Assembly: GCF_001192795.1 (NCBI RefSeq)
Contig: NZ_DF968181.1
Coordinates: 524,342 to 588,341, forward strand
Origin: Flexilinea flocculi
GTDB taxonomy: Bacteria > Chloroflexota > Anaerolineae > Anaerolineales > Anaerolineaceae
DNA length: 64,000 nucleotides
Reading direction: 5' to 3'
In this document: positions 1-64,000 of the stretch, piece after piece
Layout of the letters: every line of letters starts with the position of its first letter
Numbering within the stretch: position 1 is the stretch's first letter
Program-made: the position numbers and the translations under genes
Notes under the pieces: generated by a model
Database searches by the model: none
Seen by the model: the letters and a program-made list of their open reading frames with translations, nothing else
What the model was told of the DNA's origin: nothing

Positions 1-1
1 C

Positions 2-1045
2 GCATCCGGAGCCGCTGCTGTTTATTATGCTTTTCTGAATATTTGCAAAGCAGGCGATCATCTTGTTTCATCAAAAACGATTTATGGCGGAACCTACAAT
101 CTGCTTGCCAATACCCTTCCGGATTATGGAATTTCAACCACATTTGTCAATGCAGATGAGGAAGAAAGTTTTCTGAATGCCATACGGGAAAATACGAAGG
201 CGATTTTTATCGAAACAATCGGAAATCCCAATGCAACGCTGATCGACATTGAAAAAGTGGCAAAAATTGCGCATGCACACAGAATTCCATTGATTGTTGA
301 TAACACGTTTGCGACACCTTATCTGCTGCGTCCGATTGAACTTGGTGCTGATATCGTTGTTCATTCTGCAACGAAATTTATTGGCGGTCATGGCACTGCC
401 ATTGGCGGAGTAATTATTGATAGCGGAAAGTTTGACTGGGAGGGAAGCGGCAAATTCCCTTCATTAACGGAGCCAAATCCCAGCTATCATGGGCTAAGCT
501 TTACAAAAGCAGCCGGATCATCGGCATATATTACCAAGGCGAGAGCAATTATTCTTCGCGATACTGGAGCAGCGATTGCTCCGGTCCATGCTTTTATATT
601 TCTGCAGGGTTTGGAGACGCTCAGTTTACGAGTAGAGCGACATGTCGAAAATGCGCTGAAAGTGGTAGATTATCTTAAAAATCATCCCAAAGTTGAAAGC
701 GTCAACCATCCGTCTTTACAAAATCATCCCAATCACAAGCTATATCAGCGCTATTTTCCAAATGGTGGAGCCTCCATCTTTACATTCAATATTCGCGGAG
801 GCGCCAAAGAAGCAATGTCTTTCATCGATCATTTGAAGATATTCTCTTTATTGGCAAATGTTGCCGATTTGAAAAGCCTTGTAATCCATCCTGCAAGCAC
901 TACCCATTCACAGTTGACTGAGTCCGAATTAATGGAACAGGGAATTCAACCGAATACCATCCGCCTTTCTATTGGTACTGAACATATCGATGACCTGATT
1001 GCAGATTTGGAACAGGCTTTTCAAACTTATGAGTCTGTTCGTTAA
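2..1045 (+). CDS. metY: O-acetylhomoserine sulfhydrylase, 5'-truncated by window edge
   Basis: PLP-dependent Cys/Met-metabolism enzyme that makes homocysteine from O-acetylhomoserine and sulfide. The frame is open from base 2 (347 residues visible); the family is usually about 425, so roughly 80 N-terminal residues lie outside the window. Visible motifs are [10 protein letters not shown], the [12 protein letters not shown] substrate/PLP segment, [10 protein letters not shown], and the PLP-lysine motif [10 protein letters not shown]. The C-terminal [12 protein letters not shown] and [13 protein letters not shown] segments are typical of MetY. It is followed 24 bp downstream by an acetyl-type metA in the same orientation, giving two consecutive steps of methionine synthesis. 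Cystathionine gamma-synthase is a less likely alternative because of the long insertion typical of MetY. Confidence 0.93.
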
Positions 1046-1069
1046 CGCGAAAGGGAAAGGGAAAATTCG

Positions 1070-1987
1070 ATGCCGATAACGATTCCAGATAATCATCCGG
1101 CTGCTGAAAGGCTGGAGAATGAAAATATTTTTGTGATGAATGGTCAGCGGGCAATTCATCAGGATATTCGTCCGCTAAAAATTCTGATACTCAATTTGAT
1201 GCCAACAAAAATGGAAACCGAAGTCCAACTCCTGCGATTATTGAGTAATACACCGCTTCAGGTGGATATCGAGTTCTTGCAGGCGGCAACGCATGTTTCG
1301 AAAAATACATCTCCAGAATACTTGAACCTTTTTTATAAAAGCTTTGATCAGGTTAGCGGCAATAAATTTGATGGATTCATTATTACAGGAGCGCCGGTTG
1401 AAAACATGCCTTTTGAAGCGGTTGATTATTGGGATGAACTCTGTATGCTGATGGATTGGTCTCGTGTCAATGTTTATTCAACGCTGCATATTTGCTGGGG
1501 CGCTCAGGCTGCTTTGTATCATCATTATGGCATTAATAAATATCCCCGTCAATCGAAAATATCAGGTATTTATACACATCGTCCAATCGTGAACAATCAC
1601 CCGTTGATGCGTGGATTCGATGAGATCTTTTATATGCCGCATTCACGGTATACCGAAGTCCGCCAGTCTGATATTGAAAGTTGCCCTGATTTGGAAATTT
1701 TGGCGATTTCGGATATCGCCGGAGTTGCCATTTCTGCCAGTAAAGACGGAAGACAATTCTTCATTCAGGGACATACGGAATATGACCGTCTGACTCTTGC
1801 AAAAGAATACGAGCGGGATGTAAAACTTGGGCTCAATCCGGATATTCCGGAAAATTATTACCCGGGCAACAGTCCAAAAGCAGTACCGATGATGTATTGG
1901 CGCAGCCATGCCAATTTGCTCTTCAGCAACTGGCTGAATTACTATGTCTATCAACAGACTCCTTATGATATAACTGCGATCCATTAA
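1070..1987 (+). CDS. metA: Homoserine O-acetyltransferase (MetA family)
   Basis: Activates homoserine by acylation in methionine synthesis. The protein is 305 residues, full family length. The catalytic Cys142 is in HICWGAQAA, Lys47 in LMPTK, and His235/Glu237 in GHTEYD. Acyl specificity in this family depends on residue 111: Glu selects acetyl-CoA and Gly succinyl-CoA. Here residue 111 is Glu ([10 protein letters not shown]), so I call it an acetyltransferase despite the family's usual 'homoserine O-succinyltransferase' name. That fits the upstream metY, which uses O-acetylhomoserine. The start follows a GGGAAAGGG purine tract. A strong terminator ends the pair downstream. Confidence 0.95.
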
Positions 1988-2018
1988 GTACTGCGAATTG
2001 CAGATCAGCCGGATAGAA

Positions 2019-2064
2019 AGCGCCTTTTCCTGAATTCATCTTCAGGAAGAGGCGCTCTTTTTTT
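2019..2064 (+). terminator. Rho-independent terminator after metY-metA
   Basis: A 16-bp stem (2019-2034 pairing with 2041-2056, one G-T type mismatch) with a 6-nt loop is followed by a run of T residues. It lies about 30 bp after the metA stop codon. Confidence 0.9.
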
Positions 2065-2290
2065 AGATATTAAAGAAATAAACCCTCTACTATGCAGGGG
2101 GAGAAAAGTAACTTTAGCGGAAGGCAGAGGAAGGGCGCGGTTGTTGGCTATCTCAGTCGCCATCAGGCGTAGCGTTACTATTCTCAGTTTGAGGAGATTG
2201 CTATACCCCTGTGTGGCTCGCAATGACAGAATTTCCCCTTGGGTGGTTTGCAATGACAGGATTTACCACGGTATGGTTCGTTTGGCGATC

Positions 2291-2379
2291 TGTCATTGCG
2301 AGGAGGGCATAAGCCCGACGAAGCAATCTTTTCTCAGTTGACAGGAGATTGCTTCGCCCCTGTGGGGCTCGCAATGACA
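2291..2379. repeat. Dispersed palindromic repeat, same family as the 42.8-44.5 kb array
   Basis: An inverted repeat opens with TGTCATTGCGAGGAGGGC and closes with GGGCTCGCAATGACA; inner arms GACGAAGCAATCT and AGATTGCTTCG also pair. Degenerate half-copies lie just upstream (about 2160-2265: GAGATTGCTATACCCC, GGCTCGCAATGACAG). The rest of 2065-2420 holds no credible gene; short ORFs here are translations of the repeat. Confidence 0.85.
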
Positions 2380-2429
2380 GAATTCACCATTAGATTGTTC
2401 AAGTTTATAAAATAATTGAATTTGCTAAA

Positions 2430-2497
2430 TGTCATTGACAGACATGACATACTTCCTTGAGAATCGGCATCGGACTTGTTATAATGTGTTAACAAGT
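2430..2497 (+). promoter_or_regulatory. Promoter and two operator-like dyads for the GntR/amino-sugar operon
   Basis: A sigma-70-type promoter is visible: TTGAGA at 2457-2462, a 17-nt spacer, and TATAAT at 2480-2485. A perfect inverted repeat ACTTGTT/AACAAGT (2474-2480 and 2491-2497) overlaps the -10 box. A second dyad TGTCAT/ATGACA (2430-2435 and 2444-2449) lies upstream of the -35. Placement over the -10 box directly before a GntR gene suggests autorepression; the binding protein is inferred. Confidence 0.75.
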
Positions 2498-2515
2498 CAG
2501 GCGGGGAGAATCAGA

Positions 2516-3241
2516 ATGACGGAACATTCACCGATTTATTTTCAAGTTGCAGATGATTTAGAATCGCTCATTGTTGCAGGAAAATACCTGCCTCGTGAAA
2601 AATTGCCTTCTGAAAACGAACTGGTGGAAAAATATCAGGTCAGCAGGTTGACAATTCGGAGAGCTCTCAGCGAAATAGAACGGAAGGGCCTCATTTACCG
2701 CAGGCATGGCATCGGAACCTTTGTATCTCCATATCCGCAAATGAATACTTTCGGCTTTGGCGGGTTTACCGAGCGTTGTCAAAAACTGGGACTGGAAACA
2801 TCCAGCGAAGTGATTAAAGTGGGAATTATTGACGACTTGCCGAATTACTTTATTAATAAACTCAATTTTTCCAAAGATAATTATCCGGATAACCGTTATT
2901 ACATCGTAGAACGAATTCGTAAAATTGAACAAAAAAGTGTTGCTTTTGAAACCGCATATCTTCCTCTGGGATTATATCCGGCGCTTTCTGACGAGTATAA
3001 CCCCGGGACGTCACTATATCAGTTTCTATTTAATAAATATCATGTAAAACGACTTTACACGCAGTCGATCATTTTGCCGTATATCTCGTCCAAAAAAGAA
3101 GCTGAACGATATTTTATCAAGGAAGGCACGCCTTTATTGGAGGTTTTCTTTTCGGTATGGGGAAAAGCGCAACAAATCGTGGAGTATACCCATTCGTTTT
3201 ACACACGGGACTTTCCGCTGCGATTTCGTTGGGAGGATTAG
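2516..3241 (+). CDS. GntR/HutC-family transcriptional regulator
   Basis: Likely ligand-sensing repressor of the downstream sugar operon (241 residues). The N-terminal winged helix (about residues 5-72) carries the GntR pattern YLPREKLPSENELVEKYQVS and TIRRALSEIERKGLIYRRHGIGTF. The C-terminal part is a UTRA-type effector domain, here ending with YTHSFYTRDFPLRFRWE. I chose the ATG at 2516 rather than an in-frame upstream codon at 2429, because it follows GGGGAG, begins right at the winged helix, and lies downstream of the promoter. It is 57 bp before the ABC binding-protein gene, so it is probably the first gene of the operon. NagR-like regulators of amino-sugar genes belong to this subfamily; the effector is not known here. 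Confidence 0.9.
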   Translation: MTEHSPIYFQVADDLESLIVAGKYLPREKLPSENELVEKYQVSRLTIRRALSEIERKGLIYRRHGIGTFVSPYPQMNTFGFGGFTERCQKLGLETSSEVIKVGIIDDLPNYFINKLNFSKDNYPDNRYYIVERIRKIEQKSVAFETAYLPLGLYPALSDEYNPGTSLYQFLFNKYHVKRLYTQSIILPYISSKKEAERYFIKEGTPLLEVFFSVWGKAQQIVEYTHSFYTRDFPLRFRWED

Positions 3242-3298
3242 ACACAACCCGGAATTGTGAAATACGAAAACTCCGGGATTATTAATAAGGAGAAAAAA

Positions 3299-4642
3299 AT
3301 GAAGAAAACTGTATTATTTCTACTTTTGACAGTCCTTTTGGCTTCTGTCATCACTGTTTCTGCTGCAGACGATTTATATACCGTCCGCATGGTTTATTGG
3401 CCGGGTCCCGAATCCGATGCGATGCAGGTCGTTCTTGATTATTTCAATGCAAATCTCGCTGAAAAAGCCGGATTTAAGGTAGAACAGGAACTGTTTGGCC
3501 GCGATCAGATTATGCTGAAACAGGAAGCATTAATGACTGCCGGTTCTTCGGATGTCGATCTGTTCTTTACGGCTTCCCGCTGGCTGGGCAAATATTATAC
3601 TTTTATGGAACCATTGCAGCCGTACCTGGATAATCCCGAAGTGAATATTTGGGGATCCGATACTACCGGCAGAATTCAAGCAGCAGTTGACGGTTTCCGT
3701 GGCATGGATGGAACGCTGTATGGAGTTCCGATGGATATGTCCGCGCACTTCCTTTATTATCGCTCTGATTATATGGATCAGCTGCTTACTGATCCGGCTT
3801 GGCAGGAAACTTACAAGAAAATCAGTCTGGAACAGATGGGTGTAGAAATGACACCGAAGAATCCTGATGAATGGACATGGGAAGACTATCTTGCCACATC
3901 CTTCTTCTTCACAAAGAAATATAATCCGGATTCTCCTACAGAGTATGGTAACTTTACACATGGTAAAGTTATGGGACCGACTGCGTTCTTATGGACAAAC
4001 TGCTACTGGGGTTTTGGTGGTGACTGGTTTGATGCCGATGGAAAAGTCTCTTTCAATAATGATGCCGCTGTGAAAGCATTGGAAATTTGGAAGACCAGCT
4101 TTGAAAAAGGATTAACTCCTCCGAGTTCAGTTACCGGTGAATATGCAGAAGACAATGAAGCGATTTTAGCCGGACAGGTAGCCCTTTCCGTTCACTGGAA
4201 TGCAGCTTACGCCACTTTGGATGCAGCAGATTCTCCGATTCATGGCAAGATTGCTGTCGTAGCTCCGCCAGCTGGACCGAATGGCCGATTTGCTTATAAC
4301 CATACACTGGGTGTTGGTATCAGTAAATTCAGTAACCATAAAGAAGAAGCTGCTCGTTGGATTGCCTGGTTATACACTGAAGAAGCTGCAAAATTGTATG
4401 CAGAAGCTGGCGGTATTCCGCCGCACACAACAGTATTGTCAGCAATGGCTGAAAAACGTCCTGATTTCGGATACATGGTCGATATTGTCGGCAAATATGG
4501 CAAGAACCTGCCTCCGACCGCCGGTATTATCGAAGACATGGCATGTCAGGATCTTTCCAATGCCTGGAGCGGTGTTGTATCGATCGAAGATGCTTTGAAG
4601 AGTCTTCAGACTAATTGTGAAGATGAAATGGCGAACTGGTAA
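3299..4642 (+). CDS. Sugar ABC transporter substrate-binding protein (family 1)
   Basis: Exported receptor delivering a sugar to the permeases encoded downstream (447 residues). A Sec signal peptide (MKKTVLFLLLTVLLASVITVSA) ends with an AxA-like VSA and there is no lipobox Cys, so it is either released or held by another means. Family-1 features include LMTAGSSDVDLFFTA, LYGVPMDMSAHFLYYRSD, and the SVHWNAAYATL and YNHTLGVGISKFSNHKEEAARWIAWLY segments. The ATG at 3299 follows AAGGAG; the upstream in-frame codon at 3257 would bury the signal peptide. A long hairpin follows the stop codon. With NanE, a ROK kinase and an AGE epimerase in the same operon, an N-acetylated amino sugar is the likely ligand (inference). 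Confidence 0.9.
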   Translation: MKKTVLFLLLTVLLASVITVSAADDLYTVRMVYWPGPESDAMQVVLDYFNANLAEKAGFKVEQELFGRDQIMLKQEALMTAGSSDVDLFFTASRWLGKYYTFMEPLQPYLDNPEVNIWGSDTTGRIQAAVDGFRGMDGTLYGVPMDMSAHFLYYRSDYMDQLLTDPAWQETYKKISLEQMGVEMTPKNPDEWTWEDYLATSFFFTKKYNPDSPTEYGNFTHGKVMGPTAFLWTNCYWGFGGDWFDADGKVSFNNDAAVKALEIWKTSFEKGLTPPSSVTGEYAEDNEAILAGQVALSVHWNAAYATLDAADSPIHGKIAVVAPPAGPNGRFAYNHTLGVGISKFSNHKEEAARWIAWLYTEEAAKLYAEAGGIPPHTTVLSAMAEKRPDFGYMVDIVGKYGKNLPPTAGIIEDMACQDLSNAWSGVVSIEDALKSLQTNCEDEMANW

Positions 4643-4684
4643 TCTCCGATTTACCAGATAATCCATTGATGCGTTGAATGGACT

Positions 4685-4743
4685 GATTTCCCATCTGCCG
4701 GCAGACATCAAAATCTTGATCAGTCTGCCTCCAGATGGGAATC
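4685..4743 (+). terminator. Intercistronic hairpin after the binding-protein gene
   Basis: The arms GATTtCCCATCTGccgGCAGAC (4685-4706) and the complementary 4723-4743 form a long stem without a good T tract. This position is typical of partial terminators or mRNA-stabilising hairpins that raise binding-protein expression over the permeases. Confidence 0.6.
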
Positions 4744-4863
4744 TGATAATTCGAAATTCGGGAAAGTCCTTTACGAAAAGTAAGAGAATTGATTACAGCG
4801 TTTTTATTACTCTTCGTATAAAAACAACATTGTAATCAATCATTCTCATATTTCGAATCGGTG
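4743..4863. repeat. TIR-hairpin element, copy 1
   Basis: The left end TGATAATTCGAAATTCG and right end CATATTTCGAATCGGTG match the terminal inverted repeats of the family (consensus CAGCAATTCGAAATATG). The central arms GATTACA...TTTTTAT and ATAAAAACAACATTGTAATC pair. With the preceding hairpin it fills most of the 346-bp gap between the binding protein and permease genes; no ORF is supported in the gap. Confidence 0.75.
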
Positions 4864-4988
4864 ATGAGAATCGACAATCCTGAACAGTTAGCTAATAACG
4901 GTATCAGGTTGGCGAAATGGATTATTTTCTTTGAAATCATGAATCAATTTTTAAAAAAAACATTATTTCAATCAGAAGGAGTTGAAAA

Positions 4989-5864
4989 ATGAGGCGCCAT
5001 AGAATAAAAAACAAAAAAATCATCGGGTGGCTGCTTTTATTACCGATAACTATATGGCTGGTCTGTTTTGCTTTGGCGCCGATGTTATATGGGCTGAGGC
5101 TAAGTTTTTATAACGCACGAATCAATAACATTAACAATCCGGATTTTATTGGTTTTGGGAATTATATAAAATTATTCCAAAGTGCGGATTTTGGCGCGTC
5201 CCTCTTATGGAGTCTTCGTTTTGCAGTGATTGCGACGCTGATCCAAATGGTTCTGGGTGTTTTGATTGCTCAGTTATTTAATCGAAATTTTCCCGGAAAA
5301 AGTGCTGCCATTACGTTATTTTTGTTGCCGATGGTGATTTCTCCGTTTCTGATGGGAACGATGTTCCGCCTATTATTCAATGAATTTGTCGGACCGATTG
5401 CCTATCTGCTCAGTGGAATAACTGGAACGACTGCTATGCTCGGAGTAGCTTTTGTGAATTCAACCATACTCGGTGCGGATGCCATTAATCGAACGCCGTT
5501 TGTGTTTATTAATGTCTATTCTGCGATGCAGGGAGTATCTCAGGAATTAATTGAAGCTTCAAAAGTGGACGGCGCCAATGCTTTTCAACGTTTGATGCAT
5601 GTGACATTTCCTCTGATTTCTTCGATCCTCTGGGTTACATTCCTGGAAAAATTACTGGCATCTTTCCTTATCTTTGAACTCGTATTTGCACTTTCTGCAG
5701 GAGGTCCGGGATCGTTTACACAGGGTATCAGTATTTATATTTATCGGCGTGCTTTCCAGAGAAGCGACTACGGAATGGCGAGTGCAGCATCGTTCACCCT
5801 GGCAATTATGCTGCTCATCCCTTCACTTTACCTTGTTAAACGGATGTTGAAAGGAATAAAGTAG
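4989..5864 (+). CDS. Sugar ABC transporter permease (MalF/UgpA type)
   Basis: Inner-membrane channel subunit, 291 residues with about six membrane segments. The cytoplasmic ATPase-docking EAA loop is visible at residues 189-210 (EASKVDGANAFQRL...). The RBS AGAAGGAG precedes the ATG. It pairs with the next gene, whose start lies 2 bp after this stop. No ATPase is encoded in this cluster, so the importer must share an MsmK/UgpC-type ATPase encoded elsewhere, as is common for this family. Confidence 0.93.
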   Translation: MRRHRIKNKKIIGWLLLLPITIWLVCFALAPMLYGLRLSFYNARINNINNPDFIGFGNYIKLFQSADFGASLLWSLRFAVIATLIQMVLGVLIAQLFNRNFPGKSAAITLFLLPMVISPFLMGTMFRLLFNEFVGPIAYLLSGITGTTAMLGVAFVNSTILGADAINRTPFVFINVYSAMQGVSQELIEASKVDGANAFQRLMHVTFPLISSILWVTFLEKLLASFLIFELVFALSAGGPGSFTQGISIYIYRRAFQRSDYGMASAASFTLAIMLLIPSLYLVKRMLKGIK

Positions 5865-5866
5865 CC

Positions 5867-6703
5867 ATGAATACAAAAAAGAAAAGAATACTCGGGATCA
5901 TACTCATTCTGCTTGTAGTTCTTGTGATCCTTGTCGTTTTCAACATTGGTGTATTCACGAATGTTCTGACATCCTTTAAGAGCAATGCGGATATTTCTTC
6001 ATCACCTCCCAAGTGGATTTTTAAGCCAGTCTTGGATCACTATATTCATGTGTTTTCGAAAGGCGGATATAACTTTGGCAAATACTTGCAGAATAGTGTG
6101 ATCATTGCAATTATCTCGACGTTATTTGCTACACTGGTCAGTATTCCCGCTGCATATAGCATTGTCCGTTATCATGGATTCGGTGAAAAAATATTAGGCG
6201 CAACAATGCTGCTGCGCTTAATGCCAGCTTTAGCTTTAGCAATCCCTGTTTTCCTGATTTTTAATAAATTTCATTTGATTGATACGCGTATCGCGATCAT
6301 TTTCATGCATACCTTGTTTATTATTCCTACCTCGTTGCTCCTTTTTATTGGATATATTCAGGATTTGCCTGTAGAAATAGAAGAAGCTGCAGAAATTGAT
6401 GGAGCGAATATCATTCAGATGTTAACAAAGGTCATCATCCCAGTCCTCCGGCCGGGAATTGCCTCCACAGCAATCTTGGGATTTATTACCAGTTGGAATG
6501 AATATCTATTCAGCGGCGTATTGAGTTTTAAAAATTCTGTGACTGCGACCGTAGGAACTTCCTTTTTTATCACATCCTATCAGGTTGAATGGGGCCCGAT
6601 GGCAGCAGCGATTACAATATCCTCGATCCCAACCGTAATTTTTATATTTATCGCTCAAAAGTCATTGATTCGTGGAATGACGGCTGGATCAGTAAAAGGG
6701 TAA
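5867..6703 (+). CDS. Sugar ABC transporter permease (MalG/UgpE type)
   Basis: Second membrane subunit, 278 residues with about six membrane segments. The EAA loop is at about 172-193 (EEAAEIDGANIIQMLTKV) followed by the usual IIPVLRPG. Its start is almost fused to the preceding permease stop, showing translational coupling. It is followed 28 bp later by the epimerase gene nanE. Confidence 0.93.
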   Translation: MNTKKKRILGIILILLVVLVILVVFNIGVFTNVLTSFKSNADISSSPPKWIFKPVLDHYIHVFSKGGYNFGKYLQNSVIIAIISTLFATLVSIPAAYSIVRYHGFGEKILGATMLLRLMPALALAIPVFLIFNKFHLIDTRIAIIFMHTLFIIPTSLLLFIGYIQDLPVEIEEAAEIDGANIIQMLTKVIIPVLRPGIASTAILGFITSWNEYLFSGVLSFKNSVTATVGTSFFITSYQVEWGPMAAAITISSIPTVIFIFIAQKSLIRGMTAGSVKG

Positions 6704-6731
6704 AAAAAATTGAAACAAGATAGGAATTATT

Positions 6732-7430
6732 ATGTCGAAGGATGAAAAATTAAGACAATTATTGAAACAGTTCGACGGGGGAATCATTATTTCCTGTCAA
6801 TCCAAACCGGGGGATCCGACGCATTCTACGGAATTTATGGGTGTTTTTGCTGAATGCGCATTAATGGGGGGAGCCAGTGGATTGCGCGTGAACAGCGCAC
6901 AGGATGTCGCTTACATAAAAAAAAGGGTGGATTTACCGATTATCGGAATTTGGAAACGGCCTGGTTTGGATGAACACGGTATTATGATTACCCCGACTTT
7001 TGAAGATGCTCGACAGTTGGTTGAAGCAGGCGCGGATTTGATTGCGCTGGATACGACAGCAAGACGCCGTCAGAATGATGAAAATGTTATCGAAATCGTC
7101 CAAAGAATTCAGGAAGATTTACAAACGCCTGTAATGGCAGACTGCCATATTTTTGAGGATGCTATCCGAACTTCTGCGGATATTGTTGCTCCAACCCTTT
7201 CGTTGAATGACGAATCAGATGAGTACACTCCTGATTTTGCATTCATCGAAGCGCTTATCCAAAAACAACCAAAACCTGTGATTGCTGAAGGCAGATTCTG
7301 GGATCCAGAAAATGTTTCTCGTGCGTTTGCAATGGGTGTGCATGCAATTGTTATTGGTTCCGCAGTGACTCGTCCCTGGCTGATTACGGAGCGTTATGTT
7401 CGCGCCAGTCGGAAATATCAACAGCTTTAA
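6732..7430 (+). CDS. nanE: Putative N-acetylmannosamine-6-phosphate 2-epimerase
   Basis: TIM-barrel enzyme converting ManNAc-6-phosphate to GlcNAc-6-phosphate (232 residues, normal length). Diagnostic segments are GGIIISCQSKPGDPTHS, GASGLRVNSAQDV, the catalytic Lys75 in IIGIWKR, ADLIALDTTARRR, and Glu186 in PVIAEGRFWDPEN. The phosphate-binding end is HAIVIGSAVTRP. The ROK kinase immediately downstream would supply its phosphorylated substrate. No NanA lyase is encoded nearby, so free sialic acid may not be the imported compound. Confidence 0.92.
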   Translation: MSKDEKLRQLLKQFDGGIIISCQSKPGDPTHSTEFMGVFAECALMGGASGLRVNSAQDVAYIKKRVDLPIIGIWKRPGLDEHGIMITPTFEDARQLVEAGADLIALDTTARRRQNDENVIEIVQRIQEDLQTPVMADCHIFEDAIRTSADIVAPTLSLNDESDEYTPDFAFIEALIQKQPKPVIAEGRFWDPENVSRAFAMGVHAIVIGSAVTRPWLITERYVRASRKYQQL

Positions 7431-7440
7431 GAAAAGTAAT

Positions 7441-8427
7441 ATGAGTCAATACGCTGTTGGAATAGATTCTGGTGGTACAAATATTCGGATTGGGCTTATT
7501 TCAGATCAGGGCGAAGTAATTCAATTTCGAAAAGAGAAAAATATCGGTGTCCGCCAATTAGATTTTGATGAGTTTATCGGTCATCTTGATCAGATGATTC
7601 AAGATTTCCTTGAATCAGAAACAGTGAGAAGATATCCGATAGCAGGAATCGGTTTTGGATGTTCGGGACAAATTAATCGGAATGGGGAGATTTTTGGACA
7701 CAATCGGGAACCGGATTTCGGATTCAAACCGATTCCAATTCAAAGTATCCTCAGTGACCGTTTCCATATGAAGGTAAAAGTAATCAACGATTCTCAAGCG
7801 GCGATTTTTGGCGAGGGGAAATTTGGCGTTGGAAAAGGTTATAAAGATATCGTTGGCTTTACAGTGGGAACCGGTATCGGTGGCGCCGTCATTGTCGATG
7901 GAAAAATTTGTCGTGGAGGAATCGGCCTTGCAGGACATCTTGGTTTTCTGATTATCAATTACCCAGGGAAAATGTCCAGAGCAGGCGTTCCGGGTGTCGT
8001 TGAAGATATTGCATCGGGTACCGGTATTACTGACATAGCTCAGCAGCGTGTGAAGAATAATCCGGAATCAGGCGCTGTTCTATTAAAGTATTCCGGTGGA
8101 TTGGTTGATCAGATTACCTGCCCGATGGTTTTCGAAGCAGCACGAAACGGAGATCCTCTGGCGAATGAAATTGTCGAAGATTGCGGGACGGCGCTGGGAT
8201 ATGCCGCTGCAAGTATGGTGCATGCAGTCAATCCGGAAATTATCATTTTAGCTGGAGGTGTTGCGGAACAGGGTGATCTTCTGCTGAATCCAGTGCGGAA
8301 AGTAATTCAAAATCAGGTAATCTGGACAGCCCGAAATACTCCTGTTGAGAAAGCTCAGTTAGGAGAAACTGCGGGCGTCATCGGAGCTGCTGCTCTTTTA
8401 TTTGCACATGAAAAAGAATATCAATAG
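7441..8427 (+). CDS. ROK-family sugar kinase (NanK-like)
   Basis: Predicted ManNAc or related hexosamine kinase, 328 residues. The phosphate-1 loop is GIDSGGTNIRIGLI (Asp9), and the adenosine region is NPEIIILAGGVAEQGDLL. The usual ROK zinc motif (CxCGxxGCxE) is absent: the region reads GHLGFLIINYPGKMSRAGVPGVVED, and the usual GE(I/L)GH is LAGHLG. It is therefore a zinc-less ROK variant, and substrate assignment from family rules is unsafe. I chose ATG 7441, 10 bp after nanE; the in-frame codon at 7396 overlaps nanE and lacks homology. It lies between nanE and an AGE epimerase, supporting an amino-sugar role. Confidence 0.85.
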   Translation: MSQYAVGIDSGGTNIRIGLISDQGEVIQFRKEKNIGVRQLDFDEFIGHLDQMIQDFLESETVRRYPIAGIGFGCSGQINRNGEIFGHNREPDFGFKPIPIQSILSDRFHMKVKVINDSQAAIFGEGKFGVGKGYKDIVGFTVGTGIGGAVIVDGKICRGGIGLAGHLGFLIINYPGKMSRAGVPGVVEDIASGTGITDIAQQRVKNNPESGAVLLKYSGGLVDQITCPMVFEAARNGDPLANEIVEDCGTALGYAAASMVHAVNPEIIILAGGVAEQGDLLLNPVRKVIQNQVIWTARNTPVEKAQLGETAGVIGAAALLFAHEKEYQ

Positions 8428-8437
8428 GAGCTTTGCT

Positions 8438-9649
8438 ATGCAAAAAGAATGGATTGATACAATTCAAAAAAAGTACGCTGATGCCTTATTGACTGACTGC
8501 ATTCCATTTTGGTTGAAAAACGGTATGGATTCTGTTCATAACGGAATTTTTACTTGTCTGGATCGGAAAGGAACGCTGTATGGAACTGATAAAAGCGTAT
8601 GGTTTCAGGGACGAAGCGCATGGATTTTTGCTCATCTCTGTAATCAATATGGTATACAACCGGAATGGAAAGATGCTGCATATAGTTGCTTAGATTTTAT
8701 CGTCCATCATTGCATTGATCCGAAGGACAAGCGGATGTATTTTACGGTTACCGCTGACGGGAAACCGTTGAGGAAACGCCGGTATTACTTCAGCGAAACT
8801 TTCTATATTATTGCTGCTGCTGAAGCAGGCAAAGCTTTTGGCGATCAAAGAATGCTGGATCAGGCATATACATATTTCCAATTCTTAATGGATATTTATC
8901 ATGATCCTGCCAAAGATCCTTATAAGATCACTCCGAAATATTATCAGGAAACACGGCCGACAAAGTCGCTGGCATTTCCAATGATCATGTTAAATGTTAC
9001 GCATATCCTTCAGGAGTGTGATCCGGATCATATCGATTTGTATGCTGCTGCTGCAAAAGAATTGACTGCCGATATCATGCGTTATAGTTATAATTCGGAA
9101 TACAAAGTCCTTTTTGAAACTACTGGTAAGGATGGCGAATTTCTGCCGAGTATTCCCGCCGGCCGTACGGTAAATCCCGGACATTCTATGGAAGCGGCAT
9201 GGTTTTTACTGCGCCAGGCACAGATGACCCAGGACGCTGATCTGGCAAAAAAAGCGGAGCTAATTTTCAATACTTCACTGGAACTTGGCTGGGATAAAGA
9301 ATTTGGGGGTGTTTACTCCTTTATTGATATTTTGGGATTCCCTCCGGAACAATTGGAACATGATATGAAACTCTGGTGGCCGGTAACCGAAGCCCTGATC
9401 GCAAGCCTTCTGTTCTATGAACAGACCGGGAATGAATTGTATCTGGACTGGTTTAAGAAAGTTGATCAATACGCTTTTTCCCGTTTTGCTGATCCGGAAT
9501 TTGGAGAATGGTATGGTTATCTGCATCGTGACGGAACTCCGACATTACCGCCATGTAAAGGCAACCTTTTTAAAGGTCCGTTCCACATTCCACGGATGCT
9601 GATCACGGTGGAACGCTGCCTGGACCGTCTGGCGCTCAGGGACAGTTAA
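8438..9649 (+). CDS. N-acylglucosamine 2-epimerase (AGE/RnBP family)
   Basis: An alpha6/alpha6-barrel enzyme that interconverts GlcNAc and ManNAc or similar sugars (403 residues, full length). Visible family motifs are WFQGRSAWIFA, YYFSETFYIIAAAEAGKA, GHSMEAAWFLL, and the C-terminal EWYGYLHRDGTPT...KGPFHIPRML, which is closest to true AGE rather than cellobiose or mannose isomerase relatives. The RBS AGGAG lies at 8426, overlapping the ROK stop, so the pair is co-translated; the upstream codon 8402 is rejected. With NanK- and NanE-like enzymes this suggests GlcNAc to ManNAc to ManNAc-6-P to GlcNAc-6-P. Confidence 0.9.
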   Translation: MQKEWIDTIQKKYADALLTDCIPFWLKNGMDSVHNGIFTCLDRKGTLYGTDKSVWFQGRSAWIFAHLCNQYGIQPEWKDAAYSCLDFIVHHCIDPKDKRMYFTVTADGKPLRKRRYYFSETFYIIAAAEAGKAFGDQRMLDQAYTYFQFLMDIYHDPAKDPYKITPKYYQETRPTKSLAFPMIMLNVTHILQECDPDHIDLYAAAAKELTADIMRYSYNSEYKVLFETTGKDGEFLPSIPAGRTVNPGHSMEAAWFLLRQAQMTQDADLAKKAELIFNTSLELGWDKEFGGVYSFIDILGFPPEQLEHDMKLWWPVTEALIASLLFYEQTGNELYLDWFKKVDQYAFSRFADPEFGEWYGYLHRDGTPTLPPCKGNLFKGPFHIPRMLITVERCLDRLALRDS

Positions 9650-9663
9650 CCTGTAAATTAATA

Positions 9664-9708
9664 AAAAAAAAAGCATCCATCAATTCTTAAAAAATGGATG
9701 CTTTTTTT
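9664..9708. terminator. Bidirectional terminator between AGE gene and rsmD
   Basis: A stem GCATCCAT/ATGGATGC (9673-9680 with 9694-9701) is flanked by an A-run upstream and a T-run downstream, so it can end both convergent transcripts. Confidence 0.85.
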
Positions 9709-9726
9709 CATTTAATTCTTATTGTA

Positions 9727-10299
9727 TTATTCAGGATCAGTTACTTTTCGTTCATAAAAAAGAAGCGTTGTGCTTCCATATTTTCTTTCATCAAAGCAGG
9801 TATAGCTTTCGAGCGTAAGGTCTTCTCTTTCAATCGGATGTATCTGAACGATAATCCAACCATCGTCGGTGAGCCATCCGTCATTTTTATCTAAAATCAT
9901 CATAGTTTTCTGCCACATTCCCTTATATTGGGGAGGAGCAACATAGATGTATTCAAATTCTCGATCCGGAATTGATTTGAGGAGGTTGAAAACATCGCCA
10001 AAAAAGACTTTCGATTGCTTTTCAAAATGAGTAAGACGCAGATTATTTTGGATCGTGTTGTAGGCATTTTTATTTGCATCTGAAAACCGGACGTAGGAAG
10101 CGCCTCTGCTGAGGGCTTCAATACCGATCGAGCCTGTTCCGCCGAACAAATCGAACATGGATGCGCCTTCAATGTCTCTTCCGATTATGTTGAATACTGC
10201 TTCTTTAACACGGTCTGTAACCGGACGTGTGCTGTCGCCCGGCACGCCCTGCAGCCGCATTCCTTTCACGGTGCCACTGATAATTCTTGGATTTGCCAT
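9727..10299 (-). CDS. rsmD: 16S rRNA (guanine-966-N2)-methyltransferase
   Basis: Rossmann-fold methyltransferase acting on 16S rRNA during 30S assembly (190 residues). It shows MANPRIISGTVKGMRL, RPVTDRVKEAVFNII and the SAM loop FDLFGGTGSIGIEALSRGA. The catalytic motif that is normally (D/N)PP(Y/F) reads VAPPQYKG, with the acidic residue replaced by Ala and a Gln inserted; from memory this form is common in Chloroflexota RsmD. The start ATG at 10299 begins exactly at the family N-terminus. It stands alone on the minus strand, separated from GtrA by a TIR-hairpin element. Confidence 0.88.
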   Translation of the reverse strand: MANPRIISGTVKGMRLQGVPGDSTRPVTDRVKEAVFNIIGRDIEGASMFDLFGGTGSIGIEALSRGASYVRFSDANKNAYNTIQNNLRLTHFEKQSKVFFGDVFNLLKSIPDREFEYIYVAPPQYKGMWQKTMMILDKNDGWLTDDGWIIVQIHPIEREDLTLESYTCFDERKYGSTTLLFYERKVTDPE

Positions 10300-10343
10300 A
10301 GTGATTATTTTACCAGCGATTCGAAGTATTTTTTATTTATCAA

Positions 10344-10466
10344 CAGTGATTCGAAATCTAAATCAATCTTTCGAATCTATTGAGAAAAATTGAAGTCATA
10401 TTGTTTTTATGCTTCGCACAAAAACAATACGACTTCAATTTATTCTCCTCATATTTCGACTCGCTG
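10344..10466. repeat. TIR-hairpin element, copy 2 (123 bp)
   Basis: The left TIR CAGTGATTCGAAATC starts at 10344 and the right TIR CATATTTCGACTCGCTG ends at 10466. The central stem pairs 10389-10412 with 10416-10439 around a short loop; its two imperfections are A-C in plus-strand RNA but U-G wobbles in minus-strand RNA, the direction in which both neighbours are transcribed. An extra left-end-like sequence (CAGCGATTCGAAGTAT) begins at 10314. Confidence 0.85.
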
Positions 10467-10500
10467 TATTCGAAAGGAAAGTCGAGATTTTGAAAAGTTG

Positions 10501-10962
10501 TTATTTTACGTCGTTATATGTCCAAAAACGATTGCCAAAAAAGTTCCAGATCAGAACAATGCCAATGGAGATCACTAACGTGATATTGTGACCCACAGTC
10601 AATGGAGAAAGAACAAACGTTGCCGGTACGATTTTTTGGCTGAGCTGAATTATCGGATTTTCTATCGTCAGAAACAGGAAAAAACGGATACCCAAACCGA
10701 TTACACTGACAATCGAAAATTGGATTAGCTGCCGTAATAGAGGCTTTTGGCGGGAATCCGGATACGCCCAAAAATGATTCCAAATAAAATTGCTGATCAC
10801 CGCTGCAATAAATGATATGGTACTGGCAATTTTCGAACTGGTTTCTGTTAATTGTAAGAGAAGATTCATAACACCGAAATCGACGACAGCTCCAAATACG
10901 CCGACAGTACAAAATTTCAGAAAACGAATTCTTTCTGCAGGTTTTTTAATAAAACTAATCAT
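10501..10962 (-). CDS. GtrA-family membrane protein
   Basis: Small integral membrane protein (153 residues) with four hydrophobic segments, as in GtrA/PF04138 proteins linked to flipping or transfer of polyprenyl-linked sugars. Typical motifs: [23 protein letters not shown] at the N-terminus, [21 protein letters not shown], and the C-terminal [16 protein letters not shown]. The start overlaps the stop of the UDP-glucuronate decarboxylase gene by 8 bp, so both are translationally coupled. A role in cell-surface polysaccharide export is inferred from this pairing. Confidence 0.88.
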
Positions 10963-11914
10963 GGTTCATTGCCTGTTTAAAATATGGGATCGTATTCAAT
11001 AATCCTTCTTCGAGTGAGACTTCCGGTTCCCAATCCAGAATTGTACGCGCACGTGTAATATCCGGTCTGCGTTGTTGCGGATCATCACCGACACGGTCAT
11101 GCGCTTTATACACGACGCCGGCAGGATTGTTCGTTAGTCGATTGATTGCTTCAGCCAATTCAATCATCGTATTTTCAACCGGATTGCCGATGTTTACCGG
11201 CATATGTTCTTCCGACATTGCCAATTTCCAGATTCCTCTGATCAGGTCGCTGACATAGCAGAAACTGCGGGTCTGCAATCCATCCCCATAAATTGTTAGC
11301 GGTTCTTTCCGGAGAGCCTGTTGAAGAAAATTCGGCACAACGCGTCCATCATCCAGGCTCATTCGTGGTCCGTATGTATTAAAAATTCTTACGATACGCG
11401 TATCCACGCCATGGAACCGATGATAAGCCATTGTCAAGGATTCTGCGAACCGTTTTGCTTCATCATAGACAGCGCGAATTCCCATTGTATTAACATGTCC
11501 ATAATAGGATTCTTTTTGCGGATGCTCCAGCGGGTCGCCATAAATCTCGCTAGTGGAAGCCAGAAGAAATCTCGCTTGATTTGCTTTCGCCACACCCAAC
11601 GCATTATGTGTGCCCATTGCGCCGGCTTTCATTGTTTGTATCGGCAAATTGGTATACCCATATGGAGACTGTGGATTTGGACTGGCAGGAGATGCAAAAT
11701 GGAGAACCAGGTCGATTTTGGCTGGTACAAAAATAAAATTGGATACATCATGACGAATGAACGAGAAGTTTTGGTTACCTGCCAGGTGAGCAAGGTTCTT
11801 GGGATTCCCTGTGATAAAATTGTCCATTCCAATTACTTCATGTCCTTGCTTCAGACAGTAATCGCATAAATGACTCCCCAAAAAACCTGCCGCACCTGTA
11901 ATTAATACGCGCAT
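10955..11914 (-). CDS. UDP-glucuronate decarboxylase (UDP-xylose synthase)
   Basis: Extended short-chain dehydrogenase that converts UDP-glucuronate to UDP-xylose for surface glycans (319 residues). It begins with the NAD loop [16 protein letters not shown]; the catalytic triad includes [13 protein letters not shown] and the YDEAKRF motif, and NPIG-like [20 protein letters not shown] context is specific for this family. The start at 11914 follows GGAGGG; the longer open frame upstream overlaps the next gene and has no homology. It precedes gtrA in one operon. Confidence 0.92.
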
Positions 11915-11933
11915 TATCCCTCCGTATTTTGGT

Positions 11934-13577
11934 TTACTCCCAAATAAAGTCCGTGATGGACTGATCAATCGTGATCTGATTATAAATCCCTGTAAACGGA
12001 TTGACCAGCCAAAGGTTACCTTGATAGATAAAAGAAATCCAGGCGTCATTTTTAAGATGAACTGGCGCCCAGCAAACTTTTTGCGGAGTGATGTATCCGC
12101 TGCCTTCTAATGGAAAAACAGTCTTGGGATCCAAGCCGTCTGCATTCATTATCATTATCCGATATCGGCTGTTTTCACTTTCAGATGGCGTGATTGCCTG
12201 AAGAAATGCAACATAAGATGAACTGTCCTCAAATGCTGGTGAGGATACCGGATAGGAAAAAAGTCCGGTTTCATTTTGGATTTTTTTGCTCTGTGATTTT
12301 TCTAAATCATATAATCCAAGGTGAAATTCCGTCGGATTATAACTTTGGATGACTCCGGAAATATCCCCGTGAAAGGCGAAGAGCAGTGATTTTTCATTGG
12401 TAGACCAGCTTAATCCAGGGATCCATGCCCAATCACTGCGCGTTTTTTCATACGGGAGAATTGTGATCAGACGATTCTTTTCCCCGGTTAAACGGTCAAT
12501 TAATCCGATGCTGTCTGAATTTGCGTATGCCAAAGTCCTTCCGTCTGCCGACAATAGAAAATCGGTTCCCCACCAGTGATAAAGGCCCTCTTCATTGCTT
12601 TCGACAAGCGTCTCTTTTGACATGATCATTCCACTTTCACTGACCACCTGTAATTCCAGATTATTATCAGCTTTCCATCCTGGAGCGCTTTCCTGCGGCG
12701 TTACCGTTGAAAACAGAAATCGCAATGTGTCACCTGGCAGCCAGGCTGCAAAATGGATTACATTCGATACTCTCAGGCTGATTGGTTTTGCTTCCCAATC
12801 TGTAATATGAAGCATCCACAAGGAGTTTATTTCATCATCTTTGGTAATACGAGAAAAAAGCAGCCATTCGCCGTTTGAGGAAAGATCCAGAACGCGTCCA
12901 TCCAGATCACCCGTGGTTACCAATGGCGTTCTGTCTCTGGTAGTTCCCTGCATCAACCAGGCACTACCATTGGAAATATAAATAATTTTTCCGGGTATCT
13001 GAATTGGCGCATGTTCAGCTTGAACACCAATCATCAATATTTCAGGGATCGATTCCTTGATGATTGATCGATTTGAAATCGATTGTGATACCTGAACTCC
13101 ATCGTGAAACGCAGATCTGGTTGTGATCTCCTCGATCCCATTTTGCCCGCTTTGAATCATATAGGTTTCCCCTTCTGGCAGTGTTTCATTCCGGATTGTC
13201 TGACTGGCAAATGGAATGATCTTTTGACTTTTAGTCTCTTCATAGGTAACGGTAATGATTTTAATGACCATATTTTCTGATACGGTTTCGGCCAGCGATG
13301 GCGTTATGATATCCTGTACTGAATAAGTGATTGCAGCTTGTTCTAAGGCTTGTTGAACAGTGGACCCTTTTGGACAGCTACCTTGGATGATCTGGCTGTT
13401 CTTTTCAATCGTAAATGACAACATTGATTCTCTATTTTCCATTAAAAGCGATTGAATTGGCTGGCAAGCAGCCATTCCGCTAAAGGAGACAATCAAGAGA
13501 ATAAAAAGGAAAACTCTCTTTGGTAAGAGAGCGTTGTATTGCGGTAATACTGTTTTTCCTAACATACAGCCAGTCAT
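11934..13577 (-). CDS. Lipoprotein with G5 domain and C-terminal beta-propeller-like repeats
   Basis: Secreted surface lipoprotein of unknown function (547 residues). A hydrophobic signal segment ends with the lipobox SGMAAC (about residue 38). A DUF348-like segment ([20 protein letters not shown]...) is followed by a G5 domain (about residues 105-185: [13 protein letters not shown] ... [20 protein letters not shown] ... IPEILMIGV). The rest contains TolB/WD40-like blades such as [14 protein letters not shown] and [15 protein letters not shown]5 domains bind N-acetylated glycans or peptidoglycan in several families, so a wall-attached sensor or adhesin is plausible. It sits 9 bp after the exported 191-residue gene and 19 bp before the decarboxylase gene. 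Confidence 0.8.
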
Positions 13578-13586
13578 TTTCAGGCT

Positions 13587-14162
13587 TTATTTCTTTTTGC
13601 CTGTAATTACAATTTGCCCTTCGTGGATCTGAATATCTGAATAGGAACAAATTGCTGTGATGATGCCGGTTGATTCCCCGATTTCGGTTTGCACGAAAGA
13701 ATTTGCCTGTTCAACTGGAACGCTTCCGATGGGTGTATCGATTGCGCTGAATGTAACTACTGGTATACCATTTTGGGCACTGATTGTACCAGCTGCGCTT
13801 GCATTTACTTTAATAAAGCTGACTCCGGCTTTCACTGATAACGAAAAATTGTTTTCTGTGAAAACTATTTTCGGGTCTGACACTTTTATTCCAATACCTG
13901 CATAATTTTTAATCATTTGTTCAACTTCTGTCTGGTATTGTTTAAGGGCTTCATTCGCAGCGTTGGTTATGTCAGTATCGGTCAGAGTCAGGGTAAATTC
14001 AGTTCCCGAGTCCATCAGACTGATTTTTGAGATTTCTGTCTGGAGCTGATCGAGCGTGGAAAGCTGGCTTTTCATATTATTCGACGGCATCCACGAATGC
14101 CAGCCGGCTAAGAGAAAACTTGCGCAGACAATAGCTGGTAAAATTATTTTGCGACAGTTCAT
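13587..14162 (-). CDS. Exported protein of unknown function
   Basis: 191 residues. The N-terminal hydrophobic stretch (IILPAIVCASFLLAGWHSW) is a signal peptide or membrane anchor. The remainder is an alternating beta-rich sequence, with LTLTDTDITNAANEALKQ, FSLSVKAGVSFIKVNASAAGTIS and a final IQIHEGQIVITGKKK. It resembles LmeA/DUF2993-like lipid-binding proteins in pattern only; I do not claim membership. It is probably the first gene of the operon leading into the G5 lipoprotein, and is divergent from scpB with only 45 bp between starts. Confidence 0.7.
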   Translation of the reverse strand: MNCRKIILPAIVCASFLLAGWHSWMPSNNMKSQLSTLDQLQTEISKISLMDSGTEFTLTLTDTDITNAANEALKQYQTEVEQMIKNYAGIGIKVSDPKIVFTENNFSLSVKAGVSFIKVNASAAGTISAQNGIPVVTFSAIDTPIGSVPVEQANSFVQTEIGESTGIITAICSYSDIQIHEGQIVITGKKK

Positions 14163-14207
14163 AATCTTTACTCCTTAAATTTACTCCGAACTGGTGGATA
14201 CTACTGA

Positions 14208-14774
14208 ATGATAGAGAATAATTCTAATTGTAACATTGATTCCTTGACGATTTTAGAGGCTGTTTTATTTGTGGCATCCGGTCCAGTGCCATATGCACAA
14301 TTAGCTGAGGTGATGGAATGTAATGTGGCAGAGGTTCGCAGACTATCACAAGAATTGTCGCAGCAATATCTGTCACAGCAACGGGGAATTCGCCTTCAGT
14401 TTCATGAGGATCGAGTAAAATTGGTGACTGCTCCGGAGACGGCCGATGCCATTGAAAGATTTTTAGGAATCGAATCTTCACAGAAACTCAGCCGGGCAGC
14501 TCAGGAGACACTGACAATTGTGGCATATCGGCAGCCTGTTTCCCGTCCGGCAATCGACCTGATTCGAGGAGTAAACAGCGACAGTGTGTTGCGAGGTTTG
14601 ATGAATCGTGGTTTGATTGAAGAGGCTGGCAGAGCGGAAACGCCCGGAAGACCGGTACTGTATGCGACGACGCAGGATTTTCTTTTATATTTTGGATTGA
14701 CTTCCATCAAAGAATTGCCTCCCTTTGATGTGAATATGTCTGATCCGAAAGATCAACGTATCTTAAAGGAATGA
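14208..14774 (+). CDS. scpB: Segregation and condensation protein B
   Basis: Subunit of the SMC-ScpAB condensin (188 residues). Two winged-helix domains are visible: ILEAVLFVASGPVPYAQLAEVM (N-terminal) and LSRAAQETLTIVAYRQPVSRPAIDLIRGVNSDSVLRGLMNRGLI (C-terminal), ending with GRPVLYATTQDFLLYFGLTSIKELPP. ScpA is not adjacent; scpB is followed by repeats and then a pseudouridine synthase gene, a frequent neighbour of scpB. Confidence 0.95.
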   Translation: MIENNSNCNIDSLTILEAVLFVASGPVPYAQLAEVMECNVAEVRRLSQELSQQYLSQQRGIRLQFHEDRVKLVTAPETADAIERFLGIESSQKLSRAAQETLTIVAYRQPVSRPAIDLIRGVNSDSVLRGLMNRGLIEEAGRAETPGRPVLYATTQDFLLYFGLTSIKELPPFDVNMSDPKDQRILKE

Positions 14775-14796
14775 TCAGACTTTTTCAGAAGGTATA

Positions 14797-14882
14797 TCAA
14801 AATTCGAAATAGGAATAGTAACCATTCGAACAACAAATTTTCTGGATGGATTTAAAAAGTCAATCCATCCTTCGAATTACTG
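14797..14882. repeat. TIR-hairpin element, short variant (copy 3)
   Basis: The left end contains AAAATTCGAAATAGG and the right end is TTCGAATTACTG. A hairpin GGATGGATT (14844-14852) with AATCCATCC (14862-14870) lies just inside the right end. At about 86 bp it is shorter than full copies. Confidence 0.65.
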
Positions 14883-14959
14883 AAAGGTATGATTGTTGGT
14901 TGAGATTGTTTTGTAAATGTTGTATGATGATTAAAATTTGGTGAAAACATACGATGTCA

Positions 14960-15096
14960 ATGATTTTTGCCAGCGGTATGAAAAATGAGAAAAAAATTTC
15001 TTCATGGAATGTTGTTTTTGTGCAAAGTGTAAAAACTACCTTCCATACAGTTTTCTCTCTTTATTCGAAAAGAAAGTTAAAATTTCGAATAGCCGG
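14960..15096. repeat. TIR-hairpin element, copy 4 with unclear left end
   Basis: The right end reads AAATTTCGAATAGCCGG (to 15096), preceded by a second half-site TTATTCGAAAAG as in the copy at 53.8 kb. The central arms ATGGAATGTTGTTTTTGTG and AAAAACTACCTTCCAT pair. Together with copy 3 it fills the 385-bp gap between scpB and the pseudouridine synthase gene; a 63-residue ORF here is rejected as repeat-derived. Confidence 0.6.
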
Positions 15097-15159
15097 ATTT
15101 TTGCAGAAGCGTTTGATGTTGAATGAATTGTTTATTCGTTATTAAGAAAGAAGGCACAA

Positions 15160-16059
15160 ATGGAAGAGCGACTTCAAAAGATTCTGGCACGATGCGGATT
15201 TGGTTCCCGAAGAGATTGTGAAGTGATCATTCAACAGGGACGGGTCACTGTTAACGGTCTGACTGCAACGATTGGATCAAAAGCAGACCCGAATAAAGAC
15301 CAGATCAAGGTAGATGGATCCTCGCTGCAATATACTGAACCTGAAAAAGTTTATATTGCACTTTATAAACCACGTTTTGTTCTGTCAGATCGGCCAGCCG
15401 ATGATCCACGCCAGACTGTTTTTTCCCTGGTACCGAATTCAGACGATTTGTTTGTGGTCGGCAGACTTGATTTTGAAAGCGAAGGGCTGGTTTTACTGAC
15501 CAATGACGGCGATTTATCAAATAAACTATCTCATCCTCGCTATGGAAAAGAAAAAGAATACCATGTTCTTTTTGCAAAAAGACCGGACGAGGACCAGCTT
15601 GGGAAATGGCGCAGAGGTGTAGTTCTTGAAGATGGTGTTAAGACAGCGCCGGCTGATGTCCGCATTCTGCGTTTTCAGGGAGAAGGTGCTTGGGTCAGTA
15701 TTACGATGCATGAAGGGCGAAAACGTGAAATACGGGAAATCGGCAAAATGATTGGGCTTCCAATTGTCAAACTGGTCAGGGTACGCATAGGTACGCTTCG
15801 GCTGGGAAATTTAAAACCAAAGGAATGGGTATTTCTGAAGGATTCAGAAGTTAAGGAACTGCGCGACCTGGTATCGAAAAAACCGTCCTCCAATGAAAAA
15901 GGGAGGGCACCGCAGAAGATTTTTCACGGAAAAGATGAGAAAAAAAGCAGAATACCTTCTGAGCGATCAAGAAGTTCCGAAAAAAAGGATAAGCCGTTTC
16001 CGTCAAGACCGCCCTTTCGGACCGATGGCGGGAAAAAGAGAACAGGTAAACCGCAATAA
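15160..16059 (+). CDS. RluB/RsuA-family rRNA pseudouridine synthase
   Basis: Modifies a uridine in ribosomal RNA (299 residues). An N-terminal S4 RNA-binding domain (about 1-60: LQKILARCGFGSRRDCEVIIQQGRVTVNG) is followed by the synthase domain with the catalytic Asp in GRLDFESEGLVLLTNDG and with HPRYGKEKEYHV and HEGRKREIREIGKMIGLPIVKLVR. The last 70 residues are a Lys/Arg/Ser-rich tail, common in RluB-type enzymes. The RBS AGAAGG precedes the ATG. RluB (23S U2605) is the likely assignment, but RsuA cannot be ruled out. Confidence 0.9.
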   Translation: MEERLQKILARCGFGSRRDCEVIIQQGRVTVNGLTATIGSKADPNKDQIKVDGSSLQYTEPEKVYIALYKPRFVLSDRPADDPRQTVFSLVPNSDDLFVVGRLDFESEGLVLLTNDGDLSNKLSHPRYGKEKEYHVLFAKRPDEDQLGKWRRGVVLEDGVKTAPADVRILRFQGEGAWVSITMHEGRKREIREIGKMIGLPIVKLVRVRIGTLRLGNLKPKEWVFLKDSEVKELRDLVSKKPSSNEKGRAPQKIFHGKDEKKSRIPSERSRSSEKKDKPFPSRPPFRTDGGKKRTGKPQ

Positions 16060-16073
16060 ATTGGTAAATTGAA

Positions 16074-16121
16074 CAGTAATTCGAAGAAATATATACAGAC
16101 TTTTCGAATTTCGAATCACTG
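16074..16121. repeat. TIR-only minimal element (48 bp)
   Basis: CAGTAATTCGAAGAAAT at the left and AATTTCGAATCACTG at the right are nearly adjacent, with no central hairpin. It looks like an element reduced to its two ends. Confidence 0.65.
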
Positions 16122-16165
16122 TGAATTGGAAAAAAACAAAGAAATACTGAATGATTGTTGTAATT

Positions 16166-16209
16166 GCATCCATCATCGTTTCATAACAATGTGAAAGGAT
16201 GATGGATGC
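16166..16209. terminator. Hairpin between convergent genes
   Basis: GCATCCATCATC (16166-16177) pairs with GATGATGGATGC (16198-16209), a 12-bp perfect stem between the ends of the pseudouridine synthase and alpha-2-macroglobulin genes. The T-tract is weak. Confidence 0.65.
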
Positions 16210-16223
16210 TTCGATTAAAGAAC

Positions 16224-19200
16224 TTATTCTACGATGACCAGATCACTGCCAGAGCGTCCGAATACCTCTGGTGAATACATCTCCTCTGCCTTTGCAGGCG
16301 GTACGATGAATGAGCCGGGAGTGGTCGCACGAGCGAAATAACTGTACTCGTAGGCGCCTTCCCAGAGCAATGAGGTAAATGCCTCAATTTGTTCATCGCG
16401 CATATTTTGATGTTCATACCAGGGCAGCCACCAGCAGCAATTTCCGGAACGGTCTGCCGGATTCTGCGGTAGTGATCCGGTTACTGATAGTTCTGGATTA
16501 AGTATTTCCAGACCAGCCGGTAACGGATCAACCAGAGCCACATGGTATCTGCGGTTGTCTGCAGCCATGGATATTCGAATGCGGACACGTGCGCCTGCAC
16601 GGATGTGCCAGGTTCCATCAGCATCTCGTGTGACATCAGAAGGATCATCCAGAGCTTCATAAGTCCTTGAAACGTAGAATCCTGCATCCAGTGGAGGCAG
16701 ATTTAAATCATTTGGCACGTATTTCAATCCCAGACGGTAATACAAACGGCCTGGACCTTCTTTACTTAGAATTAAATCTTCTTGACCTCCGGCAGTTTTT
16801 GAAAGGATATACACCATCGGAATCAATATTTCATGTTGTTCTGTCGTTCGATTGTGGAACTCATTTTTACCGGCATAGCTATCTCCAAACCACATCTGCG
16901 CAACGAAATCAGGTTCTATGGCTTCATATTTCCTGAAGTATTCATTTAAAGCCAGCAGAACAAAGACATTATCCTGTGTACCACTCCAACGACCGTGATT
17001 TCTTGATGCAAGGAGACCATTGACAACCTTTGGAATTAAATCACTTTTCGGATCGTTTTTAATCAACGCACTAAGCAAGATCGCATCGGTTCTGCGATCC
17101 GATCTGAGTAACAGATAAGATTGATCGTCATAAGCGGTAACGAAATTTGCTGCACCCGCTGTTTCAACGGTGTGATTCATCACATAAATTTGAATTTTAC
17201 TGATCAGATCAGGTAAATCGATCAATGGCCATAACCATCCAATGGCATCGATGGGAATCGCATCCAATCCATAGAACAGGATCAGATTCTCGGCTGCAAC
17301 AGAATCACGGTCACCCATCAAATCCCGTACATACAGTGCATATGCGGTAATTGAAATTTTCGTTTGTTCGCTATACCACGCAGGGAAGTGGTCCTTCAGA
17401 TTTTGCATGTAACCCAATACACTTTGCTGCATTTCAGCGGGGACATCATAGCCATTTTCCGCAGCCCTGAACAAGGCATGAGCCGTATGAACCGAGTTAA
17501 ATGGATTGGATTCAAATCCGCGCTGCCAGGTTGGGAAACCTCCATCAGAATTTTGCATACCGGCCAACCGACTGATATCACGTTTCACCGCTGCTTCCAA
17601 TTCTTCTTGCGGCGGCAGCCCTTCCGCTTTGAATGCGGAAAGAATATCTCGTAGCGAGGTAATCGCCAGAATGCGGCTGGAAAGCTGTTCCGAACATTCA
17701 AACGGGTAGTTTGTCAGATAAATTATGGCGTCCGTCAGCGATTGCAGCGCTGTCGCAGACGTTGTAATTTCCAATCCTCCAAACTGTGTGAAAACATCGG
17801 CCGGATAGTCAATAGCCTGGGCAGTAGTGCCTTCATCCAATATGCCGTAAGTGGCAAATGATTCGGATGATGCTGGCGTATAGACAGGTAGTTCGACAAG
17901 CGCGGCATCGGAAGCTCCAGTATCTGAGATAGCAGCAATTTGGATACGCGCTTTACCAGGAGATACTGTGGAAGCATCAAGCTGCACCTCGATTCTTGAA
18001 TGCGCTGGAACATTGACGCGCATTCCAGGATGAAGCAGCGCTAAATTCTCTGTTTGGGCAGCGACGATGACATCCATTATTGCTGCTGTTTGGTTTTGGA
18101 TAACCACCGGCATTTTGAATATGTCGCCAAAATTGAGGAATCTTGGCAAGGAAGGCCGAACCATTAATGGCAGACGAACTGTAAGACTTGATTCTCCTAT
18201 TCCAAATTTCTTCCAATCCGGGTCTACTGCCGCGACCATGATTCGGTATCGTGTCAGATTATCCGGAACTTGTACCGGTATTCTGGCAGTACCATCCAAA
18301 CCGGTTCGCACCGAAGGAGCGAATGCTGCCAGCGGATTGAAATCGGTTCTAACCTCAATTGTCTTATCTTCCTCTCCTCCTTCGAACATTTTTTCTTCTT
18401 TCCCTGACGCAAACATCGGCATCATGGCCATTTCTCCGCCTCCTCCTCCGCGGCCTCCTATCAACCGATCCATGCTTTTTTGCTGACTCTGTTTGGTCAG
18501 CGTCCAGGGATCGGTGAGCATGATGCTGGCACGTCCATAAATTCCTTCAAAAGAAGGAAACCGATAGGAATAGAAAATCTGAACCGGATCGGGAAGTTGA
18601 AATCCAGTCAGAGCAAGCACAGATTCATCCACAACCGCAATCGCCAGTTCGGCATCCGGGATCGGCTCACCTTTTGCATTTTTCACAGATACGGTCAACG
18701 TAGTCTCTTCCCCTGGCTCCAACTCATTGACATCGGGCGTAACATCCAGCGATAAGGATCGCGACAATGGCGGGATGTTCAGTGACAACGTTCCGCCGGC
18801 AAAAGCCGCCCGTTTAGGAAGGTCTGAAGCAGTAATACTCTCATCGTGCTCCCGATCGGATACTCCAACCAGTTCCACTTCGATATCGATATTGGGAATA
18901 TATGTATCCAGAATTGGAATTTCTAATGTATATGATTCCGAATCCATATGAAACGTTTGTGTGGAAAGTATTCCGCTGCGGTTAATGATGGCAAGACCCT
19001 CAGCCGGACTGAACGGCGCCTGTACCAGAATGGATGCTGTATCGTCAGGTTGATATATTTCTGCATCCGGAATCAAGGTCACTTCTTCCTTTACTAATTT
19101 TCCGGATGACAGGGAACCGGCGCCGGAGACCCAGCGCGTGATGCGAGTCTGATTTTTTCTTCCCTGGCCATCTGTTACGATCGCTGTGATCTGATAGGTC

Positions 19201-22200
19201 CCACCGGAGGATGTTTCAAACTCGCAGGAACCCGGTTCTTTCCCTGACATTGTGGAACAAGTGACCGGATCTGTCAATTCCTCAACCCAATTTCCTTTTT
19301 TATTTTTCCAGGTTAATCGTCCGGCAATCATTTCGACCGATTGATCAGGCACAACAAGACCATCGACATCGGTAACGATAAAATCAATTTTTAAGGGTTG
19401 ATTCATTGGAACGAAGTAATGATCACTGCGCAATCCAATATAAACTTCTGCCGGATGAACGATAAAAGATGACGAATCCGTCCATGCCTGACGGTTAACA
19501 TCCATCACAGTTGCTTCAGCGGAAATTGTATAGGGACTGGGATCGATTGCTTTATCACCGCTGCTGTCCAGATCGATTGCCAGGTAGTGCATACCGCTCG
19601 CATCTGTTTTCCCTTCATAGGTCGATTGATTCGATTCATCTTCATATCCATAATCCCCGTAATCGTAGACCAAAGTCCACCAGGGTTTCCATGTTCCAAA
19701 TGTATAATCAGGCCAATTGGGAGGAGCATAGTTGGTTATTACGGGCGTCACTTTCCAGGTGACATCCGCATTGGTTAAAGGATCTCCGGCATAATAAGCG
19801 GCTTTTACAGAAGTGATGGCACGCGCAACTTCTGAATCGGAGCTGATATAAAATGGACCAGCGGATTCATTTTGGACAGTAACTTCAAATTCCGGCCTTC
19901 GAAACTCTTCAATCTGGAATGAATGCGAAGTGTTTTTCCCAGGCATTTCTTCGGGAACGCTTTCTGCTGTGAGTCCAATGATCGCATTGCCAAGATTTAC
20001 ATTCTCCGGTATTTTAATTGCAAAATCAAATCCCCCCAGGCCGTGGATTTCAGCAAGACCATTGGCGATAACATTGTTCTGTGAATCTGATACGGAATAG
20101 TTGACCGATTTTATGGAACGATCCGGGGCTTGAACATCCCCATCCTGACCGCCTCCGATCTGGCGGATCCAACCCTTGACATGAACTTCTTCACCCGGCC
20201 GATACAGTTTTCTGTCGTCAAACACATACCACCTGATTTCGTCCTGCGGCGGCAAGGCTTGCCAGGCGTCCTGGTACCAATAATAGGGTGATCGCGGAAG
20301 AATCGCGGTTTCAGAACCCGATGTACCTGTCAGATACAAAGCGCCGGAAGGAATTGCAAATTTTGCCAGACCATCGCCGCCTGTCACAGCCGATACTTCA
20401 CCGTTATCCGAGGCGATTTCCACATTTGGAATCGGTGACCCGGTTTGTAGATCGGTGGCCCTGACAATCATGTTACTGTGATCAAAAAATGCGTCCAGAC
20501 CTATGTGACTGATTTGAACCCATACGATAATGGTCTGATAAAACCGCTTCCATTGCTCCTCATCCGATTCAAAGAAGGATTTTGGCGGTTGGACGATGAT
20601 GGCAAAGTGTCCGCTCGAACTAGACATGAATTCCTGAAGATTAATATCAATTTGCGTCAACTCATCTTTCGGAAGATTAAGATTCATTTTTCGATCTGCC
20701 AGCAGAATTCCCGGCATCTGGGGAGATAATTCTTCATACTGCCAATTCTGTGCATAAAATTGAAAATCTGTCCAGTCAGAGGGTTGTACAGAATAAATTT
20801 GAACATTCAACCATTCGTGATTGATCGCATGGAAAGAAAAAATTGGCTGACTGGAATGGGGATCTAACGTCACGAAATTACGATCGGGACCGATAATATC
20901 TTTTTCTGCAGCGCCGATTTTAAAAGTAACCCGTGTATCTTTTCCCAATTTTTGCCCGTAAATATCTTGCAGATCCGCAGATATGGTAGCCGTATAAATC
21001 GTTCTGCCTTTTGTCTGCCCTTGCAAATACACCACATTATTGAAGGTGGAGAAAGTCAATCCCGGAATTTCCGGTTCGAACCGGATCCATTCTTCTTTAA
21101 AAAGTTCCTGATCTAATTCATTGTTGAATTCCATCGTCAGCGGAGAGAATGGCGGACAGCTTTCATTATTCCAGTAGCAATAGTAATCGGATATCGCCAA
21201 CGGTTCATAGGTTTTGAAGGAATAATTTTGTACTTCCTGGTTTACGAGAGGCCCCTCAGCGGAAGGTGTCCCGGGACCGACTATCAGGGAGTAATTTGAT
21301 GACGACTCCAGGGGTTCATAGGGTCGAAATGCCAGCCATCGACCTTCTACGGCATTTTTCAAGTGTTCCTGAAGCTGCGAATCAGAAGTAATTTCGGCTT
21401 CATCAACCAAAGTAAGGGAAAAGGTTTTTGGAACAGTTCCCTCTCCTGCAGCGCTCTGCAGGGTAATGGTATTCAAAACAGAAGCCGGATCGATCTGTTG
21501 GTTAAAAGATAAATAGAAGATGGGCTCAAGAGACAGCGGCGTTTCCGGATTTGGCCAGATTTCTGTGATGGCGGGCGGCGGTGTCGTAAATGTCCAGGTC
21601 ACATCCTTTTGGAGTTCCTGCCCCGAAACTGATTTGGTGCCTTTGGGAATCGTAACCTGGTATTCGGTTGCTTTTGGCAGCCTGTTGATCGATTCAGAAT
21701 CGTATTGAAAGGTTAACGTTTTTGTGCCGAGCCACTGCCAGGTTCCGGGAAGATTCGGCTCGATCTTGACCGGAACTTCTTCAAATTCCAGATCCTGCAA
21801 AGTGGAAATTGCAACCATCGGCTGGTTGAATGTTATGCTGATAACAGGAGCTGTCTCAATTTCACCTTCCGGTGAATACCTTAACACTTCCAGCGGCTCG
21901 TTTCCTATCCCTTCAGGAACAGGCGTTACGGTAAGCGGCGGGAACGGTTCCTGGATTGTTGTTCCGATTGTTGGGGGCAGCAGACTTTCTTCAGGAAGTT
22001 TAAATTCCACAATTTCTGATCCGGAAGGCTCTAATTTTGGAAGTCTGTTTAGAATTTGATCGATCTCTTCTTGCTTCAGATAAACTCCAGTGGCGGGAGG
22101 TTCCACGGTAGTCACACGCGCTTGTGATTGCCCTTCGCTGAGTTCGATTTCCAAATGGAAAGGATTGTCAGCTGCAGTCTGATCTTCTGCCAGTGCTATG

Positions 22201-22268
22201 ATTGTGATCGAAAAAAACCACAGGACAAAAAGTGTTAAACACCAAAGGATCGTACTTTTAACTGTCAT
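16224..22268 (-). CDS. Bacterial alpha-2-macroglobulin-like protease inhibitor, thioester type
   Basis: Very large exported protein (2014 residues) predicted to trap proteases. The signal peptide is TILWCLTLFVLWFFSITIIALA, with no lipobox Cys. The N-terminal part has Big_5-like domains (SPEGEIETAPVISITFNQPM; PLSLEPIFYLSFNQQID), followed by MG domains (KLYRPGEEVHVKGWIR; LRSDHYFVPMNQPLKIDFIV). A Gly/Met-rich loop (GGRGGGGGEMAMMPMF) in the middle is the likely bait region. The macroglobulin core VRTDFNPLAAFAPSVRTGLDG follows, and the thioester motif CSEQ lies near residue 1524. I chose ATG 22268 because it follows GGAGG by 8 nt; the upstream in-frame codon is TTG with no RBS. No penicillin-binding protein 1C gene is adjacent, unlike the usual E. 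coli-type pair. Confidence 0.92.
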   Translation of the reverse strand: MTVKSTILWCLTLFVLWFFSITIIALAEDQTAADNPFHLEIELSEGQSQARVTTVEPPATGVYLKQEEIDQILNRLPKLEPSGSEIVEFKLPEESLLPPTIGTTIQEPFPPLTVTPVPEGIGNEPLEVLRYSPEGEIETAPVISITFNQPMVAISTLQDLEFEEVPVKIEPNLPGTWQWLGTKTLTFQYDSESINRLPKATEYQVTIPKGTKSVSGQELQKDVTWTFTTPPPAITEIWPNPETPLSLEPIFYLSFNQQIDPASVLNTITLQSAAGEGTVPKTFSLTLVDEAEITSDSQLQEHLKNAVEGRWLAFRPYEPLESSSNYSLIVGPGTPSAEGPLVNQEVQNYSFKTYEPLAISDYYCYWNNESCPPFSPLTMEFNNELDQELFKEEWIRFEPEIPGLTFSTFNNVVYLQGQTKGRTIYTATISADLQDIYGQKLGKDTRVTFKIGAAEKDIIGPDRNFVTLDPHSSQPIFSFHAINHEWLNVQIYSVQPSDWTDFQFYAQNWQYEELSPQMPGILLADRKMNLNLPKDELTQIDINLQEFMSSSSGHFAIIVQPPKSFFESDEEQWKRFYQTIIVWVQISHIGLDAFFDHSNMIVRATDLQTGSPIPNVEIASDNGEVSAVTGGDGLAKFAIPSGALYLTGTSGSETAILPRSPYYWYQDAWQALPPQDEIRWYVFDDRKLYRPGEEVHVKGWIRQIGGGQDGDVQAPDRSIKSVNYSVSDSQNNVIANGLAEIHGLGGFDFAIKIPENVNLGNAIIGLTAESVPEEMPGKNTSHSFQIEEFRRPEFEVTVQNESAGPFYISSDSEVARAITSVKAAYYAGDPLTNADVTWKVTPVITNYAPPNWPDYTFGTWKPWWTLVYDYGDYGYEDESNQSTYEGKTDASGMHYLAIDLDSSGDKAIDPSPYTISAEATVMDVNRQAWTDSSSFIVHPAEVYIGLRSDHYFVPMNQPLKIDFIVTDVDGLVVPDQSVEMIAGRLTWKNKKGNWVEELTDPVTCSTMSGKEPGSCEFETSSGGTYQITAIVTDGQGRKNQTRITRWVSGAGSLSSGKLVKEEVTLIPDAEIYQPDDTASILVQAPFSPAEGLAIINRSGILSTQTFHMDSESYTLEIPILDTYIPNIDIEVELVGVSDREHDESITASDLPKRAAFAGGTLSLNIPPLSRSLSLDVTPDVNELEPGEETTLTVSVKNAKGEPIPDAELAIAVVDESVLALTGFQLPDPVQIFYSYRFPSFEGIYGRASIMLTDPWTLTKQSQQKSMDRLIGGRGGGGGEMAMMPMFASGKEEKMFEGGEEDKTIEVRTDFNPLAAFAPSVRTGLDGTARIPVQVPDNLTRYRIMVAAVDPDWKKFGIGESSLTVRLPLMVRPSLPRFLNFGDIFKMPVVIQNQTAAIMDVIVAAQTENLALLHPGMRVNVPAHSRIEVQLDASTVSPGKARIQIAAISDTGASDAALVELPVYTPASSESFATYGILDEGTTAQAIDYPADVFTQFGGLEITTSATALQSLTDAIIYLTNYPFECSEQLSSRILAITSLRDILSAFKAEGLPPQEELEAAVKRDISRLAGMQNSDGGFPTWQRGFESNPFNSVHTAHALFRAAENGYDVPAEMQQSVLGYMQNLKDHFPAWYSEQTKISITAYALYVRDLMGDRDSVAAENLILFYGLDAIPIDAIGWLWPLIDLPDLISKIQIYVMNHTVETAGAANFVTAYDDQSYLLLRSDRRTDAILLSALIKNDPKSDLIPKVVNGLLASRNHGRWSGTQDNVFVLLALNEYFRKYEAIEPDFVAQMWFGDSYAGKNEFHNRTTEQHEILIPMVYILSKTAGGQEDLILSKEGPGRLYYRLGLKYVPNDLNLPPLDAGFYVSRTYEALDDPSDVTRDADGTWHIRAGARVRIRISMAADNRRYHVALVDPLPAGLEILNPELSVTGSLPQNPADRSGNCCWWLPWYEHQNMRDEQIEAFTSLLWEGAYEYSYFARATTPGSFIVPPAKAEEMYSPEVFGRSGSDLVIVE

Positions 22269-22439
22269 ATTGATATCCTCCAACAAAAATCAGGCGTTTT
22301 CAGTCTGTCAATTTTTAAATATTTTGATGAGTTTTCCTATAACTCCATTGTACATTTTTTTGTGTCGATTCAATCATTCGTATATTCCGTTACTGTTTTC
22401 ATATCGAAGATTTCTGGGAGAGATGAAGTGTTGCGAAAA

Positions 22440-22549
22440 TATTTGAAGAACCTTTCAAATAAAGCAAAAAAATGGATGTTGTAATGATTTTGTGCTCTAC
22501 GCAAAATCATTACAACATCCATTTTTTGCTTCATATTTCGGAATTGCTG
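22440..22549. repeat. TIR-hairpin element, copy 5
   Basis: A very strong central stem pairs 22462-22494 with 22501-22531 (AATGGATGTTGTAATG arm). The right TIR is CATATTTCGGAATTGCTG. The left TIR is degenerate. It occupies the promoter side of the alpha-2-macroglobulin gene; the rest of the 350-bp gap holds no clear gene. Confidence 0.75.
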
Positions 22550-22637
22550 GATGTGTCCTCGTGGTTATAAAATCATGGATTTATGGCATTATGGAGTAGA
22601 AATGCTTATGAAACATCCACAGTATGAGTTCATTGTT

Positions 22638-23426
22638 TCATTTTCGCTTCTTGGGAATCCAGGGAATGAAGAACGGTGTATTCTTGATATATTCCTGATA
22701 TTTCGGATTCTGTCCCATTGTTTTCTCAAGCAGTTTTGCCCCGGATACCCGAACTAGTAATGTCGTCATGATAATCGGGCTGAAAATTGTCCACCACCCG
22801 CCGGCAGCGCTTGCGATAGAAAAATATCCCCACCATTGCATGGAGTCACCAAAATAATTTGGATGGCGGGTATATCGCCAAACGCCTGTATCCAATATTT
22901 TGCCTTTATTTTGCGGATTGGCGCGGAATTTTGCCAGCTGAAAGTCGCCGGAAGCTTCAAAGAAAAATCCAATCATCCAGAAAATGACACCAAGAAAATC
23001 GAAGAAAATGAAATGGTTTGGTGAAGGATGAATTTGTGCAGCCAGAAGCGGAGTGGAGATGATGCAGAGAAGCAATCCCTGAAGCAAGAATACTTGAAAA
23101 AGACTCCGCCACCACCAGGTCTTTCCTGCGTCAGACCGAAATTTCTGATATCTGCTGTCTTCAGGTTTGCGGAAATTTCGAATAAAAATATGTGTTGCGA
23201 GACGCAATCCCCAAATTGTAGCAAGGATGGAAATGAGGAGTTTCCTTCCCTGAAAACCATTTGGCGTCAGGAAAAAATAAATCCAGACCGATAGTACAAA
23301 TCCGGCTCCCCAAAAGATATCGACGATACTGGAATTTTTGATAAGAAGACTGATCACCCACAAAATAATCATGAGGACAAGGATTACAGCCAGGTTAATG
23401 CCGAAGATCGTTTGAATGGTCATCAT
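22638..23426 (-). CDS. DUF1295 / steroid 5-alpha-reductase-like membrane protein
   Basis: Polytopic membrane protein (about 262 residues, six or seven hydrophobic segments). The C-terminal signature GVWRYTRHPNYFGDSMQWWGYF is characteristic of the DUF1295/isoprenylcysteine methyltransferase superfamily. Mid-protein ILATIWGLRLATHIFIRN also matches DUF1295. The substrate is unknown; lipid or isoprenoid modification is family-level knowledge only. The start is either of two tandem ATG codons (23426 or 23423), 9-12 nt past the degV stop, so it is the last gene of a three-gene operon. Confidence 0.82.
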   Translation of the reverse strand: MMTIQTIFGINLAVILVLMIILWVISLLIKNSSIVDIFWGAGFVLSVWIYFFLTPNGFQGRKLLISILATIWGLRLATHIFIRNFRKPEDSRYQKFRSDAGKTWWWRSLFQVFLLQGLLLCIISTPLLAAQIHPSPNHFIFFDFLGVIFWMIGFFFEASGDFQLAKFRANPQNKGKILDTGVWRYTRHPNYFGDSMQWWGYFSIASAAGGWWTIFSPIIMTTLLVRVSGAKLLEKTMGQNPKYQEYIKNTPFFIPWIPKKRK

Positions 23427-23434
23427 CTCAGTCT

Positions 23435-24274
23435 CTATGTCTCTTTCTGCACACAAGCAAAACCTAAAACTCCCGATCCCAGGTGCGCTCCTAAAACCGG
23501 ATTAACAATTCCAAACAGGATCTCCTTTTCAGGGAACAATCCTGTAACTCGGCTTTGAAGTAATTGAAGCTGATCTCTTGAGCCGGAATAGAGAAGGGCT
23601 AATTTTTCAAAAGGATTCAACGATTCGATTTTGTAAATCAAATGTTGAATGGCATTCTTTTTGGTGCGTTGCTTTTCAATACCCGAAATTCCCTGATGCA
23701 TTTTCAGGATCGGTTTAATTTGCAGTAAATCTCCGATGGTTGAGACAAATCGGTTCATTCTCCCGCTCTTCCGCAAATATTTCATGGAATCTAATGCAGC
23801 CCATACATGGGTTCGTTGGATCTGATCTTCCAATACGGGTAAGATTTCTTTGACCGTTCGTCCTTCCTGGGCAAGCTGGGCAGCTTTTTGAACTAAAAAA
23901 CCGGTTCCCATACTTAAGGATTGTGAATCCAGGACAGTCACTGGTACAACCAAAGTATCTTTTGCTGCTGATTGGGCAATATCCATTACGCCGCTTAATG
24001 AAGTCGAAATATGAATCGATAAAACTTCCGACGCCCCTTCATCATATAATGTTTGATACAGGGATCGGAATTTTGTCGGTGACGGCACTGCTGTTGTCGG
24101 GTAGTCTTCATAGAAAAGCATTTTTTCATAAAATTCTTCTCGACTGATGTCAATCCCATCCAGAAAATCATGATTTCCGATCCGAACATAAAGCGGCACC
24201 ACACAGATTTTCAGGCTTTTTATGATTTCAACGGGCAGATCACAAGTACTGTCTGTTACGATACGTACAGTCAT
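23435..24274 (-). CDS. DegV family fatty-acid-binding protein
   Basis: Cytosolic EDD-fold protein (279 residues) that binds fatty acids, in some bacteria serving the FakB role for fatty-acid kinase. Signatures: RIVTDSTCDLPVEII at the N-terminus, the fatty-acid pocket segment LSIHISTSLSGVMDIAQSAA, and GAHLGSGVLGFACV at the C-terminus. The ATG at 24274 follows AGGAAA; longer frames begin with TTG. It starts 2 nt from the preceding gene's stop. No FakA kinase gene is nearby. Confidence 0.92.
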   Translation of the reverse strand: MTVRIVTDSTCDLPVEIIKSLKICVVPLYVRIGNHDFLDGIDISREEFYEKMLFYEDYPTTAVPSPTKFRSLYQTLYDEGASEVLSIHISTSLSGVMDIAQSAAKDTLVVPVTVLDSQSLSMGTGFLVQKAAQLAQEGRTVKEILPVLEDQIQRTHVWAALDSMKYLRKSGRMNRFVSTIGDLLQIKPILKMHQGISGIEKQRTKKNAIQHLIYKIESLNPFEKLALLYSGSRDQLQLLQSRVTGLFPEKEILFGIVNPVLGAHLGSGVLGFACVQKET

Positions 24275-24275
24275 A

Positions 24276-24623
24276 TTATTTCCTGATGATGAGAATAAGG
24301 CCAAAGACAATTTCTACTGCCAGACTGATCCAATTGGAGGAGACTGCTGATTTATCAACAAAAATGAACACGATTCTAACTGCTGCTATAGCCAAATAAC
24401 CTAAACCAAGGATGCGATATCCATCTTCTCCAAACAGGAATGGTGCAACACCCAACGCAATGAATAACGCACCAAAGATCGATCGAATTTCCGTTATACC
24501 ACGTGGTCCACTGGCAATTATTCCGGTGAAGTTATCGATTGCGGTTGGTTTAATTAGTGAAAACAATCCTGTCGCAGCAGTGCCGATGGCTGCAATACCT
24601 TTTAATATCATGAGCAGATTCAT
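24276..24623 (-). CDS. Small DUF4345-like membrane protein
   Basis: 115 residues with four hydrophobic segments (MNLLMILKGIAAIGTAATGLF; IFGALFIALGVAPFLFG; ILGLGYLAIAAVRIVFIFV; ISLAVEIVFGLILII). The pattern of a Gly/Ala-rich first helix and RSIFGALFIALG matches DUF4345-like proteins; function is unknown. RBS AAGGAG precedes the ATG at 24623. It is the first gene of the operon with degV and the DUF1295 gene and is transcribed away from the CarH-like regulator gene. Confidence 0.75.
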   Translation of the reverse strand: MNLLMILKGIAAIGTAATGLFSLIKPTAIDNFTGIIASGPRGITEIRSIFGALFIALGVAPFLFGEDGYRILGLGYLAIAAVRIVFIFVDKSAVSSNWISLAVEIVFGLILIIRK

Positions 24624-24807
24624 TGAGATTCTCCTTTTTTTATGTTGAAATTTATACAAATAAAAAAATTTCCCTGATTTTGGATTACTGTTTTCACTTT
24701 TACCGATTTCTTATTGGTAAGGGCAGTCCTTTAACAAAAACAATAACCATAATGTTTTCATAATTTATGTTAATCGATCTGGAATTAACCGTCAATATAA
24801 TGTTTGT

Positions 24808-24976
24808 AAAATATAGACAAAAATATGACAAGATTCATCATGGTAATAATGCGTTAAATTACCTGTCGAATGCGAGGAATTACTGGTTTGATGAATTACA
24901 CGCGCCGTGTTTTATAGATGACGAAAGATAAAAAAGCAGAAAATATATTGACAAAACATAGACAAAAAGGTAAACT
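24808..24976 (+). promoter_or_regulatory. Promoter and repeated operator-like motif for the CarH-like regulator
   Basis: A promoter with TTGACA (24948-24953), a 17-nt spacer and TAAACT (24971-24976) precedes the regulator gene. The motif AAAAyATAGACAAAAA occurs twice in direct orientation: at 24808-24823 in the divergent intergenic region, and at 24953-24968 filling the spacer, which is where MerR-family proteins bind. The remainder of the 376-bp region shows nothing else. Confidence 0.65.
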
Positions 24977-24999
24977 AAGGAACGACAGGAAAAAATAAT

Positions 25000-26415
25000 A
25001 TGATCAATCGTGTTCCGCTATTTAATCTCAATGCAGTCCTGAAAGAAACCGGTTTGACAGCCGATGTCTTGCGCATTTGGGAGAAACGGTATCAATTGCC
25101 TGCTCCTGAACGTTCCAAGGGAGGGCAGCGACTATACTCACAATATGATATCGAGACAATCAAATGGCTTCAGAATCGAATACGTGAAGGAATTCGAATC
25201 GGGCGTGCTGCCGAAATTTGGAAAGAATTCGTGAAAAATGGCAACGATCCGTTGACAGTCGTGATTTCGAAATCTCCTATAGAAAATTCAACATCTGATC
25301 ATGAAAATTCAATGGATGACTTGAGGGCACAATGGTTGGATTATTGCTTAAAATTCGATGAGGTAATGGCTGACGAAGTTCTTAAAAAAGCTTTTGCTCT
25401 CGGTTCGATTGAAAGTGTATGTTCCAATGTTTTACAAAAAGGTTTGAATTTTGTCGGAACGCAGTGGTATCAGGGAACGATTTCAGTTCAGCAGGAACAT
25501 TTTATTGCAGCATTGGTAATTCGTCATCTCGAGACACTGATTTCAATTCTTCCCTCATCGTCACGTTCTGAAACAATCTTGCTGGGATGCCCCGAAGGTG
25601 AGCGCCATTCGATTCCTATCTTGATGTTGAATCTATTCCTCCGAAGAGAAGGATATAAAACCGTGTTTTTGGGCGCTGGTATTCCAACGAGCGAGTTGTT
25701 GAATGCAGTAAAAATAATTCAACCAAACCTGGTGATTTTATCAGCTCAGCAATTTCATACGGCCGCGACGCTTCAGACCGCAGCCAGTATCTTCCTGAAA
25801 AATTCCACGCCACTGGCTTATGGTGGCGGCATTTTCGTAGATATACCGGAATTGTGTTCTCGGATTCCGGCTTATTATCTTTCAGATGATTTATTGGAAA
25901 GCATCAAACGTGTTAATATGTATTTCACTGCACCTCAACAAATCCCAACTGTTTTTCAAGTTGACGAAGCTTATCGACAGGTGAATGAACTTTATCAGCG
26001 TTCTCGGAGACAAATTGAACTATCTGTGATCCAGCAATTTGAGAAAGAAACATTGTTGATGCCTGTTCTTGAATCAGCGAATTTTCGTTTTTATCAGCAA
26101 ATTTCTTCTGCACTTCAATTTGGAGATATGAATTTCTTAAAAAGAGATTTGGAATGGCTTTTGGGCATGATGTCTTATGCTCGAAAGGAAAATACACCAG
26201 GCAATGCGATTCTTGTTGAAGAAACTGTTTTAAATAATTGGATGTTGGATGAGTCTAAGCAGATCCTTCGTGAAAAGCAATCTTCTGATTATGTGTTGAA
26301 ATTTGTCATTGCATATTCAAATGCTATTGCAGTTTACATGGGCAGTTCGGGAAAAATAATTACCGATTTTCTCAAAAGTTTCTTGATCACAAAACATTAT
26401 TACCCTTTGCAATAA
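25000..26415 (+). CDS. MerR-type regulator with B12-binding light-sensor domain (CarH/LitR-like)
   Basis: Predicted light-responsive repressor using adenosylcobalamin (471 residues). Residues 5-75 form a MerR winged helix (TADVLRIWEKRYQLPAPERSKGGQRLYS). A helical B12-sheltering domain follows, with the light-sensor signature W-x9-EH (Trp156, Glu166, His167). The cobalamin domain has His203 in PEGERHSIPIL, the likely lower axial ligand, and the FLGAGIPTSEL loop. An unusual extension of about 150 helical residues (310-471) follows the B12 domain; CarH proteins normally end there. It leads an operon with a peroxiredoxin-like protein and an ABC exporter, and is divergent from the DUF4345/degV/DUF1295 operon. 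Confidence 0.88.
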   Translation: MINRVPLFNLNAVLKETGLTADVLRIWEKRYQLPAPERSKGGQRLYSQYDIETIKWLQNRIREGIRIGRAAEIWKEFVKNGNDPLTVVISKSPIENSTSDHENSMDDLRAQWLDYCLKFDEVMADEVLKKAFALGSIESVCSNVLQKGLNFVGTQWYQGTISVQQEHFIAALVIRHLETLISILPSSSRSETILLGCPEGERHSIPILMLNLFLRREGYKTVFLGAGIPTSELLNAVKIIQPNLVILSAQQFHTAATLQTAASIFLKNSTPLAYGGGIFVDIPELCSRIPAYYLSDDLLESIKRVNMYFTAPQQIPTVFQVDEAYRQVNELYQRSRRQIELSVIQQFEKETLLMPVLESANFRFYQQISSALQFGDMNFLKRDLEWLLGMMSYARKENTPGNAILVEETVLNNWMLDESKQILREKQSSDYVLKFVIAYSNAIAVYMGSSGKIITDFLKSFLITKHYYPLQ

Positions 26416-26424
26416 GGAGAGGTT

Positions 26425-27042
26425 ATGAACAGAAATCAGCAACTTACGTTTTCATCCAAAGCTCCGGATTTAACGTTGTTTGATACCAATGGTCAACCGG
26501 TTTTTCTCTCGGATTTTTGGAAAAACCGACCGTTATTATTGGTTTTTTCACGCCATTTTGGATGCACACAATGCAAAGAAATGCTGCAAAAATTTTATGC
26601 AGAAAAAGAAAGAATCAATCAAGCAGGATTAAATCTTGTGATTGTTTTACAAGGAACCATCGAAGCATCAGCAGAATTTGCTGCTCAATTTGCTCCAGGT
26701 ATCCGGTGTCTTGCCGATCCGGAGCGAAAAGCATACAAAGCTTATGGATTGCAGCGCGGAAATATCTTCCAGACATTTCTTAACATTAAAGTCTGGAGAG
26801 CAATAAGAGAATCACGTAAAAAGGGTTTTAAGGTGGAACCGCCTCCGGCAGGGCAGGATTCGATGCAAATGTCCGGAATATTTATCATCAGCAGAGAAGG
26901 AAAAATCGAATTACCATATTACTTTGACCACATTGCTGATCATCCGGCAATTGATCTGTTGCTGCATGGCGTTCTTTTTACACGCTGGGATCAGCCATTT
27001 GAAGGCCCCATTGGCCAGTTTGCTTCAAAAGATCAGGAGTAG
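26425..27042 (+). CDS. Peroxiredoxin-like (AhpC/TSA superfamily) protein
   Basis: 205-residue thioredoxin-fold protein of the AhpC/TSA-2 type. KAPDLTLFDTNGQPVFLSDF and LLLVFSRHFGCTQCKEML show the fold and a CxxC redox pair. The C-terminal QMSGIFIISREGKIELPYYFDH is typical for the group. It is likely a cytosolic peroxide or thiol-disulfide reductase, substrate unknown. RBS AAGGAG lies right at the stop of the CarH-like gene, so it shares its transcript; light- or oxygen-linked defence would be a consistent theme. Confidence 0.85.
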   Translation: MNRNQQLTFSSKAPDLTLFDTNGQPVFLSDFWKNRPLLLVFSRHFGCTQCKEMLQKFYAEKERINQAGLNLVIVLQGTIEASAEFAAQFAPGIRCLADPERKAYKAYGLQRGNIFQTFLNIKVWRAIRESRKKGFKVEPPPAGQDSMQMSGIFIISREGKIELPYYFDHIADHPAIDLLLHGVLFTRWDQPFEGPIGQFASKDQE

Positions 27043-27047
27043 AAAAT

Positions 27048-28217
27048 ATGAAAAAAATGTCCATTGCTGCCTATCTGGCTGTAAAAGAAATTTGGAAATT
27101 TCGCGGCCGTTTTTTGTTGGTCAGTCTGGTGATTGGTTTAATTACACTTCTGGTTTTGTTTATCGCTGCACTGGGTGAAGGATTGGGTAATGGAAACCGG
27201 GAATATCTTTCCAAGCTTGACGGTGAACTGATTGTTTACCAGGCGAAATCTGATTTCTTAATTCCTGCCAGTCGATTGGATCTGAATCGTTTCTCTGAGA
27301 TCAAAAATGTAGAGGGAATATCTGATGTCGGATTATTGGGAACGGCAAACAGTCAATTATTGTTATCCGGTGACGATAATTTTCTGAAAACTGCATTGCT
27401 GGGAGTTGAACCGGGTCACGTGGGCGAACCAAAAGTAATCGAAGGCAGCCAATTAAGTGCTGCTGATGCTGATGAAGTTATTTTGGATCGAAATGTGATT
27501 CTTCGAAGCAATATTCAACTTGGAGATACCATCACCATCCGGGTAACACAAGGTACTGAGGATCAAGTTTTCACGCTGAAGGTAGTCGGTATAACGGATG
27601 GACAGCAGTATGCGCTGCAGCCATCGCTGTTCGTTCCATTTTTTACCTGGGATCGTATTCGACCAAAATCACAGGCTGAGATCAATTTTTCTGATCCTGT
27701 CGCAAATGTTTTCATTGTCAAAGTGGATCAACCGGAAAATGTAGAAATAATCCGTGACAGAATCGAAGAAAAAATCGAAAATGTTGAAACTGCAACCCGG
27801 AAAGAAGCGATACAAGCGCTGCCAGGATATTCCGCACAGCAAAGCACTTTAAACACACAGGGTGGATTTACTTTATTCATTGGTATCCTGGTGATCGGGG
27901 GGTTCTTCCAAATCCAGGTGTTGCAAAAAATTTCGCAAATCGGTGTCTTGAAAGCGATCGGATCAGCAAATTCGGTTGTAGCATGGGCTTCCATTATTCA
28001 GATTACACTGATTACAATGATTGGGGTAGCGATTGGTGCCGGATTGACCTTTTTATTCTCATTATTTTTTCCACCTCAGGTACCGATTGTTTTCAATGGT
28101 ACGACGACAGCTATTGCAATCATTGCGCTGTTGCTGATTGGACCTCTGGGCGGATTGGTGTCCATTCGATATGCAGTGCGGATTGAACCACTGAAAGCTT
28201 TGGGATTATCTTCATAA
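27048..28217 (+). CDS. ABC transporter permease (MacB/FtsX type)
   Basis: 389-residue membrane subunit with one N-terminal helix (LLVSLVIGLITLLVLFIAALG), an extracytoplasmic MacB core-like domain, and three C-terminal helices. GVLKAIGSANSVVAWASIIQ is the classic coupling region of FtsX-like permeases. It pairs with the ATPase encoded 13 bp downstream. Cargo unknown; relatives export lipids, peptides or sense envelope stress. Confidence 0.9.
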   Translation: MKKMSIAAYLAVKEIWKFRGRFLLVSLVIGLITLLVLFIAALGEGLGNGNREYLSKLDGELIVYQAKSDFLIPASRLDLNRFSEIKNVEGISDVGLLGTANSQLLLSGDDNFLKTALLGVEPGHVGEPKVIEGSQLSAADADEVILDRNVILRSNIQLGDTITIRVTQGTEDQVFTLKVVGITDGQQYALQPSLFVPFFTWDRIRPKSQAEINFSDPVANVFIVKVDQPENVEIIRDRIEEKIENVETATRKEAIQALPGYSAQQSTLNTQGGFTLFIGILVIGGFFQIQVLQKISQIGVLKAIGSANSVVAWASIIQITLITMIGVAIGAGLTFLFSLFFPPQVPIVFNGTTTAIAIIALLLIGPLGGLVSIRYAVRIEPLKALGLSS

Positions 28218-28230
28218 CAGGGATCTTAGG

Positions 28231-28959
28231 ATGACAACAATGAATGCATTAGAAACAAAATCGGTAATTAAAACTTATCAAAGCGATTCAGGTGTGATTT
28301 CTGCAGTGGATGATGTGTCACTGAATGTGGCTTCTGGTGAATTTGTCGCTCTCGTCGGTCCCAGCGGTTCCGGAAAAACCACCATGTTGTCCATTCTTGC
28401 CGCGTTATTGAAACCAACTTCCGGGCAAGTGTTGATCGATGGGGTTGATCTCTCCAGTCTGGATGATTTTCAGCGGGTCAATATGCGCAGAGAGAAAATT
28501 GGTTTTACCTTTCAAGCCAACAATTTGGTACCTTATCTCAGTGCCGTAGAAAATGTCGAATTAATGCTGCGCTTGAATAACAAATTGGATAAAGCTGGAA
28601 AATTGCGGGCACGAGAATTGTTGGCGCGTCTTGGTTTGGGGGAACGATTGAACAACTACCCTGGCCAAATGTCCGGCGGACAACAGCAGCGCGTTGCGAT
28701 TGCCCGAGCTTTGATCCACAATCCGAGCCTGGTGTTGGCCGATGAACCAACTGCCAGTCTGGATACGGAACGTGCCTATCAGGTTGTGGAAACCTTTGCG
28801 AGTTTGATACACGAACAGAATCGAGCCGGGATTATGGTCACACATGATTTAAGGATGTGTGAATTTGTTGATCGTGTTCTGATCATGGAAGATGGAAAAT
28901 TAACCAAAATTCTTAAAGATCGAGCTGATATTCGGAAATTATCATCAGCTCGAAATTAA
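28231..28959 (+). CDS. ABC transporter ATP-binding protein (LolD/MacB type)
   Basis: 242-residue ATPase. Walker [13 protein letters not shown]-loop [19 protein letters not shown], signature [15 protein letters not shown], Walker [13 protein letters not shown] and switch His in [11 protein letters not shown] are all intact. It works with the preceding permease. Its 3' end, stop codon and terminator are duplicated in degenerate form at 40.1 kb, which marks the left boundary of the accessory island. Confidence 0.95.
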
Positions 28960-28967
28960 ATAAAAAG

Positions 28968-29010
28968 AGTCTGACTTTTTTCTGATTTTCGAAAAAAGCC
29001 AGACTATTTT
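28968..29010 (+). terminator. Terminator after ABC exporter operon
   Basis: AGTCTGACTTTTTTC (28968-28982) pairs with GAAAAAAGCCAGACT (28991-29005), followed by ATTTTCTTAT. It has a recognisable counterpart at 40196-40245. Confidence 0.85.
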
Positions 29011-29074
29011 CTTATATATGATCCGGATTTCGAAAGTCCATTTTTCGACGTTCCAGCTGAATGATCGATAACGT

Positions 29075-29269
29075 CTAAACTACCGTCGGGACTTCCGGGT
29101 TATTGTTGGCAAAATTCTGCAGGATGACCAACGGTTCGTAGCTGCCCGTATTTTTAATCTCGATGCCTTTCTTTGCAGCGTCTTCCGAAACAAAAAATTC
29201 ATCGCCGGAAATTTGGTCGTATCGCAAAAGGCCGGGTGCTTCACATTCAAAAGCGCCAAATCGACCGTG
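29075..29269 (-). pseudogene. Remnant of the cupin sugar-isomerase 3' end
   Basis: About 195 bp are nearly the same as the 3' end (40309 to about 40503) of the intact isomerase gene. The remnant keeps the stop codon and the C-terminal residues NNPEVPTVV (VPAVV in the intact gene), and its homology ends abruptly near 29269. It has no 5' part and cannot be a functional gene. Together with the flanking terminator it shows that the ATPase/isomerase junction exists twice. Confidence 0.92.
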
Positions 29270-29351
29270 TCAGATTGATCAGGTGTTGTCGATGCGCCTT
29301 GAAAAACTTGATGTTCTACTTATCGAAAAATGCGTAAACCTGCGGAGAATT

Positions 29352-29487
29352 GTCAATAATCGAAGTGATTATGACATAACATCATTTTGAAAACAGAATT
29401 GGCTTATTTCCCAGTTTTATCATTTGGAATCCCATTTTCTCTTTTTCTCTCTCTGTCAAAAAGCATGTTCTTATTTCGAATTGCTGG
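29352..29487. repeat. TIR-hairpin element, degenerate copy 6
   Basis: The right end TTATTTCGAATTGCTGG (29471-29487) is a clear family end; the left end near CAATAATCGAAGTGATT is degenerate and no strong central stem is seen. 29488-29774 is AT-rich promoter-type sequence without a gene. Confidence 0.5.
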
Positions 29488-29774
29488 ATACTCGCATTAA
29501 GTATATAATTTTATATACTATTGAATAAATTCGTGTTTTATATACAGAAGTTAATAATCAGATTCTAACTATTCAAAAATAAAGTCAACACCAAATCATT
29601 ATCATTGACAAGGATAAATCAGTTTCATCATAAAAAATGTCCGAAGTGTTCCATTAATTCACAAGACATTTATTCTTTTTATGATTGTCCTTTCTTGATG
29701 AGCGCTTCGTTAATATTTGTGCATTTTTTCTGCTGATAGTGACGGACCCAATTAAACCAATCAGGAGGACGATT

Positions 29775-31394
29775 ATGTTTCGTAAATTTATCAAACTCAT
29801 TATTACCAATATTTTATTTCTCTCTGCTTGCACTCCTCAAGCTCCTATTCAACCAGTGGTTGAAAGCACTTCCACAATAGGAAATAAACTCGAAACACAA
29901 AGGCCAAGCAATGACAGCTTGACTCCCACCGGTTTTTATTGGCCGACTGGTACAGACAACTGGGTAACAGGGGGACCATACATGGGCCAAGCCTGTAAGC
30001 CTCCCTACACTTATGACGCCGGTCCCGGAACTTATCATATAGGCTGGGACATCATGCAGGATGAAAATACATCGGTTCGCGCAATTGCAGATGGGCAAGT
30101 GGATTGGGTTAGCACAGGTGGCTGGGCAGACGATGATTACAGCACTGCTACACCCCAGGTGGATCAAAACGTAGCATTAGTTATTAAACACAAACTCAAT
30201 GACGGCACCTCCTTCTTTGCAGTTTATGGACATATCCGCACTGATTTGATGCAAAACGCTACCGTCACAGCAGGAGAGGCTATTGGAACGATTGGCCCCT
30301 GGAAATACGGCACTCACCTGCATTTTGGGATTTATGAAAGCGCCATAATGCCGACCAAACATGGTCGCCTTCCCTGCCCAGCGTTAGGAGATGCCTTCGA
30401 AGCGAGCATGCTTGATGAAAAACAGTGGCGGAATCCCTATGTGTGGATCACTACAAAATATCCGGGTAATTACCTGGAGAATACGGCAAGTTCCAACAGC
30501 GTTGCATCTTTTGGAGCTCTAGCGCAATCCATAACTTCAAACCAATTACACGGCAAAATAGTTTTTGTTGCAAGTAAAACAGTCAAGCCCAATTCTCTTG
30601 AAATATTAGACCTTGATAGCAATCAAAGAAGGCAAATTGCTCATGGAAATGAGTACCTTGGTCCCACTTTCTCACCTGATGGTACCAAAATAGCATATTA
30701 CACAACAAATTCAGGATTAGGCGAAATTAATATATATGATGAAACCGACCAATCCACCAAGCAGATTGTTAAGCTTGATGTTGTGGATTCAAGATCGCCA
30801 TTGGAAGGGGGTGGTTTTTCTTATTCAATTGCCTGGTCCCCCGACGGTCAACGAATCGCTTTTCTTATACCGGATTCCATACTGATAAGCGATATCGAGG
30901 GAAAAGAAGTAAGAAAAATCGCAAAGGCAATAGTCCCGGGTTCTCTCTCCTGGTCATTAGATGGAAGCAAAATTCTTTTTTCTGCTAGTAAACCTGAAGA
31001 ACCGCAAAAAGCCATGGGTGCAATTTTTCTTCTCAACATTGAGGATGGAAAAATTGAGAAGTTTATCGAGGATGATAATTACCATTCACGGGATGTTGAA
31101 TATTCTCCTGATGGTCTTCAAATCATATATAACACGAGTAAAAAGGATGGAACATCACACGGAGAATTACACTATTATGTAATGGATTTACAAAGCGGCG
31201 TAGTTAAGGAGATACTTGGGGCAGATTATTTATATAATCCGCATTGGGCTTCATCACATGAAATTTTATTTGAAAAAGTGGATTTAGGCGGATCGGGTAT
31301 CTCAGCCATTAATCTTATTTCGAACGAAATCTATTCAGTCATTCAACCCCCACTAATTGATGGTGGGTTTGATTACTACTCAGCAAATCAATAA
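29775..31394 (+). CDS. M23 metallopeptidase lipoprotein with TolB-like repeats
   Basis: Predicted peptidoglycan endopeptidase anchored outside the membrane (539 residues). The lipobox is LFLSAC near residue 19. The LytM/M23 domain (about 90-230) keeps the zinc ligands in YHIGWDI and HLHFGI and the VYGHIRTDL strand, so catalysis is likely. The C-terminal half has TolB-type blades (FSPDGTKIAYYT; WSPDGQRIAFLI; WSLDGSKILFSA; YSPDGLQIIYNT). The ATG at 29775 follows GGAGGA; the earlier in-frame codon 29685 lacks a signal peptide. It is paralogous to the M23 gene at 38.6-39.6 kb (shared TGFYWPTG, MPCP and VWITTKYP) and faces it across the island. Confidence 0.9.
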   Translation: MFRKFIKLIITNILFLSACTPQAPIQPVVESTSTIGNKLETQRPSNDSLTPTGFYWPTGTDNWVTGGPYMGQACKPPYTYDAGPGTYHIGWDIMQDENTSVRAIADGQVDWVSTGGWADDDYSTATPQVDQNVALVIKHKLNDGTSFFAVYGHIRTDLMQNATVTAGEAIGTIGPWKYGTHLHFGIYESAIMPTKHGRLPCPALGDAFEASMLDEKQWRNPYVWITTKYPGNYLENTASSNSVASFGALAQSITSNQLHGKIVFVASKTVKPNSLEILDLDSNQRRQIAHGNEYLGPTFSPDGTKIAYYTTNSGLGEINIYDETDQSTKQIVKLDVVDSRSPLEGGGFSYSIAWSPDGQRIAFLIPDSILISDIEGKEVRKIAKAIVPGSLSWSLDGSKILFSASKPEEPQKAMGAIFLLNIEDGKIEKFIEDDNYHSRDVEYSPDGLQIIYNTSKKDGTSHGELHYYVMDLQSGVVKEILGADYLYNPHWASSHEILFEKVDLGGSGISAINLISNEIYSVIQPPLIDGGFDYYSANQ

Positions 31395-31426
31395 TTCTAT
31401 TCCATTTCACAAAGGATGTAACAAAA

Positions 31427-31466
31427 CAGCAATTCGAAAAGGGTTCTTCCTAATTTCGTATTGCTG
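31427..31466. repeat. TIR-only minimal element (40 bp)
   Basis: CAGCAATTCGAAAAGGG and TAATTTCGTATTGCTG lie back-to-back, reproducing both ends of the family with no central hairpin. Confidence 0.7.
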
Positions 31467-31567
31467 CTAACGATTCCGGGAACTTCAAGCATAAGCCGCT
31501 GGATAACAGGCTTGCGGTTCGTAAGTAAGCGATCAATAATCCAACGTCATCTAAGAACGGAAGATAT

Positions 31568-33163
31568 CTACTTTAGGGCGCAATTTTGTTGGATGAAATT
31601 ATTCCAAGGCATTAATGATTCAATGTCTTCGTGAGATGGATTTTCTTCGAGCATCGGGAGTTCTGTAAGCAAGCGAAGAAGATAGCTGTATGGATTAAGC
31701 CTATTTGCCTTAGCAGTTTCCACAATGGAATACACCACAGCACTGGCTGTAGCACCATTAGGCGTATCACTGAAAAGCCAGCCTTTTCTACCGATCACAA
31801 AAGGACGAATAGCATTCTCGACTTGATTGTTACTGATATCAATTTCGCCATGGTCAATAAAAGTTTCGAGGTAAGCTTTTTGATTCAGAGAATATCTGAC
31901 AGCATCAGCAAGTTTGCTGCCATTGTCTGGAATGAAAGACTGCAACCATAACCAGAATTCATCTAAAATTGGCTTGCTTTCTCTTTTTCTTGCTTTACGT
32001 CTGTCATCATTCGAAAGATTTACAAAACATTTTTCCAATTCAAACAGTTTATTGCAATATTCAAAACCAACAACAGCTTTAGAATTCTTTGCAGTAGCTC
32101 CATTCGGCATTGCATCATGCCAATACCGGCGGAGATGTGCCCAACATCCTGCTCTGGTTACACCTTCCAATTTATTGTATCCGCTGTAACCGTCAGTGAT
32201 TAATATTCCATGGTATCCATCCAGAAAGTCTTTTGCACAATCTCCCTTCCGGGAATCATGATAATCGAAAATCCGTATCGGATGAGTTCCCCGGACTGCC
32301 GAGGCATAGACCCACATCTCAGATTTCGATGTCGCTGCCTTCCCAGGCTCTTTTAAGACTTGAACCGTCGTCTCATCAGCGTGTATAGCTTTTTCTTTCA
32401 GCAATGACTCTTTCATCGCATCATAAATTGGCATCAACCAATTTTGTGTCGAAGTAATTACCCAGTTTGCCAACGTATTTCGTGGAATGTTTATACCTAA
32501 ACGCTTCCATTCCTGTTCCTGGCGATAGAGCGGCATACCTTCAACGTACTTACTGGTCATCACGTCTGCCACACTTGATGGCGATGCAAGACTGTTCTTC
32601 ATAACAGGCGGAACTACTTTTGCCTCTATAAAATGTTTTTTCCCTGTGGCTTCATCTACATCAAGACTTACATAGACATTAGTATAGAAATCGACCAATG
32701 AAAAACTTTTTGGAACGATAATCATCTCAGTACGAATACGCTTTTTAGCAACAAATTTGTATGGTCGCCCGAATTTGTCTATTCGCTGTTCAAGAGGTAC
32801 GTCATATACAACTTCTGTCCGAGGCAGATCTTTGCAGATTTCTTCCCGGGTTCGTTTCTTTTTCCGTTCATGTCCCTTGACTAAAGTGACAAATGTTTCC
32901 GGGGTCGGTTCTGGTGATTTTTCGTCTTGCTCTTGTTCAGCTTCATTAAACAGAGATGGCTGACACTGGTTATCAGCGATGACGTACTTGCTTTTCTCAC
33001 TGTGCTGACCGAATCGATTCCGTTGAAAGTTGAGTAATATCTGATTCAATCGTTCAATTTCGTGATCTTTCGTATTGAGTTGCTGTAGAAATATATCAAT
33101 GACCTCTGGCGAAGTTCCCGGATATTTTTTAAGGATTTCCCTTTCCAGTGTGGTCTTTTCCAT
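31568..33163 (-). CDS. tnpC: IS66 transposase TnpC
   Basis: 531-residue DDE transposase. The N-terminal leucine-rich segment (EIERLNQILLNFQRNRFGQHSEKS) is typical of IS66, and catalytic regions include IHADETTVQVL, ITDGYSGYNKLEGVTRAGCWAHLRRYW, and VENAIRPFVIGRKGWLFSDTPNGA. It ends with the IS66 C-terminal domain (SLMPWNNF). Full length with no disruption. Confidence 0.97.
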   Translation of the reverse strand: MEKTTLEREILKKYPGTSPEVIDIFLQQLNTKDHEIERLNQILLNFQRNRFGQHSEKSKYVIADNQCQPSLFNEAEQEQDEKSPEPTPETFVTLVKGHERKKKRTREEICKDLPRTEVVYDVPLEQRIDKFGRPYKFVAKKRIRTEMIIVPKSFSLVDFYTNVYVSLDVDEATGKKHFIEAKVVPPVMKNSLASPSSVADVMTSKYVEGMPLYRQEQEWKRLGINIPRNTLANWVITSTQNWLMPIYDAMKESLLKEKAIHADETTVQVLKEPGKAATSKSEMWVYASAVRGTHPIRIFDYHDSRKGDCAKDFLDGYHGILITDGYSGYNKLEGVTRAGCWAHLRRYWHDAMPNGATAKNSKAVVGFEYCNKLFELEKCFVNLSNDDRRKARKRESKPILDEFWLWLQSFIPDNGSKLADAVRYSLNQKAYLETFIDHGEIDISNNQVENAIRPFVIGRKGWLFSDTPNGATASAVVYSIVETAKANRLNPYSYLLRLLTELPMLEENPSHEDIESLMPWNNFIQQNCALK

Positions 33164-33245
33164 GAGGTAATTATCTCACAATACGAGTAATTTTCACGGA
33201 ATATATGTCCTTTTTATGCCTCAATTACTCTTGAACTTTATTCTT

Positions 33246-33602
33246 CTAAAACAGATCTCTTTGCTTCGTCTTTTGAATTGATCTTGCCTGATAAATCGAC
33301 AGACCATCCATCAGCCAACGGAACTCTTGCGGCGTGATCTGTTTCAGCTCTTCCGCGTTACGAGGCCATTGAAACCGGCTGTCTGCCAGTCGTTTATATA
33401 GCAGAACATATCCTGTACCGTCCCAGAATAATCCTTTGAAGCGATCGGATTTCCGGCCACAGAATAAAAACAGGCTGTCTTCTTCCAACGCTTGCCCATA
33501 TTTATTTTTTACAATCACGGCAAGACCATCGATGCCTTTTCGGATGTCCGTGTAGCCGGTTGCCACGTAAAAATGATTCATATTCTCCAATAGCTTTAGC
33601 AT
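33246..33602 (-). CDS. tnpB: IS66 accessory protein TnpB
   Basis: 118-residue IS66 Orf2 protein, recognised by YVATGYTDIRKGIDGLAVIV, LFLFCGRKSDRFKGLFWDGTGYVLLYKRL and FQWPRNAEELKQITPQEFRWLMDGL. It overlaps tnpA by 7 bp, indicating translational coupling. Required for efficient IS66 transposition; its biochemical role is not well defined. Confidence 0.96.
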   Translation of the reverse strand: MLKLLENMNHFYVATGYTDIRKGIDGLAVIVKNKYGQALEEDSLFLFCGRKSDRFKGLFWDGTGYVLLYKRLADSRFQWPRNAEELKQITPQEFRWLMDGLSIYQARSIQKTKQRDLF

Positions 33603-33946
33603 ATTTCTTTTATCGCTTTCAGCACGGATATGATATCCGTTGGTTCCGCCCCGGCCGGGATGTCCAGGATGTAACTCATATATTGGATCTGAATTCCACG
33701 CTCACTTTTTTCTTTTTTCTTCGGAAGTTCAACTCGGACGATGGCTTCATCCTGGTTTTCGTTTTCAGCTACAGCAAGTTCCAGCGCCGCTTTTCGCACT
33801 TTTTTCAACCAATAATAATAGACATGCTCTTTTATCTCATGCCGGGCACACCACACTTTGATTGTCAAACCACTTTCATGGCAACTTTTGACAGCGGTGG
33901 CCATCTCTTGTATTCGGTAGGTTCTTTTTGCCTCTTTTATCTCCAT
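33596..33946 (-). CDS. tnpA: IS66 accessory protein TnpA
   Basis: 116-residue IS66 Orf1 protein with an IS3-like helix-turn-helix (AKRTYRIQEMATAVKSCHESGLTIKVWCARHEIKEHVYYYWLKKVR). First gene of the IS operon, preceded by GAGAGGAAAA as RBS. Confidence 0.94.
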   Translation of the reverse strand: MEIKEAKRTYRIQEMATAVKSCHESGLTIKVWCARHEIKEHVYYYWLKKVRKAALELAVAENENQDEAIVRVELPKKKEKSERGIQIQYMSYILDIPAGAEPTDIISVLKAIKEIC

Positions 33947-34090
33947 TCGTTTTCCTCTCGCTTGAAAAACTCGGATTACAGTTTTTCGAGTTTTTCTAGA
34001 TGTTTTTACTGATGAGAGGATTATCCGTTATTGATCAGAGGTTTTCAATCCGTCTTCTTATTGATCGCTTACGTTCGTAAAGCGTGAGAA

Positions 34091-34288
34091 CTATCTTACC
34101 CAAAAATCCACTATTCCTCTGGAGCGCCTTCGTAATTTCTGGTATTCTGCTTCATTCAGGAATGCAGCGGTATTCAGATTGTTTGTCATCTCAAAATCTG
34201 ACCTGAATTTTTCCAAATCTTGAAGATCTTTCTCGTATGCTCTCGCCAAAATAATGAATTGATCCTTGATGGCAAACCCGCTGTTTTT
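34091..34288 (-). other. Possible gene remnant in the gap next to IS66
   Basis: A minus-strand frame without a start codon stays open for 65 codons, with gene-like composition (ARAYEKDLQDLEKF; NTAAFLNEAEYQKLRRR) before a TAG at 34091. Its upstream end runs into a hairpin CCCGCTGTTTT/AAAACAGCGGG (34277-34307). I do not recognise the product. The rest of the gap (34308-34647) holds a damaged TIR-element end (AATTTCAAATTACTG, to 34384) and AT-rich sequence. Confidence 0.35.
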
Positions 34289-34647
34289 TCATTTATAAAA
34301 CAGCGGGCTCAGGAATTGCTGGTGAGTCGAAAAATCAATTGCGGCTCAATATTTCGAAAGACCGGTCGAAATTTCAAATTACTGATTCTAATCGGCAAAA
34401 TTCACATAACTTTTTAGCTTTACAAAATTGTAAAAATGATCCATAGAGGAATTTATTACATTCCTCTACGGAAACTAATGATTTCCGATTCTTTTCGGTA
34501 ATCTTATTTTTGCGACTTTCGGCTACTTTCCATTTTATGATCGATATGAGCGGACGAAACCTTAAGATCCGCCAGTATAAAAGATAGCTCTTATGTATTC
34601 TATGTTTTTACAACAATTCTAAAAGAATTGATAAGCGAAGCTTCGAT

Positions 34648-35637
34648 CTATTCAACAACCTCAGTAGTATGAATTTTGTATAACACATTCGAATCGAATT
34701 TTGGAATTAAATACAATTCCTCGGGTAAGGATTCATCGATTTCCGCATAAACAAATTTAATTTCTTTTTCAATTTCCTGTAATGGAGCCAATGAAAGATC
34801 TATCCATTCATTCCAATAGATCCTGTCTTTTTCTTCATTGTTCTTTAGATCATAAAGTTGAAAATAATCCTCAAAAACAAAAGATCTTTGTTTTGTCTTA
34901 TCCAAATTCTTCACCTTAATCACTGATTGTATTTCTTCTTGATCTGAGTCTACAAGAAAATCATTGCTTAAGTCTATCTGATAATCATCAACAGTGAAAG
35001 AATTTGTAACATCATCCAGTATTTCTCTTTTTATTTCAGGAATATTTGGTTCCATATTTTCAGAAATCTTTATTTGTAGGTTGATTCCTGGAAAAACAAG
35101 ACTCTGATAATTCATTGCCTCAGGAATTGCAAAATAAAAATAATTGGGTTGATAATTATTAAAACCAATAACGGGAATTGGAATCCCCTCATATAGGTTT
35201 TCATTGTGAAAATCCTGCTCCACTCCGAATTGAGCTGGATAATCCACACCAGCATCAGTCGTTACAAATAACAAAATTTCCGATTCTGGTTTAAGTGGTG
35301 CTAATAAATCATCATGAGATAAATATTCTCCAATCATTTTAATTCTATCAAAAATAGTCTTGAAAATATTAGGATAATCATCAAGTTCATAAATATCCTG
35401 ATCCGCTCTGATCCAAAAATTACACTTAATGTCTTTCCATCCTTCAGGAGAAAAGTCAAGATAAAAGTCAAGATCAGTTTGTTCACAATTGATAATTCCC
35501 AGATCTATATTTACTTCGTCATAGGATATTACTCCATCAATTCTCTCTTTGGCCATTCCTGTTTCGGAACTGAAAAAAAGAAAAAATACAAGACAAGCAG
35601 TAATGCTTACAATAATTTTCAAGTTATGATTCTTCAT
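34648..35637 (-). CDS. Exported protein of unknown function, tandem paralog 1
   Basis: 329 residues with a signal peptide (LKIIVSITACLVFFLFFSSETGMA). The body is an unrecognised, acidic, beta-rich sequence. Blocks shared with paralogs 2 and 3: IDLGIINCE, FSPEGWKDIKC.FWIR, VTTDAGVDYPA, IPEAMNYQSLVFPGINLQI, and IKVKNLD.TKQ. Segments between blocks have diverged. This is the most diverged of the three, with a unique DLDFYL insertion and RSFVFEDYFQLYD. SD GGAGTGA precedes the ATG. It is the last member of a tandem array that starts at an M23 peptidase gene; the function may be linked to that peptidase (inference). Confidence 0.8.
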   Translation of the reverse strand: MKNHNLKIIVSITACLVFFLFFSSETGMAKERIDGVISYDEVNIDLGIINCEQTDLDFYLDFSPEGWKDIKCNFWIRADQDIYELDDYPNIFKTIFDRIKMIGEYLSHDDLLAPLKPESEILLFVTTDAGVDYPAQFGVEQDFHNENLYEGIPIPVIGFNNYQPNYFYFAIPEAMNYQSLVFPGINLQIKISENMEPNIPEIKREILDDVTNSFTVDDYQIDLSNDFLVDSDQEEIQSVIKVKNLDKTKQRSFVFEDYFQLYDLKNNEEKDRIYWNEWIDLSLAPLQEIEKEIKFVYAEIDESLPEELYLIPKFDSNVLYKIHTTEVVE

Positions 35638-35666
35638 GATTCACTCCTTCGATGTTTGGTTTTCGT

Positions 35667-35693
35667 ATAATGAACATACTCTACATTCATTAT
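35667..35693 (-). promoter_or_regulatory. Conserved dyad upstream of paralog 1
   Basis: ATAATGAA (35667-35674) and TTCATTAT (35686-35693) form an inverted repeat about 30-56 bp before the start codon. The same dyad precedes the other two paralogs, so it could be an operator or promoter element, or simply part of the duplicated unit. Confidence 0.5.
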
Positions 35694-35779
35694 TTATTTG
35701 GGACAAACGATTATTTTAAGTCTTGATAAAAGGATTTTGCATTCTTCCGAGATTCCGTGATCAATAAGATGTTCCTTGT

Positions 35780-35993
35780 TTACGGTTTCGATCCATCCGG
35801 ACAAGGTTGTATTTCCCAAGCATTTTTTACACTTTCAATTTCTAACACTTCGTAAGAAGGTGTCAATGCTCCTGAAACCGTCCACCCGTCTTCCTCTTTT
35901 AAGAACATGAAACTAAATGCATCGATAATTACCGGGTTTACTCCCAAATAACTTTTTAAATTGAGGAGTCCAATTCTTAAACCATATCGTTAA
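35780..35993 (-). pseudogene. Truncated, frameshifted copy of the M23 peptidase tail
   Basis: Reads as the C-terminal tail of the M23 protein at 38.6 kb (WFKNW, then FLKEEDGWTVSGALTPSYEVLE and ending DGSKP), but lacks the catalytic domain. A one-base change in the IIDAF region shifts the frame (TAG within the reading frame entering from WFKNW). It was carried along by tandem duplication. Confidence 0.85.
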
Positions 35994-36013
35994 TCAGTTT
36001 TTAGAGAAATTGC

Positions 36014-36049
36014 GTAAGCGGTCAATAAGTAGACTTATTGACCGCTTAC
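36014..36049. repeat. IS66-end-like palindrome (remnant 1)
   Basis: GTAAGCGGTCAATAA and TTATTGACCGCTTAC are separated by only 6 nt. Each matches the 15-bp ends of the IS66 copy at 31.5 kb in 14 of 15 positions. It lies exactly between paralog 2's 3' end and the truncated M23 tail. It may also act as a terminator for paralog 2. Confidence 0.75.
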
Positions 36050-36108
36050 GTTTTATTTAATCGATGATTTTTCAACAATTGAAATAGAATGATAAGAAAA
36101 ATTGAATG

Positions 36109-37065
36109 TTAATCAACTCTAAATTTAATTTTATAGAATTTATTTGAATCAGATTTATCGATTAGAAATATCTCATCAGATTTCCTAACCAATTCAATGG
36201 TAAAATCAAGAACTCTTTCCTCTTCCTGTAATGGGGCTAAATTATAATCAGGGTCTTTCATTTCGAATTGACTATTTGCTCTTAGGTGATAAAAGCTATA
36301 TAATTTACCAATATTAAATTTTTTTTGTTGGGTCATATCCAAGTTTTTTACTTTTATGAGTGAATTGAACTTATAATAGTTTTCACCTTCAGGAATGACA
36401 ACCCAATCGTTGGAAAGTTCGATTTGAATGTCATCAATAATGATACTATCAGGAACACCATCCAGTATTTCTCTTTTGATTTCAGGAATATTCGGTTCCA
36501 TATTTTCAGAAATACTAATTTGTAGGTTGATACCTGGAAAAACAAGACTCTGATAATTCATTGCCTCAGGAATTGTAAAATAAAAAGATAAGGTTTGTGA
36601 ATAATAATCATTTGGATAAATTGCGGGAATTGGTATCCCCCCATATTTGTTAATTGTATCAGAATAATCAAGATCATTTTTTTCGATACGGACTGTATAA
36701 TTCACACCAGCATCAGTCGTAACAAACATCCACGTTTTCGATGCTGGATCATGGGGTTCTAAATATGAAACAAAAAGCTCATAATCAATTTCACCAAATA
36801 CACTTCTAAAAATATCTTCTTTATCAACTGTCAAATCTTTATCTGGTCTGATCCAAAAATAACACTTTATGTCTTTCCAACCTTCAGGAGAAAAGTCAAG
36901 ATCATCCTTTTCACAATTAATAATTCCCAGATCAATATTTACTCCGTTATACGGTATTACCATATCAATTCTTTCTTTGGCCATTCCTGTTTCGGAACCT
37001 AAAAAAAGAAAAAATACAAGACAAGCAGTGATGCTTACAATAATTTTCAAGCTATGATTCTTCAT
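36109..37065 (-). CDS. Exported protein of unknown function, tandem paralog 2
   Basis: 318 residues with signal peptide (LKIIVSITACLVFFLFLGSETGMA), N-terminally almost the same as paralogs 1 and 3. The conserved core includes VTTDAGVNYTVRIE, PEAMNYQSLVFPGINLQISISENMEP and IEL SNDWVV (IQIELSNDWVV), with a C-terminal LAPLQEEERVLDFTIELVRKSDEIFLIDKSDSNKFYKIK shared closely with paralog 3. No catalytic or binding motif is recognised. Start-to-start distance to its neighbours is 1428 and 1421 bp, showing a regular duplication unit. Confidence 0.8.
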   Translation of the reverse strand: MKNHSLKIIVSITACLVFFLFLGSETGMAKERIDMVIPYNGVNIDLGIINCEKDDLDFSPEGWKDIKCYFWIRPDKDLTVDKEDIFRSVFGEIDYELFVSYLEPHDPASKTWMFVTTDAGVNYTVRIEKNDLDYSDTINKYGGIPIPAIYPNDYYSQTLSFYFTIPEAMNYQSLVFPGINLQISISENMEPNIPEIKREILDGVPDSIIIDDIQIELSNDWVVIPEGENYYKFNSLIKVKNLDMTQQKKFNIGKLYSFYHLRANSQFEMKDPDYNLAPLQEEERVLDFTIELVRKSDEIFLIDKSDSNKFYKIKFRVD

Positions 37066-37094
37066 GATTCACTCCTTCGATTTTTGGTTTTCTT

Positions 37095-37122
37095 ATAATG
37101 AACTTATTCCACGTCCATTATT
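37095..37122 (-). promoter_or_regulatory. Conserved dyad upstream of paralog 2
   Basis: ATAATGAA at 37095-37102 and TCCATTAT near 37115-37122, the same dyad as upstream of paralogs 1 and 3 with one mismatch. Confidence 0.45.
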
Positions 37123-37208
37123 TATTTGGGACAAACGTTTTTCTTAAAGACTTGATAAAAGGATTTTGCATTCTTCCGAGATTCCGTGATCAATAAGATG
37201 TTCCTTGT

Positions 37209-37424
37209 TTACGGTTTCGATCCATCCAGACAAGGTTGTATTTCGCAAGCTTTTCTTACACTTTCATTTTCTAACACTTCGTAAGAAGGTGTCAATGCTC
37301 CTGAAACCGTCCACCCATCTTCCTCTTTTAAAAATATGAAACTAAATGCATCGATAATTTGCGGGTGGACTCCCCAATACCAGCTAAATGGAGAATTCCA
37401 ATTCTTAAACCATATCGTCAATCG
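37209..37424 (-). pseudogene. Truncated copy of the M23 peptidase tail
   Basis: An open 70-codon frame starting at ATA/ATC-type codons reads WFKNWNSPFSWYWGVHPQ and continues to LDGSKP, close to the last 70 residues of the M23 gene at 38.6 kb. The catalytic domain is missing and no RBS is evident. It is therefore a remnant, though translation from an internal start cannot be excluded. Confidence 0.85.
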
Positions 37425-37441
37425 GTTCTTAGAGAAATTGC

Positions 37442-37478
37442 GTAAGCGGTCAAATAAATAGACGGATTGACCGCTTAC
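37442..37478. repeat. IS66-end-like palindrome (remnant 2)
   Basis: GTAAGCGGTCAA ... TTGACCGCTTAC. The first 28 nt, including AGACGGATTGA, align with the right end of the IS66 copy read inward (GTAAGCGATCAATAA then GAAGACGGATTGA). This longer match makes an IS66 origin more likely than chance. It sits at the same duplication joint as remnant 1. Confidence 0.75.
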
Positions 37479-37535
37479 GTTCTATTTAATCGATGATTTT
37501 TCAACAATTGAAATGGATTGATTGATAAAAAAAAT

Positions 37536-38486
37536 TTAATGCAAATAATCAACTCTATATTTAATTTTATAGAATTTATTTGAATCAAATTTTGCGATTA
37601 GAAATATATCATCAGAATCCGTACCCAATTTAATGGTAAAATCAAGAACTCTTTCCTCTTCCTGTAATGGGGCTAAATAAAAATAAGGTTTATTGATTTC
37701 GCATTGACTATTTGTTCTTAAGTTATAAATTCCAAAATATTGGCTAATATTAAATTCTTTTTGTTGGGTCCTATCCAAGTTTTTTACTTTTATAAGTGAA
37801 TTTAACTTATACCAACTACCTTCAGAAATGACAACCCAATCGCTGGAAAAGTCGATCTGAATGTCATCAATAATGATACTTTCAGGAAAACCATTCAATA
37901 TTTCTCTGTTGAAATTAGGAGTATTCAGTTCCATATCATAGGATATCATAATTTCTTTGTTAATTTTAGGAAAAACAAGACTCTGAAAATTCATCGCCTC
38001 TGGAATTGTAAAATAAAAATATCCAAGTTGAAAATCTTTATCAAAAAGAGAGGGTATTGGTATTCCTTTATACATATTGAAGGTAAAATTAAAGTATTCG
38101 TATTCAATTAAGGCAGGATAATCTACACCAGCATCAGTTGTTACATAAAACAAATTATCTTTTGATTCTGAATCAATAGGTTTAAGATATGAGTTATCAA
38201 CCACATCACCAAGACCATTTGTAATGTCATATAGGTAAGAAATAAGCATGTCGTCTTTTTGATCTTCTCTTATCCAAAAATAACACAAAGAATCTTTCCA
38301 ACCTTCAGGAGAAAAGTCAAAATCAGCCTTTTCACAATTCCAAATTCCCAAGTCAAAGTTTACTTCGTTATAGGATGTTTCTCCATCAATTCTCTCTTTG
38401 GCCATTCCTGTTTCGGAACCGAAAAAAAGAAAAAATACAAGACAAGCAGCGATGCTTACAATAATTTTCAAGCTTTGATTCTTCAT
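37536..38486 (-). CDS. Exported protein of unknown function, tandem paralog 3
   Basis: 316 residues with signal peptide (LKIIVSIAACLVFFLFFGSETGMA). Shares the family blocks FSPEGWKDSLCYFWIRED, VTTDAGVDYPALIE, YFTIPEAMNFQSLVFP, IIIDDIQIDFSSDWVV and the acidic C-terminal LAPLQEEERVLDFTIKLG. It lies directly downstream of the intact M23 gene (143 bp apart, same strand), so it is probably the founder of the duplicated units. No known domain is recognised. Confidence 0.8.
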   Translation of the reverse strand: MKNQSLKIIVSIAACLVFFLFFGSETGMAKERIDGETSYNEVNFDLGIWNCEKADFDFSPEGWKDSLCYFWIREDQKDDMLISYLYDITNGLGDVVDNSYLKPIDSESKDNLFYVTTDAGVDYPALIEYEYFNFTFNMYKGIPIPSLFDKDFQLGYFYFTIPEAMNFQSLVFPKINKEIMISYDMELNTPNFNREILNGFPESIIIDDIQIDFSSDWVVISEGSWYKLNSLIKVKNLDRTQQKEFNISQYFGIYNLRTNSQCEINKPYFYLAPLQEEERVLDFTIKLGTDSDDIFLIAKFDSNKFYKIKYRVDYLH

Positions 38487-38515
38487 GATTCACTCCTTCG
38501 ATGTTTGGTTTTCAA

Positions 38516-38542
38516 ATAATGAACATACTCTACATTCATTAT
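38516..38542 (-). promoter_or_regulatory. Conserved dyad upstream of paralog 3
   Basis: ATAATGAA (38516-38523) with TTCATTAT (38535-38542), identical to the dyad upstream of paralog 1. Confidence 0.5.
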
Positions 38543-38629
38543 TTGTTTGGGACAAACGTTTTTTCTTAAAGTCTTGATAAAAAATTTTTCATTCTTCCGA
38601 GATTCCGTGATCAATAAGATGTTCCTTGT

Positions 38630-39649
38630 TTACGGTTTCGATCCATCCGGACAAGGTTGTATTTCCCAAGCTTTTCTTACACTTTCAATTTCTAACACTT
38701 CGTAAGAAGGTGTCAATGCTCCTGAAACCGTCCACCCGTCTTCCTCTTTTAAAAATATGAAACTAAATGCATCGATAATTTGCGGGTGGACTCCCCAATA
38801 CCATTTAAATGGAGGACTCCAGTTTTTAAACCACATCGTTAATATGTTCGCAGTCGTCGAAATAGCAACACATTCAGGTGGGTTCGTTAATCTGGATTGA
38901 ATGTCATCCAGGAATGTTTTTTTACTGAGAACGATAAAATTATGAGTGCCTATCGTGTTTATTGCAACCGTTGCATTTTTAATAATTTCTTCAAGAACTG
39001 AAATGTCATTGTTATATAGACCATATACAATCCATGACGCTAATTCATCGAAAGTCTTAATACGATTCAAGTTTTGCGATTTTTCCGGATATTTTGTAGT
39101 GATCCACACAATTGGATCAACACTTCCATTCATATCATATGATTCTCCAGATTTTGGACAAGGCATCATTCCAAGTTGTTTTAGATTTGGTATTATAACC
39201 CCATCAAATATGGATAGATGGAGGTGAGGCGGATCGTAATCTCCGATCGTACCGATGGGTTTTGTGACTTTAACTTCATCGTTCTGTTTCAATTCGGTCT
39301 TGATATGGCCATAAACTGCAATAAAATTTTTTCCATCGCTTAGCTGATGAAGGATTAAAAGTGCAACATTACCATTTCCCCAACCTTTTTTGCTTATAGA
39401 AATTACTTTCCCGTCTGCTATTGGATAAACAGGATCCTTTACCTCAGCATCTATATCGACACCGATATGGTATTGCGTCGAGATATACTCTTCTTTACCC
39501 TTACATCCGCTTGAATTGTATTTGTTTAGTATTTTCGGTTCAGAGCCTGTTGGCCAATAAAAGCCGGTTTCTGTCATTTTTGCATCGCGAAATCCAGTAT
39601 TAAGTATGGTAATTAGCAAAAACAAAATGAATTGCATTCTTCTTTCCAT
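38630..39649 (-). CDS. Secreted M23 metallopeptidase
   Basis: 339 residues, predicted peptidoglycan hydrolase. A short hydrophobic N-terminus (MQFILFLLITILNTGF) suggests export; there is no lipobox. The M23 domain has YHIGVDID, VYGHIKTELK and PPHLHLSIFD, retaining zinc-ligand positions. The C-terminal domain (about 180-339) ends with FLKEEDGWTVSGALTPSYEVLE and a Cys-Pro tail; this tail is what is duplicated twice downstream. RBS AAGGAG precedes the ATG. It is a paralog of the M23 lipoprotein at 29.8 kb without the TolB-like half. Confidence 0.88.
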   Translation of the reverse strand: MERRMQFILFLLITILNTGFRDAKMTETGFYWPTGSEPKILNKYNSSGCKGKEEYISTQYHIGVDIDAEVKDPVYPIADGKVISISKKGWGNGNVALLILHQLSDGKNFIAVYGHIKTELKQNDEVKVTKPIGTIGDYDPPHLHLSIFDGVIIPNLKQLGMMPCPKSGESYDMNGSVDPIVWITTKYPEKSQNLNRIKTFDELASWIVYGLYNNDISVLEEIIKNATVAINTIGTHNFIVLSKKTFLDDIQSRLTNPPECVAISTTANILTMWFKNWSPPFKWYWGVHPQIIDAFSFIFLKEEDGWTVSGALTPSYEVLEIESVRKAWEIQPCPDGSKP

Positions 39650-40107
39650 AAATCTCCTTCTTGATTCTCAAAAAAATTGAATAGAATGTTCGATTTTTTG
39701 AAACAATTAATTACGTACGATACATGGTAATTTTGCAATTTATTAATTTGGTCAGAATTAAGGATCTAATTTCATTTGATAATGAAATAATTAGCACTGG
39801 ATACTATTCGAATCCGAAAATATTATATTATGTTTATTCTGTAACAATTAATCCATTATTGTTATAACATAAGAGGGATCAAATTGTAAACATATTGAAA
39901 AGAATATAATAATCATAAAAATTTCATAAAAAATTCGCAGAAATGTGACATTATCAAATACTAAGAATAATCAAATATCACACTTGTTACTATGAAATCG
40001 ATAATTGTTGCAAAAAAATTGATGATATTGTAAGCATCAGCGACCCAATTTGGACCACGTTCAATTTACCCAGCTCAACTTGAAAAAAAAAGAACGATAT
40101 TATAAAA
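39650..40107. other. AT-rich intergenic stretch at right edge of island
   Basis: No gene is supported. It holds small dyads (ATTTCATTTGATAATGAAAT near 39770; TTATGTT...AACATAA around 39831-39870) and many A/T runs, unlike the sugar genes to the right. Confidence 0.5.
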
Positions 40108-40193
40108 TTTGGGAGAGCGATTAAGCAACAATATCCGCTAAATGTCCGGCGGACAGCACAGATATTCGAACGATATCATCAGCGCGTAATTAA
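40108..40193 (+). pseudogene. Collapsed remnant of the ABC ATPase gene
   Basis: 40109-40160 aligns with the signature region of the ATPase at 28.6 kb ([15 protein letters not shown]; shared AAATGTCCGGCGGACA). It then jumps directly to the gene's last codons and stop (GATATTCG...ATCATCAG then AATTAAATAAAAAG). About 240 bp between signature and C-terminus are deleted. With the terminator that follows, it is the second copy of the island's left junction. Confidence 0.9.
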
Positions 40194-40195
40194 AT

Positions 40196-40245
40196 AAAAA
40201 GAGTTTGTCTTTCTTCGACCTTTCGATAAAGACAAACTCTTTTTT
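40196..40245. terminator. Terminator between ATPase remnant and isomerase gene
   Basis: AAAAAGAGTTTGTCTTT pairs with AAAGACAAACTCTTTTT across a short loop. It is positioned like the terminator at 28.97 kb and can end the minus-strand sugar operon. Confidence 0.85.
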
Positions 40246-40308
40246 GTGCATGATGAGAATTTTGAAATCTCTATTTTTCGACGTTCCAGCCGAAAAATGG
40301 GACTGTGT

Positions 40309-41511
40309 CTAAACTACAGCCGGCACTTCCGGGTTATTGTTGGCAAAATTTTGCAGAATAACCAGTGGTTCGTAGCTGCCCGTATTTTTAATCTCGATGC
40401 CTTTCTTTGCAGCATCTTCCGAAACAAAAAATTCATCGCCGGAAATTTGGTCGTATCGCAAAAGGCCGGGCGCTTCACATTCAAAAGCGCCAAATCGACC
40501 ATGTCCCTGGACGACCAGCGCGCAATAACACGCCTGGTCATGCAGCGTAACCAATGCACCAGGTTGTATGGTAACTTCTTTCGCCGCGATCCACTCATTG
40601 GCGTAGGCAACCCATTTTTCGCTCATGCCTTTTTGTTTTTCCGGCAGGGACTTCGGAGGGCGGAAGTATTTTTGTTTGTAATCCGGCCGGGTGCTCTCTT
40701 CCCAGTCGATTTGAGCAAAGAGACTTTCAATGTTGTCTTTTTCGGATTCCGGCTGGCAGTCTGTGAGCAGATTATGCGGATTGATTTCACCCATGGTGAC
40801 ATTTTCCATAATCGTGTTGACATCACTGTTCCATTGCGGTTCGTACGTAACCACAGAAGCCGGCGCATGAATAACTCCAGCCGGTGTGTACCAGCCGGTT
40901 CCCAGTTTGACGCGGTAAGCTCGTGACAGCTCGGTAATTCGGGTATCGAATTTATCGTAGTTGCGGATGCAGTTGATGACTTCTTCTTTGGTCACGGACG
41001 GATCAAATCCAAAATAGGTCAGCGGGAAACGCCCCAGATAGGCATTGTATTGAACCGGGAAGTAATATGCTTCGGGTTTTCCATGGCGACCGATTTTATT
41101 TGCTTTTTCTTCTGTCAGATGCAGATGATGGAACAATGGTTTGTCGTAATCATAAAGCTTGGCAAAGGTTGGCCAGGTACCATAGCGATCAAACAGACCT
41201 TTACCAATCACTTCTGCGCCAAGTTCTTCAACCACATCGGCAAACAGAATTTTTTCATGTCCGGATTCATCTGCAAGTACGAAACTCATTCCTTCTGTCG
41301 GTCCGGTTTTCGGACCATTCAAAGCGACTGTCACCGATCCAAGCCAGCGTTCGCTGATGCCTCCGCGATCCATCCCAAAGGCAAAATAATCATCCGGGTG
41401 TAATCGAATTCTGCGACCTGGTTCATTAAAGCCTCTTGGAACCCAGGTTGGAGTGAGATGTAACACTCCTTTTCCATTTTGAAATGTTTCGCGTATCTTT
41501 TCTTTTATCAT
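40309..41511 (-). CDS. Mannose-6-phosphate-isomerase-like cupin sugar isomerase
   Basis: 400-residue cupin-fold protein; similar proteins in sugar operons isomerise aldoses to ketoses. Visible features: MDRGGISERWLGSV, FDRYGTWPTFAKLYDYDKPLFHHLHLTEEKA (a likely metal-binding His cluster), GTGWYTPAGVIHAPASVVTYEPQWNSDVNT (second metal/pocket segment), and the C-terminal cupin GHGRFGAFECEAPGLLRYDQISGDEFFVSE. ATG 41511 follows AAGGAGG; the upstream TTG at 41517 is too close to the RBS. It is the last gene of the aldolase/isomerase unit. The exact sugar is unknown. Confidence 0.78.
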   Translation of the reverse strand: MIKEKIRETFQNGKGVLHLTPTWVPRGFNEPGRRIRLHPDDYFAFGMDRGGISERWLGSVTVALNGPKTGPTEGMSFVLADESGHEKILFADVVEELGAEVIGKGLFDRYGTWPTFAKLYDYDKPLFHHLHLTEEKANKIGRHGKPEAYYFPVQYNAYLGRFPLTYFGFDPSVTKEEVINCIRNYDKFDTRITELSRAYRVKLGTGWYTPAGVIHAPASVVTYEPQWNSDVNTIMENVTMGEINPHNLLTDCQPESEKDNIESLFAQIDWEESTRPDYKQKYFRPPKSLPEKQKGMSEKWVAYANEWIAAKEVTIQPGALVTLHDQACYCALVVQGHGRFGAFECEAPGLLRYDQISGDEFFVSEDAAKKGIEIKNTGSYEPLVILQNFANNNPEVPAVV

Positions 41512-41552
41512 GATCAATCCTCCTTTTTACTGTTATAGAATCGGGCTTTCTT

Positions 41553-41675
41553 CAGTAATTCGAAATTTGAACGAACCTTTTGAATCAATCGAGAAAACTC
41601 GTTGTTGTGTTGTTTTTGCGCTACGCGCAAAAACAACACAACAACGAATCATTATCCCCATATTTCGAATTGCTG
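41553..41675. repeat. TIR-hairpin element, copy 7 with target duplication (123 bp)
   Basis: The left TIR is CAGTAATTCGAAATTTG and the right TIR CATATTTCGAATTGCTG. The central arms (about 41600-41621 and 41626-41646) are perfectly complementary (GTTGTTGTGTTGTTTTTGCG). The sequence GGGCTTTCTTC occurs at both ends (41543-41553 and 41675-41685), an 11-bp direct repeat that overlaps the element by one base on each side. It separates the isomerase from the aldolase gene. Confidence 0.9.
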
Positions 41676-41722
41676 GGCTTTCTTCCGTCATGTAGGAACA
41701 GTTTTAAAAAATACATCAACCG

Positions 41723-42592
41723 CTATAAGGAATAAAATTTCGCTTTATCTGCATCGTCAAATAATTTGATTTTATGGGTGACAACTTCTTTCATCGCTTT
41801 AATACTGTCCTGATAGAGCTCAAATGGTTCCCGAACCTTCGGGTCTGCAGAAAGTGTTTTCCGAAGCTGTTGATAGAAGGCATCTTTGATATCAGAGGAG
41901 ATGTTGATTTTATTAATGCCGCGTTTGACGCTTTCCGCGATTTCATCATCCGGATTGGCGGAGCCGCCGTGAAGCACCAATGGAATATTAACTTTTGCCT
42001 TGATTTCACTGAGAAGATCCAGCTTCAGTTCCGGTTTGAAACCTTTCGGATAAATTCCATGCGCTGTACCAATTGCAATTGCCAGGCAATCAATTCCGGT
42101 TTCCTGGACGAATTTTACTGCATCATCCGGGCGTGTATAAATAATTTCGCCGGTACCGCCTTCTTTGTCGTTGCCGCAAGTGCCGATCGTTCCAAGTTCT
42201 GCTTCCACAGAAATACCTAATGGATGAGCGATTTCTGCCACTTTTTTGGAAATAGCCACGTTATCCTCAAAGCAATAATGGGAAGCATCGATCATCACTG
42301 AAGTGAATCCGGTGCGGATGGCTCGATAAACCTGTTCCAGGGTAGATCCATGGTCTAAATGGATCGTGACCGGAATTGTAGCATGATTGGCAGCCGATTT
42401 AACACTTTCCAGGAAAAAATCACCCTGAAATTCAAGCTCTGACGGGTGAATTGCCAGGATAACCGGAGCGCGCAATTCTTCACAAGTTTCCAGAACTGCT
42501 TTTAGTATTTGTCCAGTTCCGATATTAAATGCCGGAACTGCAAAATTGTGGTCATTTGCAACTTTTAACAGATCTTTCATGTTGAGTAACAT
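41723..42592 (-). CDS. Class II ketose-bisphosphate aldolase
   Basis: Zinc-dependent aldolase (289 residues) splitting a ketose bisphosphate into DHAP and an aldehyde. Motifs: FAVPAFNIGTGQI, the catalytic/zinc HLDHGST, SVEAELGTIG, the zinc His in GTAHGIYPKG, and LHGGSANPDDEI; KINISSDIKDAFYQQLR binds the phosphate. It is in the GatY/KbaY/FbaA group; the substrate stereochemistry cannot be read. The upstream kinases fit a bisphosphate substrate. RBS GGAGGAG is strong. A 1.7-kb repeat array lies just upstream. Confidence 0.93.
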   Translation of the reverse strand: MLLNMKDLLKVANDHNFAVPAFNIGTGQILKAVLETCEELRAPVILAIHPSELEFQGDFFLESVKSAANHATIPVTIHLDHGSTLEQVYRAIRTGFTSVMIDASHYCFEDNVAISKKVAEIAHPLGISVEAELGTIGTCGNDKEGGTGEIIYTRPDDAVKFVQETGIDCLAIAIGTAHGIYPKGFKPELKLDLLSEIKAKVNIPLVLHGGSANPDDEIAESVKRGINKINISSDIKDAFYQQLRKTLSADPKVREPFELYQDSIKAMKEVVTHKIKLFDDADKAKFYSL

Positions 42593-42772
42593 ATTTTTTT
42601 CTCCTCCCGATAATCGGTGTTCATGATTGAGTGTAATGTCAGTTTCCGGGGATGTATGATTTCCTCAGCCGACGAATTCTTTACAATACGATTCTATTTT
42701 ATCATGGGTAAACATCCATTCGGAATCAGCGATTTGAAACCTATCACTGCGAGCCCCATAGTGGTGATATTC

Positions 42773-44507
42773 GTCATTGCGAGCCCCGAAGGGGCGTGGC
42801 AATCTTCCTGCCCCATTATGTAACTGGTGCCACACAAAAAAAGATTGCTTCGTCAGGCTGACGCCCTCCTCGCAATGACAAATTGCCATACGAGCCCCAT
42901 AGGGTGATATGTGTCATTGCGAGCCCCGAAGGGGCGTGGCAATCTTCCTGCCCCATGCGAGAATAGATTGCTTCGTCAGGCTGACGCCCTCCTCGCAATG
43001 ACAAATTGCCATACGAGCCCCATAGGGTGATATGTGTCATTGCGAGCCCCGAAGGGGCGTGGCAATCTTCCTGCCCCATGCGAGAATAGATTGCTTCGTC
43101 AGGCTGACGCCCACCTCGCAATGACAGATTGCCATACGAGTCCCATAGTGGTGATATGTGTCATTGCGAGCCCCGAAGGGGCGTGGCAATCTTCCTGCCC
43201 CATGCGAGAATAGATTGCTTCGTCTGGCTGGTGCCCTCCTCGCAATGACAGATTGCCATACGAGTCCCATAGGGTGATATTCGTCATTGCGAGCCCCGAA
43301 GGGGCGTGGCAATCTTCCTGCCCCATGCGAGAATAGATTGCTTCGTCAGGCTGACGCCCTCCTCGCAATGACAGATTGCCATACGAGTCCCATAGGGTGA
43401 TATTCGTCATTGCGAGCCCCGAAGGGGCGTGGCAATCTTCCTGCCCCATGCGAGAATAGATTGCTTCGTCAGGCTGACGCCCTCCTCGCAATGACAGATT
43501 GCCATACGAGTCCCATAGGGTGATATTCGTCATTGCGAGCCCCGAAGGGGCGTGGCAATCTTCCTGCCCCATGCGAGAATAGATTGCTTCGTCAGGCTGA
43601 CGCCCTCCTCGCAATGACAGATTGCCATACGAGTCCCATAGTGGTGATATTCGTCATTGCGAGCCCCGAAGGGGCGTGGCAATCTTCCTGCCCCATGTGA
43701 GAATAGATTGCTTCGTCAGGCTGACGCCCTCCTCGCAATGACAAATTGCCATACGAGCCCTATAGGGGTGATATGTGTCATTGCGAGCCCCGAAAGGGCG
43801 TGGCAATCTTCCTGCCCCATGCGAGAATAGATTGCTTCGTCAGGCTGACGCCCTCCTCGCAATGACAAATTGCCATACGAGCCCTATAGGGGTGATATGT
43901 GTCATTGCGAGCCCCGAAAGGGCGTGGCAATCTTCCTGCCCCATGCGAGAATAGATTGCTTCGTCGGGCTGGTGCCCTCCTCGCAATGACAGATTGCCAT
44001 ACGAGTCCCATAGGGTGATATTCGTCATTGCGAGCCCCGAAGGGGCGAGGCAATCTCTCTGCCCCATGCGAGAATGGATTGCTTCGTCAGGCTGACGCCC
44101 TCCTCGCAATGACAGATTGCCATACGAGTCCCATAGTGGTGATATGTGTCATTGCGAGCCCCGAAGGGGCGTGGCAATCTTCCTACCCCATGCGAGAATG
44201 GATTGCTTCGTCAGGCTGACGCCTTCCTCGCAATGACAGATTGCCATACGAGTCCTATAGTGGTGATATTCGTCATTGCGAGCCCCGAAGGGGCGTGGCA
44301 ATCTCTCTGATTCATTATGTAACGGGTGCCACACAAAAAGAGATTGCTTCGTCAGGCTGACGCCTTCCTCGCAATGACAAATTGCCATACGAGTCCCATA
44401 GTGGTGATATTCGTCATTGGGAGACCCGAAAGGGCGTGGCAATCTTCCTGCCCCATGCGAGAATAGATTGCTTCGTCAGGCTGACGCCTTCCTCGCAATG
44501 ACAGATT
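42773..44507. repeat. Tandem array of fourteen ~123-bp palindromic units
   Basis: Units begin (GTCATTGCGAGCCCCGAA) at 42773, 42913, 43036, 43160, 43283, 43406, 43529, 43653, 43777, 43901, 44024, 44148, 44272 and 44413. Spacing is 123-124 bp, except 140-141 for the first and thirteenth, which carry an alternative middle (TTATGTAAC.GGTGCCACAC). Each unit is a foldback: GTCATTGCGAG...GGCAATCT pairs with AGATTGCTTCG...CTCGCAATGAC. Junction sequence is AAATTGCCATACGAGCCC or close. ORFs inside (up to 171 codons) are artefacts of the 3n period. A related single copy is at 2.29 kb. Confidence 0.97.
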
Positions 44508-44682
44508 AATCTGTGAATGATTCATCATATAAATCTTATGGGTGAAATACAAAATTATGAGATCAATAATAAAATCTTTTACTAGTTTGAATTACTGAAT
44601 TCGTAAAATCGATAGAAGATTCTGCTTGTTTATTCACATCACACAAAAATTACAGGACGATGAATACTCCGCCCTATAAAAG

Positions 44683-44710
44683 GAAAAGCGGACGATACCG
44701 TCCGCTTTTC
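44683..44710 (-). terminator. Terminator after the sugar-transport half of the operon
   Basis: GAAAAGCGGACG pairs with CGTCCGCTTTTC around a 4-nt loop; read on the minus strand it is followed by a T-rich tract. It lies 30 bp past the binding-protein stop and suggests that the aldolase/isomerase pair is at least partly separate. Confidence 0.85.
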
Positions 44711-44740
44711 GCATAGTTAGATCTTCGTTTAAGAAAGGAA

Positions 44741-45679
44741 TTATTTCAGGTATTCGTCAACGTTGTCTTTTGTGACAAGGGTGAACGGAACCATAATTTC
44801 TTTCTCAACTTCCTTTTTGGCGATAATATCGGGGATCAAAGCAATGGCGGTTTTAACCTGTGCGGCACCATCCTGAAGAACTGTCGCGCCCAGGGTACCT
44901 TCTTTAACCATGGCTAAAGGACCAGCGTTGCCATCGACACCGATGCAGACAATATCTTTGCGGTCAACGGAATTGACATAAGCCTGAACTGCAGAGGACA
45001 TGTCATCATTGTCGCAAATGATTGCTTTCAGTTCATCACCGTATTGAGTCAGAACATCAGTAGCAAATTGGACGGCTTTATCAGCAGACCAGTCAGCAGC
45101 GAAATCGCCGACGCTTTCCCATTTGTCATTTTTGCTCATGACATTGGCAATACCTTCGCCTCTTTGAATCTGAGCTGAATTGCCGACAATACCCATCATA
45201 TGAGCATATTTTCCGCCATCGGGAAGTTTTTCAATGACATAGTTCGCCATGATTTCGCCAGCTTCGACGTCATTGGAACCGACATAGGCATTGGCGAGTT
45301 CATCCGTATTATTGGTCTTGGAATTGACAACAACAATCGGAATACCGGCATCCGCACAGCGTTTCACAACCGGTGCGCTACCTTCTGCTTAAGCAGGCAG
45401 GAAAACGACAAAATTGGCGCCGTTGTTGATCGCATCTTCGATCAGGTTGACCTGAGTAATCGGGTCGGTCAGACCATCATAAAGCTGCCAATCTTTAATG
45501 GTTCCATCTTCTTTCAGTGCATCGAGTGCTTCTTTGGCTGCACCGTTAAGAGTAGCATGGAATGCATCGACTGTGTTTTTCGCCATATATGCAACGACGA
45601 TATCGGACTCTGCACTTGCGACGGCAACTAAGGAGAGCAACATACAGAAAGCTAAAACTAAAACAACAAATTTCTTCAT
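44741..45679 (-). pseudogene. Ribose/galactose-type ABC sugar-binding protein interrupted by in-frame TAA
   Basis: A periplasmic-binding-protein-like receptor (RbsB/MglB family, about 312 codons). Signal peptide MKKFVVLVLAFCMLLSLVAVASA; family segments VVAYMAKNTVDAFHATLNGA, VYLPA-like FVVFLPA, then AEGSAPVVKRCADAGIPIVVVNS, and AIICDNDDMSSAVQAY. The reading frame is open throughout except for one TAA at 45389-45391, between FLPA and AEGS, where relatives carry Asp or Asn. No frameshift or other damage is seen. It is either a very recent nonsense mutation, a sequencing error, or a readthrough site; the rest of the transporter is intact. Confidence 0.9.
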
Positions 45680-45737
45680 TTCAATTCCTCCTGATAAAAA
45701 TATTTTCTTATTCCCTGATATCAGGGTAAGATGACGA

Positions 45738-46715
45738 TTATCGTTTCTTATTGATGAACGAATCCAGCATGACTGCGCCGATGATAAGGAGCCCTTTACT
45801 GATTGTCTGCCAATAAGAACTGATTCCGATCAGATTCATTCCATTATAGATTAATCCTATAATAATGATACCAACCATAGTTCCCGGTATTGTCGAAATA
45901 CCGCCAGCGAAAGACGTTCCGCCGATAACACAAGCTGCAATGGCATCGGTTTCATAACCGACACCGATATTCGGCTGTGCAGCGTTGATTCTGGCAGTCA
46001 TGATGATACCGGCAACGCCTGCGAATAAACCGCTGATAATAAAAGAGCCGACGCGTGTCCAGAATACGTTTACTCCGGAGGCGGTTGCGGCATTGATGTT
46101 TCCTCCGACTGCATAGATATAACGACCAAATTTTGTCCAATGCAGCAGTAAATAAGAAATCACTGCGATTCCTAACAGGATCAGAATCGGATATGGAATT
46201 ATTCCGAACAATTTGCCCAAACCGATTTGTGAAAATTTTGGATTTGCGAGTGCAAAAGAATATCCTCCGGAAATGACATACCCAAGTCCGCGGATCACGA
46301 GCTGGCTTGCCAGCGTAACAACAAATGGGAACATATTAAATTTTGCGACCAACAAACCATTCAGAAGGCCAAAGAAGGTGCAGATGACAACGGCCGTGAC
46401 ACAGGCAAGCGGAATGCTGCCAGTAGCCTGAAGAACAATCCCGATGGTTGTGCTTGCCAGAGCCAGCAGCGAACCAATTGACAGATCAATTCCACCGGCT
46501 GTGATGACAAAAACCATCCCCATTGCCAGAATACCATTCAAAGCGACGGTGGAAAGGACATTCAAAATGTTGTTCATTTTCAAAAACTTGGTCGATGATA
46601 CAGACAGAATCACGAACATACCGATCATGACAAAAACAATTCCATATCGTTTCATGAACAGGCTGAAATCGTGCTGATTCATGCCCAAAATTTTCTTTTC
46701 CTGTGATTTTTCCAT
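45738..46715 (-). CDS. Sugar ABC transporter permease (RbsC/MglC/XylH type)
   Basis: 325-residue polytopic membrane protein of the BPD_transp_2 family with about ten hydrophobic segments. Marker sequence: AMGMVFVITAGGIDLSIGSLLAL, GLLNGLLVAKFNMFPFVVTLA, and AIAACVIGGTSFAGGISTIPGTMVGI. ATG 46715 has RBS AAGGAG 8 nt upstream; the longer frame starts with TTG. It is 12 bp after the ATPase gene and before the interrupted binding-protein gene. Confidence 0.93.
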   Translation of the reverse strand: MEKSQEKKILGMNQHDFSLFMKRYGIVFVMIGMFVILSVSSTKFLKMNNILNVLSTVALNGILAMGMVFVITAGGIDLSIGSLLALASTTIGIVLQATGSIPLACVTAVVICTFFGLLNGLLVAKFNMFPFVVTLASQLVIRGLGYVISGGYSFALANPKFSQIGLGKLFGIIPYPILILLGIAVISYLLLHWTKFGRYIYAVGGNINAATASGVNVFWTRVGSFIISGLFAGVAGIIMTARINAAQPNIGVGYETDAIAACVIGGTSFAGGISTIPGTMVGIIIIGLIYNGMNLIGISSYWQTISKGLLIIGAVMLDSFINKKR

Positions 46716-46727
46716 CAAGGCTTCTCC

Positions 46728-48272
46728 TTATTTTCCACCAAATTCTTTTGCTAAGATTGTTTCCTGAGTTGCAGTTCCATCGAGGATTTCCTTTCGGGAA
46801 ATTTCTCCGTTCAGTTTTCCCTCATGGTAAATTAAAATCCGATCGCTCATTCCCATCACTTCGGGCAATTCTGAAGATACTAATATGATAGCCATCCCTT
46901 CAGATGCGAAACGGCACATTAAGGAATGAATTTCCGCTTTTGCACCGACGTCGATGCCGCGAGTTGGCTCATCCATAATTAGTACCTTGGGTTCAGACAT
47001 AATCCATTTTGAAAGAACGATTTTTTGTTGATTTCCGCCGCTGAGAGAAAATGCGTCAGCTTCTATACTGGCTGCTTTCACACGCAGCGTTAAGGCTGCC
47101 TCTGTACATTCTTTTTTCTCTCTGGTCTGGTCAATCAATAAACCGCGTTGACGGCTCTCCAAATTTGGCAGAGAAATATTCTCTCTCAAAGAGCGAAATA
47201 GGCATAATCCATAATTCTTTCGGTCTTCGTTAATCATTGCGATCCCTTTGGAAATAGCCTCGCGCGGATTCTTAATCTTAATTTCTTCCCCATCCAGGTA
47301 AATTTTTCCGCTTGTAAGCGGGTCGATTCCAAATATTGCTCGCATGGTTTCACTGCGGCCTGACCCGACTAATCCGGATAATCCCAGGATTTCTCCATGG
47401 CGAACTTCAAAGCTGATATTTTGAAATCCTTTTCCGGATAATCCTTCTACTCGAAATGCTACATCACCGATTTTGACATCTTCTTTCGGGAAAATATTAT
47501 CGAACTTTCGGCCGACCATCATCGAAATCAACTCATTGGTTGTTACTTCACTGACTTTGCCAGTCCCAACAAAACGACCATCCCGAAAAACGGAATAGGA
47601 ATCGCATATTTCAAATATCTCTTCCATGCGATGAGAGATATAGATGATGGTGACGCCATGGTCTTTTAAATTTCTAATGGTCCGGAATAAGCGTTCAGTC
47701 TCTTCACTGTCCAATGAAGAAGTTGGTTCATCCATAATGACAAGCCTTGCATTGCAGGAGACCGCTTTAATGATTTCAATCATCTGGCTTTGAGCAAGCG
47801 TCAGCTCCTCCATCAGAACTTTTGGATTGATGTCGAAATTGAATTGTTTCAGCAGTTCTGCGGCTTTTCGGTTGGTTTCTTTTTTATTCAGGAAGAATGA
47901 TTTTCCAAGCGTGTCTTCGCGTTTCAGGAATATACTTTCCGCAACCGACAAATAGGGCTCCGGATTTAGTTCCTGATGAATCATGGAAATTCCAGCTTTG
48001 ATAGCTTCGGCAGGACCATTTACGGTATAAGGTTTTCCTTCAAAGAAAATTTCTCCTTTGTCCTGTTTGTACAGTCCGATGATTATTTTCATCAAGGTCG
48101 ATTTTCCAGCGCCATTCTCACCAACAAGCGCATGAACCTGTCCCTTACTGACATGAAAATCGACATCCTCCAGTGCATGCGTACCACCGAAAAATTTCGA
48201 TATTCCTCGGCACTCCAGTATGTATTCTTGAGAATCGTGTTGAAGATTATCTTGTTCGTTCAATCGAATCAC
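46728..48272 (-). CDS. Sugar ABC transporter ATPase, two-domain (RbsA/MglA/XylG type)
   Basis: 514 residues with two fused ABC domains. Domain 1 has Walker A GENGAGKSTLMK, the signature-like LTLAQSQMIEI and Walker B LVIMDEPTSSLD. Domain 2 has the degenerate Walker A GLVGSGRSETM, typical of this family, plus SLSGGNQQKIVLSKW and LIMDEPTRGID. The start is GTG at 48272 or TTG at 48263; the GAGGTGA just before the TTG is a better Shine-Dalgarno, so the TTG is a real alternative. It energises the adjacent RbsC-type permease. Confidence 0.93.
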   Translation of the reverse strand: MIRLNEQDNLQHDSQEYILECRGISKFFGGTHALEDVDFHVSKGQVHALVGENGAGKSTLMKIIIGLYKQDKGEIFFEGKPYTVNGPAEAIKAGISMIHQELNPEPYLSVAESIFLKREDTLGKSFFLNKKETNRKAAELLKQFNFDINPKVLMEELTLAQSQMIEIIKAVSCNARLVIMDEPTSSLDSEETERLFRTIRNLKDHGVTIIYISHRMEEIFEICDSYSVFRDGRFVGTGKVSEVTTNELISMMVGRKFDNIFPKEDVKIGDVAFRVEGLSGKGFQNISFEVRHGEILGLSGLVGSGRSETMRAIFGIDPLTSGKIYLDGEEIKIKNPREAISKGIAMINEDRKNYGLCLFRSLRENISLPNLESRQRGLLIDQTREKKECTEAALTLRVKAASIEADAFSLSGGNQQKIVLSKWIMSEPKVLIMDEPTRGIDVGAKAEIHSLMCRFASEGMAIILVSSELPEVMGMSDRILIYHEGKLNGEISRKEILDGTATQETILAKEFGGK

Positions 48273-48301
48273 CTCATTTTCATCAAACTGTATGTAGCGT
48301 T

Positions 48302-49819
48302 TTATTTCAATTCTTCTTCATTTCGGCCTAAAAGTGTAACTTGCTGTAATACATCCCTGCAAGATGTATAAATATCTTTATATAACTGATAATACTCACA
48401 ATATTTTTTATGATTCTTTTCGATTGGTAAAACCAGTTCATCTTGAAACTGGACGGCTTTTCTGCATCCTTCTTCGATATCTGCGAACACGCCTGCTCCG
48501 ACACCTGCTGCAATTGCAGCGCCAGATCCGGCTTGTTCTTCCGATTTGGCAATTTTAAGCGGAATATTGTATATATCAGCTTGTAATTGAAGCCACGGTT
48601 TGCTTCTTGCTCCTCCGCCGGATGCTACCAATGTTTTCGCCTTATAGCCGAGATTGCCACATATCTCAATACATTGCATCAGAGAATAAGCCACACCTTC
48701 CATAACTGCCCGGTTCATGTGCATGTTAGTTGTATTAATATTAACACCAAAAAAGGCACCGCTCAAATTCGGGTTTACATGAGGAGTTCTTTCTCCATTC
48801 AAGTAAGGCAGAAAAATTACACCTCCGCTGCCTGGTTGAATACGGGCGACTTGATCGTTTAATTCATCATATCCGATTCCGCGGCTTAATTGATTCCACC
48901 ATTTCAGCGACAATCCGGCGCTCATTGTGGCGCCAAACAGAATCCAGCGATCATTTTTGTATCCGCAAAACATATTGGTGTTCAGTGCGGGATTGAGAAC
49001 CGGTTGATCAATTTGGAAACAGACTTGTCCGCTGCTTCCGATATTGACTGTAGCATCATTGACGTTCACCATGCCGTTTCCAATTCCTTGCATGACTTGA
49101 TCACCGCCTCCGGCAGCTACGATCGTATTGGAGGAAAGTCCAGTAATTTCGGATGCTTCACGGCATATTTTTCCCTTATTTGCTGTCGTTTCATAGCAAA
49201 ATGGGAAAAGATCCATCGGAATTTGAAGTGAACTTAGTATTTCTTTTGACCAGCAATTGTTCTTAATATCGAAAGCCAGTGTCGCAGAGGCATCGGAGAA
49301 ATCCGATGATACTTCTCCGGTCATTTTAAATTTCAGGTAATCCTTCGGTAAAAAGACATAGCGGATTTTCTCATATAGTTCCGGTTCATTGTCTCTGACC
49401 CAAAGAAGGGATGGCAGCAGAAAACCAGTATAGACTGGATTCATAACCAGTTCGCGTATTTTTTCAAGTCCGAAAACAGACCGTATATACTCAATTTGTT
49501 GGTCCGATCGGGCATCACAATGCAGGATTGCTGGACGGATTACCTGGTAGTTCTTATCCAGCATGACAGCTCCGTGCATTTGTCCTGAAAAACTGATGCC
49601 GGCGATTTCAGCAGGTTGGATTCTGCTTGTTCGTAAAATCTCTTGAATTGTTTTCACGCAAGCATCCCACCAGACATCAGGGTGTTGTTCTGCGTAACCC
49701 GGGTGTGGTGAGTCAAATTGATAGGAACGATTTGCAACAGTAATAACCGATCCATTTTCATCCATTAAAATGGTTTTCAAACTGGAAGTGCCTAAATCAA
49801 TTCCCATCAAATATTTCAT
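48302..49819 (-). CDS. FGGY-family carbohydrate kinase, xylulokinase-like
   Basis: 505 residues. The N-terminal phosphate loop is MGIDLGTSSLKTILMD, and SFSGQMHGAVMLD and the HCDARSDQQIEYI segment are typical of xylulokinases. The C-terminal ATP domain has AAGGGDQVMQGIGNG and LVASGGGARSKPWLQLQADIYNIPL. It probably phosphorylates the ketose produced by the isomerase; D-xylulose is not proven, as no xylose isomerase is present. RBS AAGGAG precedes the ATG. It is transcribed after the ADP-dependent-type kinase gene. Confidence 0.9.
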   Translation of the reverse strand: MKYLMGIDLGTSSLKTILMDENGSVITVANRSYQFDSPHPGYAEQHPDVWWDACVKTIQEILRTSRIQPAEIAGISFSGQMHGAVMLDKNYQVIRPAILHCDARSDQQIEYIRSVFGLEKIRELVMNPVYTGFLLPSLLWVRDNEPELYEKIRYVFLPKDYLKFKMTGEVSSDFSDASATLAFDIKNNCWSKEILSSLQIPMDLFPFCYETTANKGKICREASEITGLSSNTIVAAGGGDQVMQGIGNGMVNVNDATVNIGSSGQVCFQIDQPVLNPALNTNMFCGYKNDRWILFGATMSAGLSLKWWNQLSRGIGYDELNDQVARIQPGSGGVIFLPYLNGERTPHVNPNLSGAFFGVNINTTNMHMNRAVMEGVAYSLMQCIEICGNLGYKAKTLVASGGGARSKPWLQLQADIYNIPLKIAKSEEQAGSGAAIAAGVGAGVFADIEEGCRKAVQFQDELVLPIEKNHKKYCEYYQLYKDIYTSCRDVLQQVTLLGRNEEELK

Positions 49820-49836
49820 ATTGCTGTTTCTCCTTA

Positions 49837-51156
49837 TTACCGCACAAACGCAATAAGAACACCTGCCATGAATGTGTCGCCCAAACCAATCGTACAGGCT
49901 GGATCCTCAATGTATTTTGAAGGTACCAGCCGGACATAATGATCCGGTTGCATTTTTTCCAGCTCTTCCGCAAATGTAAGACCTGTTGCGCTCAATGGTA
50001 GCGGAATTGTTTCTCTGCAGTCATCCATATTTCCGTATCGCGCGGTCCTTGCCCTGGTACCGGATAAAAGATTTCCCAAAGTGAGTCCTTTGACGATGTT
50101 CGCATTGTCTATTTCACTACCATAATACATGGAGTAGTCTTTGGTATGGAGCACAATCCCTTTTACAGGGTATTTTTCAGTCAGAAACTGCAGACTGCGT
50201 ATCACCGATTCCAGATTTTTTTCATCTGTGTCAATGCCAAATCTTTCTGCATGTCCGACCAACTCTTCTTCATTCATCCCGAGAATGTCAACAATTCGCG
50301 AAAGCCGATCAAACAAGAGATCCTGAACATCCGTATTATAGAAGTGGGCACCTTCCAGATATATAATGCAATTTGGATTTGCATCCTTGATTTTTTTATA
50401 GTGCGCTTCTAACGTGCCGATTTCTTTCATCAGATTTTGAATGTCAGTAATTGCATTAAATCCGGAGATGCTGTAACAGTATAAATTTTTGGCATTCGAT
50501 TCACAGTAATCCCGGAAGCACTGATCGACGACAATCTGCTTATGTTTTTTATCATAATCAAGAATCAGCCGGTTTGAAACAGGTATTTCGTATAGCTTAT
50601 CATTGATGTACAGTTTTGCACCTTTAGGAAATTGGAGGATGATGTGCAGGACCGGCAATTCACCGGAGCAAGCCTCTTCAATGGGAATCAATCCTTGTTC
50701 AGCGACAACTTCGACTCCCGGATGATTCATGATCCGACAGACTTCCAACGAACGATCTGATGGATGGACAATCACCGGAAATCCAAGTGTGCTCAGCGCA
50801 GTGGCGCCTTGAACTGCCGTTCCACCTAAAGCAAAACTGCTTTTGAACTGACTTAGCAGATAATCACAGACGGAACGTTCCGTGATGTCAATCTCTCCCC
50901 CCAGTCCATGCATCGCATAATAGCAAGCGATGCGGGCAAAATCTGCAAGGGAATGAATTGTATCTCCCGCTTTGAGTGATGGTTCATTTTCCAAAAAGGC
51001 AGAAATGATATGGTTAAACGTTTTTTCATTCCATTCAATTAAAACATCCAGGTTACTGGTATATCCGCATACAATTCGCTTCCCGCTTGTTTTACAGCGA
51101 TCAATATCGGCAATAATCTCCTGAAAAAAATGATCGTATCCGTTCGTATATGCCAT
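49837..51156 (-). CDS. ADP-dependent phosphofructokinase/glucokinase family sugar kinase
   Basis: 439 residues of the ribokinase-like ADP_PFK_GK family, known from archaeal modified glycolysis and a minority of bacteria. Visible: VCGYTSNLDVLIEW at the N-terminus, SSFALGGTAVQGATALSTLGFPV, YLEGAHFYN, LGMNEEEL (the NxxE metal motif), and the catalytic loop IGLGDTFMAG with its Asp near the C-terminus. It is the first gene of the operon, so it probably performs a sugar-phosphorylation step in this pathway rather than central glycolysis. Donor (ADP versus ATP) and acceptor cannot be read from the sequence. Confidence 0.85.
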   Translation of the reverse strand: MAYTNGYDHFFQEIIADIDRCKTSGKRIVCGYTSNLDVLIEWNEKTFNHIISAFLENEPSLKAGDTIHSLADFARIACYYAMHGLGGEIDITERSVCDYLLSQFKSSFALGGTAVQGATALSTLGFPVIVHPSDRSLEVCRIMNHPGVEVVAEQGLIPIEEACSGELPVLHIILQFPKGAKLYINDKLYEIPVSNRLILDYDKKHKQIVVDQCFRDYCESNAKNLYCYSISGFNAITDIQNLMKEIGTLEAHYKKIKDANPNCIIYLEGAHFYNTDVQDLLFDRLSRIVDILGMNEEELVGHAERFGIDTDEKNLESVIRSLQFLTEKYPVKGIVLHTKDYSMYYGSEIDNANIVKGLTLGNLLSGTRARTARYGNMDDCRETIPLPLSATGLTFAEELEKMQPDHYVRLVPSKYIEDPACTIGLGDTFMAGVLIAFVR

Positions 51157-51389
51157 TAATATTGCTCCGATTTTATAATTTTTGTTCCGTTCATTACGCG
51201 TTTCGAAGGATTGCTTTTTCTTTTATTGAAAACACCCTCTGCCAAAGTAAATTCATTATTCAATTGATAAAAAAGGTTCAGTGAAAAAAAATACAGTTGT
51301 CAGGTTGCTTTGTATTCTGTTTTTGCGGAAATAATTTTTTCTACGGTGCATCAGACTCATCAGGTCATTTGGATGAATCAGTCTTCTGC

Positions 51390-51455
51390 CAGCAATCCGA
51401 ATTATGAAATTTTCTTTCTTTTTTACAATTGTCTATTCCAATTTTCAAATTGCTG
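51390..51455. repeat. Degenerate short TIR element inside the operon leader
   Basis: Left end CAGCAATCCGAATTATG and right end CAATTTTCAAATTGCTG-like are about 66 bp apart, without a long hairpin. It lies within the 5' leader of the sugar operon. Confidence 0.55.
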
Positions 51456-51515
51456 ATCGTTTACAGATTTATTGACTGGCAATGTATAGATAAGTTTTAT
51501 GATGTTTTTTTGATT

Positions 51516-51544
51516 ATTATAGTTGGCTGAGCGGAGGTTGTCAA
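51516..51544 (-). promoter_or_regulatory. Consensus sigma-70 promoter for the sugar operon
   Basis: On the minus strand TTGACA (51539-51544), exactly 17 nt, then TATAAT (51516-51521). Both boxes are perfect. It implies a leader of about 350 nt before the kinase start codon at 51156. A GAAATTTGATTTC / ATGAAATTG pair upstream (about 51545-51580) could be an operator. Confidence 0.85.
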
Positions 51545-51654
51545 GAAATTTGATTTCACCACAAAAAAATGAAATTGTATCCAAATAATGGCTATTTCTT
51601 GAGAATTCAAGGTTCTACTGCCGTTCTCGTATGTCATTAAAAAAATTCAATTTC

Positions 51655-51777
51655 ATGGAATTCGAAATTTGAAAAAGTCTTTTGAGAAAAAAGAGAAAAA
51701 TAGTTATCGTGTTGTTTTTGCGCTTCTCGCAAAAACAACACGATAACTATTCATCCTTCTTATATTTCACATCGCTG
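51655..51777. repeat. TIR-hairpin element, copy 8 (123 bp)
   Basis: Left end ATGGAATTCGAAATTTG, right end TATATTTCACATCGCTG. A perfect 23-bp stem pairs 51700-51722 with 51728-51750 around 5 nt. It sits between the sugar-operon promoter and the GT39-like gene's 3' end. Confidence 0.85.
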
Positions 51778-51812
51778 TAAAAATTTTCAAGTTCTGGTAA
51801 GAATTGGAATGA

Positions 51813-53657
51813 TCATTTCGTTCCAAACGTTTCCTCAACCACTCTGGAATTTGCCTGAAACTTGCTGAATATCGCATTATCGCGATTGATAAAAACCTGC
51901 TTTGTGTCCGATAGAACAAACGCGGCTCCCGGACCATATCGATTTAAGACATCATCGATCGTTCTCGGTTCTTCAAAACCCTCATTTTGCGGATTGGCAA
52001 AAACATAAACCGTAGAGAAAGGTCTGTTTTTGTTAAAAATGTTTTTTGGCAGGTCATATCGATCTGCATAATACCATAAGGCAGCATCGTCCTCCGGCGC
52101 AACCGCAACAAGAATTTTTGCCGGGTCATCCGTCAGAATTTCTTGAATTGCAATTTCATGAATACTGATTTCTTTCGAAACCTGAAAAGCGTGAATCCCT
52201 TGCGGTATCGCAGCGGCAACGGTCACGACCATGATGAACCATTGGGTCAGACGGGATTGTTGATGGAATCTTGCTTTGTTCCATATCCAATCTATTGCTG
52301 CGATCATCCCAGCGCTGCCCCAAAGAATGACAGGTACCCAAAGGTAAATTTGGGTTCTGGGCCATAAATTTGGCCGTTGGTACAGAATTACAGGAGGCAG
52401 CCAGAGAAGAAACGCTGCCTGTAATGGAATGCGGATCTGACTGATTCTATGATGAAAGACAATGGAAATCAGTATGCCCAGAAAAAGGAGAATCCAGATC
52501 GGTTTGGGGACATTATCTGTGAAAGCATGAAAGTGATCTGAGAAACGTGAGAGCAATGTTGGATAGAAATCATTTTGGGGAAGCGGTAGGACAAAAACAT
52601 TTTTAAACAGGACATCTGTCCCGGAGTTGATGAAGATGGGGGAATACAGCAATAAAGAAAAACCAGAAACAGCAAGTCCGCTGAGGACCAAATATTTCAA
52701 AAAATTTGCAGGATTTCTGTAATTGCTGGAAAATTGAGAAAAAATCAAAAACAGGAAAAGCCAGACACAAAGAGCACCAAAGGGATACAGCATGGTTGGT
52801 AGTGTATAAAATCCGAGGGATGAAATCAGGATCATCATCGACCAGGCAAATAAATTCTTATGTCTGATGACATATATTCCGAGCAGAAAAATGAAAATGG
52901 TAAACAGTGACAATAGGGAATAACCGCGTGCCAGGGTCGAATATTCAATGAGAAAAGGTGAAAAGGCTGCCAATCCGGCAGTCAGCAAACCTGTATGGCG
53001 GTTGTATATTTTTTTCCCCAACAGGTAAGCAAATGGAATGATGAGCCATCCGCTGATGAATGCGGGCAAGCGAACGAACGCTGGAATTTTCCCGATTGTG
53101 TGATAAATGAGATTCACCAGAATGCTATGAAAGACATGGTTGTTTGGAAGATGATAATCATTGGTTGTGTGGCGTAAACTGCTGCTGCCCCAGATGTAAA
53201 CGGAATAGGATTCGTCATGAGTCATTGGACGGTTAATCATGATCCATCTGACGGCAAATCCGGCTGCCATGATGAGCACGAGCAAAATCAGGTCAGATTT
53301 CTCAATTTTAAAAGAAGCGATGATGCTTTGTCGGAAAGATCGAACATCTTGAACAAAACGACGGGGAAGGGATCGGAGCGATTGTTTTTGCTGCTGGATG
53401 AAGAATTGGTATTTTCGAGGGAAAAATCCGGCAAACAATGAAAAACCGAGACTCAGAAAACCCAACGCTGCGCAACCAATCTGTCCAATTTGAAATATTT
53501 CCGGAGTAAATCGCTCAATGTTACCATCTGGAGCGATCGAATTTCCAAATTTTTGTGCAGCCTCATAAGGTGAAAACATGGGGATCAGGAATAGCAAAAA
53601 AAAGAAAAGGAAAAAAAAGATTGATTTTTTATTCTGCATCGATGAGGATTTTTTCAT
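51813..53657 (-). CDS. GT39/ArnT-like membrane glycosyltransferase
   Basis: 614-residue polytopic protein with a dozen or so hydrophobic segments, a PMT/ArnT (GT-C) fold pattern. The first external loop after a membrane helix contains MTHDESYSVYIWG, where the Asp-Glu pair is the expected catalytic site, and LPNNHVFHSILVNLIYH and ARGYSLLSLFTIFIFLLG follow. The N-terminal 110 residues (two extra helices and a basic linker) are not part of the core family. It would transfer sugar from a polyprenyl-phosphate donor to lipid or protein. It is flanked by TIR-hairpin elements on both sides and stands alone. Confidence 0.8.
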   Translation of the reverse strand: MKKSSSMQNKKSIFFFLFFFLLFLIPMFSPYEAAQKFGNSIAPDGNIERFTPEIFQIGQIGCAALGFLSLGFSLFAGFFPRKYQFFIQQQKQSLRSLPRRFVQDVRSFRQSIIASFKIEKSDLILLVLIMAAGFAVRWIMINRPMTHDESYSVYIWGSSSLRHTTNDYHLPNNHVFHSILVNLIYHTIGKIPAFVRLPAFISGWLIIPFAYLLGKKIYNRHTGLLTAGLAAFSPFLIEYSTLARGYSLLSLFTIFIFLLGIYVIRHKNLFAWSMMILISSLGFYTLPTMLYPFGALCVWLFLFLIFSQFSSNYRNPANFLKYLVLSGLAVSGFSLLLYSPIFINSGTDVLFKNVFVLPLPQNDFYPTLLSRFSDHFHAFTDNVPKPIWILLFLGILISIVFHHRISQIRIPLQAAFLLWLPPVILYQRPNLWPRTQIYLWVPVILWGSAGMIAAIDWIWNKARFHQQSRLTQWFIMVVTVAAAIPQGIHAFQVSKEISIHEIAIQEILTDDPAKILVAVAPEDDAALWYYADRYDLPKNIFNKNRPFSTVYVFANPQNEGFEEPRTIDDVLNRYGPGAAFVLSDTKQVFINRDNAIFSKFQANSRVVEETFGTK

Positions 53658-53740
53658 TCTATTGCACTTTTTCGTTCATCTGTTAATTTTTCGTAATCTT
53701 ATCATAATTTTGACTTGAAGAATCAGAGTACAGCAGTATA

Positions 53741-53865
53741 CAGCAATTCCAAATATGGAAAGAAGTCTTAGTTGTTGTGATGTTTTTACAAAAAGCGCAT
53801 AAACCATCACAACAACAAATGTTTCCCTCTTTATTCGAATAGTACGTCAATATTTCGAATAGCTG
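53741..53865. repeat. TIR-hairpin element, copy 9 (125 bp)
   Basis: Left end CAGCAATTCCAAATATGG, right end CAATATTTCGAATAGCTG, with a stem of GTTGTTGTGATG (plus) and CATCACAACAAC. A second half-site TTATTCGAATAG precedes the right end. It fills most of the 250-bp gap before obg. Confidence 0.85.
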
Positions 53866-53997
53866 GCATGAATCATGATGGATGAACTATTTATCGCGTA
53901 AAATTAGATGGGGATCAGGGCATTAAGCCGTGAAATGGTTGCAAACTATTTTTCTGCGTCTGCCCGATTCAGATTTATTGAAAGAAAGCAGGATGTT

Positions 53998-55263
53998 ATG
54001 TTTATCGATGAAGCGGAAATTTACATCCGTTCCGGCAAGGGCGGAGATGGCTTTATGCATTTTCATAGAGAAAAATATGTTGCGCGCGGTGGTCCGGATG
54101 GCGGGGATGGAGGTCATGGCGGAGATCTGATTCTGAAAGTAGAGAAGAGGATGAATACGCTGGCATCTTTTCGCCATAAAACAAAATATATTGCTGAAGA
54201 TGGTCAAAAAGGCGGTGTGAACAATCGTACGGGGCGATCAGGTCAAAACCTCATTGTTCTCGTTCCTGCCGGAACCATTGTTACGGATGCAAAAACCGGT
54301 ATGTTATTAGGCGATTTAATTGAACAGGGACAGGAATTGATCGTTGCCAAAGGGGGGCGCGGCGGAAAGGGCAATCCTCATTTCGTCAGTTCTACCAATC
54401 AAGCTCCCACTACAGCCGAAAAAGGGGCTCCAGCGGAAGAAAAATACCTGAAACTGGAACTAAAACTGGTCGCTGATATTGGCATTGTCGGTGTTCCCAA
54501 TGCAGGAAAATCCAGCTTCTTGGCTGCAGTAACCAATGCGAAACCAAAAATTGCAGATTATCCCTTTACAACCATTGAACCGAACCTTGGGGTGGCTGAA
54601 TTAGATTTGGATCACTCGCTGGTTTTGTCTGATATTCCTGGGCTGGTTGAAGGTGCTCATCTTGGTATAGGGTTAGGTGATGCTTTTCTTCGTCATATTC
54701 AAAGGACAAAGGTGATTCTTCATTTGTTAAATGGGGAATCAGATGATCCTATAGCGGATTTTGACCAAATTAATCAAGAAATGGCATTATTTGATCCGAA
54801 TCTTGCAACCAAACCGCAACTTGTCGTGTTTAATAAAATGGATCTTCCAGAAGCTGAAAAACGCTGGGTGGAAGTTCGCAAAACTTTAATTGATCGCGGT
54901 TTCGAACCCATGGCAATTTCGGCTGCAACCAGGCAGGATGTAAATCCCGTCTTATGGAAGCTGTATGAGATACTGCAAAATGTGCCGGAAAGCGAGACGG
55001 TTGAAAGTCTGCCGCTTTATGTTCCCCAGGAAGATCCGCGTGAATTCTCAATATCTCGCGATGAAGATGGTGACTGGGTTGTTCGCGGTGTTTCGATTGA
55101 ACGTGCTGCGAAAATGACATTTTGGGAACACAGCGGTTCTGTACGCAGATTTCAAATTTTATTGCGCACGCTGGGTATTGAAGATGCTCTTCGAAAGGCT
55201 GGTATCGAAGAAGGTGATACAGTAATGATCGGTGATCATTTTGAATTGGAGTGGGTCGAATAG
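53998..55263 (+). CDS. obgE: GTPase Obg/CgtA
   Basis: Essential ribosome-assembly GTPase (421 residues). The Gly-rich OBG fold (RSGKGGDGFMHFHREKYVARGGPDGGDGG) is followed by the GTPase core, with G1 GVPNAGKSSFL, G3 DIPGLVEGAH, G4 NKMD and G5 SAATRQD, and then the C-terminal OCT domain (FEPM... / WVVRGVSIERAAKMTFWEH). ATG 53998 fits the family start (MFIDEAEIYIRSG); open frame extends upstream to 53908 but without similarity. Its stop is 2 bp before nadD. Confidence 0.97.
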   Translation: MFIDEAEIYIRSGKGGDGFMHFHREKYVARGGPDGGDGGHGGDLILKVEKRMNTLASFRHKTKYIAEDGQKGGVNNRTGRSGQNLIVLVPAGTIVTDAKTGMLLGDLIEQGQELIVAKGGRGGKGNPHFVSSTNQAPTTAEKGAPAEEKYLKLELKLVADIGIVGVPNAGKSSFLAAVTNAKPKIADYPFTTIEPNLGVAELDLDHSLVLSDIPGLVEGAHLGIGLGDAFLRHIQRTKVILHLLNGESDDPIADFDQINQEMALFDPNLATKPQLVVFNKMDLPEAEKRWVEVRKTLIDRGFEPMAISAATRQDVNPVLWKLYEILQNVPESETVESLPLYVPQEDPREFSISRDEDGDWVVRGVSIERAAKMTFWEHSGSVRRFQILLRTLGIEDALRKAGIEEGDTVMIGDHFELEWVE

Positions 55264-55265
55264 CT

Positions 55266-55907
55266 GTGGAGAGACTGGGTATATTTGGAGGAACCTTCGA
55301 TCCTCCTCATCTTGGACATATGATTTTAGCTGCAGAGGCTGCTGATCAACTTTCTCTTGATCGCGTACTGTGGATGCTTTCACCCGCACCGCCGCATAAA
55401 CTGCATCAAAGAATAACGCCTTTCAATTGTCGAGCAGAATTGGTTCGGGCTTGCATTCAACATGAACCGAAATTTGAGTTGTCGTTAATCGAAAATGAGC
55501 GGCCCGGACCGCATTTTACTTCCGACACACTGCTTTGCCTTCGAGAGAAATTTGCGAACAGCACCATCGTTCTTTTAACAGGCAGTGACTCGATGAATGA
55601 TTTTTATGATTGGCATGAACCGCAGTTAATTTTGGATCGGATTGATGAGATGGGTGTGATGAATCGTCCAGGAGATAAAATCGATTGGATTCATATGGAA
55701 TCCGTTTTTCCGAATATCATGCAAAAAATCCGATTGATTGATGCTCCGCTTCTGGAAATTTCCTCCACAGAAATTCGTGAGCGGATTGCCTCGAATCACC
55801 ATTATCGATATTATTTGAACGAAGAGGTTTTTCGTATGATTGAGACAAATCATTATTATCAGAAAACGCAGTCTTTTTTGGAAACTTTAAAATCTGACGC
55901 TGATTGA
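55266..55907 (+). CDS. nadD: Nicotinate-nucleotide adenylyltransferase
   Basis: Makes deamido-NAD from nicotinate mononucleotide and ATP (213 residues). The nucleotidyltransferase motif GIFGGTFDPPHLGHM begins at residue 5, and the C-terminal ISSTEIRERIASN (ISSTxIR) is diagnostic. The start is GTG at 55266; a GTG at 55251 overlapping obg is possible, but the N-terminus matches the family best from 55266. The usual partner rsfS is not downstream; a strong bidirectional terminator follows. Confidence 0.93.
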   Translation: MERLGIFGGTFDPPHLGHMILAAEAADQLSLDRVLWMLSPAPPHKLHQRITPFNCRAELVRACIQHEPKFELSLIENERPGPHFTSDTLLCLREKFANSTIVLLTGSDSMNDFYDWHEPQLILDRIDEMGVMNRPGDKIDWIHMESVFPNIMQKIRLIDAPLLEISSTEIRERIASNHHYRYYLNEEVFRMIETNHYYQKTQSFLETLKSDAD

Positions 55908-55987
55908 AACGATAGAAAATAAATGGCACTGCAGAATACAACACATTGTCTAACAAAATGAAATATGGAGGGGAATTTCCCTCATAG

Positions 55988-56034
55988 CATCAGAGAGCCG
56001 TTCGGAATGCCGAACGGCTCTCTGATGTTTTTTA
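55988..56034. terminator. Strong bidirectional terminator
   Basis: An 18-bp perfect stem CATCAGAGAGCCGTTCGG (55988-56005) with its complement (56010-56027), a 4-nt loop, and a T-run. It lies between convergent nadD and the bactofilin-like gene. Confidence 0.95.
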
Positions 56035-56063
56035 AAGAAGAACGGATTTTTACAAAACAGATG

Positions 56064-57551
56064 TTATTTTTGTTCGGAATCTTCGCTGATGTCCTCATGA
56101 ATAGAGTCAAGAATGGAAGATCCGATTCCCCGTTTTTTGGATGTTTGTTTATCTGATGGCTGATCAGTCTTTCGTTTCTCCGCAGATTTCTTTTCAGTTG
56201 CTGGTTGTTGTGGCTCTTTTGAAGCGGATTGAAACTCTTCTTCAACGAATTCGTTTTCATCCATTTTTTGCAGGTTCTCGACTGGATGATCGGAAATGTC
56301 TGTAGATTCCTTTTTTTGTTCTGATAGTGATGGTCCCAATTCAATGACATCCGGCGGAACGACTTTAGGCTGATTTTGAATCGGCATTTCAGACTTCATA
56401 GAACCGAATGCGTTGGACTCGATGGAATCCTGCGGCCTCACATCAGTTTCAGATTTTTGAGTTCCTTGTTTTGTGGATACCGAATCTTTTGTAGATGTAT
56501 CGGATAAACGGGTTTCTTTTGGAATGGAAACTTCTGACGAATTTTCATTTTTTGGTAAAAATGTTATACTGCCCTTTCGATTTTGGAATAACCTTCCATG
56601 ATAAATAATGATCGCACCGACTCCCGTCACAATCACCAGACCGGCTGGTATCCATCCTATGCATGGAAGAATCTTACTGAATCCGAAAAGGACAAAACTC
56701 AGTGTAAATGTACCCAATGCAGTCGTCCAATAAACAGGCCAATTTACTTTTATCACCTGTGCTAATCGTTTACCGATTTCATGCCCTGCCGCAATCCAGG
56801 CGTATAAGCACAAGATTACAAAAATAAAAGCCAGTAAAATCGCAAGCGGGATTAATACGACTGTGATGCAGAAGAATAACTGAACGAATGGTAATGCGAT
56901 GACAGTCAGAAGTCCAATTCCGAGCGATTCCAGCGGGAATTTCAGAAAAGCTTGACAGGTTCCCGTCAAATGTTTTTCAAAAAGCAGGTTGGCAATCACG
57001 GCTAACGCTGCACAAACCAGAATTTCAACAGTGAAAATTACTGTTTTTGTTATAAAGAAAAAAAGCATTCCAAAGAAGCCTCTTTTACCGGAGGAGTCGG
57101 GTGCATTTTCCGCTTTTTGTTCAACAATGTTCTCCTCGGATTTCTTAAATTCATCCGTATTCTGACGAATTGTATCTCCGGTGATGACAGCATTTTCATG
57201 CCGATCGACATTGGCGCCAAAGGATGAAAAGTCACCGTTAATGAGCGCTGTGGATTTTAAATCCACAGCTCCACCGAAAGCAACGATATCGCCATTAACG
57301 GTCCCTTCTATTTGCAGATCGCCTCCAAAAAGGACAATATCTCCATTGACTGTTGAATTCTTGTTTAGTTTGGTCTTACTACCGACGATGACAATGTTGC
57401 CATCCAGCGTATCCCCTTTTTCTAATTCATAATCAGAACCAAAAACCACCTTATTTCCGGATTTTGTCTCTGCTGAGGCATTGGCAAAACTGCATAGCGA
57501 GAGAATCAGGATTAAAAAAAGTAGTAATTTTTGTAAATTCGATTTATTCAT
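56064..57551 (-). CDS. Exported bactofilin-like repeat and membrane protein
   Basis: 495 residues. A signal peptide (LLLFLILILSLCSFANASA) leads to a polymer-forming/bactofilin-like beta-helix (about 30-130) with repeats such as GNIVIVGSK, GDIVLFGGD, GDIVAFGGA and GDFSSFGAN. Three or four membrane helices follow (about 160-320), then a long Ser/Glu/Lys-rich tail (about 330-495) that appears disordered. It overlaps the anti-sigma gene by 8 bp, so it is the effector-like third gene of a sigma/anti-sigma operon. The role may be envelope stress or shape; this is inference. Confidence 0.8.
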   Translation of the reverse strand: MNKSNLQKLLLFLILILSLCSFANASAETKSGNKVVFGSDYELEKGDTLDGNIVIVGSKTKLNKNSTVNGDIVLFGGDLQIEGTVNGDIVAFGGAVDLKSTALINGDFSSFGANVDRHENAVITGDTIRQNTDEFKKSEENIVEQKAENAPDSSGKRGFFGMLFFFITKTVIFTVEILVCAALAVIANLLFEKHLTGTCQAFLKFPLESLGIGLLTVIALPFVQLFFCITVVLIPLAILLAFIFVILCLYAWIAAGHEIGKRLAQVIKVNWPVYWTTALGTFTLSFVLFGFSKILPCIGWIPAGLVIVTGVGAIIIYHGRLFQNRKGSITFLPKNENSSEVSIPKETRLSDTSTKDSVSTKQGTQKSETDVRPQDSIESNAFGSMKSEMPIQNQPKVVPPDVIELGPSLSEQKKESTDISDHPVENLQKMDENEFVEEEFQSASKEPQQPATEKKSAEKRKTDQPSDKQTSKKRGIGSSILDSIHEDISEDSEQK

Positions 57552-58077
57552 GACTGTCAGCTCCTTTACGGATTCGTTTAATCGTTAATGTCGAAAGCGT
57601 GGCAACGATTATATAGATGAACAGAAGGAGAATTGATCCGATACCGATAAACAGTAAAGGAATTTTGAAAACTGAAAGGATTGTTCCCAATTGATGTATC
57701 TGAACCGATATAAATTTTAAAAGATCCGATATATACAGCGCAGTCTTGATTAAATTGCCAGGTAAAAAGAATACAAGACATGAAGATATCGATAAAACAC
57801 TGATTAATGCACTGACTTTCAGAATTCGGTGAATTAAGTCAGTTTTTTCTTTTTCTTTCGTGCGCAGGATCATTTGCTGCTGCCAGCGAACAGAAAATCC
57901 GGGGGCAGGTTTTTTCTCTGGAGCCTGTTTGATACAAGTCAAACTTCCTTTGAGGTTCTGATACAGGCAGTAACAGCGATGACATTCTGCAAGATGTTCT
58001 TTCATCTGCAACGATTCTTCCGGTGATAAAGCTGTTTCATCCAATATCCATTTTTCTACCATTTCATGAGTATTCAT
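57544..58077 (-). CDS. Zinc-finger anti-sigma factor
   Basis: Membrane anti-sigma factor (177 residues from ATG 58077). The N-terminal zinc-binding segment HLAECHRCYCLYQNLKG gives the HxxxCxxC pattern. Two membrane helices lie at the C-terminal half (ALISVLSISSCLVFFLPG and LLFIGIGSILLLFIYIIVATL). I prefer 58077, which has AGGAG 9 nt upstream; the ATG at 58110 would overlap the sigma gene by 14 bp. It should hold the preceding ECF sigma factor inactive at the membrane. Confidence 0.88.
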   Translation of the reverse strand: MNTHEMVEKWILDETALSPEESLQMKEHLAECHRCYCLYQNLKGSLTCIKQAPEKKPAPGFSVRWQQQMILRTKEKEKTDLIHRILKVSALISVLSISSCLVFFLPGNLIKTALYISDLLKFISVQIHQLGTILSVFKIPLLFIGIGSILLLFIYIIVATLSTLTIKRIRKGADSHE

Positions 58078-58096
58078 AGCATTTATCTCCTGATTC

Positions 58097-58669
58097 TCAT
58101 TTGCATTCATTCCAAAGAAGCGCTAATTCTTTTCTTGCTCGGAATAATCTGCTTTTTACTGCGCTTTCACTGATAGAAAGGTTTTCTGCAATTTCATGGT
58201 CTGAAAAATCATACCAATACCGAAAAATTACAGCAGCCCGGTCAATTTCATTCAAATTAGACAATAATCTTTTCAACCTCAATTCATCTTCTTTTCTGGA
58301 GACTTCAATTTCGGGAAGCGGCGATTTTTCCGGAATAATTTCTTCCATCGATTCATCAATTTCTGTTTCAGGAACTCGCCTTTTTCGCTGTTGATCAATG
58401 CAATAGTGCGCTGCTATGGAAAGGATCCAGGTTGAAAAAGAGCGATTCGAATCATACTTTATAAAATTCGACCAGGCTTTCCAAAAAGTCTCTTGAGCGG
58501 CATCTTCCGCTTCTCCTTCGTTATACAGCATTCGATAACACAGGTTATAGACAGGATTCTGGTATGCTTCCACGATTAAAGCAAAAGCATCAGCGTCTCC
58601 GCTCTTTGCCTGTTCAATAACTTCGGGAGAAATATCGATCAATGTTCGCTCCAGTTTTTCTACTGACAT
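58097..58669 (-). CDS. ECF sigma factor (RpoE-like)
   Basis: 190-residue sigma-70 family protein. Region 2: YQNPVYNLCYRMLYNEGEAEDAAQETFWKAW and RSFSTWILSIAAHYCID. Region 4: LSNLNEIDRAAVIFRYWYDFSDHEIAENLSISESAVKSRLFRARKEL. It is followed by its anti-sigma gene and the bactofilin-like gene, and lies only 29 bp after selD on the same strand, so selD readthrough may also transcribe it. Confidence 0.95.
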   Translation of the reverse strand: MSVEKLERTLIDISPEVIEQAKSGDADAFALIVEAYQNPVYNLCYRMLYNEGEAEDAAQETFWKAWSNFIKYDSNRSFSTWILSIAAHYCIDQQRKRRVPETEIDESMEEIIPEKSPLPEIEVSRKEDELRLKRLLSNLNEIDRAAVIFRYWYDFSDHEIAENLSISESAVKSRLFRARKELALLWNECK

Positions 58670-58698
58670 ATACGAAAAATCAATAACATCGTTGCAAA

Positions 58699-59751
58699 TT
58701 ACAAAACCTCGATACCGCTGCCTTCAATGGCTTCTCCAATGACCCAGACTTTTTGACCAATGCTTTCGGCTCGTCTCAGAAATGCGGGCAATAGCTCGGG
58801 TTTGACTCCCAGCAGCAATCCACCGCTGGTTTGCGGATCAAATAACATCATCTGTTCCAATTCGTTGATTCTTGATGAAAAATGAACATTCTTTTCATAA
58901 AACTTCAAATTTTCAACTGCGCCGCCTGGGAACAAACCCATATTCATATATTTCTCATAATGGTCTACAAATGGAATCCGGTCCCATTCATATCTTAATC
59001 CAATATTTCCTTTTCGGATCATTTCACAGCTATGGCCGATCAGGCTGAAGCCTGTGATATCAGTACCGGATTTTAAACCAAACTCCTGAGCCAATTCACT
59101 CGCCTTCTTGTTCAACGTTTTCATCCAGGCAACTACTTTACTGAAGTCTTCCGGATCAGCTTTTCCGCTCTTGTTGGAAGTAGTCACCAATCCAAAGCCT
59201 AATGGTTTTGTAAGAACGATTTTATCGCCGGGATCAAGTTTTCCTTTATACAGAATTTTATCCGGATGAACCATTCCGATAACGGCCAAACCATACTTGG
59301 GTTCTTTGTCACGGATGGTATGGCCTCCAACAATCGGACAATCTGCTTCCTTGGCTTTTTCTGCTCCTCCGCGGAATATCTCTGAAATGGTTTCAGGAGG
59401 AAGGTCAGTTGGCATGGCAGTTATGTTTAATGCCATAAGTGGTTTCCCTCCCATAGCATATACATCCGAAATGCTGTTTGTCGCAGCGATGGCACCGAAA
59501 TCATATGGATCGTCGACTAATGGCGGGAAAAAATCTGTCGTGAAAACAAGCGCTTGCTGGTCATTTAATTTCATTATGGCCGCATCATCTGATTCTTCAA
59601 GTCCGATTAGTAAATTCGGGTAATTCTCCTGTGTAAACAGTTTTCCAAACGGATTGATAATGTCAACCAATACTTCTGCGCGAAGCTTTGCAGCACATCC
59701 TGCGCAGAATGCAAGTTCAGTTAATTTCGGGTGTTTAAAATCTGCATTCAT
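58699..59751 (-). CDS. selD: Selenide, water dikinase (selenophosphate synthase)
   Basis: Makes selenophosphate from selenide and ATP (350 residues). The N-terminal active site is LAFCAGCAAKLRAEVL, giving the catalytic Cys (AGC) and Lys; it is a Cys-form, not a Sec-form, enzyme. Further motifs: DDAAIMKLNDQQALVFTTDFFPPLVDDPYDFG, GGHTIRDKEPKYGLAVIG and DPQTSGGLLLGV. The ATG at 59751 follows GGAGG. No selA, selB or tRNA-Sec is in the window; the divergent genes point to labile-selenium cofactor use. Confidence 0.96.
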   Translation of the reverse strand: MNADFKHPKLTELAFCAGCAAKLRAEVLVDIINPFGKLFTQENYPNLLIGLEESDDAAIMKLNDQQALVFTTDFFPPLVDDPYDFGAIAATNSISDVYAMGGKPLMALNITAMPTDLPPETISEIFRGGAEKAKEADCPIVGGHTIRDKEPKYGLAVIGMVHPDKILYKGKLDPGDKIVLTKPLGFGLVTTSNKSGKADPEDFSKVVAWMKTLNKKASELAQEFGLKSGTDITGFSLIGHSCEMIRKGNIGLRYEWDRIPFVDHYEKYMNMGLFPGGAVENLKFYEKNVHFSSRINELEQMMLFDPQTSGGLLLGVKPELLPAFLRRAESIGQKVWVIGEAIEGSGIEVL

Positions 59752-59808
59752 CAAAAATTCCTCCGGATCTATTAATTATAAGATTTTTTTCATGGAAAAT
59801 GATTCTCA

Positions 59809-59924
59809 AATAGATTCGAAACGTGGAAAGAATATATTACGGCTTTGTTCTTGTGCGAAGCTTAAATACAGCGCAACAACATATTTTCTCTCGTTTTTAT
59901 ACTTTTCCTGATTTCGAATTTCTG
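59809..59924. repeat. TIR-hairpin element, degenerate copy 10
   Basis: AATAGATTCGAAACGTGG at the left and CCTGATTTCGAATTTCTG at the right; the central stem (GGCTTTGTTCTTGTGC ... GCGCAACAAC) is weak. It lies in the 300-bp divergent region between selD and the YedE gene; the remainder is AT-rich promoter sequence. Confidence 0.6.
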
Positions 59925-60052
59925 ATTGGTTTCAATTTCCCTTGTTCAATTATTAATTATTCATATAATATATATTATCAGTAAATTTCAAATTTCATCC
60001 AAATTTTCAACTCAGGAGTAATCACCTGAGAATCTTTTGAAAAGGATAATCT

Positions 60053-61177
60053 ATGCAACGCAGTATTAATGATTTTTTTCGTAGCCGCCGCGGCATAATT
60101 GCTGTCGGAGCTATCATTGGCATTCTCGGACCCACCCTTCAGAAGCTTGGCAATCCCCCGAATATGGGTATTTGCGTGGCTTGTTTCGAACGCGATATTA
60201 CTGGCGCTCTCGGATTGCATCGCGCTGCCACCGTTCAATACCTGAGACCTGAGATTTTTGGTTTTGTTCTTGGCTCTTTAATCGCAGCACTGCTTTTTAG
60301 AGAATTCAAGGCACGCGGCGGATCTGCTCCGATCATTCGTTTTATCCTGGGATTTTTCGGGATGATCGGTTCTTTAGTGTTTCTCGGCTGTCCATGGCGT
60401 GCCTGGTTCCGCCTGGCAGGCGGAGATATCAATGGATTGATCGGGTTGATTGGCTTGACGACCGGTATTTTAATCGGAATTGTTTTTTTGAAAAAAGGCT
60501 ATTCGTTGGGAAGGAGCAATAAAACACATGCAGCAGCAGGATATGTGTTTCCGTTGATAATGGCTGCATTGCTCCTCCTGGCAATTTTTAGACCGACATT
60601 CGGTCCTGAAAATAGCGGACCAATTTTTTCAAGTGAAAGCGGACCGGGATCCAAACATGCGCCGTTGCTGATTTCTTTGGCTTTCGGACTGCTGATCGGT
60701 TTTCTTGCCCAGCGAACTCGGTTTTGTACTGTCGGCGCTGTTCGAGATATTGTGTTACTGAAAGATTTTCATCTTGGCAGCGGGATTCTATCGTTGGGAA
60801 TATCGGCTTTTCTCATGAATCTGATTTATGGTCAATTTCATCCCGGATTTCAGGGAATGCCAATTGCCCACAGCAATGTGATCTGGAATCTGCTTGGAAT
60901 GATATTAGCCGGTTTGGCATATTGTTTGGCAGGAGGATGTCCCGGCCGTCAGTTGTTTTTAAGCGGTGAAGGGGATACCGATGCAGGTATATTTGTGTTG
61001 GGCATGATAACTGGAGCAGCTTTTGCACATAATTTTGGCCTTGCCGGATCACCGGACAGTGTTGTGGATGGTGTATTGAAAATTGGAGGAATTTCTTCCA
61101 ATGGGATGATTATGGTAGGAATTGGATTGTTGGTTTGTGTCCTGATTGGTTTAACGATGCGAGAGAAAGTTCAATAG
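60053..61177 (+). CDS. yedE: YedE-family putative selenium transporter
   Basis: 374-residue polytopic membrane protein of the YeeE/YedE (sulfur-transport-like) family, with about ten hydrophobic segments in two related halves. Conserved Cys-containing sites FLGCPWRAWFRLAGGD and LAGGCPGRQLFLSGEGDTDAG mark each half, and NPPNMGICVACFERDITGALG is diagnostic for the selenium-linked subgroup. In many genomes it neighbours selD and yedF, and is believed to import selenium compounds. It heads a plus-strand operon divergent from selD. Confidence 0.92.
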   Translation: MQRSINDFFRSRRGIIAVGAIIGILGPTLQKLGNPPNMGICVACFERDITGALGLHRAATVQYLRPEIFGFVLGSLIAALLFREFKARGGSAPIIRFILGFFGMIGSLVFLGCPWRAWFRLAGGDINGLIGLIGLTTGILIGIVFLKKGYSLGRSNKTHAAAGYVFPLIMAALLLLAIFRPTFGPENSGPIFSSESGPGSKHAPLLISLAFGLLIGFLAQRTRFCTVGAVRDIVLLKDFHLGSGILSLGISAFLMNLIYGQFHPGFQGMPIAHSNVIWNLLGMILAGLAYCLAGGCPGRQLFLSGEGDTDAGIFVLGMITGAAFAHNFGLAGSPDSVVDGVLKIGGISSNGMIMVGIGLLVCVLIGLTMREKVQ

Positions 61178-61185
61178 GAGATACA

Positions 61186-61398
61186 ATGGAAATCACAGTT
61201 GATGCTCGTGGATTGTCTTGTCCTCAGCCTGTTCTGTTGGTTGCAAAAGAAATTGAGAAAGGCGTTTTTCCTATAATCGTGAAGGTTGATGGTGCAACTG
61301 CATGTGAAAATATTCGAAGATTTGCTTTGACGCGGAAACTGAAGGTTTCTATCACAGAGTCAGGCGACGAATCAATTATTACAATTCAAAAAGAATGA
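61186..61398 (+). CDS. TusA/YedF-like sulfur or selenium carrier
   Basis: 70-residue SirA/TusA-fold protein. The active Cys is in DARGLSCPQPVLLVAKEIE, the classical CPxP motif. ATG 61186 has GGAG 5 nt upstream and is 8 bp after the yedE stop. A YedF-type carrier is expected next to YedE; it lacks the C-terminal DUF3343-like half of long YedF proteins, but that domain is encoded separately two genes downstream. Confidence 0.92.
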   Translation: MEITVDARGLSCPQPVLLVAKEIEKGVFPIIVKVDGATACENIRRFALTRKLKVSITESGDESIITIQKE

Positions 61399-61457
61399 TT
61401 TCCTACTGTATATAAATTATCGAATTGTAATATTTACGGTATTGGAACAGGTAAAAA

Positions 61458-62627
61458 ATGACTGTCATTTACATGGATAATGCGGCAACCTCATGGCCAA
61501 AACCAGCGGAAGTATCGGCGGCCATGATTAAAACGATGGAGGAGGCTGGCGGCAATGCTGGCAGAGGAGGCCACCGATTTGCTGTTGCGGCGGGTGAAAT
61601 CCTGTATCAGGTACGCGAGACAGTTGCAGCTTTTTTTGGATCCGATGATCCTTTTCGAGTAACATTTACTGCCAATGCAACAGAATCTATTAATCTGATT
61701 CTGAAAGGATACCTGAAACAAGGCGATCATGTATTGGTCAGTCCGTTAGAACATAATGCAGTGATGCGGCCGCTGCAGTTTTTATCGCAGCAAAATATCC
61801 AGTGGAGTGTGTTGCCGGCAGGAAAGGATGGCCGCATCAATCCTGCTTTGATTGAGCCGATGATCCGGCAAAACACTCGCTTGTTCGTTATTTGCCATGA
61901 ATCCAACGTGAACGGCGTTATTCAGCCGCTGCATGAAATCAGTGAAATTGCCCATTCTTATCAAATTCCTGTTTTGGCTGATTGTTCTCAATCCGCAGGT
62001 AGTATCCCGATTGCGATTGATTGTGAAGGAATTGATTTTTTGGCCTTTACCGGTCATAAAAGTTTACTTGGCCCGGTTGGAACCGGAGGTATCGTCTGGG
62101 GAAGCCATGTTGATGTAAATCAGATCTTTCCGCTCAAGCAAGGTGGGACTGGCAGCGCTTCGGATCGCTATGTTCAGCCTGATTTTCTACCCGATAAGTT
62201 CGAAAGCGGTACACTGAATACAGTCGGGCTAGCAGGATTAAAAGCAGGAATCGATTGGATTAATCGGAATCAACAGAATCTGGTATATTTGAAAAAAGGA
62301 GAACTTTTTCGGGAATTTCTCAATGAAATTCGATCGATAAGACGTGTTCACGTTTTCTGCGCTGAAAAAATTGAAAATCAAGGATTTGTTTTTTCGTTGA
62401 CTATTGATGGGATTGATAATGGTTTTGCAGCGCAATGGCTGGATGAAGAAAAAGGTATTCTCTCAAGGGTCGGTTTACATTGTGCCCCTCTTGCTCACCG
62501 ATTCCTTCATTCCTTCCCCGCTGGAACCATTCGTTTTGCTGCTTCACCTTTTACGACCTCTCAGGATTTTGAAGCCTGTATTGAAGCAGTAAAAATTTTG
62601 GCTGAGAATACGACAACATTGCATTGA
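61458..62627 (+). CDS. Cysteine desulfurase / selenocysteine lyase family protein
   Basis: 389-residue class V aminotransferase fold enzyme. MDNAATSWPKP at the N-terminus, THE-like SPLEHNAVMRP, HESNVNGVIQPL, PLP Lys in FTGHKSLLGPVGTGG, and the C-terminal persulfide Cys in RVGLHCAPLAHR. It belongs to the SufS/Csd branch commonly paired with YedF and SelD. In this operon it could supply selane or sulfane to the carriers. The gene is flanked closely by the YedF-like and DUF3343 genes. Confidence 0.93.
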   Translation: MTVIYMDNAATSWPKPAEVSAAMIKTMEEAGGNAGRGGHRFAVAAGEILYQVRETVAAFFGSDDPFRVTFTANATESINLILKGYLKQGDHVLVSPLEHNAVMRPLQFLSQQNIQWSVLPAGKDGRINPALIEPMIRQNTRLFVICHESNVNGVIQPLHEISEIAHSYQIPVLADCSQSAGSIPIAIDCEGIDFLAFTGHKSLLGPVGTGGIVWGSHVDVNQIFPLKQGGTGSASDRYVQPDFLPDKFESGTLNTVGLAGLKAGIDWINRNQQNLVYLKKGELFREFLNEIRSIRRVHVFCAEKIENQGFVFSLTIDGIDNGFAAQWLDEEKGILSRVGLHCAPLAHRFLHSFPAGTIRFAASPFTTSQDFEACIEAVKILAENTTTLH

Positions 62628-62629
62628 TC

Positions 62630-62854
62630 ATGAAAGAGTTTGTTTTATTAGTTTATACATCCAGTCATGCAATTGGCATTGAGAAAAAACTCAAAAACCT
62701 TGGGGTTCCTTGCAAATTATCTTCAATTCCGCGAAATCTCAGTTCGGATTGCGGTATTTGTGTTCGGTTTGATGAAATCGGATTAAAGACTGTTGAAGAC
62801 CTTGTAAAAACATTACCTTTCGACATTCAAGAAATCGTTGCATTGGAGTCATAA
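62630..62854 (+). CDS. DUF3343 putative Se/S carrier-like protein
   Basis: 74 residues of the DUF3343 family: FVLLVYTSSHAIGIEKKLKNLGVPCKL and SSDCGICVRF, with a CxxC motif. It begins 2 nt after the desulfurase stop, so it is in the same operon. Such proteins occur fused to YedF; here the fusion is split into two genes of the same operon. Confidence 0.9.
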   Translation: MKEFVLLVYTSSHAIGIEKKLKNLGVPCKLSSIPRNLSSDCGICVRFDEIGLKTVEDLVKTLPFDIQEIVALES

Positions 62855-62907
62855 ATCGCTGCTTTTTGTAATCAATACTTGGATTTTATATAATGAGTGA
62901 AAAATTT

Positions 62908-63031
62908 CAGTTATTCGAAATATGAAAAGAATCCTTGTTGTTCTTATGGTTTTGTGCTTCACGTAAAACCATAAGAACAATAAGTTTTCTTTTTTTTTAT
63001 TCGGAAGGTGATTCCATATTTCGAATTGCTG
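62908..63031. repeat. TIR-hairpin element, copy 11 (124 bp)
   Basis: CAGTTATTCGAAATATG and CATATTTCGAATTGCTG are near-perfect inverted ends. The central stem pairs TTGTTCTTATGGTTTT with AAAACCATAAGAACAA; its extended arm has a G-U wobble in plus-strand RNA. Flanks GAAAAATTTC and GGAAAATGTC (62899-62908 and 63031-63040) match at 8 of 10 positions, a possible decayed target duplication. Confidence 0.88.
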
Positions 63032-63170
63032 GAAAATGTCAACAAAAATACTTCCCATCGTTTGATATACTGTGTTTATACGTTTTTTTGTGAAGATTTT
63101 AAACTCCAGGAATGATCTTGTTTTTCAGTTCGTGTATGAAAATCCACTCATGTACTCCTGGAATTGAGAG

Positions 63171-63310
63171 CTGTAATTCGGTATTTGGCAACCCAAGAGT
63201 AGAAATACAAATATTCTATTTAAATAAATAATGAAAGTTTGTTATTGTGTTATTTTTATACGCAAAGTGTTATAAACAACACGGCAACTAACAATTCTTT
63301 CCATATTGAG
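63171..63310. repeat. TIR-hairpin element, degenerate copy 12
   Basis: GCTGTAATTCGGTATTTGG near 63171, central arms GTTATTGTGTTATTTTTATA and TATAAACAACACGGCAAC, and a right end TCCATATTGAG lacking the family TTCGAATTGCTG. It fills the leader before the YqeC gene. Confidence 0.5.
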
Positions 63311-63336
63311 ACTTTTTGACTTGAGAGGGATGCCTT

Positions 63337-64000
63337 ATGCTTGATGAAATTATGTTGACACAAGATTCTGTAACTGCCATCGTAGGAGCTGGCGGAAAGA
63401 CATCACTGATGCTTTATTTAGCCCGAATGGTTCCCCGGACTTGTCTGATCACGACAACCACGAAAGTCGGGAGTGATCAAATTCTTGAAGCTGATGCAAG
63501 GTTCTGTTATTCGGAATTTCTTATGCGTAACACTCCCGTTTATCCAAAACGGATGATCTGGGTCAGTCCTGAACTGTCAACATCGAATACAAAGATCTCA
63601 GGCTTTGAACTGGATCAATTTTCTGAATTTGCCGCTGTCGCAAAAAAGAGGATGCTGCCAGTGATCGTTGAAGCGGATGGGGCGCACATGAGACACATTA
63701 AAGCGCCTGCTCAACATGAACCTGTGATTCCAAAAGAAACAAATTTTCTGCTGCATGTCACGGGTATGGATGTTCTCGGAAAACCTGCCGATGATCAAAA
63801 TGTTCACAGACTTCCGTTTTTTTTGGATGTTACAGAATTGCGTGAAGGTGATATTCTTAATGAAGAAAGCATCATCAGATTATTGCTTCATCCGGAAGGA
63901 GGATTTAAAAACAGCCCTTCTTTCTGCAAGAAAATCGCAGTTCTCAATCAGGTTGATACATCGGATTTGATGGATGCTGCTTATCGGATTTCTAAAGTAT
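63337..64000 (+). CDS. yqeC: YqeC-like selenium-dependent hydroxylase accessory protein, 3'-truncated
   Basis: The frame from ATG 63337 stays open to the window end (221 residues). The N-terminal P-loop AIVGAGGKTSLMLYLA, ITTTTKVGSD, and the hallmark IVEADGAHMRHIKAPAQHEPVIP identify the YqeC family, which accompanies selenium-dependent molybdenum hydroxylases. GAGAGGG serves as RBS. With selD, YedE and the carriers it completes the selenium-cofactor set; YqeB, hydroxylase and xdh genes would be expected beyond 64 kb. Confidence 0.9.
   Translation, partial: MLDEIMLTQDSVTAIVGAGGKTSLMLYLARMVPRTCLITTTTKVGSDQILEADARFCYSEFLMRNTPVYPKRMIWVSPELSTSNTKISGFELDQFSEFAAVAKKRMLPVIVEADGAHMRHIKAPAQHEPVIPKETNFLLHVTGMDVLGKPADDQNVHRLPFFLDVTELREGDILNEESIIRLLLHPEGGFKNSPSFCKKIAVLNQVDTSDLMDAAYRISKV

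What the first reader, a model, noticed from the sequence alone, without database searches (positions are those of the whole stretch)
28640..40510. 11-kb accessory island flanked by a duplicated gene junction
The junction 'ABC ATPase 3' end - terminator - sugar-isomerase 3' end' appears twice. On the left the ATPase is intact and the isomerase is a 195-bp stub (29075-29269). On the right the ATPase is a collapsed remnant (40108-40193) and the isomerase is intact. The ATPase and isomerase genes were therefore convergent neighbours before an event placed 11 kb of M23, IS66 and tandem-paralog genes between partial copies. The two copies have diverged, so the event is old or came by recombination with a related strain.
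Basis: partly seen in the sequence, partly recalled or inferred. Interest (0 to 1): 0.8.

Follow-up and report, generated by a model that had tools for sequence, protein, structure and literature searches.

The report
Island between two mismatched gene-junction copies
An 11-kb stretch of rare genes in the bacterium Flexilinea flocculi sits between two versions of one gene junction that look like they come from two different lineages, so the site was probably stitched together by recombination rather than by one duplication.

Summary
In Flexilinea flocculi TC1 (Chloroflexota) the convergent ABC-ATPase/isomerase junction occurs twice (28635-29270, 40108-40504) around 10.8 kb of DNA. One congener, Flexilinea sp. 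MO118, has both genes intact and adjacent without the island: the empty site. Dating changes the story. Left and right isomerase ends differ by 10 synonymous changes but one amino acid, without indel or premature stop, so the left stub belonged to a working gene until recently. The right ATPase remnant is old (in-frame stop, net 239-bp deletion, 11 of 51 bases changed). The truncations differ in age, so the copies look like diverged homologues joined by recombination, not products of one duplicative insertion. Neighbouring genes (26.4-46.7 kb) are also less diverged from MO118 than control genes, as expected for a block exchanged between lineages. IS66 (31525-34072) is a later passenger. The other island genes, as whole genes, were found in no other genome searched (60 to 399 others, by gene). 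They include one full M23 peptidase, three diverged, probably secreted paralogues and two M23 3' remnants, a layout like a displaced effector/immunity array; that function is untested.

The parts
28231..28959 (+). Intact ABC-transporter ATPase of the left junction copy
   Evidence: PF00005 8.2e-37; best NCBIfam hits DevA/LolD-like but below their cut-offs; 96% aa and dS 0.388 to MO118
28635..29270 (.). Left copy of the duplicated junction (ATPase 3' part, terminator, isomerase 3' end)
   Evidence: repeats D8, D16, D20; alignment with MO118
28963..29010 (.). Left bidirectional terminator-like hairpin; sequence differs from the right one but the stem is kept
   Evidence: fold -16.3 (+) and -23.3 (-) kcal/mol, z -3.9 and -6.1
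29075..29269 (-). Isomerase 3' stub, 64 codons plus stop, reading frame intact, one amino-acid difference from the intact copy
   Evidence: L-R dS 0.276, dN 0.007
29271..40107 (.). Accessory island; no other long copy of its DNA seen in the TC1 genome
   Evidence: 40 of 155 first-look candidates scored; other matches 26-47 bp; empty site in MO118
29685..31394 (+). M23 peptidase with PD40/TolB-like propeller, signal-like N-terminus (my reading)
   Evidence: PF01551 1.2e-9, PF07676 9.5e-15; 39% identical over 208 columns to the other M23 protein
31525..34072 (-). IS66-family element (transposase 31568-33163, TnpB 33246-33602, HTH protein 33596-33946), later insertion
   Evidence: PF03050 6.1e-92, PF05717 2e-33, PF01527 1.7e-6; matching inverted ends; 8-bp repeat GTTCGTAA at 31517-31524 and 34073-34080 read
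34648..35637 (-). Orphan paralogue P3, signal-like N-terminus (my reading)
   Evidence: 59% aa to P2; no Pfam, NCBIfam or PHROG family at the limits used
35779..36005 (-). M23 3' remnant S2, frameshifted
   Evidence: 22/225 differences from the intact M23 3' end
36014..36049 (.). 36-bp perfect palindrome whose halves match the IS66 end at 14 of 15 bases
36109..37065 (-). Orphan paralogue P2
37209..37434 (-). M23 3' remnant S1, frame still open
   Evidence: 18/226 differences from the intact M23 3' end
37442..37478 (.). Second, imperfect copy of the palindrome
37536..38486 (-). Orphan paralogue P1
   Evidence: 65% aa to P2
38630..39649 (-). Full-length M23 peptidase at the head of the array, signal-like N-terminus (my reading)
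   Evidence: PF01551 3.5e-12; only in TC1 among 61 genomes at E<=1e-12
40108..40193 (+). Decayed ATPase remnant: 11 of 51 bases changed, in-frame stop, net 239-bp deletion
   Evidence: stop read
40108..40504 (.). Right copy of the duplicated junction
   Evidence: intergenic part closer to MO118 (19/113 differences) than the left one (35/113)
40309..41517 (-). Intact isomerase, phosphomannose-isomerase-like fold, closest relatives outside Flexilinea in Firmicutes
   Evidence: 14 best Foldseek hits all PMI, best E 2.5e-10 but TM-scores only 0.47-0.51 on the query and 10-13% identity; 72-82% aa to 13 of 15 aligned Firmicutes relatives, 65-66% to the other two

Best explanation
The two junction copies are diverged homologues from two haplotypes of the same locus, brought together by recombination between Flexilinea lineages. 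One haplotype (like MO118) had ATPase and isomerase intact and convergent. The other carried the island directly left of the isomerase, with only a decayed ATPase remnant between them. Shown: the empty site, the two copies, their unequal decay, the synonymous pattern and the low-divergence block. Inferred: in a recent exchange the island-bearing haplotype was joined to the island-free one, homologously on the isomerase side and by an illegitimate joint on the other side, cutting the resident isomerase at 29270 (homology-facilitated illegitimate recombination). A sub-model not excluded is an old insertion whose left copy was later overwritten by homologous exchange with island-free relatives. 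IS66 inserted later into the island.
For: Empty site in MO118. Stub L versus intact R isomerase over 64 codons: 10 synonymous and 1 non-synonymous difference, dS 0.276, dN 0.007; L-G dS 0.276, R-G 0.379. Ten of 11 synonymous has p = 3e-6 if all sites were neutral, but 6 of those 11 lie on the branch of the functional right gene. On the left branch alone 3 of 4 changes are synonymous (p = 0.04), and 4/191 left-derived stub changes compare with 6 synonymous right-derived ones in about 43 sites (p = 0.004; 0.008 if the ambiguous site is given to the left). The one amino-acid change (A to T) also stands in intact homologues (2 of the 17 aligned rows that have a residue there; 20 rows aligned). The right ATPase piece has 11/51 right-derived changes; left stub versus right remnant p = 9e-6. 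Both terminators keep their hairpin although 33 of 113 intergenic columns differ. Fourfold-site divergence from MO118 is 0.14-0.31 for 7 genes at 26.4-46.7 kb against a median of 0.48 for 27 control genes. The ATPase is found in 2 of 14 genus genomes at E<=1e-60 (45 candidates scored per genome), the isomerase in 3 of 14, one of them only 39% identical. TC1 is an isolate (PMC4599078, whole text), so a strain mixture in the assembly is unlikely.
Against: Only one relative shows the empty site, and the three-way comparison rests on about 190 bp, so counts are small; the test on the left branch alone is only p = 0.04. The left intergenic region has more left-derived changes (23/113) than the left stub (4/191), which one clock does not explain; it could mean a local replacement. 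No second island-bearing genome was found, so the donor haplotype is hypothetical. The core 26.4-46.7 kb was chosen after seeing the profile and its genes are not independent; one of its 15 windows is at 0.43, adjoining genes at 25000 and 46728 are at background (0.47, 0.46), and lower values also occur elsewhere in the window: 57544-58110 and 58097-58669 (0.34, 0.32) and 60053-61177 (0.36). Codon bias was not controlled. The island end at the left joint has no known homologue, so the joint cannot be reconstructed.
Confidence: 0.65

Rival explanations
1. A single old insertion duplicated the junction (tandem or target duplication), and the two copies then diverged in place by drift.
For: The two copies share one ancestral 636-bp segment and the island lies exactly between them.
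Against: A dead stub drifting since then should carry changes at all sites; it has 4 left-derived changes in 191, 3 synonymous, no indel, no stop, while the other truncated gene decayed. Left-right synonymous divergence (0.276) is close to that with MO118 (0.28-0.38), so the split of the copies is not recent.
Confidence: 0.15
2. A circular molecule carrying the island and a fragment of the junction integrated by one crossover (Campbell type), giving direct repeats with one intact and one truncated partner on each side.
For: The geometry (ATPase intact left, isomerase intact right, partial partners) is what single-crossover integration of an internal fragment gives. In E. coli, single crossovers of partly degraded, recircularised plasmids gave partial duplications of 109-950 bp (PMC3240628, passages).
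Against: Both truncated ends would have been on the same circle and should be equally old; they are not. No replication, relaxase or integrase family was hit by the eight larger island ORFs scanned; smaller ORFs were not scanned.
Confidence: 0.12
3. The island is a classical mobile element (integrative element or IS66 composite transposon) and the repeats are its att sites or target duplication.
For: It holds an IS66 element and its part at 34-40 kb has lower G+C (0.31-0.34).
Against: No tRNA in the window; the one recombinase recognised is a single IS66 with its own 8-bp target duplication inside the island. A 636-bp duplication is far longer than an IS66 target duplication (8 bp, recalled).
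Confidence: 0.03
4. Assembly error joins two places or two strains.
For: The genome is a draft of 16 contigs in 3 scaffolds from Illumina paired and mate-pair reads.
Against: Isolate, average 60x coverage, manual refinement with mate pairs; the left joint is not at sequence shared by the two copies, where assembly chimeras usually form.
Confidence: 0.05

Closest known systems
Homology-facilitated illegitimate recombination (HFIR; S. pneumoniae, Acinetobacter baylyi, Pseudomonas stutzeri)
   Same: Foreign DNA anchored by homology on one side and joined without homology on the other (PMC3240628, passages).
   Different: Inserts described there average about 1 kb with deletions of similar size; here 10.8 kb, two homologous copies both remain, and the event is only inferred.
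Flexible/replacement genomic islands exchanged by homologous recombination (PMC4033161, search listing only)
   Same: Accessory genes inside a block whose flanks show recent exchange between lineages.
   Different: Here one flank leaves a mismatched partial gene copy, recording the joint.
Effector displacement arrays with orphan immunity genes, e.g. Vibrio cholerae T6SS (PMC5361080, passages), and Rhs orphan 3' ends (mentioned there)
   Same: One full effector-like gene (M23) followed by several diverged downstream genes separated by 3' remnants of that gene.
   Different: The M23 3' remnants are alike rather than variable; no secretion system was looked for or seen; toxicity and immunity untested; the paralogues were found nowhere else.
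Transformation-induced merodiploidy in S. pneumoniae (PMC3784515, passages)
   Same: Recombination of imported DNA leaves duplicated sequence.
   Different: Those duplications are about 100-900 kb and need chromosomal repeats; here 0.6 kb of diverged homologous sequence.

Membership tests
HFIR product | One side joined by homologous recombination | tested here: inconclusive
   Right flank collinear with MO118 and of low divergence, but no crossover point could be located without the donor.
HFIR product | Other side joined without homology, truncating a resident gene | tested here: met
   Left homology to the isomerase stops at 29270 with no shared sequence beyond; stub looks recently truncated. 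Which side was resident is not known.
Single-event duplicative insertion / tandem duplication | Both truncated partners are equally old | tested here: not met
   Left stub 4/191 derived changes versus right remnant 15/84, p = 9e-6.
Integrative element | Integrase gene and att site, often at a tRNA | tested here: not met
   No tRNA in the window; no integrase among the eight larger island proteins scanned.
IS66 composite transposon | IS copies bounding the island | tested here: not met
   One complete IS66 inside the island with its own 8-bp target duplication.
Effector/immunity displacement array | Full effector gene followed by downstream genes separated by effector 3' remnants | tested here: met
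   M23 38630-39649, P1, S1, P2, S2, P3.
Effector/immunity displacement array | Downstream genes far more diverged than the remnants between them | tested here: met
   Mature-part dS 0.29-1.30 in 8 of 9 comparisons, against 18-23 differences in about 225 remnant sites; exception P1-P2 C-terminal part dS 0.10.
Effector/immunity displacement array | Head protein kills competitors and downstream proteins protect | not testable with these tools
   No Pfam, NCBIfam, PHROG or PADLOC family for the paralogues at the limits used; model of P2 is poor (pLDDT 47).

The most novel reading that the evidence does not exclude
The island is a cell-wall-hydrolase competition locus of a Chloroflexota bacterium: a secreted M23 peptidase as effector and three diverged secreted paralogues as immunity proteins, separated by 3' remnants of displaced M23 genes. 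The array and the island's own left flank would then both be products of the same process, repeated homology-anchored replacement between lineages.
Probability: 0.3. Interest if true: 0.65.

Novelty: new member of a known kind. Interest (0 to 1): 0.42.

Why it matters
The site is a readable record of recombination between diverged lineages in a poorly studied phylum: two truncated gene ends of different ages date two separate joints. It also shows that a flanking repeat around an island need not be a duplication made by the insertion. If the M23/paralogue array is an effector/immunity array, it would be a new family of interbacterial competition genes in Anaerolineaceae.

Tried and rejected
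Rejected: integrative element (no tRNA, no integrase seen), IS66 composite (single IS66 with own target duplication), one-time duplication and Campbell integration (unequal decay). Recent gene conversion of the left stub from the right isomerase is rejected because left-right dS is 0.276.

Led nowhere: structure prediction of paralogue P2 (pLDDT 47; no fold search made with it); loose Pfam scan of the paralogues (only sub-threshold hits, best TraK_N 0.016); P2 in plasmids (no match); paralogue alignment in viral contigs (336 pattern matches, no relative); M23 in viral contigs (1 pattern match, no relative); M23 in plasmids (10 records, all below 60% identity and below 80% coverage); PADLOC (no match); the 40-aa frame at the island's left edge (1 of 147 family genomes, TC1 itself). 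Natural competence genes in TC1 and the IS66 transposase in other genomes were not looked for.

Rows dropped: genes were counted only with at least 150 aa, at least 70% aa identity over at least 60% of the length and at least 40 fourfold sites; the 27 control genes come from 4 of 20 TC1 stretches, the other 16 gave no gene that passed. The counts set aside 14 gapped columns. In one search I aligned the window isomerase with 17 of the 48 loci and 2 loci. The genome-contig scan used one protein, which finds close relatives only.
Full report
What and where. The window lies at G000:C3:524342-588341 in a genome of 3,510,630 bases in 3 contigs. That size and scaffold number equal those of Anaerolineae strain TC1 in PMC4599078 (read whole). 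Its close congener is named Flexilinea sp. MO118 in the record; that strain TC1 is called Flexilinea flocculi is from my own knowledge.

Observation. The repeats are as described: 28635-28685 / 40108-40158, 28927-28996 / 40161-40230 and 29073-29271 / 40307-40505, the second and third at spacing 11234, the first at 11473. The right copy therefore lacks a net 239 bp. A genome-wide DNA search shows no third long copy (besides the two copies, four matches of 38-80 bp). The ATPase is an ABC_tran protein.

Empty site. In MO118 (G010) the isomerase (C55:1242-2447, +) and the ATPase (C55:2570-3295, -) face each other with 122 bp between the matches. Window 22633-29271 and 40161-41534 align to one continuous MO118 stretch with an overlap of 346 bp; the 51-bp remnant extends the duplicated segment. 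Among 14 genus genomes only TC1 and MO118 have a long match to the ATPase and junction. The island's M23 gene occurs in 1 of 61 genomes at E<=1e-12, the paralogue in 1 of 61 and in 1 of 400 phylum genomes, and the M23-PD40 gene as a whole in 1 of 147 family genomes, with two further propeller-only matches; each time the one genome is TC1.

Age of the two truncations. With MO118 as reference, changes on the left branch are 1/33 in the ATPase tail, 23/113 in the intergenic part and 4/191 in the isomerase stub; on the right branch 4/33, 7/113 and 6/191; 1, 3 and 1 sites are unresolved. In the further ATPase remnant 11/51 are right-derived, 0 left-derived, 2 on the MO118 branch and 1 unresolved. 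In codons, left and right isomerase ends differ by 10 synonymous and 1 non-synonymous change (dS 0.276, dN 0.007; left-MO118 dS 0.276; right-MO118 0.379). If the stub had been dead for most of that time it should have gathered amino-acid changes, stops or indels; it has one change (A to T near the end), and T stands there in 2 of the 17 aligned isomerases with a residue at that column (20 rows aligned). Tests: left branch 3 of 4 synonymous p = 0.04; left total against right synonymous p = 0.004; stub against left intergenic p = 1e-7; stub against right ATPase remnant p = 9e-6. The right ATPase piece reads with an in-frame TAA (read). So the isomerase was cut recently and the ATPase remnant is old. 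One event would explain both truncations only if rates differed strongly.

Terminators. The left and right hairpins both remain stable on both strands, although 33 of 113 intergenic columns differ. That fits two junctions that each worked for a long time in separate lineages. The excess of left-branch changes in this segment is unexplained.

Block. Synonymous divergence from MO118 is low around the island: peroxiredoxin-like 26425-27042 0.385, permease 0.33, ATPase 0.388, isomerase 0.366, aldolase 0.55, 44741-45367 0.224, 45738-46718 0.398. Towards the window ends it is mostly 0.98-1.66, with lower exceptions: the first 116 codons of 10955-12049 (0.366), 57544-58110 (0.607), 58097-58669 (0.45) and 60053-61177 (0.586); genes left of 10955 lie outside the MO118 stretches compared. 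The fourfold profile drops from 0.48 to 0.17 near 16446 and, at 26.4-46.7 kb, is 0.12-0.35 in 14 of 15 windows and 0.43 in one. Against 27 control genes from elsewhere (median 0.48; 1 of 27 at or below 0.27), 7 core genes have 0.14-0.31, 6 of 7 at or below 0.27 (rank test p = 8e-5). The core was chosen after seeing the profile and its genes are neighbours, so that p value is only a guide. The ATPase is found in 2 of 14 genus genomes at E<=1e-60 and the isomerase in 3 of 14, one only 39% identical. Of the 48 isomerase loci one is Flexilinea, one Acidobacteria (40%), and the rest bear Firmicutes/Clostridia titles. The natural reading is an accessory block that moves between Flexilinea lineages by homologous recombination.

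Mechanism. I favour this order: an island-bearing haplotype in which the ATPase had long been lost; an island-free haplotype as in MO118; then a recent exchange that joined them, homologous on the isomerase side and illegitimate on the other, as in HFIR (PMC3240628, passages). The reverse direction (island haplotype as recipient) and an overwritten left copy are not distinguishable here.

Inside the island. IS66 (31525-34072) has matching ends, and I read an 8-bp repeat GTTCGTAA on both sides: a simple later insertion. The array reads, on the minus strand, M23 (full), P1, M23 remnant, P2, M23 remnant, P3. Remnants, spacers and signal-like starts are 80-98% alike by 100-column windows, mature parts 49-93%, with mature-part dS from 0.10 to 1.30 and mosaic relationships. 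Drift after duplication alone does not give remnants with 18-23 differences in about 225 sites next to genes with dS near 1; exchange of diverged alleles through conserved flanks does. The layout resembles what Kirchberger et al. describe for V. cholerae immunity arrays, for which they suggest a process akin to HFIR (PMC5361080, passages). That the M23 and P proteins are secreted is my reading of their N-termini; no signal-peptide program was run. Whether the M23 protein is an effector and the paralogues immunity proteins is untested.

Verdict. A real, well-placed observation. The mechanism is known in kind; the evidence separates two joints of different age. Interest is moderate, and the array is the part that could be new. 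I found no paper on this locus, but made only two searches naming Flexilinea (15 and 8 papers listed, most of them unrelated).

Noticed in passing
34648-38855: Array of three orphan paralogues separated by M23 3' remnants, with conserved flanks and strongly diverged mature parts; P1-P2 C-terminal part has dN 0.17 over dS 0.10.
   Followed up: partly
36014-36049 and 37442-37478: Palindromes at the array-unit joints whose halves match the IS66 terminal repeat at 14 of 15 bases (2 mismatches to the search pattern in the second copy); the perfect form occurs once in the TC1 genome. Possibly a collapsed IS66-type element.
   Followed up: partly
41553-41675, 62908-63031, 53741-53865 and others: Dispersed element with inverted ends like CAGYAATTCGAAAT / ATTTCGAATTGCTG: 20 end-like matches in the window against 1.7 expected, and many 81-85% copies of the 62908-63031 stretch in MO118 contigs. 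MITE/REP-like; one end lies just inside the island at 29473.
   Followed up: partly
42707-44000: Array of about 123-bp tandem repeats next to the aldolase gene; the MO118 contig C55 ends at this place in the alignment.
   Followed up: no
40309-41517: The isomerase is 72-82% identical to 13 of 15 aligned Firmicutes proteins and not found in 11 of 14 Flexilinea genomes: probable transfer from Firmicutes into an ancestor shared with MO118.
   Followed up: partly
about 16446: Sharp drop in fourfold divergence from MO118 (0.48 to 0.17) inside a 2020-aa gene (16224-22286), a likely recombination breakpoint.
   Followed up: partly
28960-29072: Left terminator region carries 23 left-specific changes against 4 in the adjacent 191-bp stub; not explained by one clock.
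   Followed up: partly
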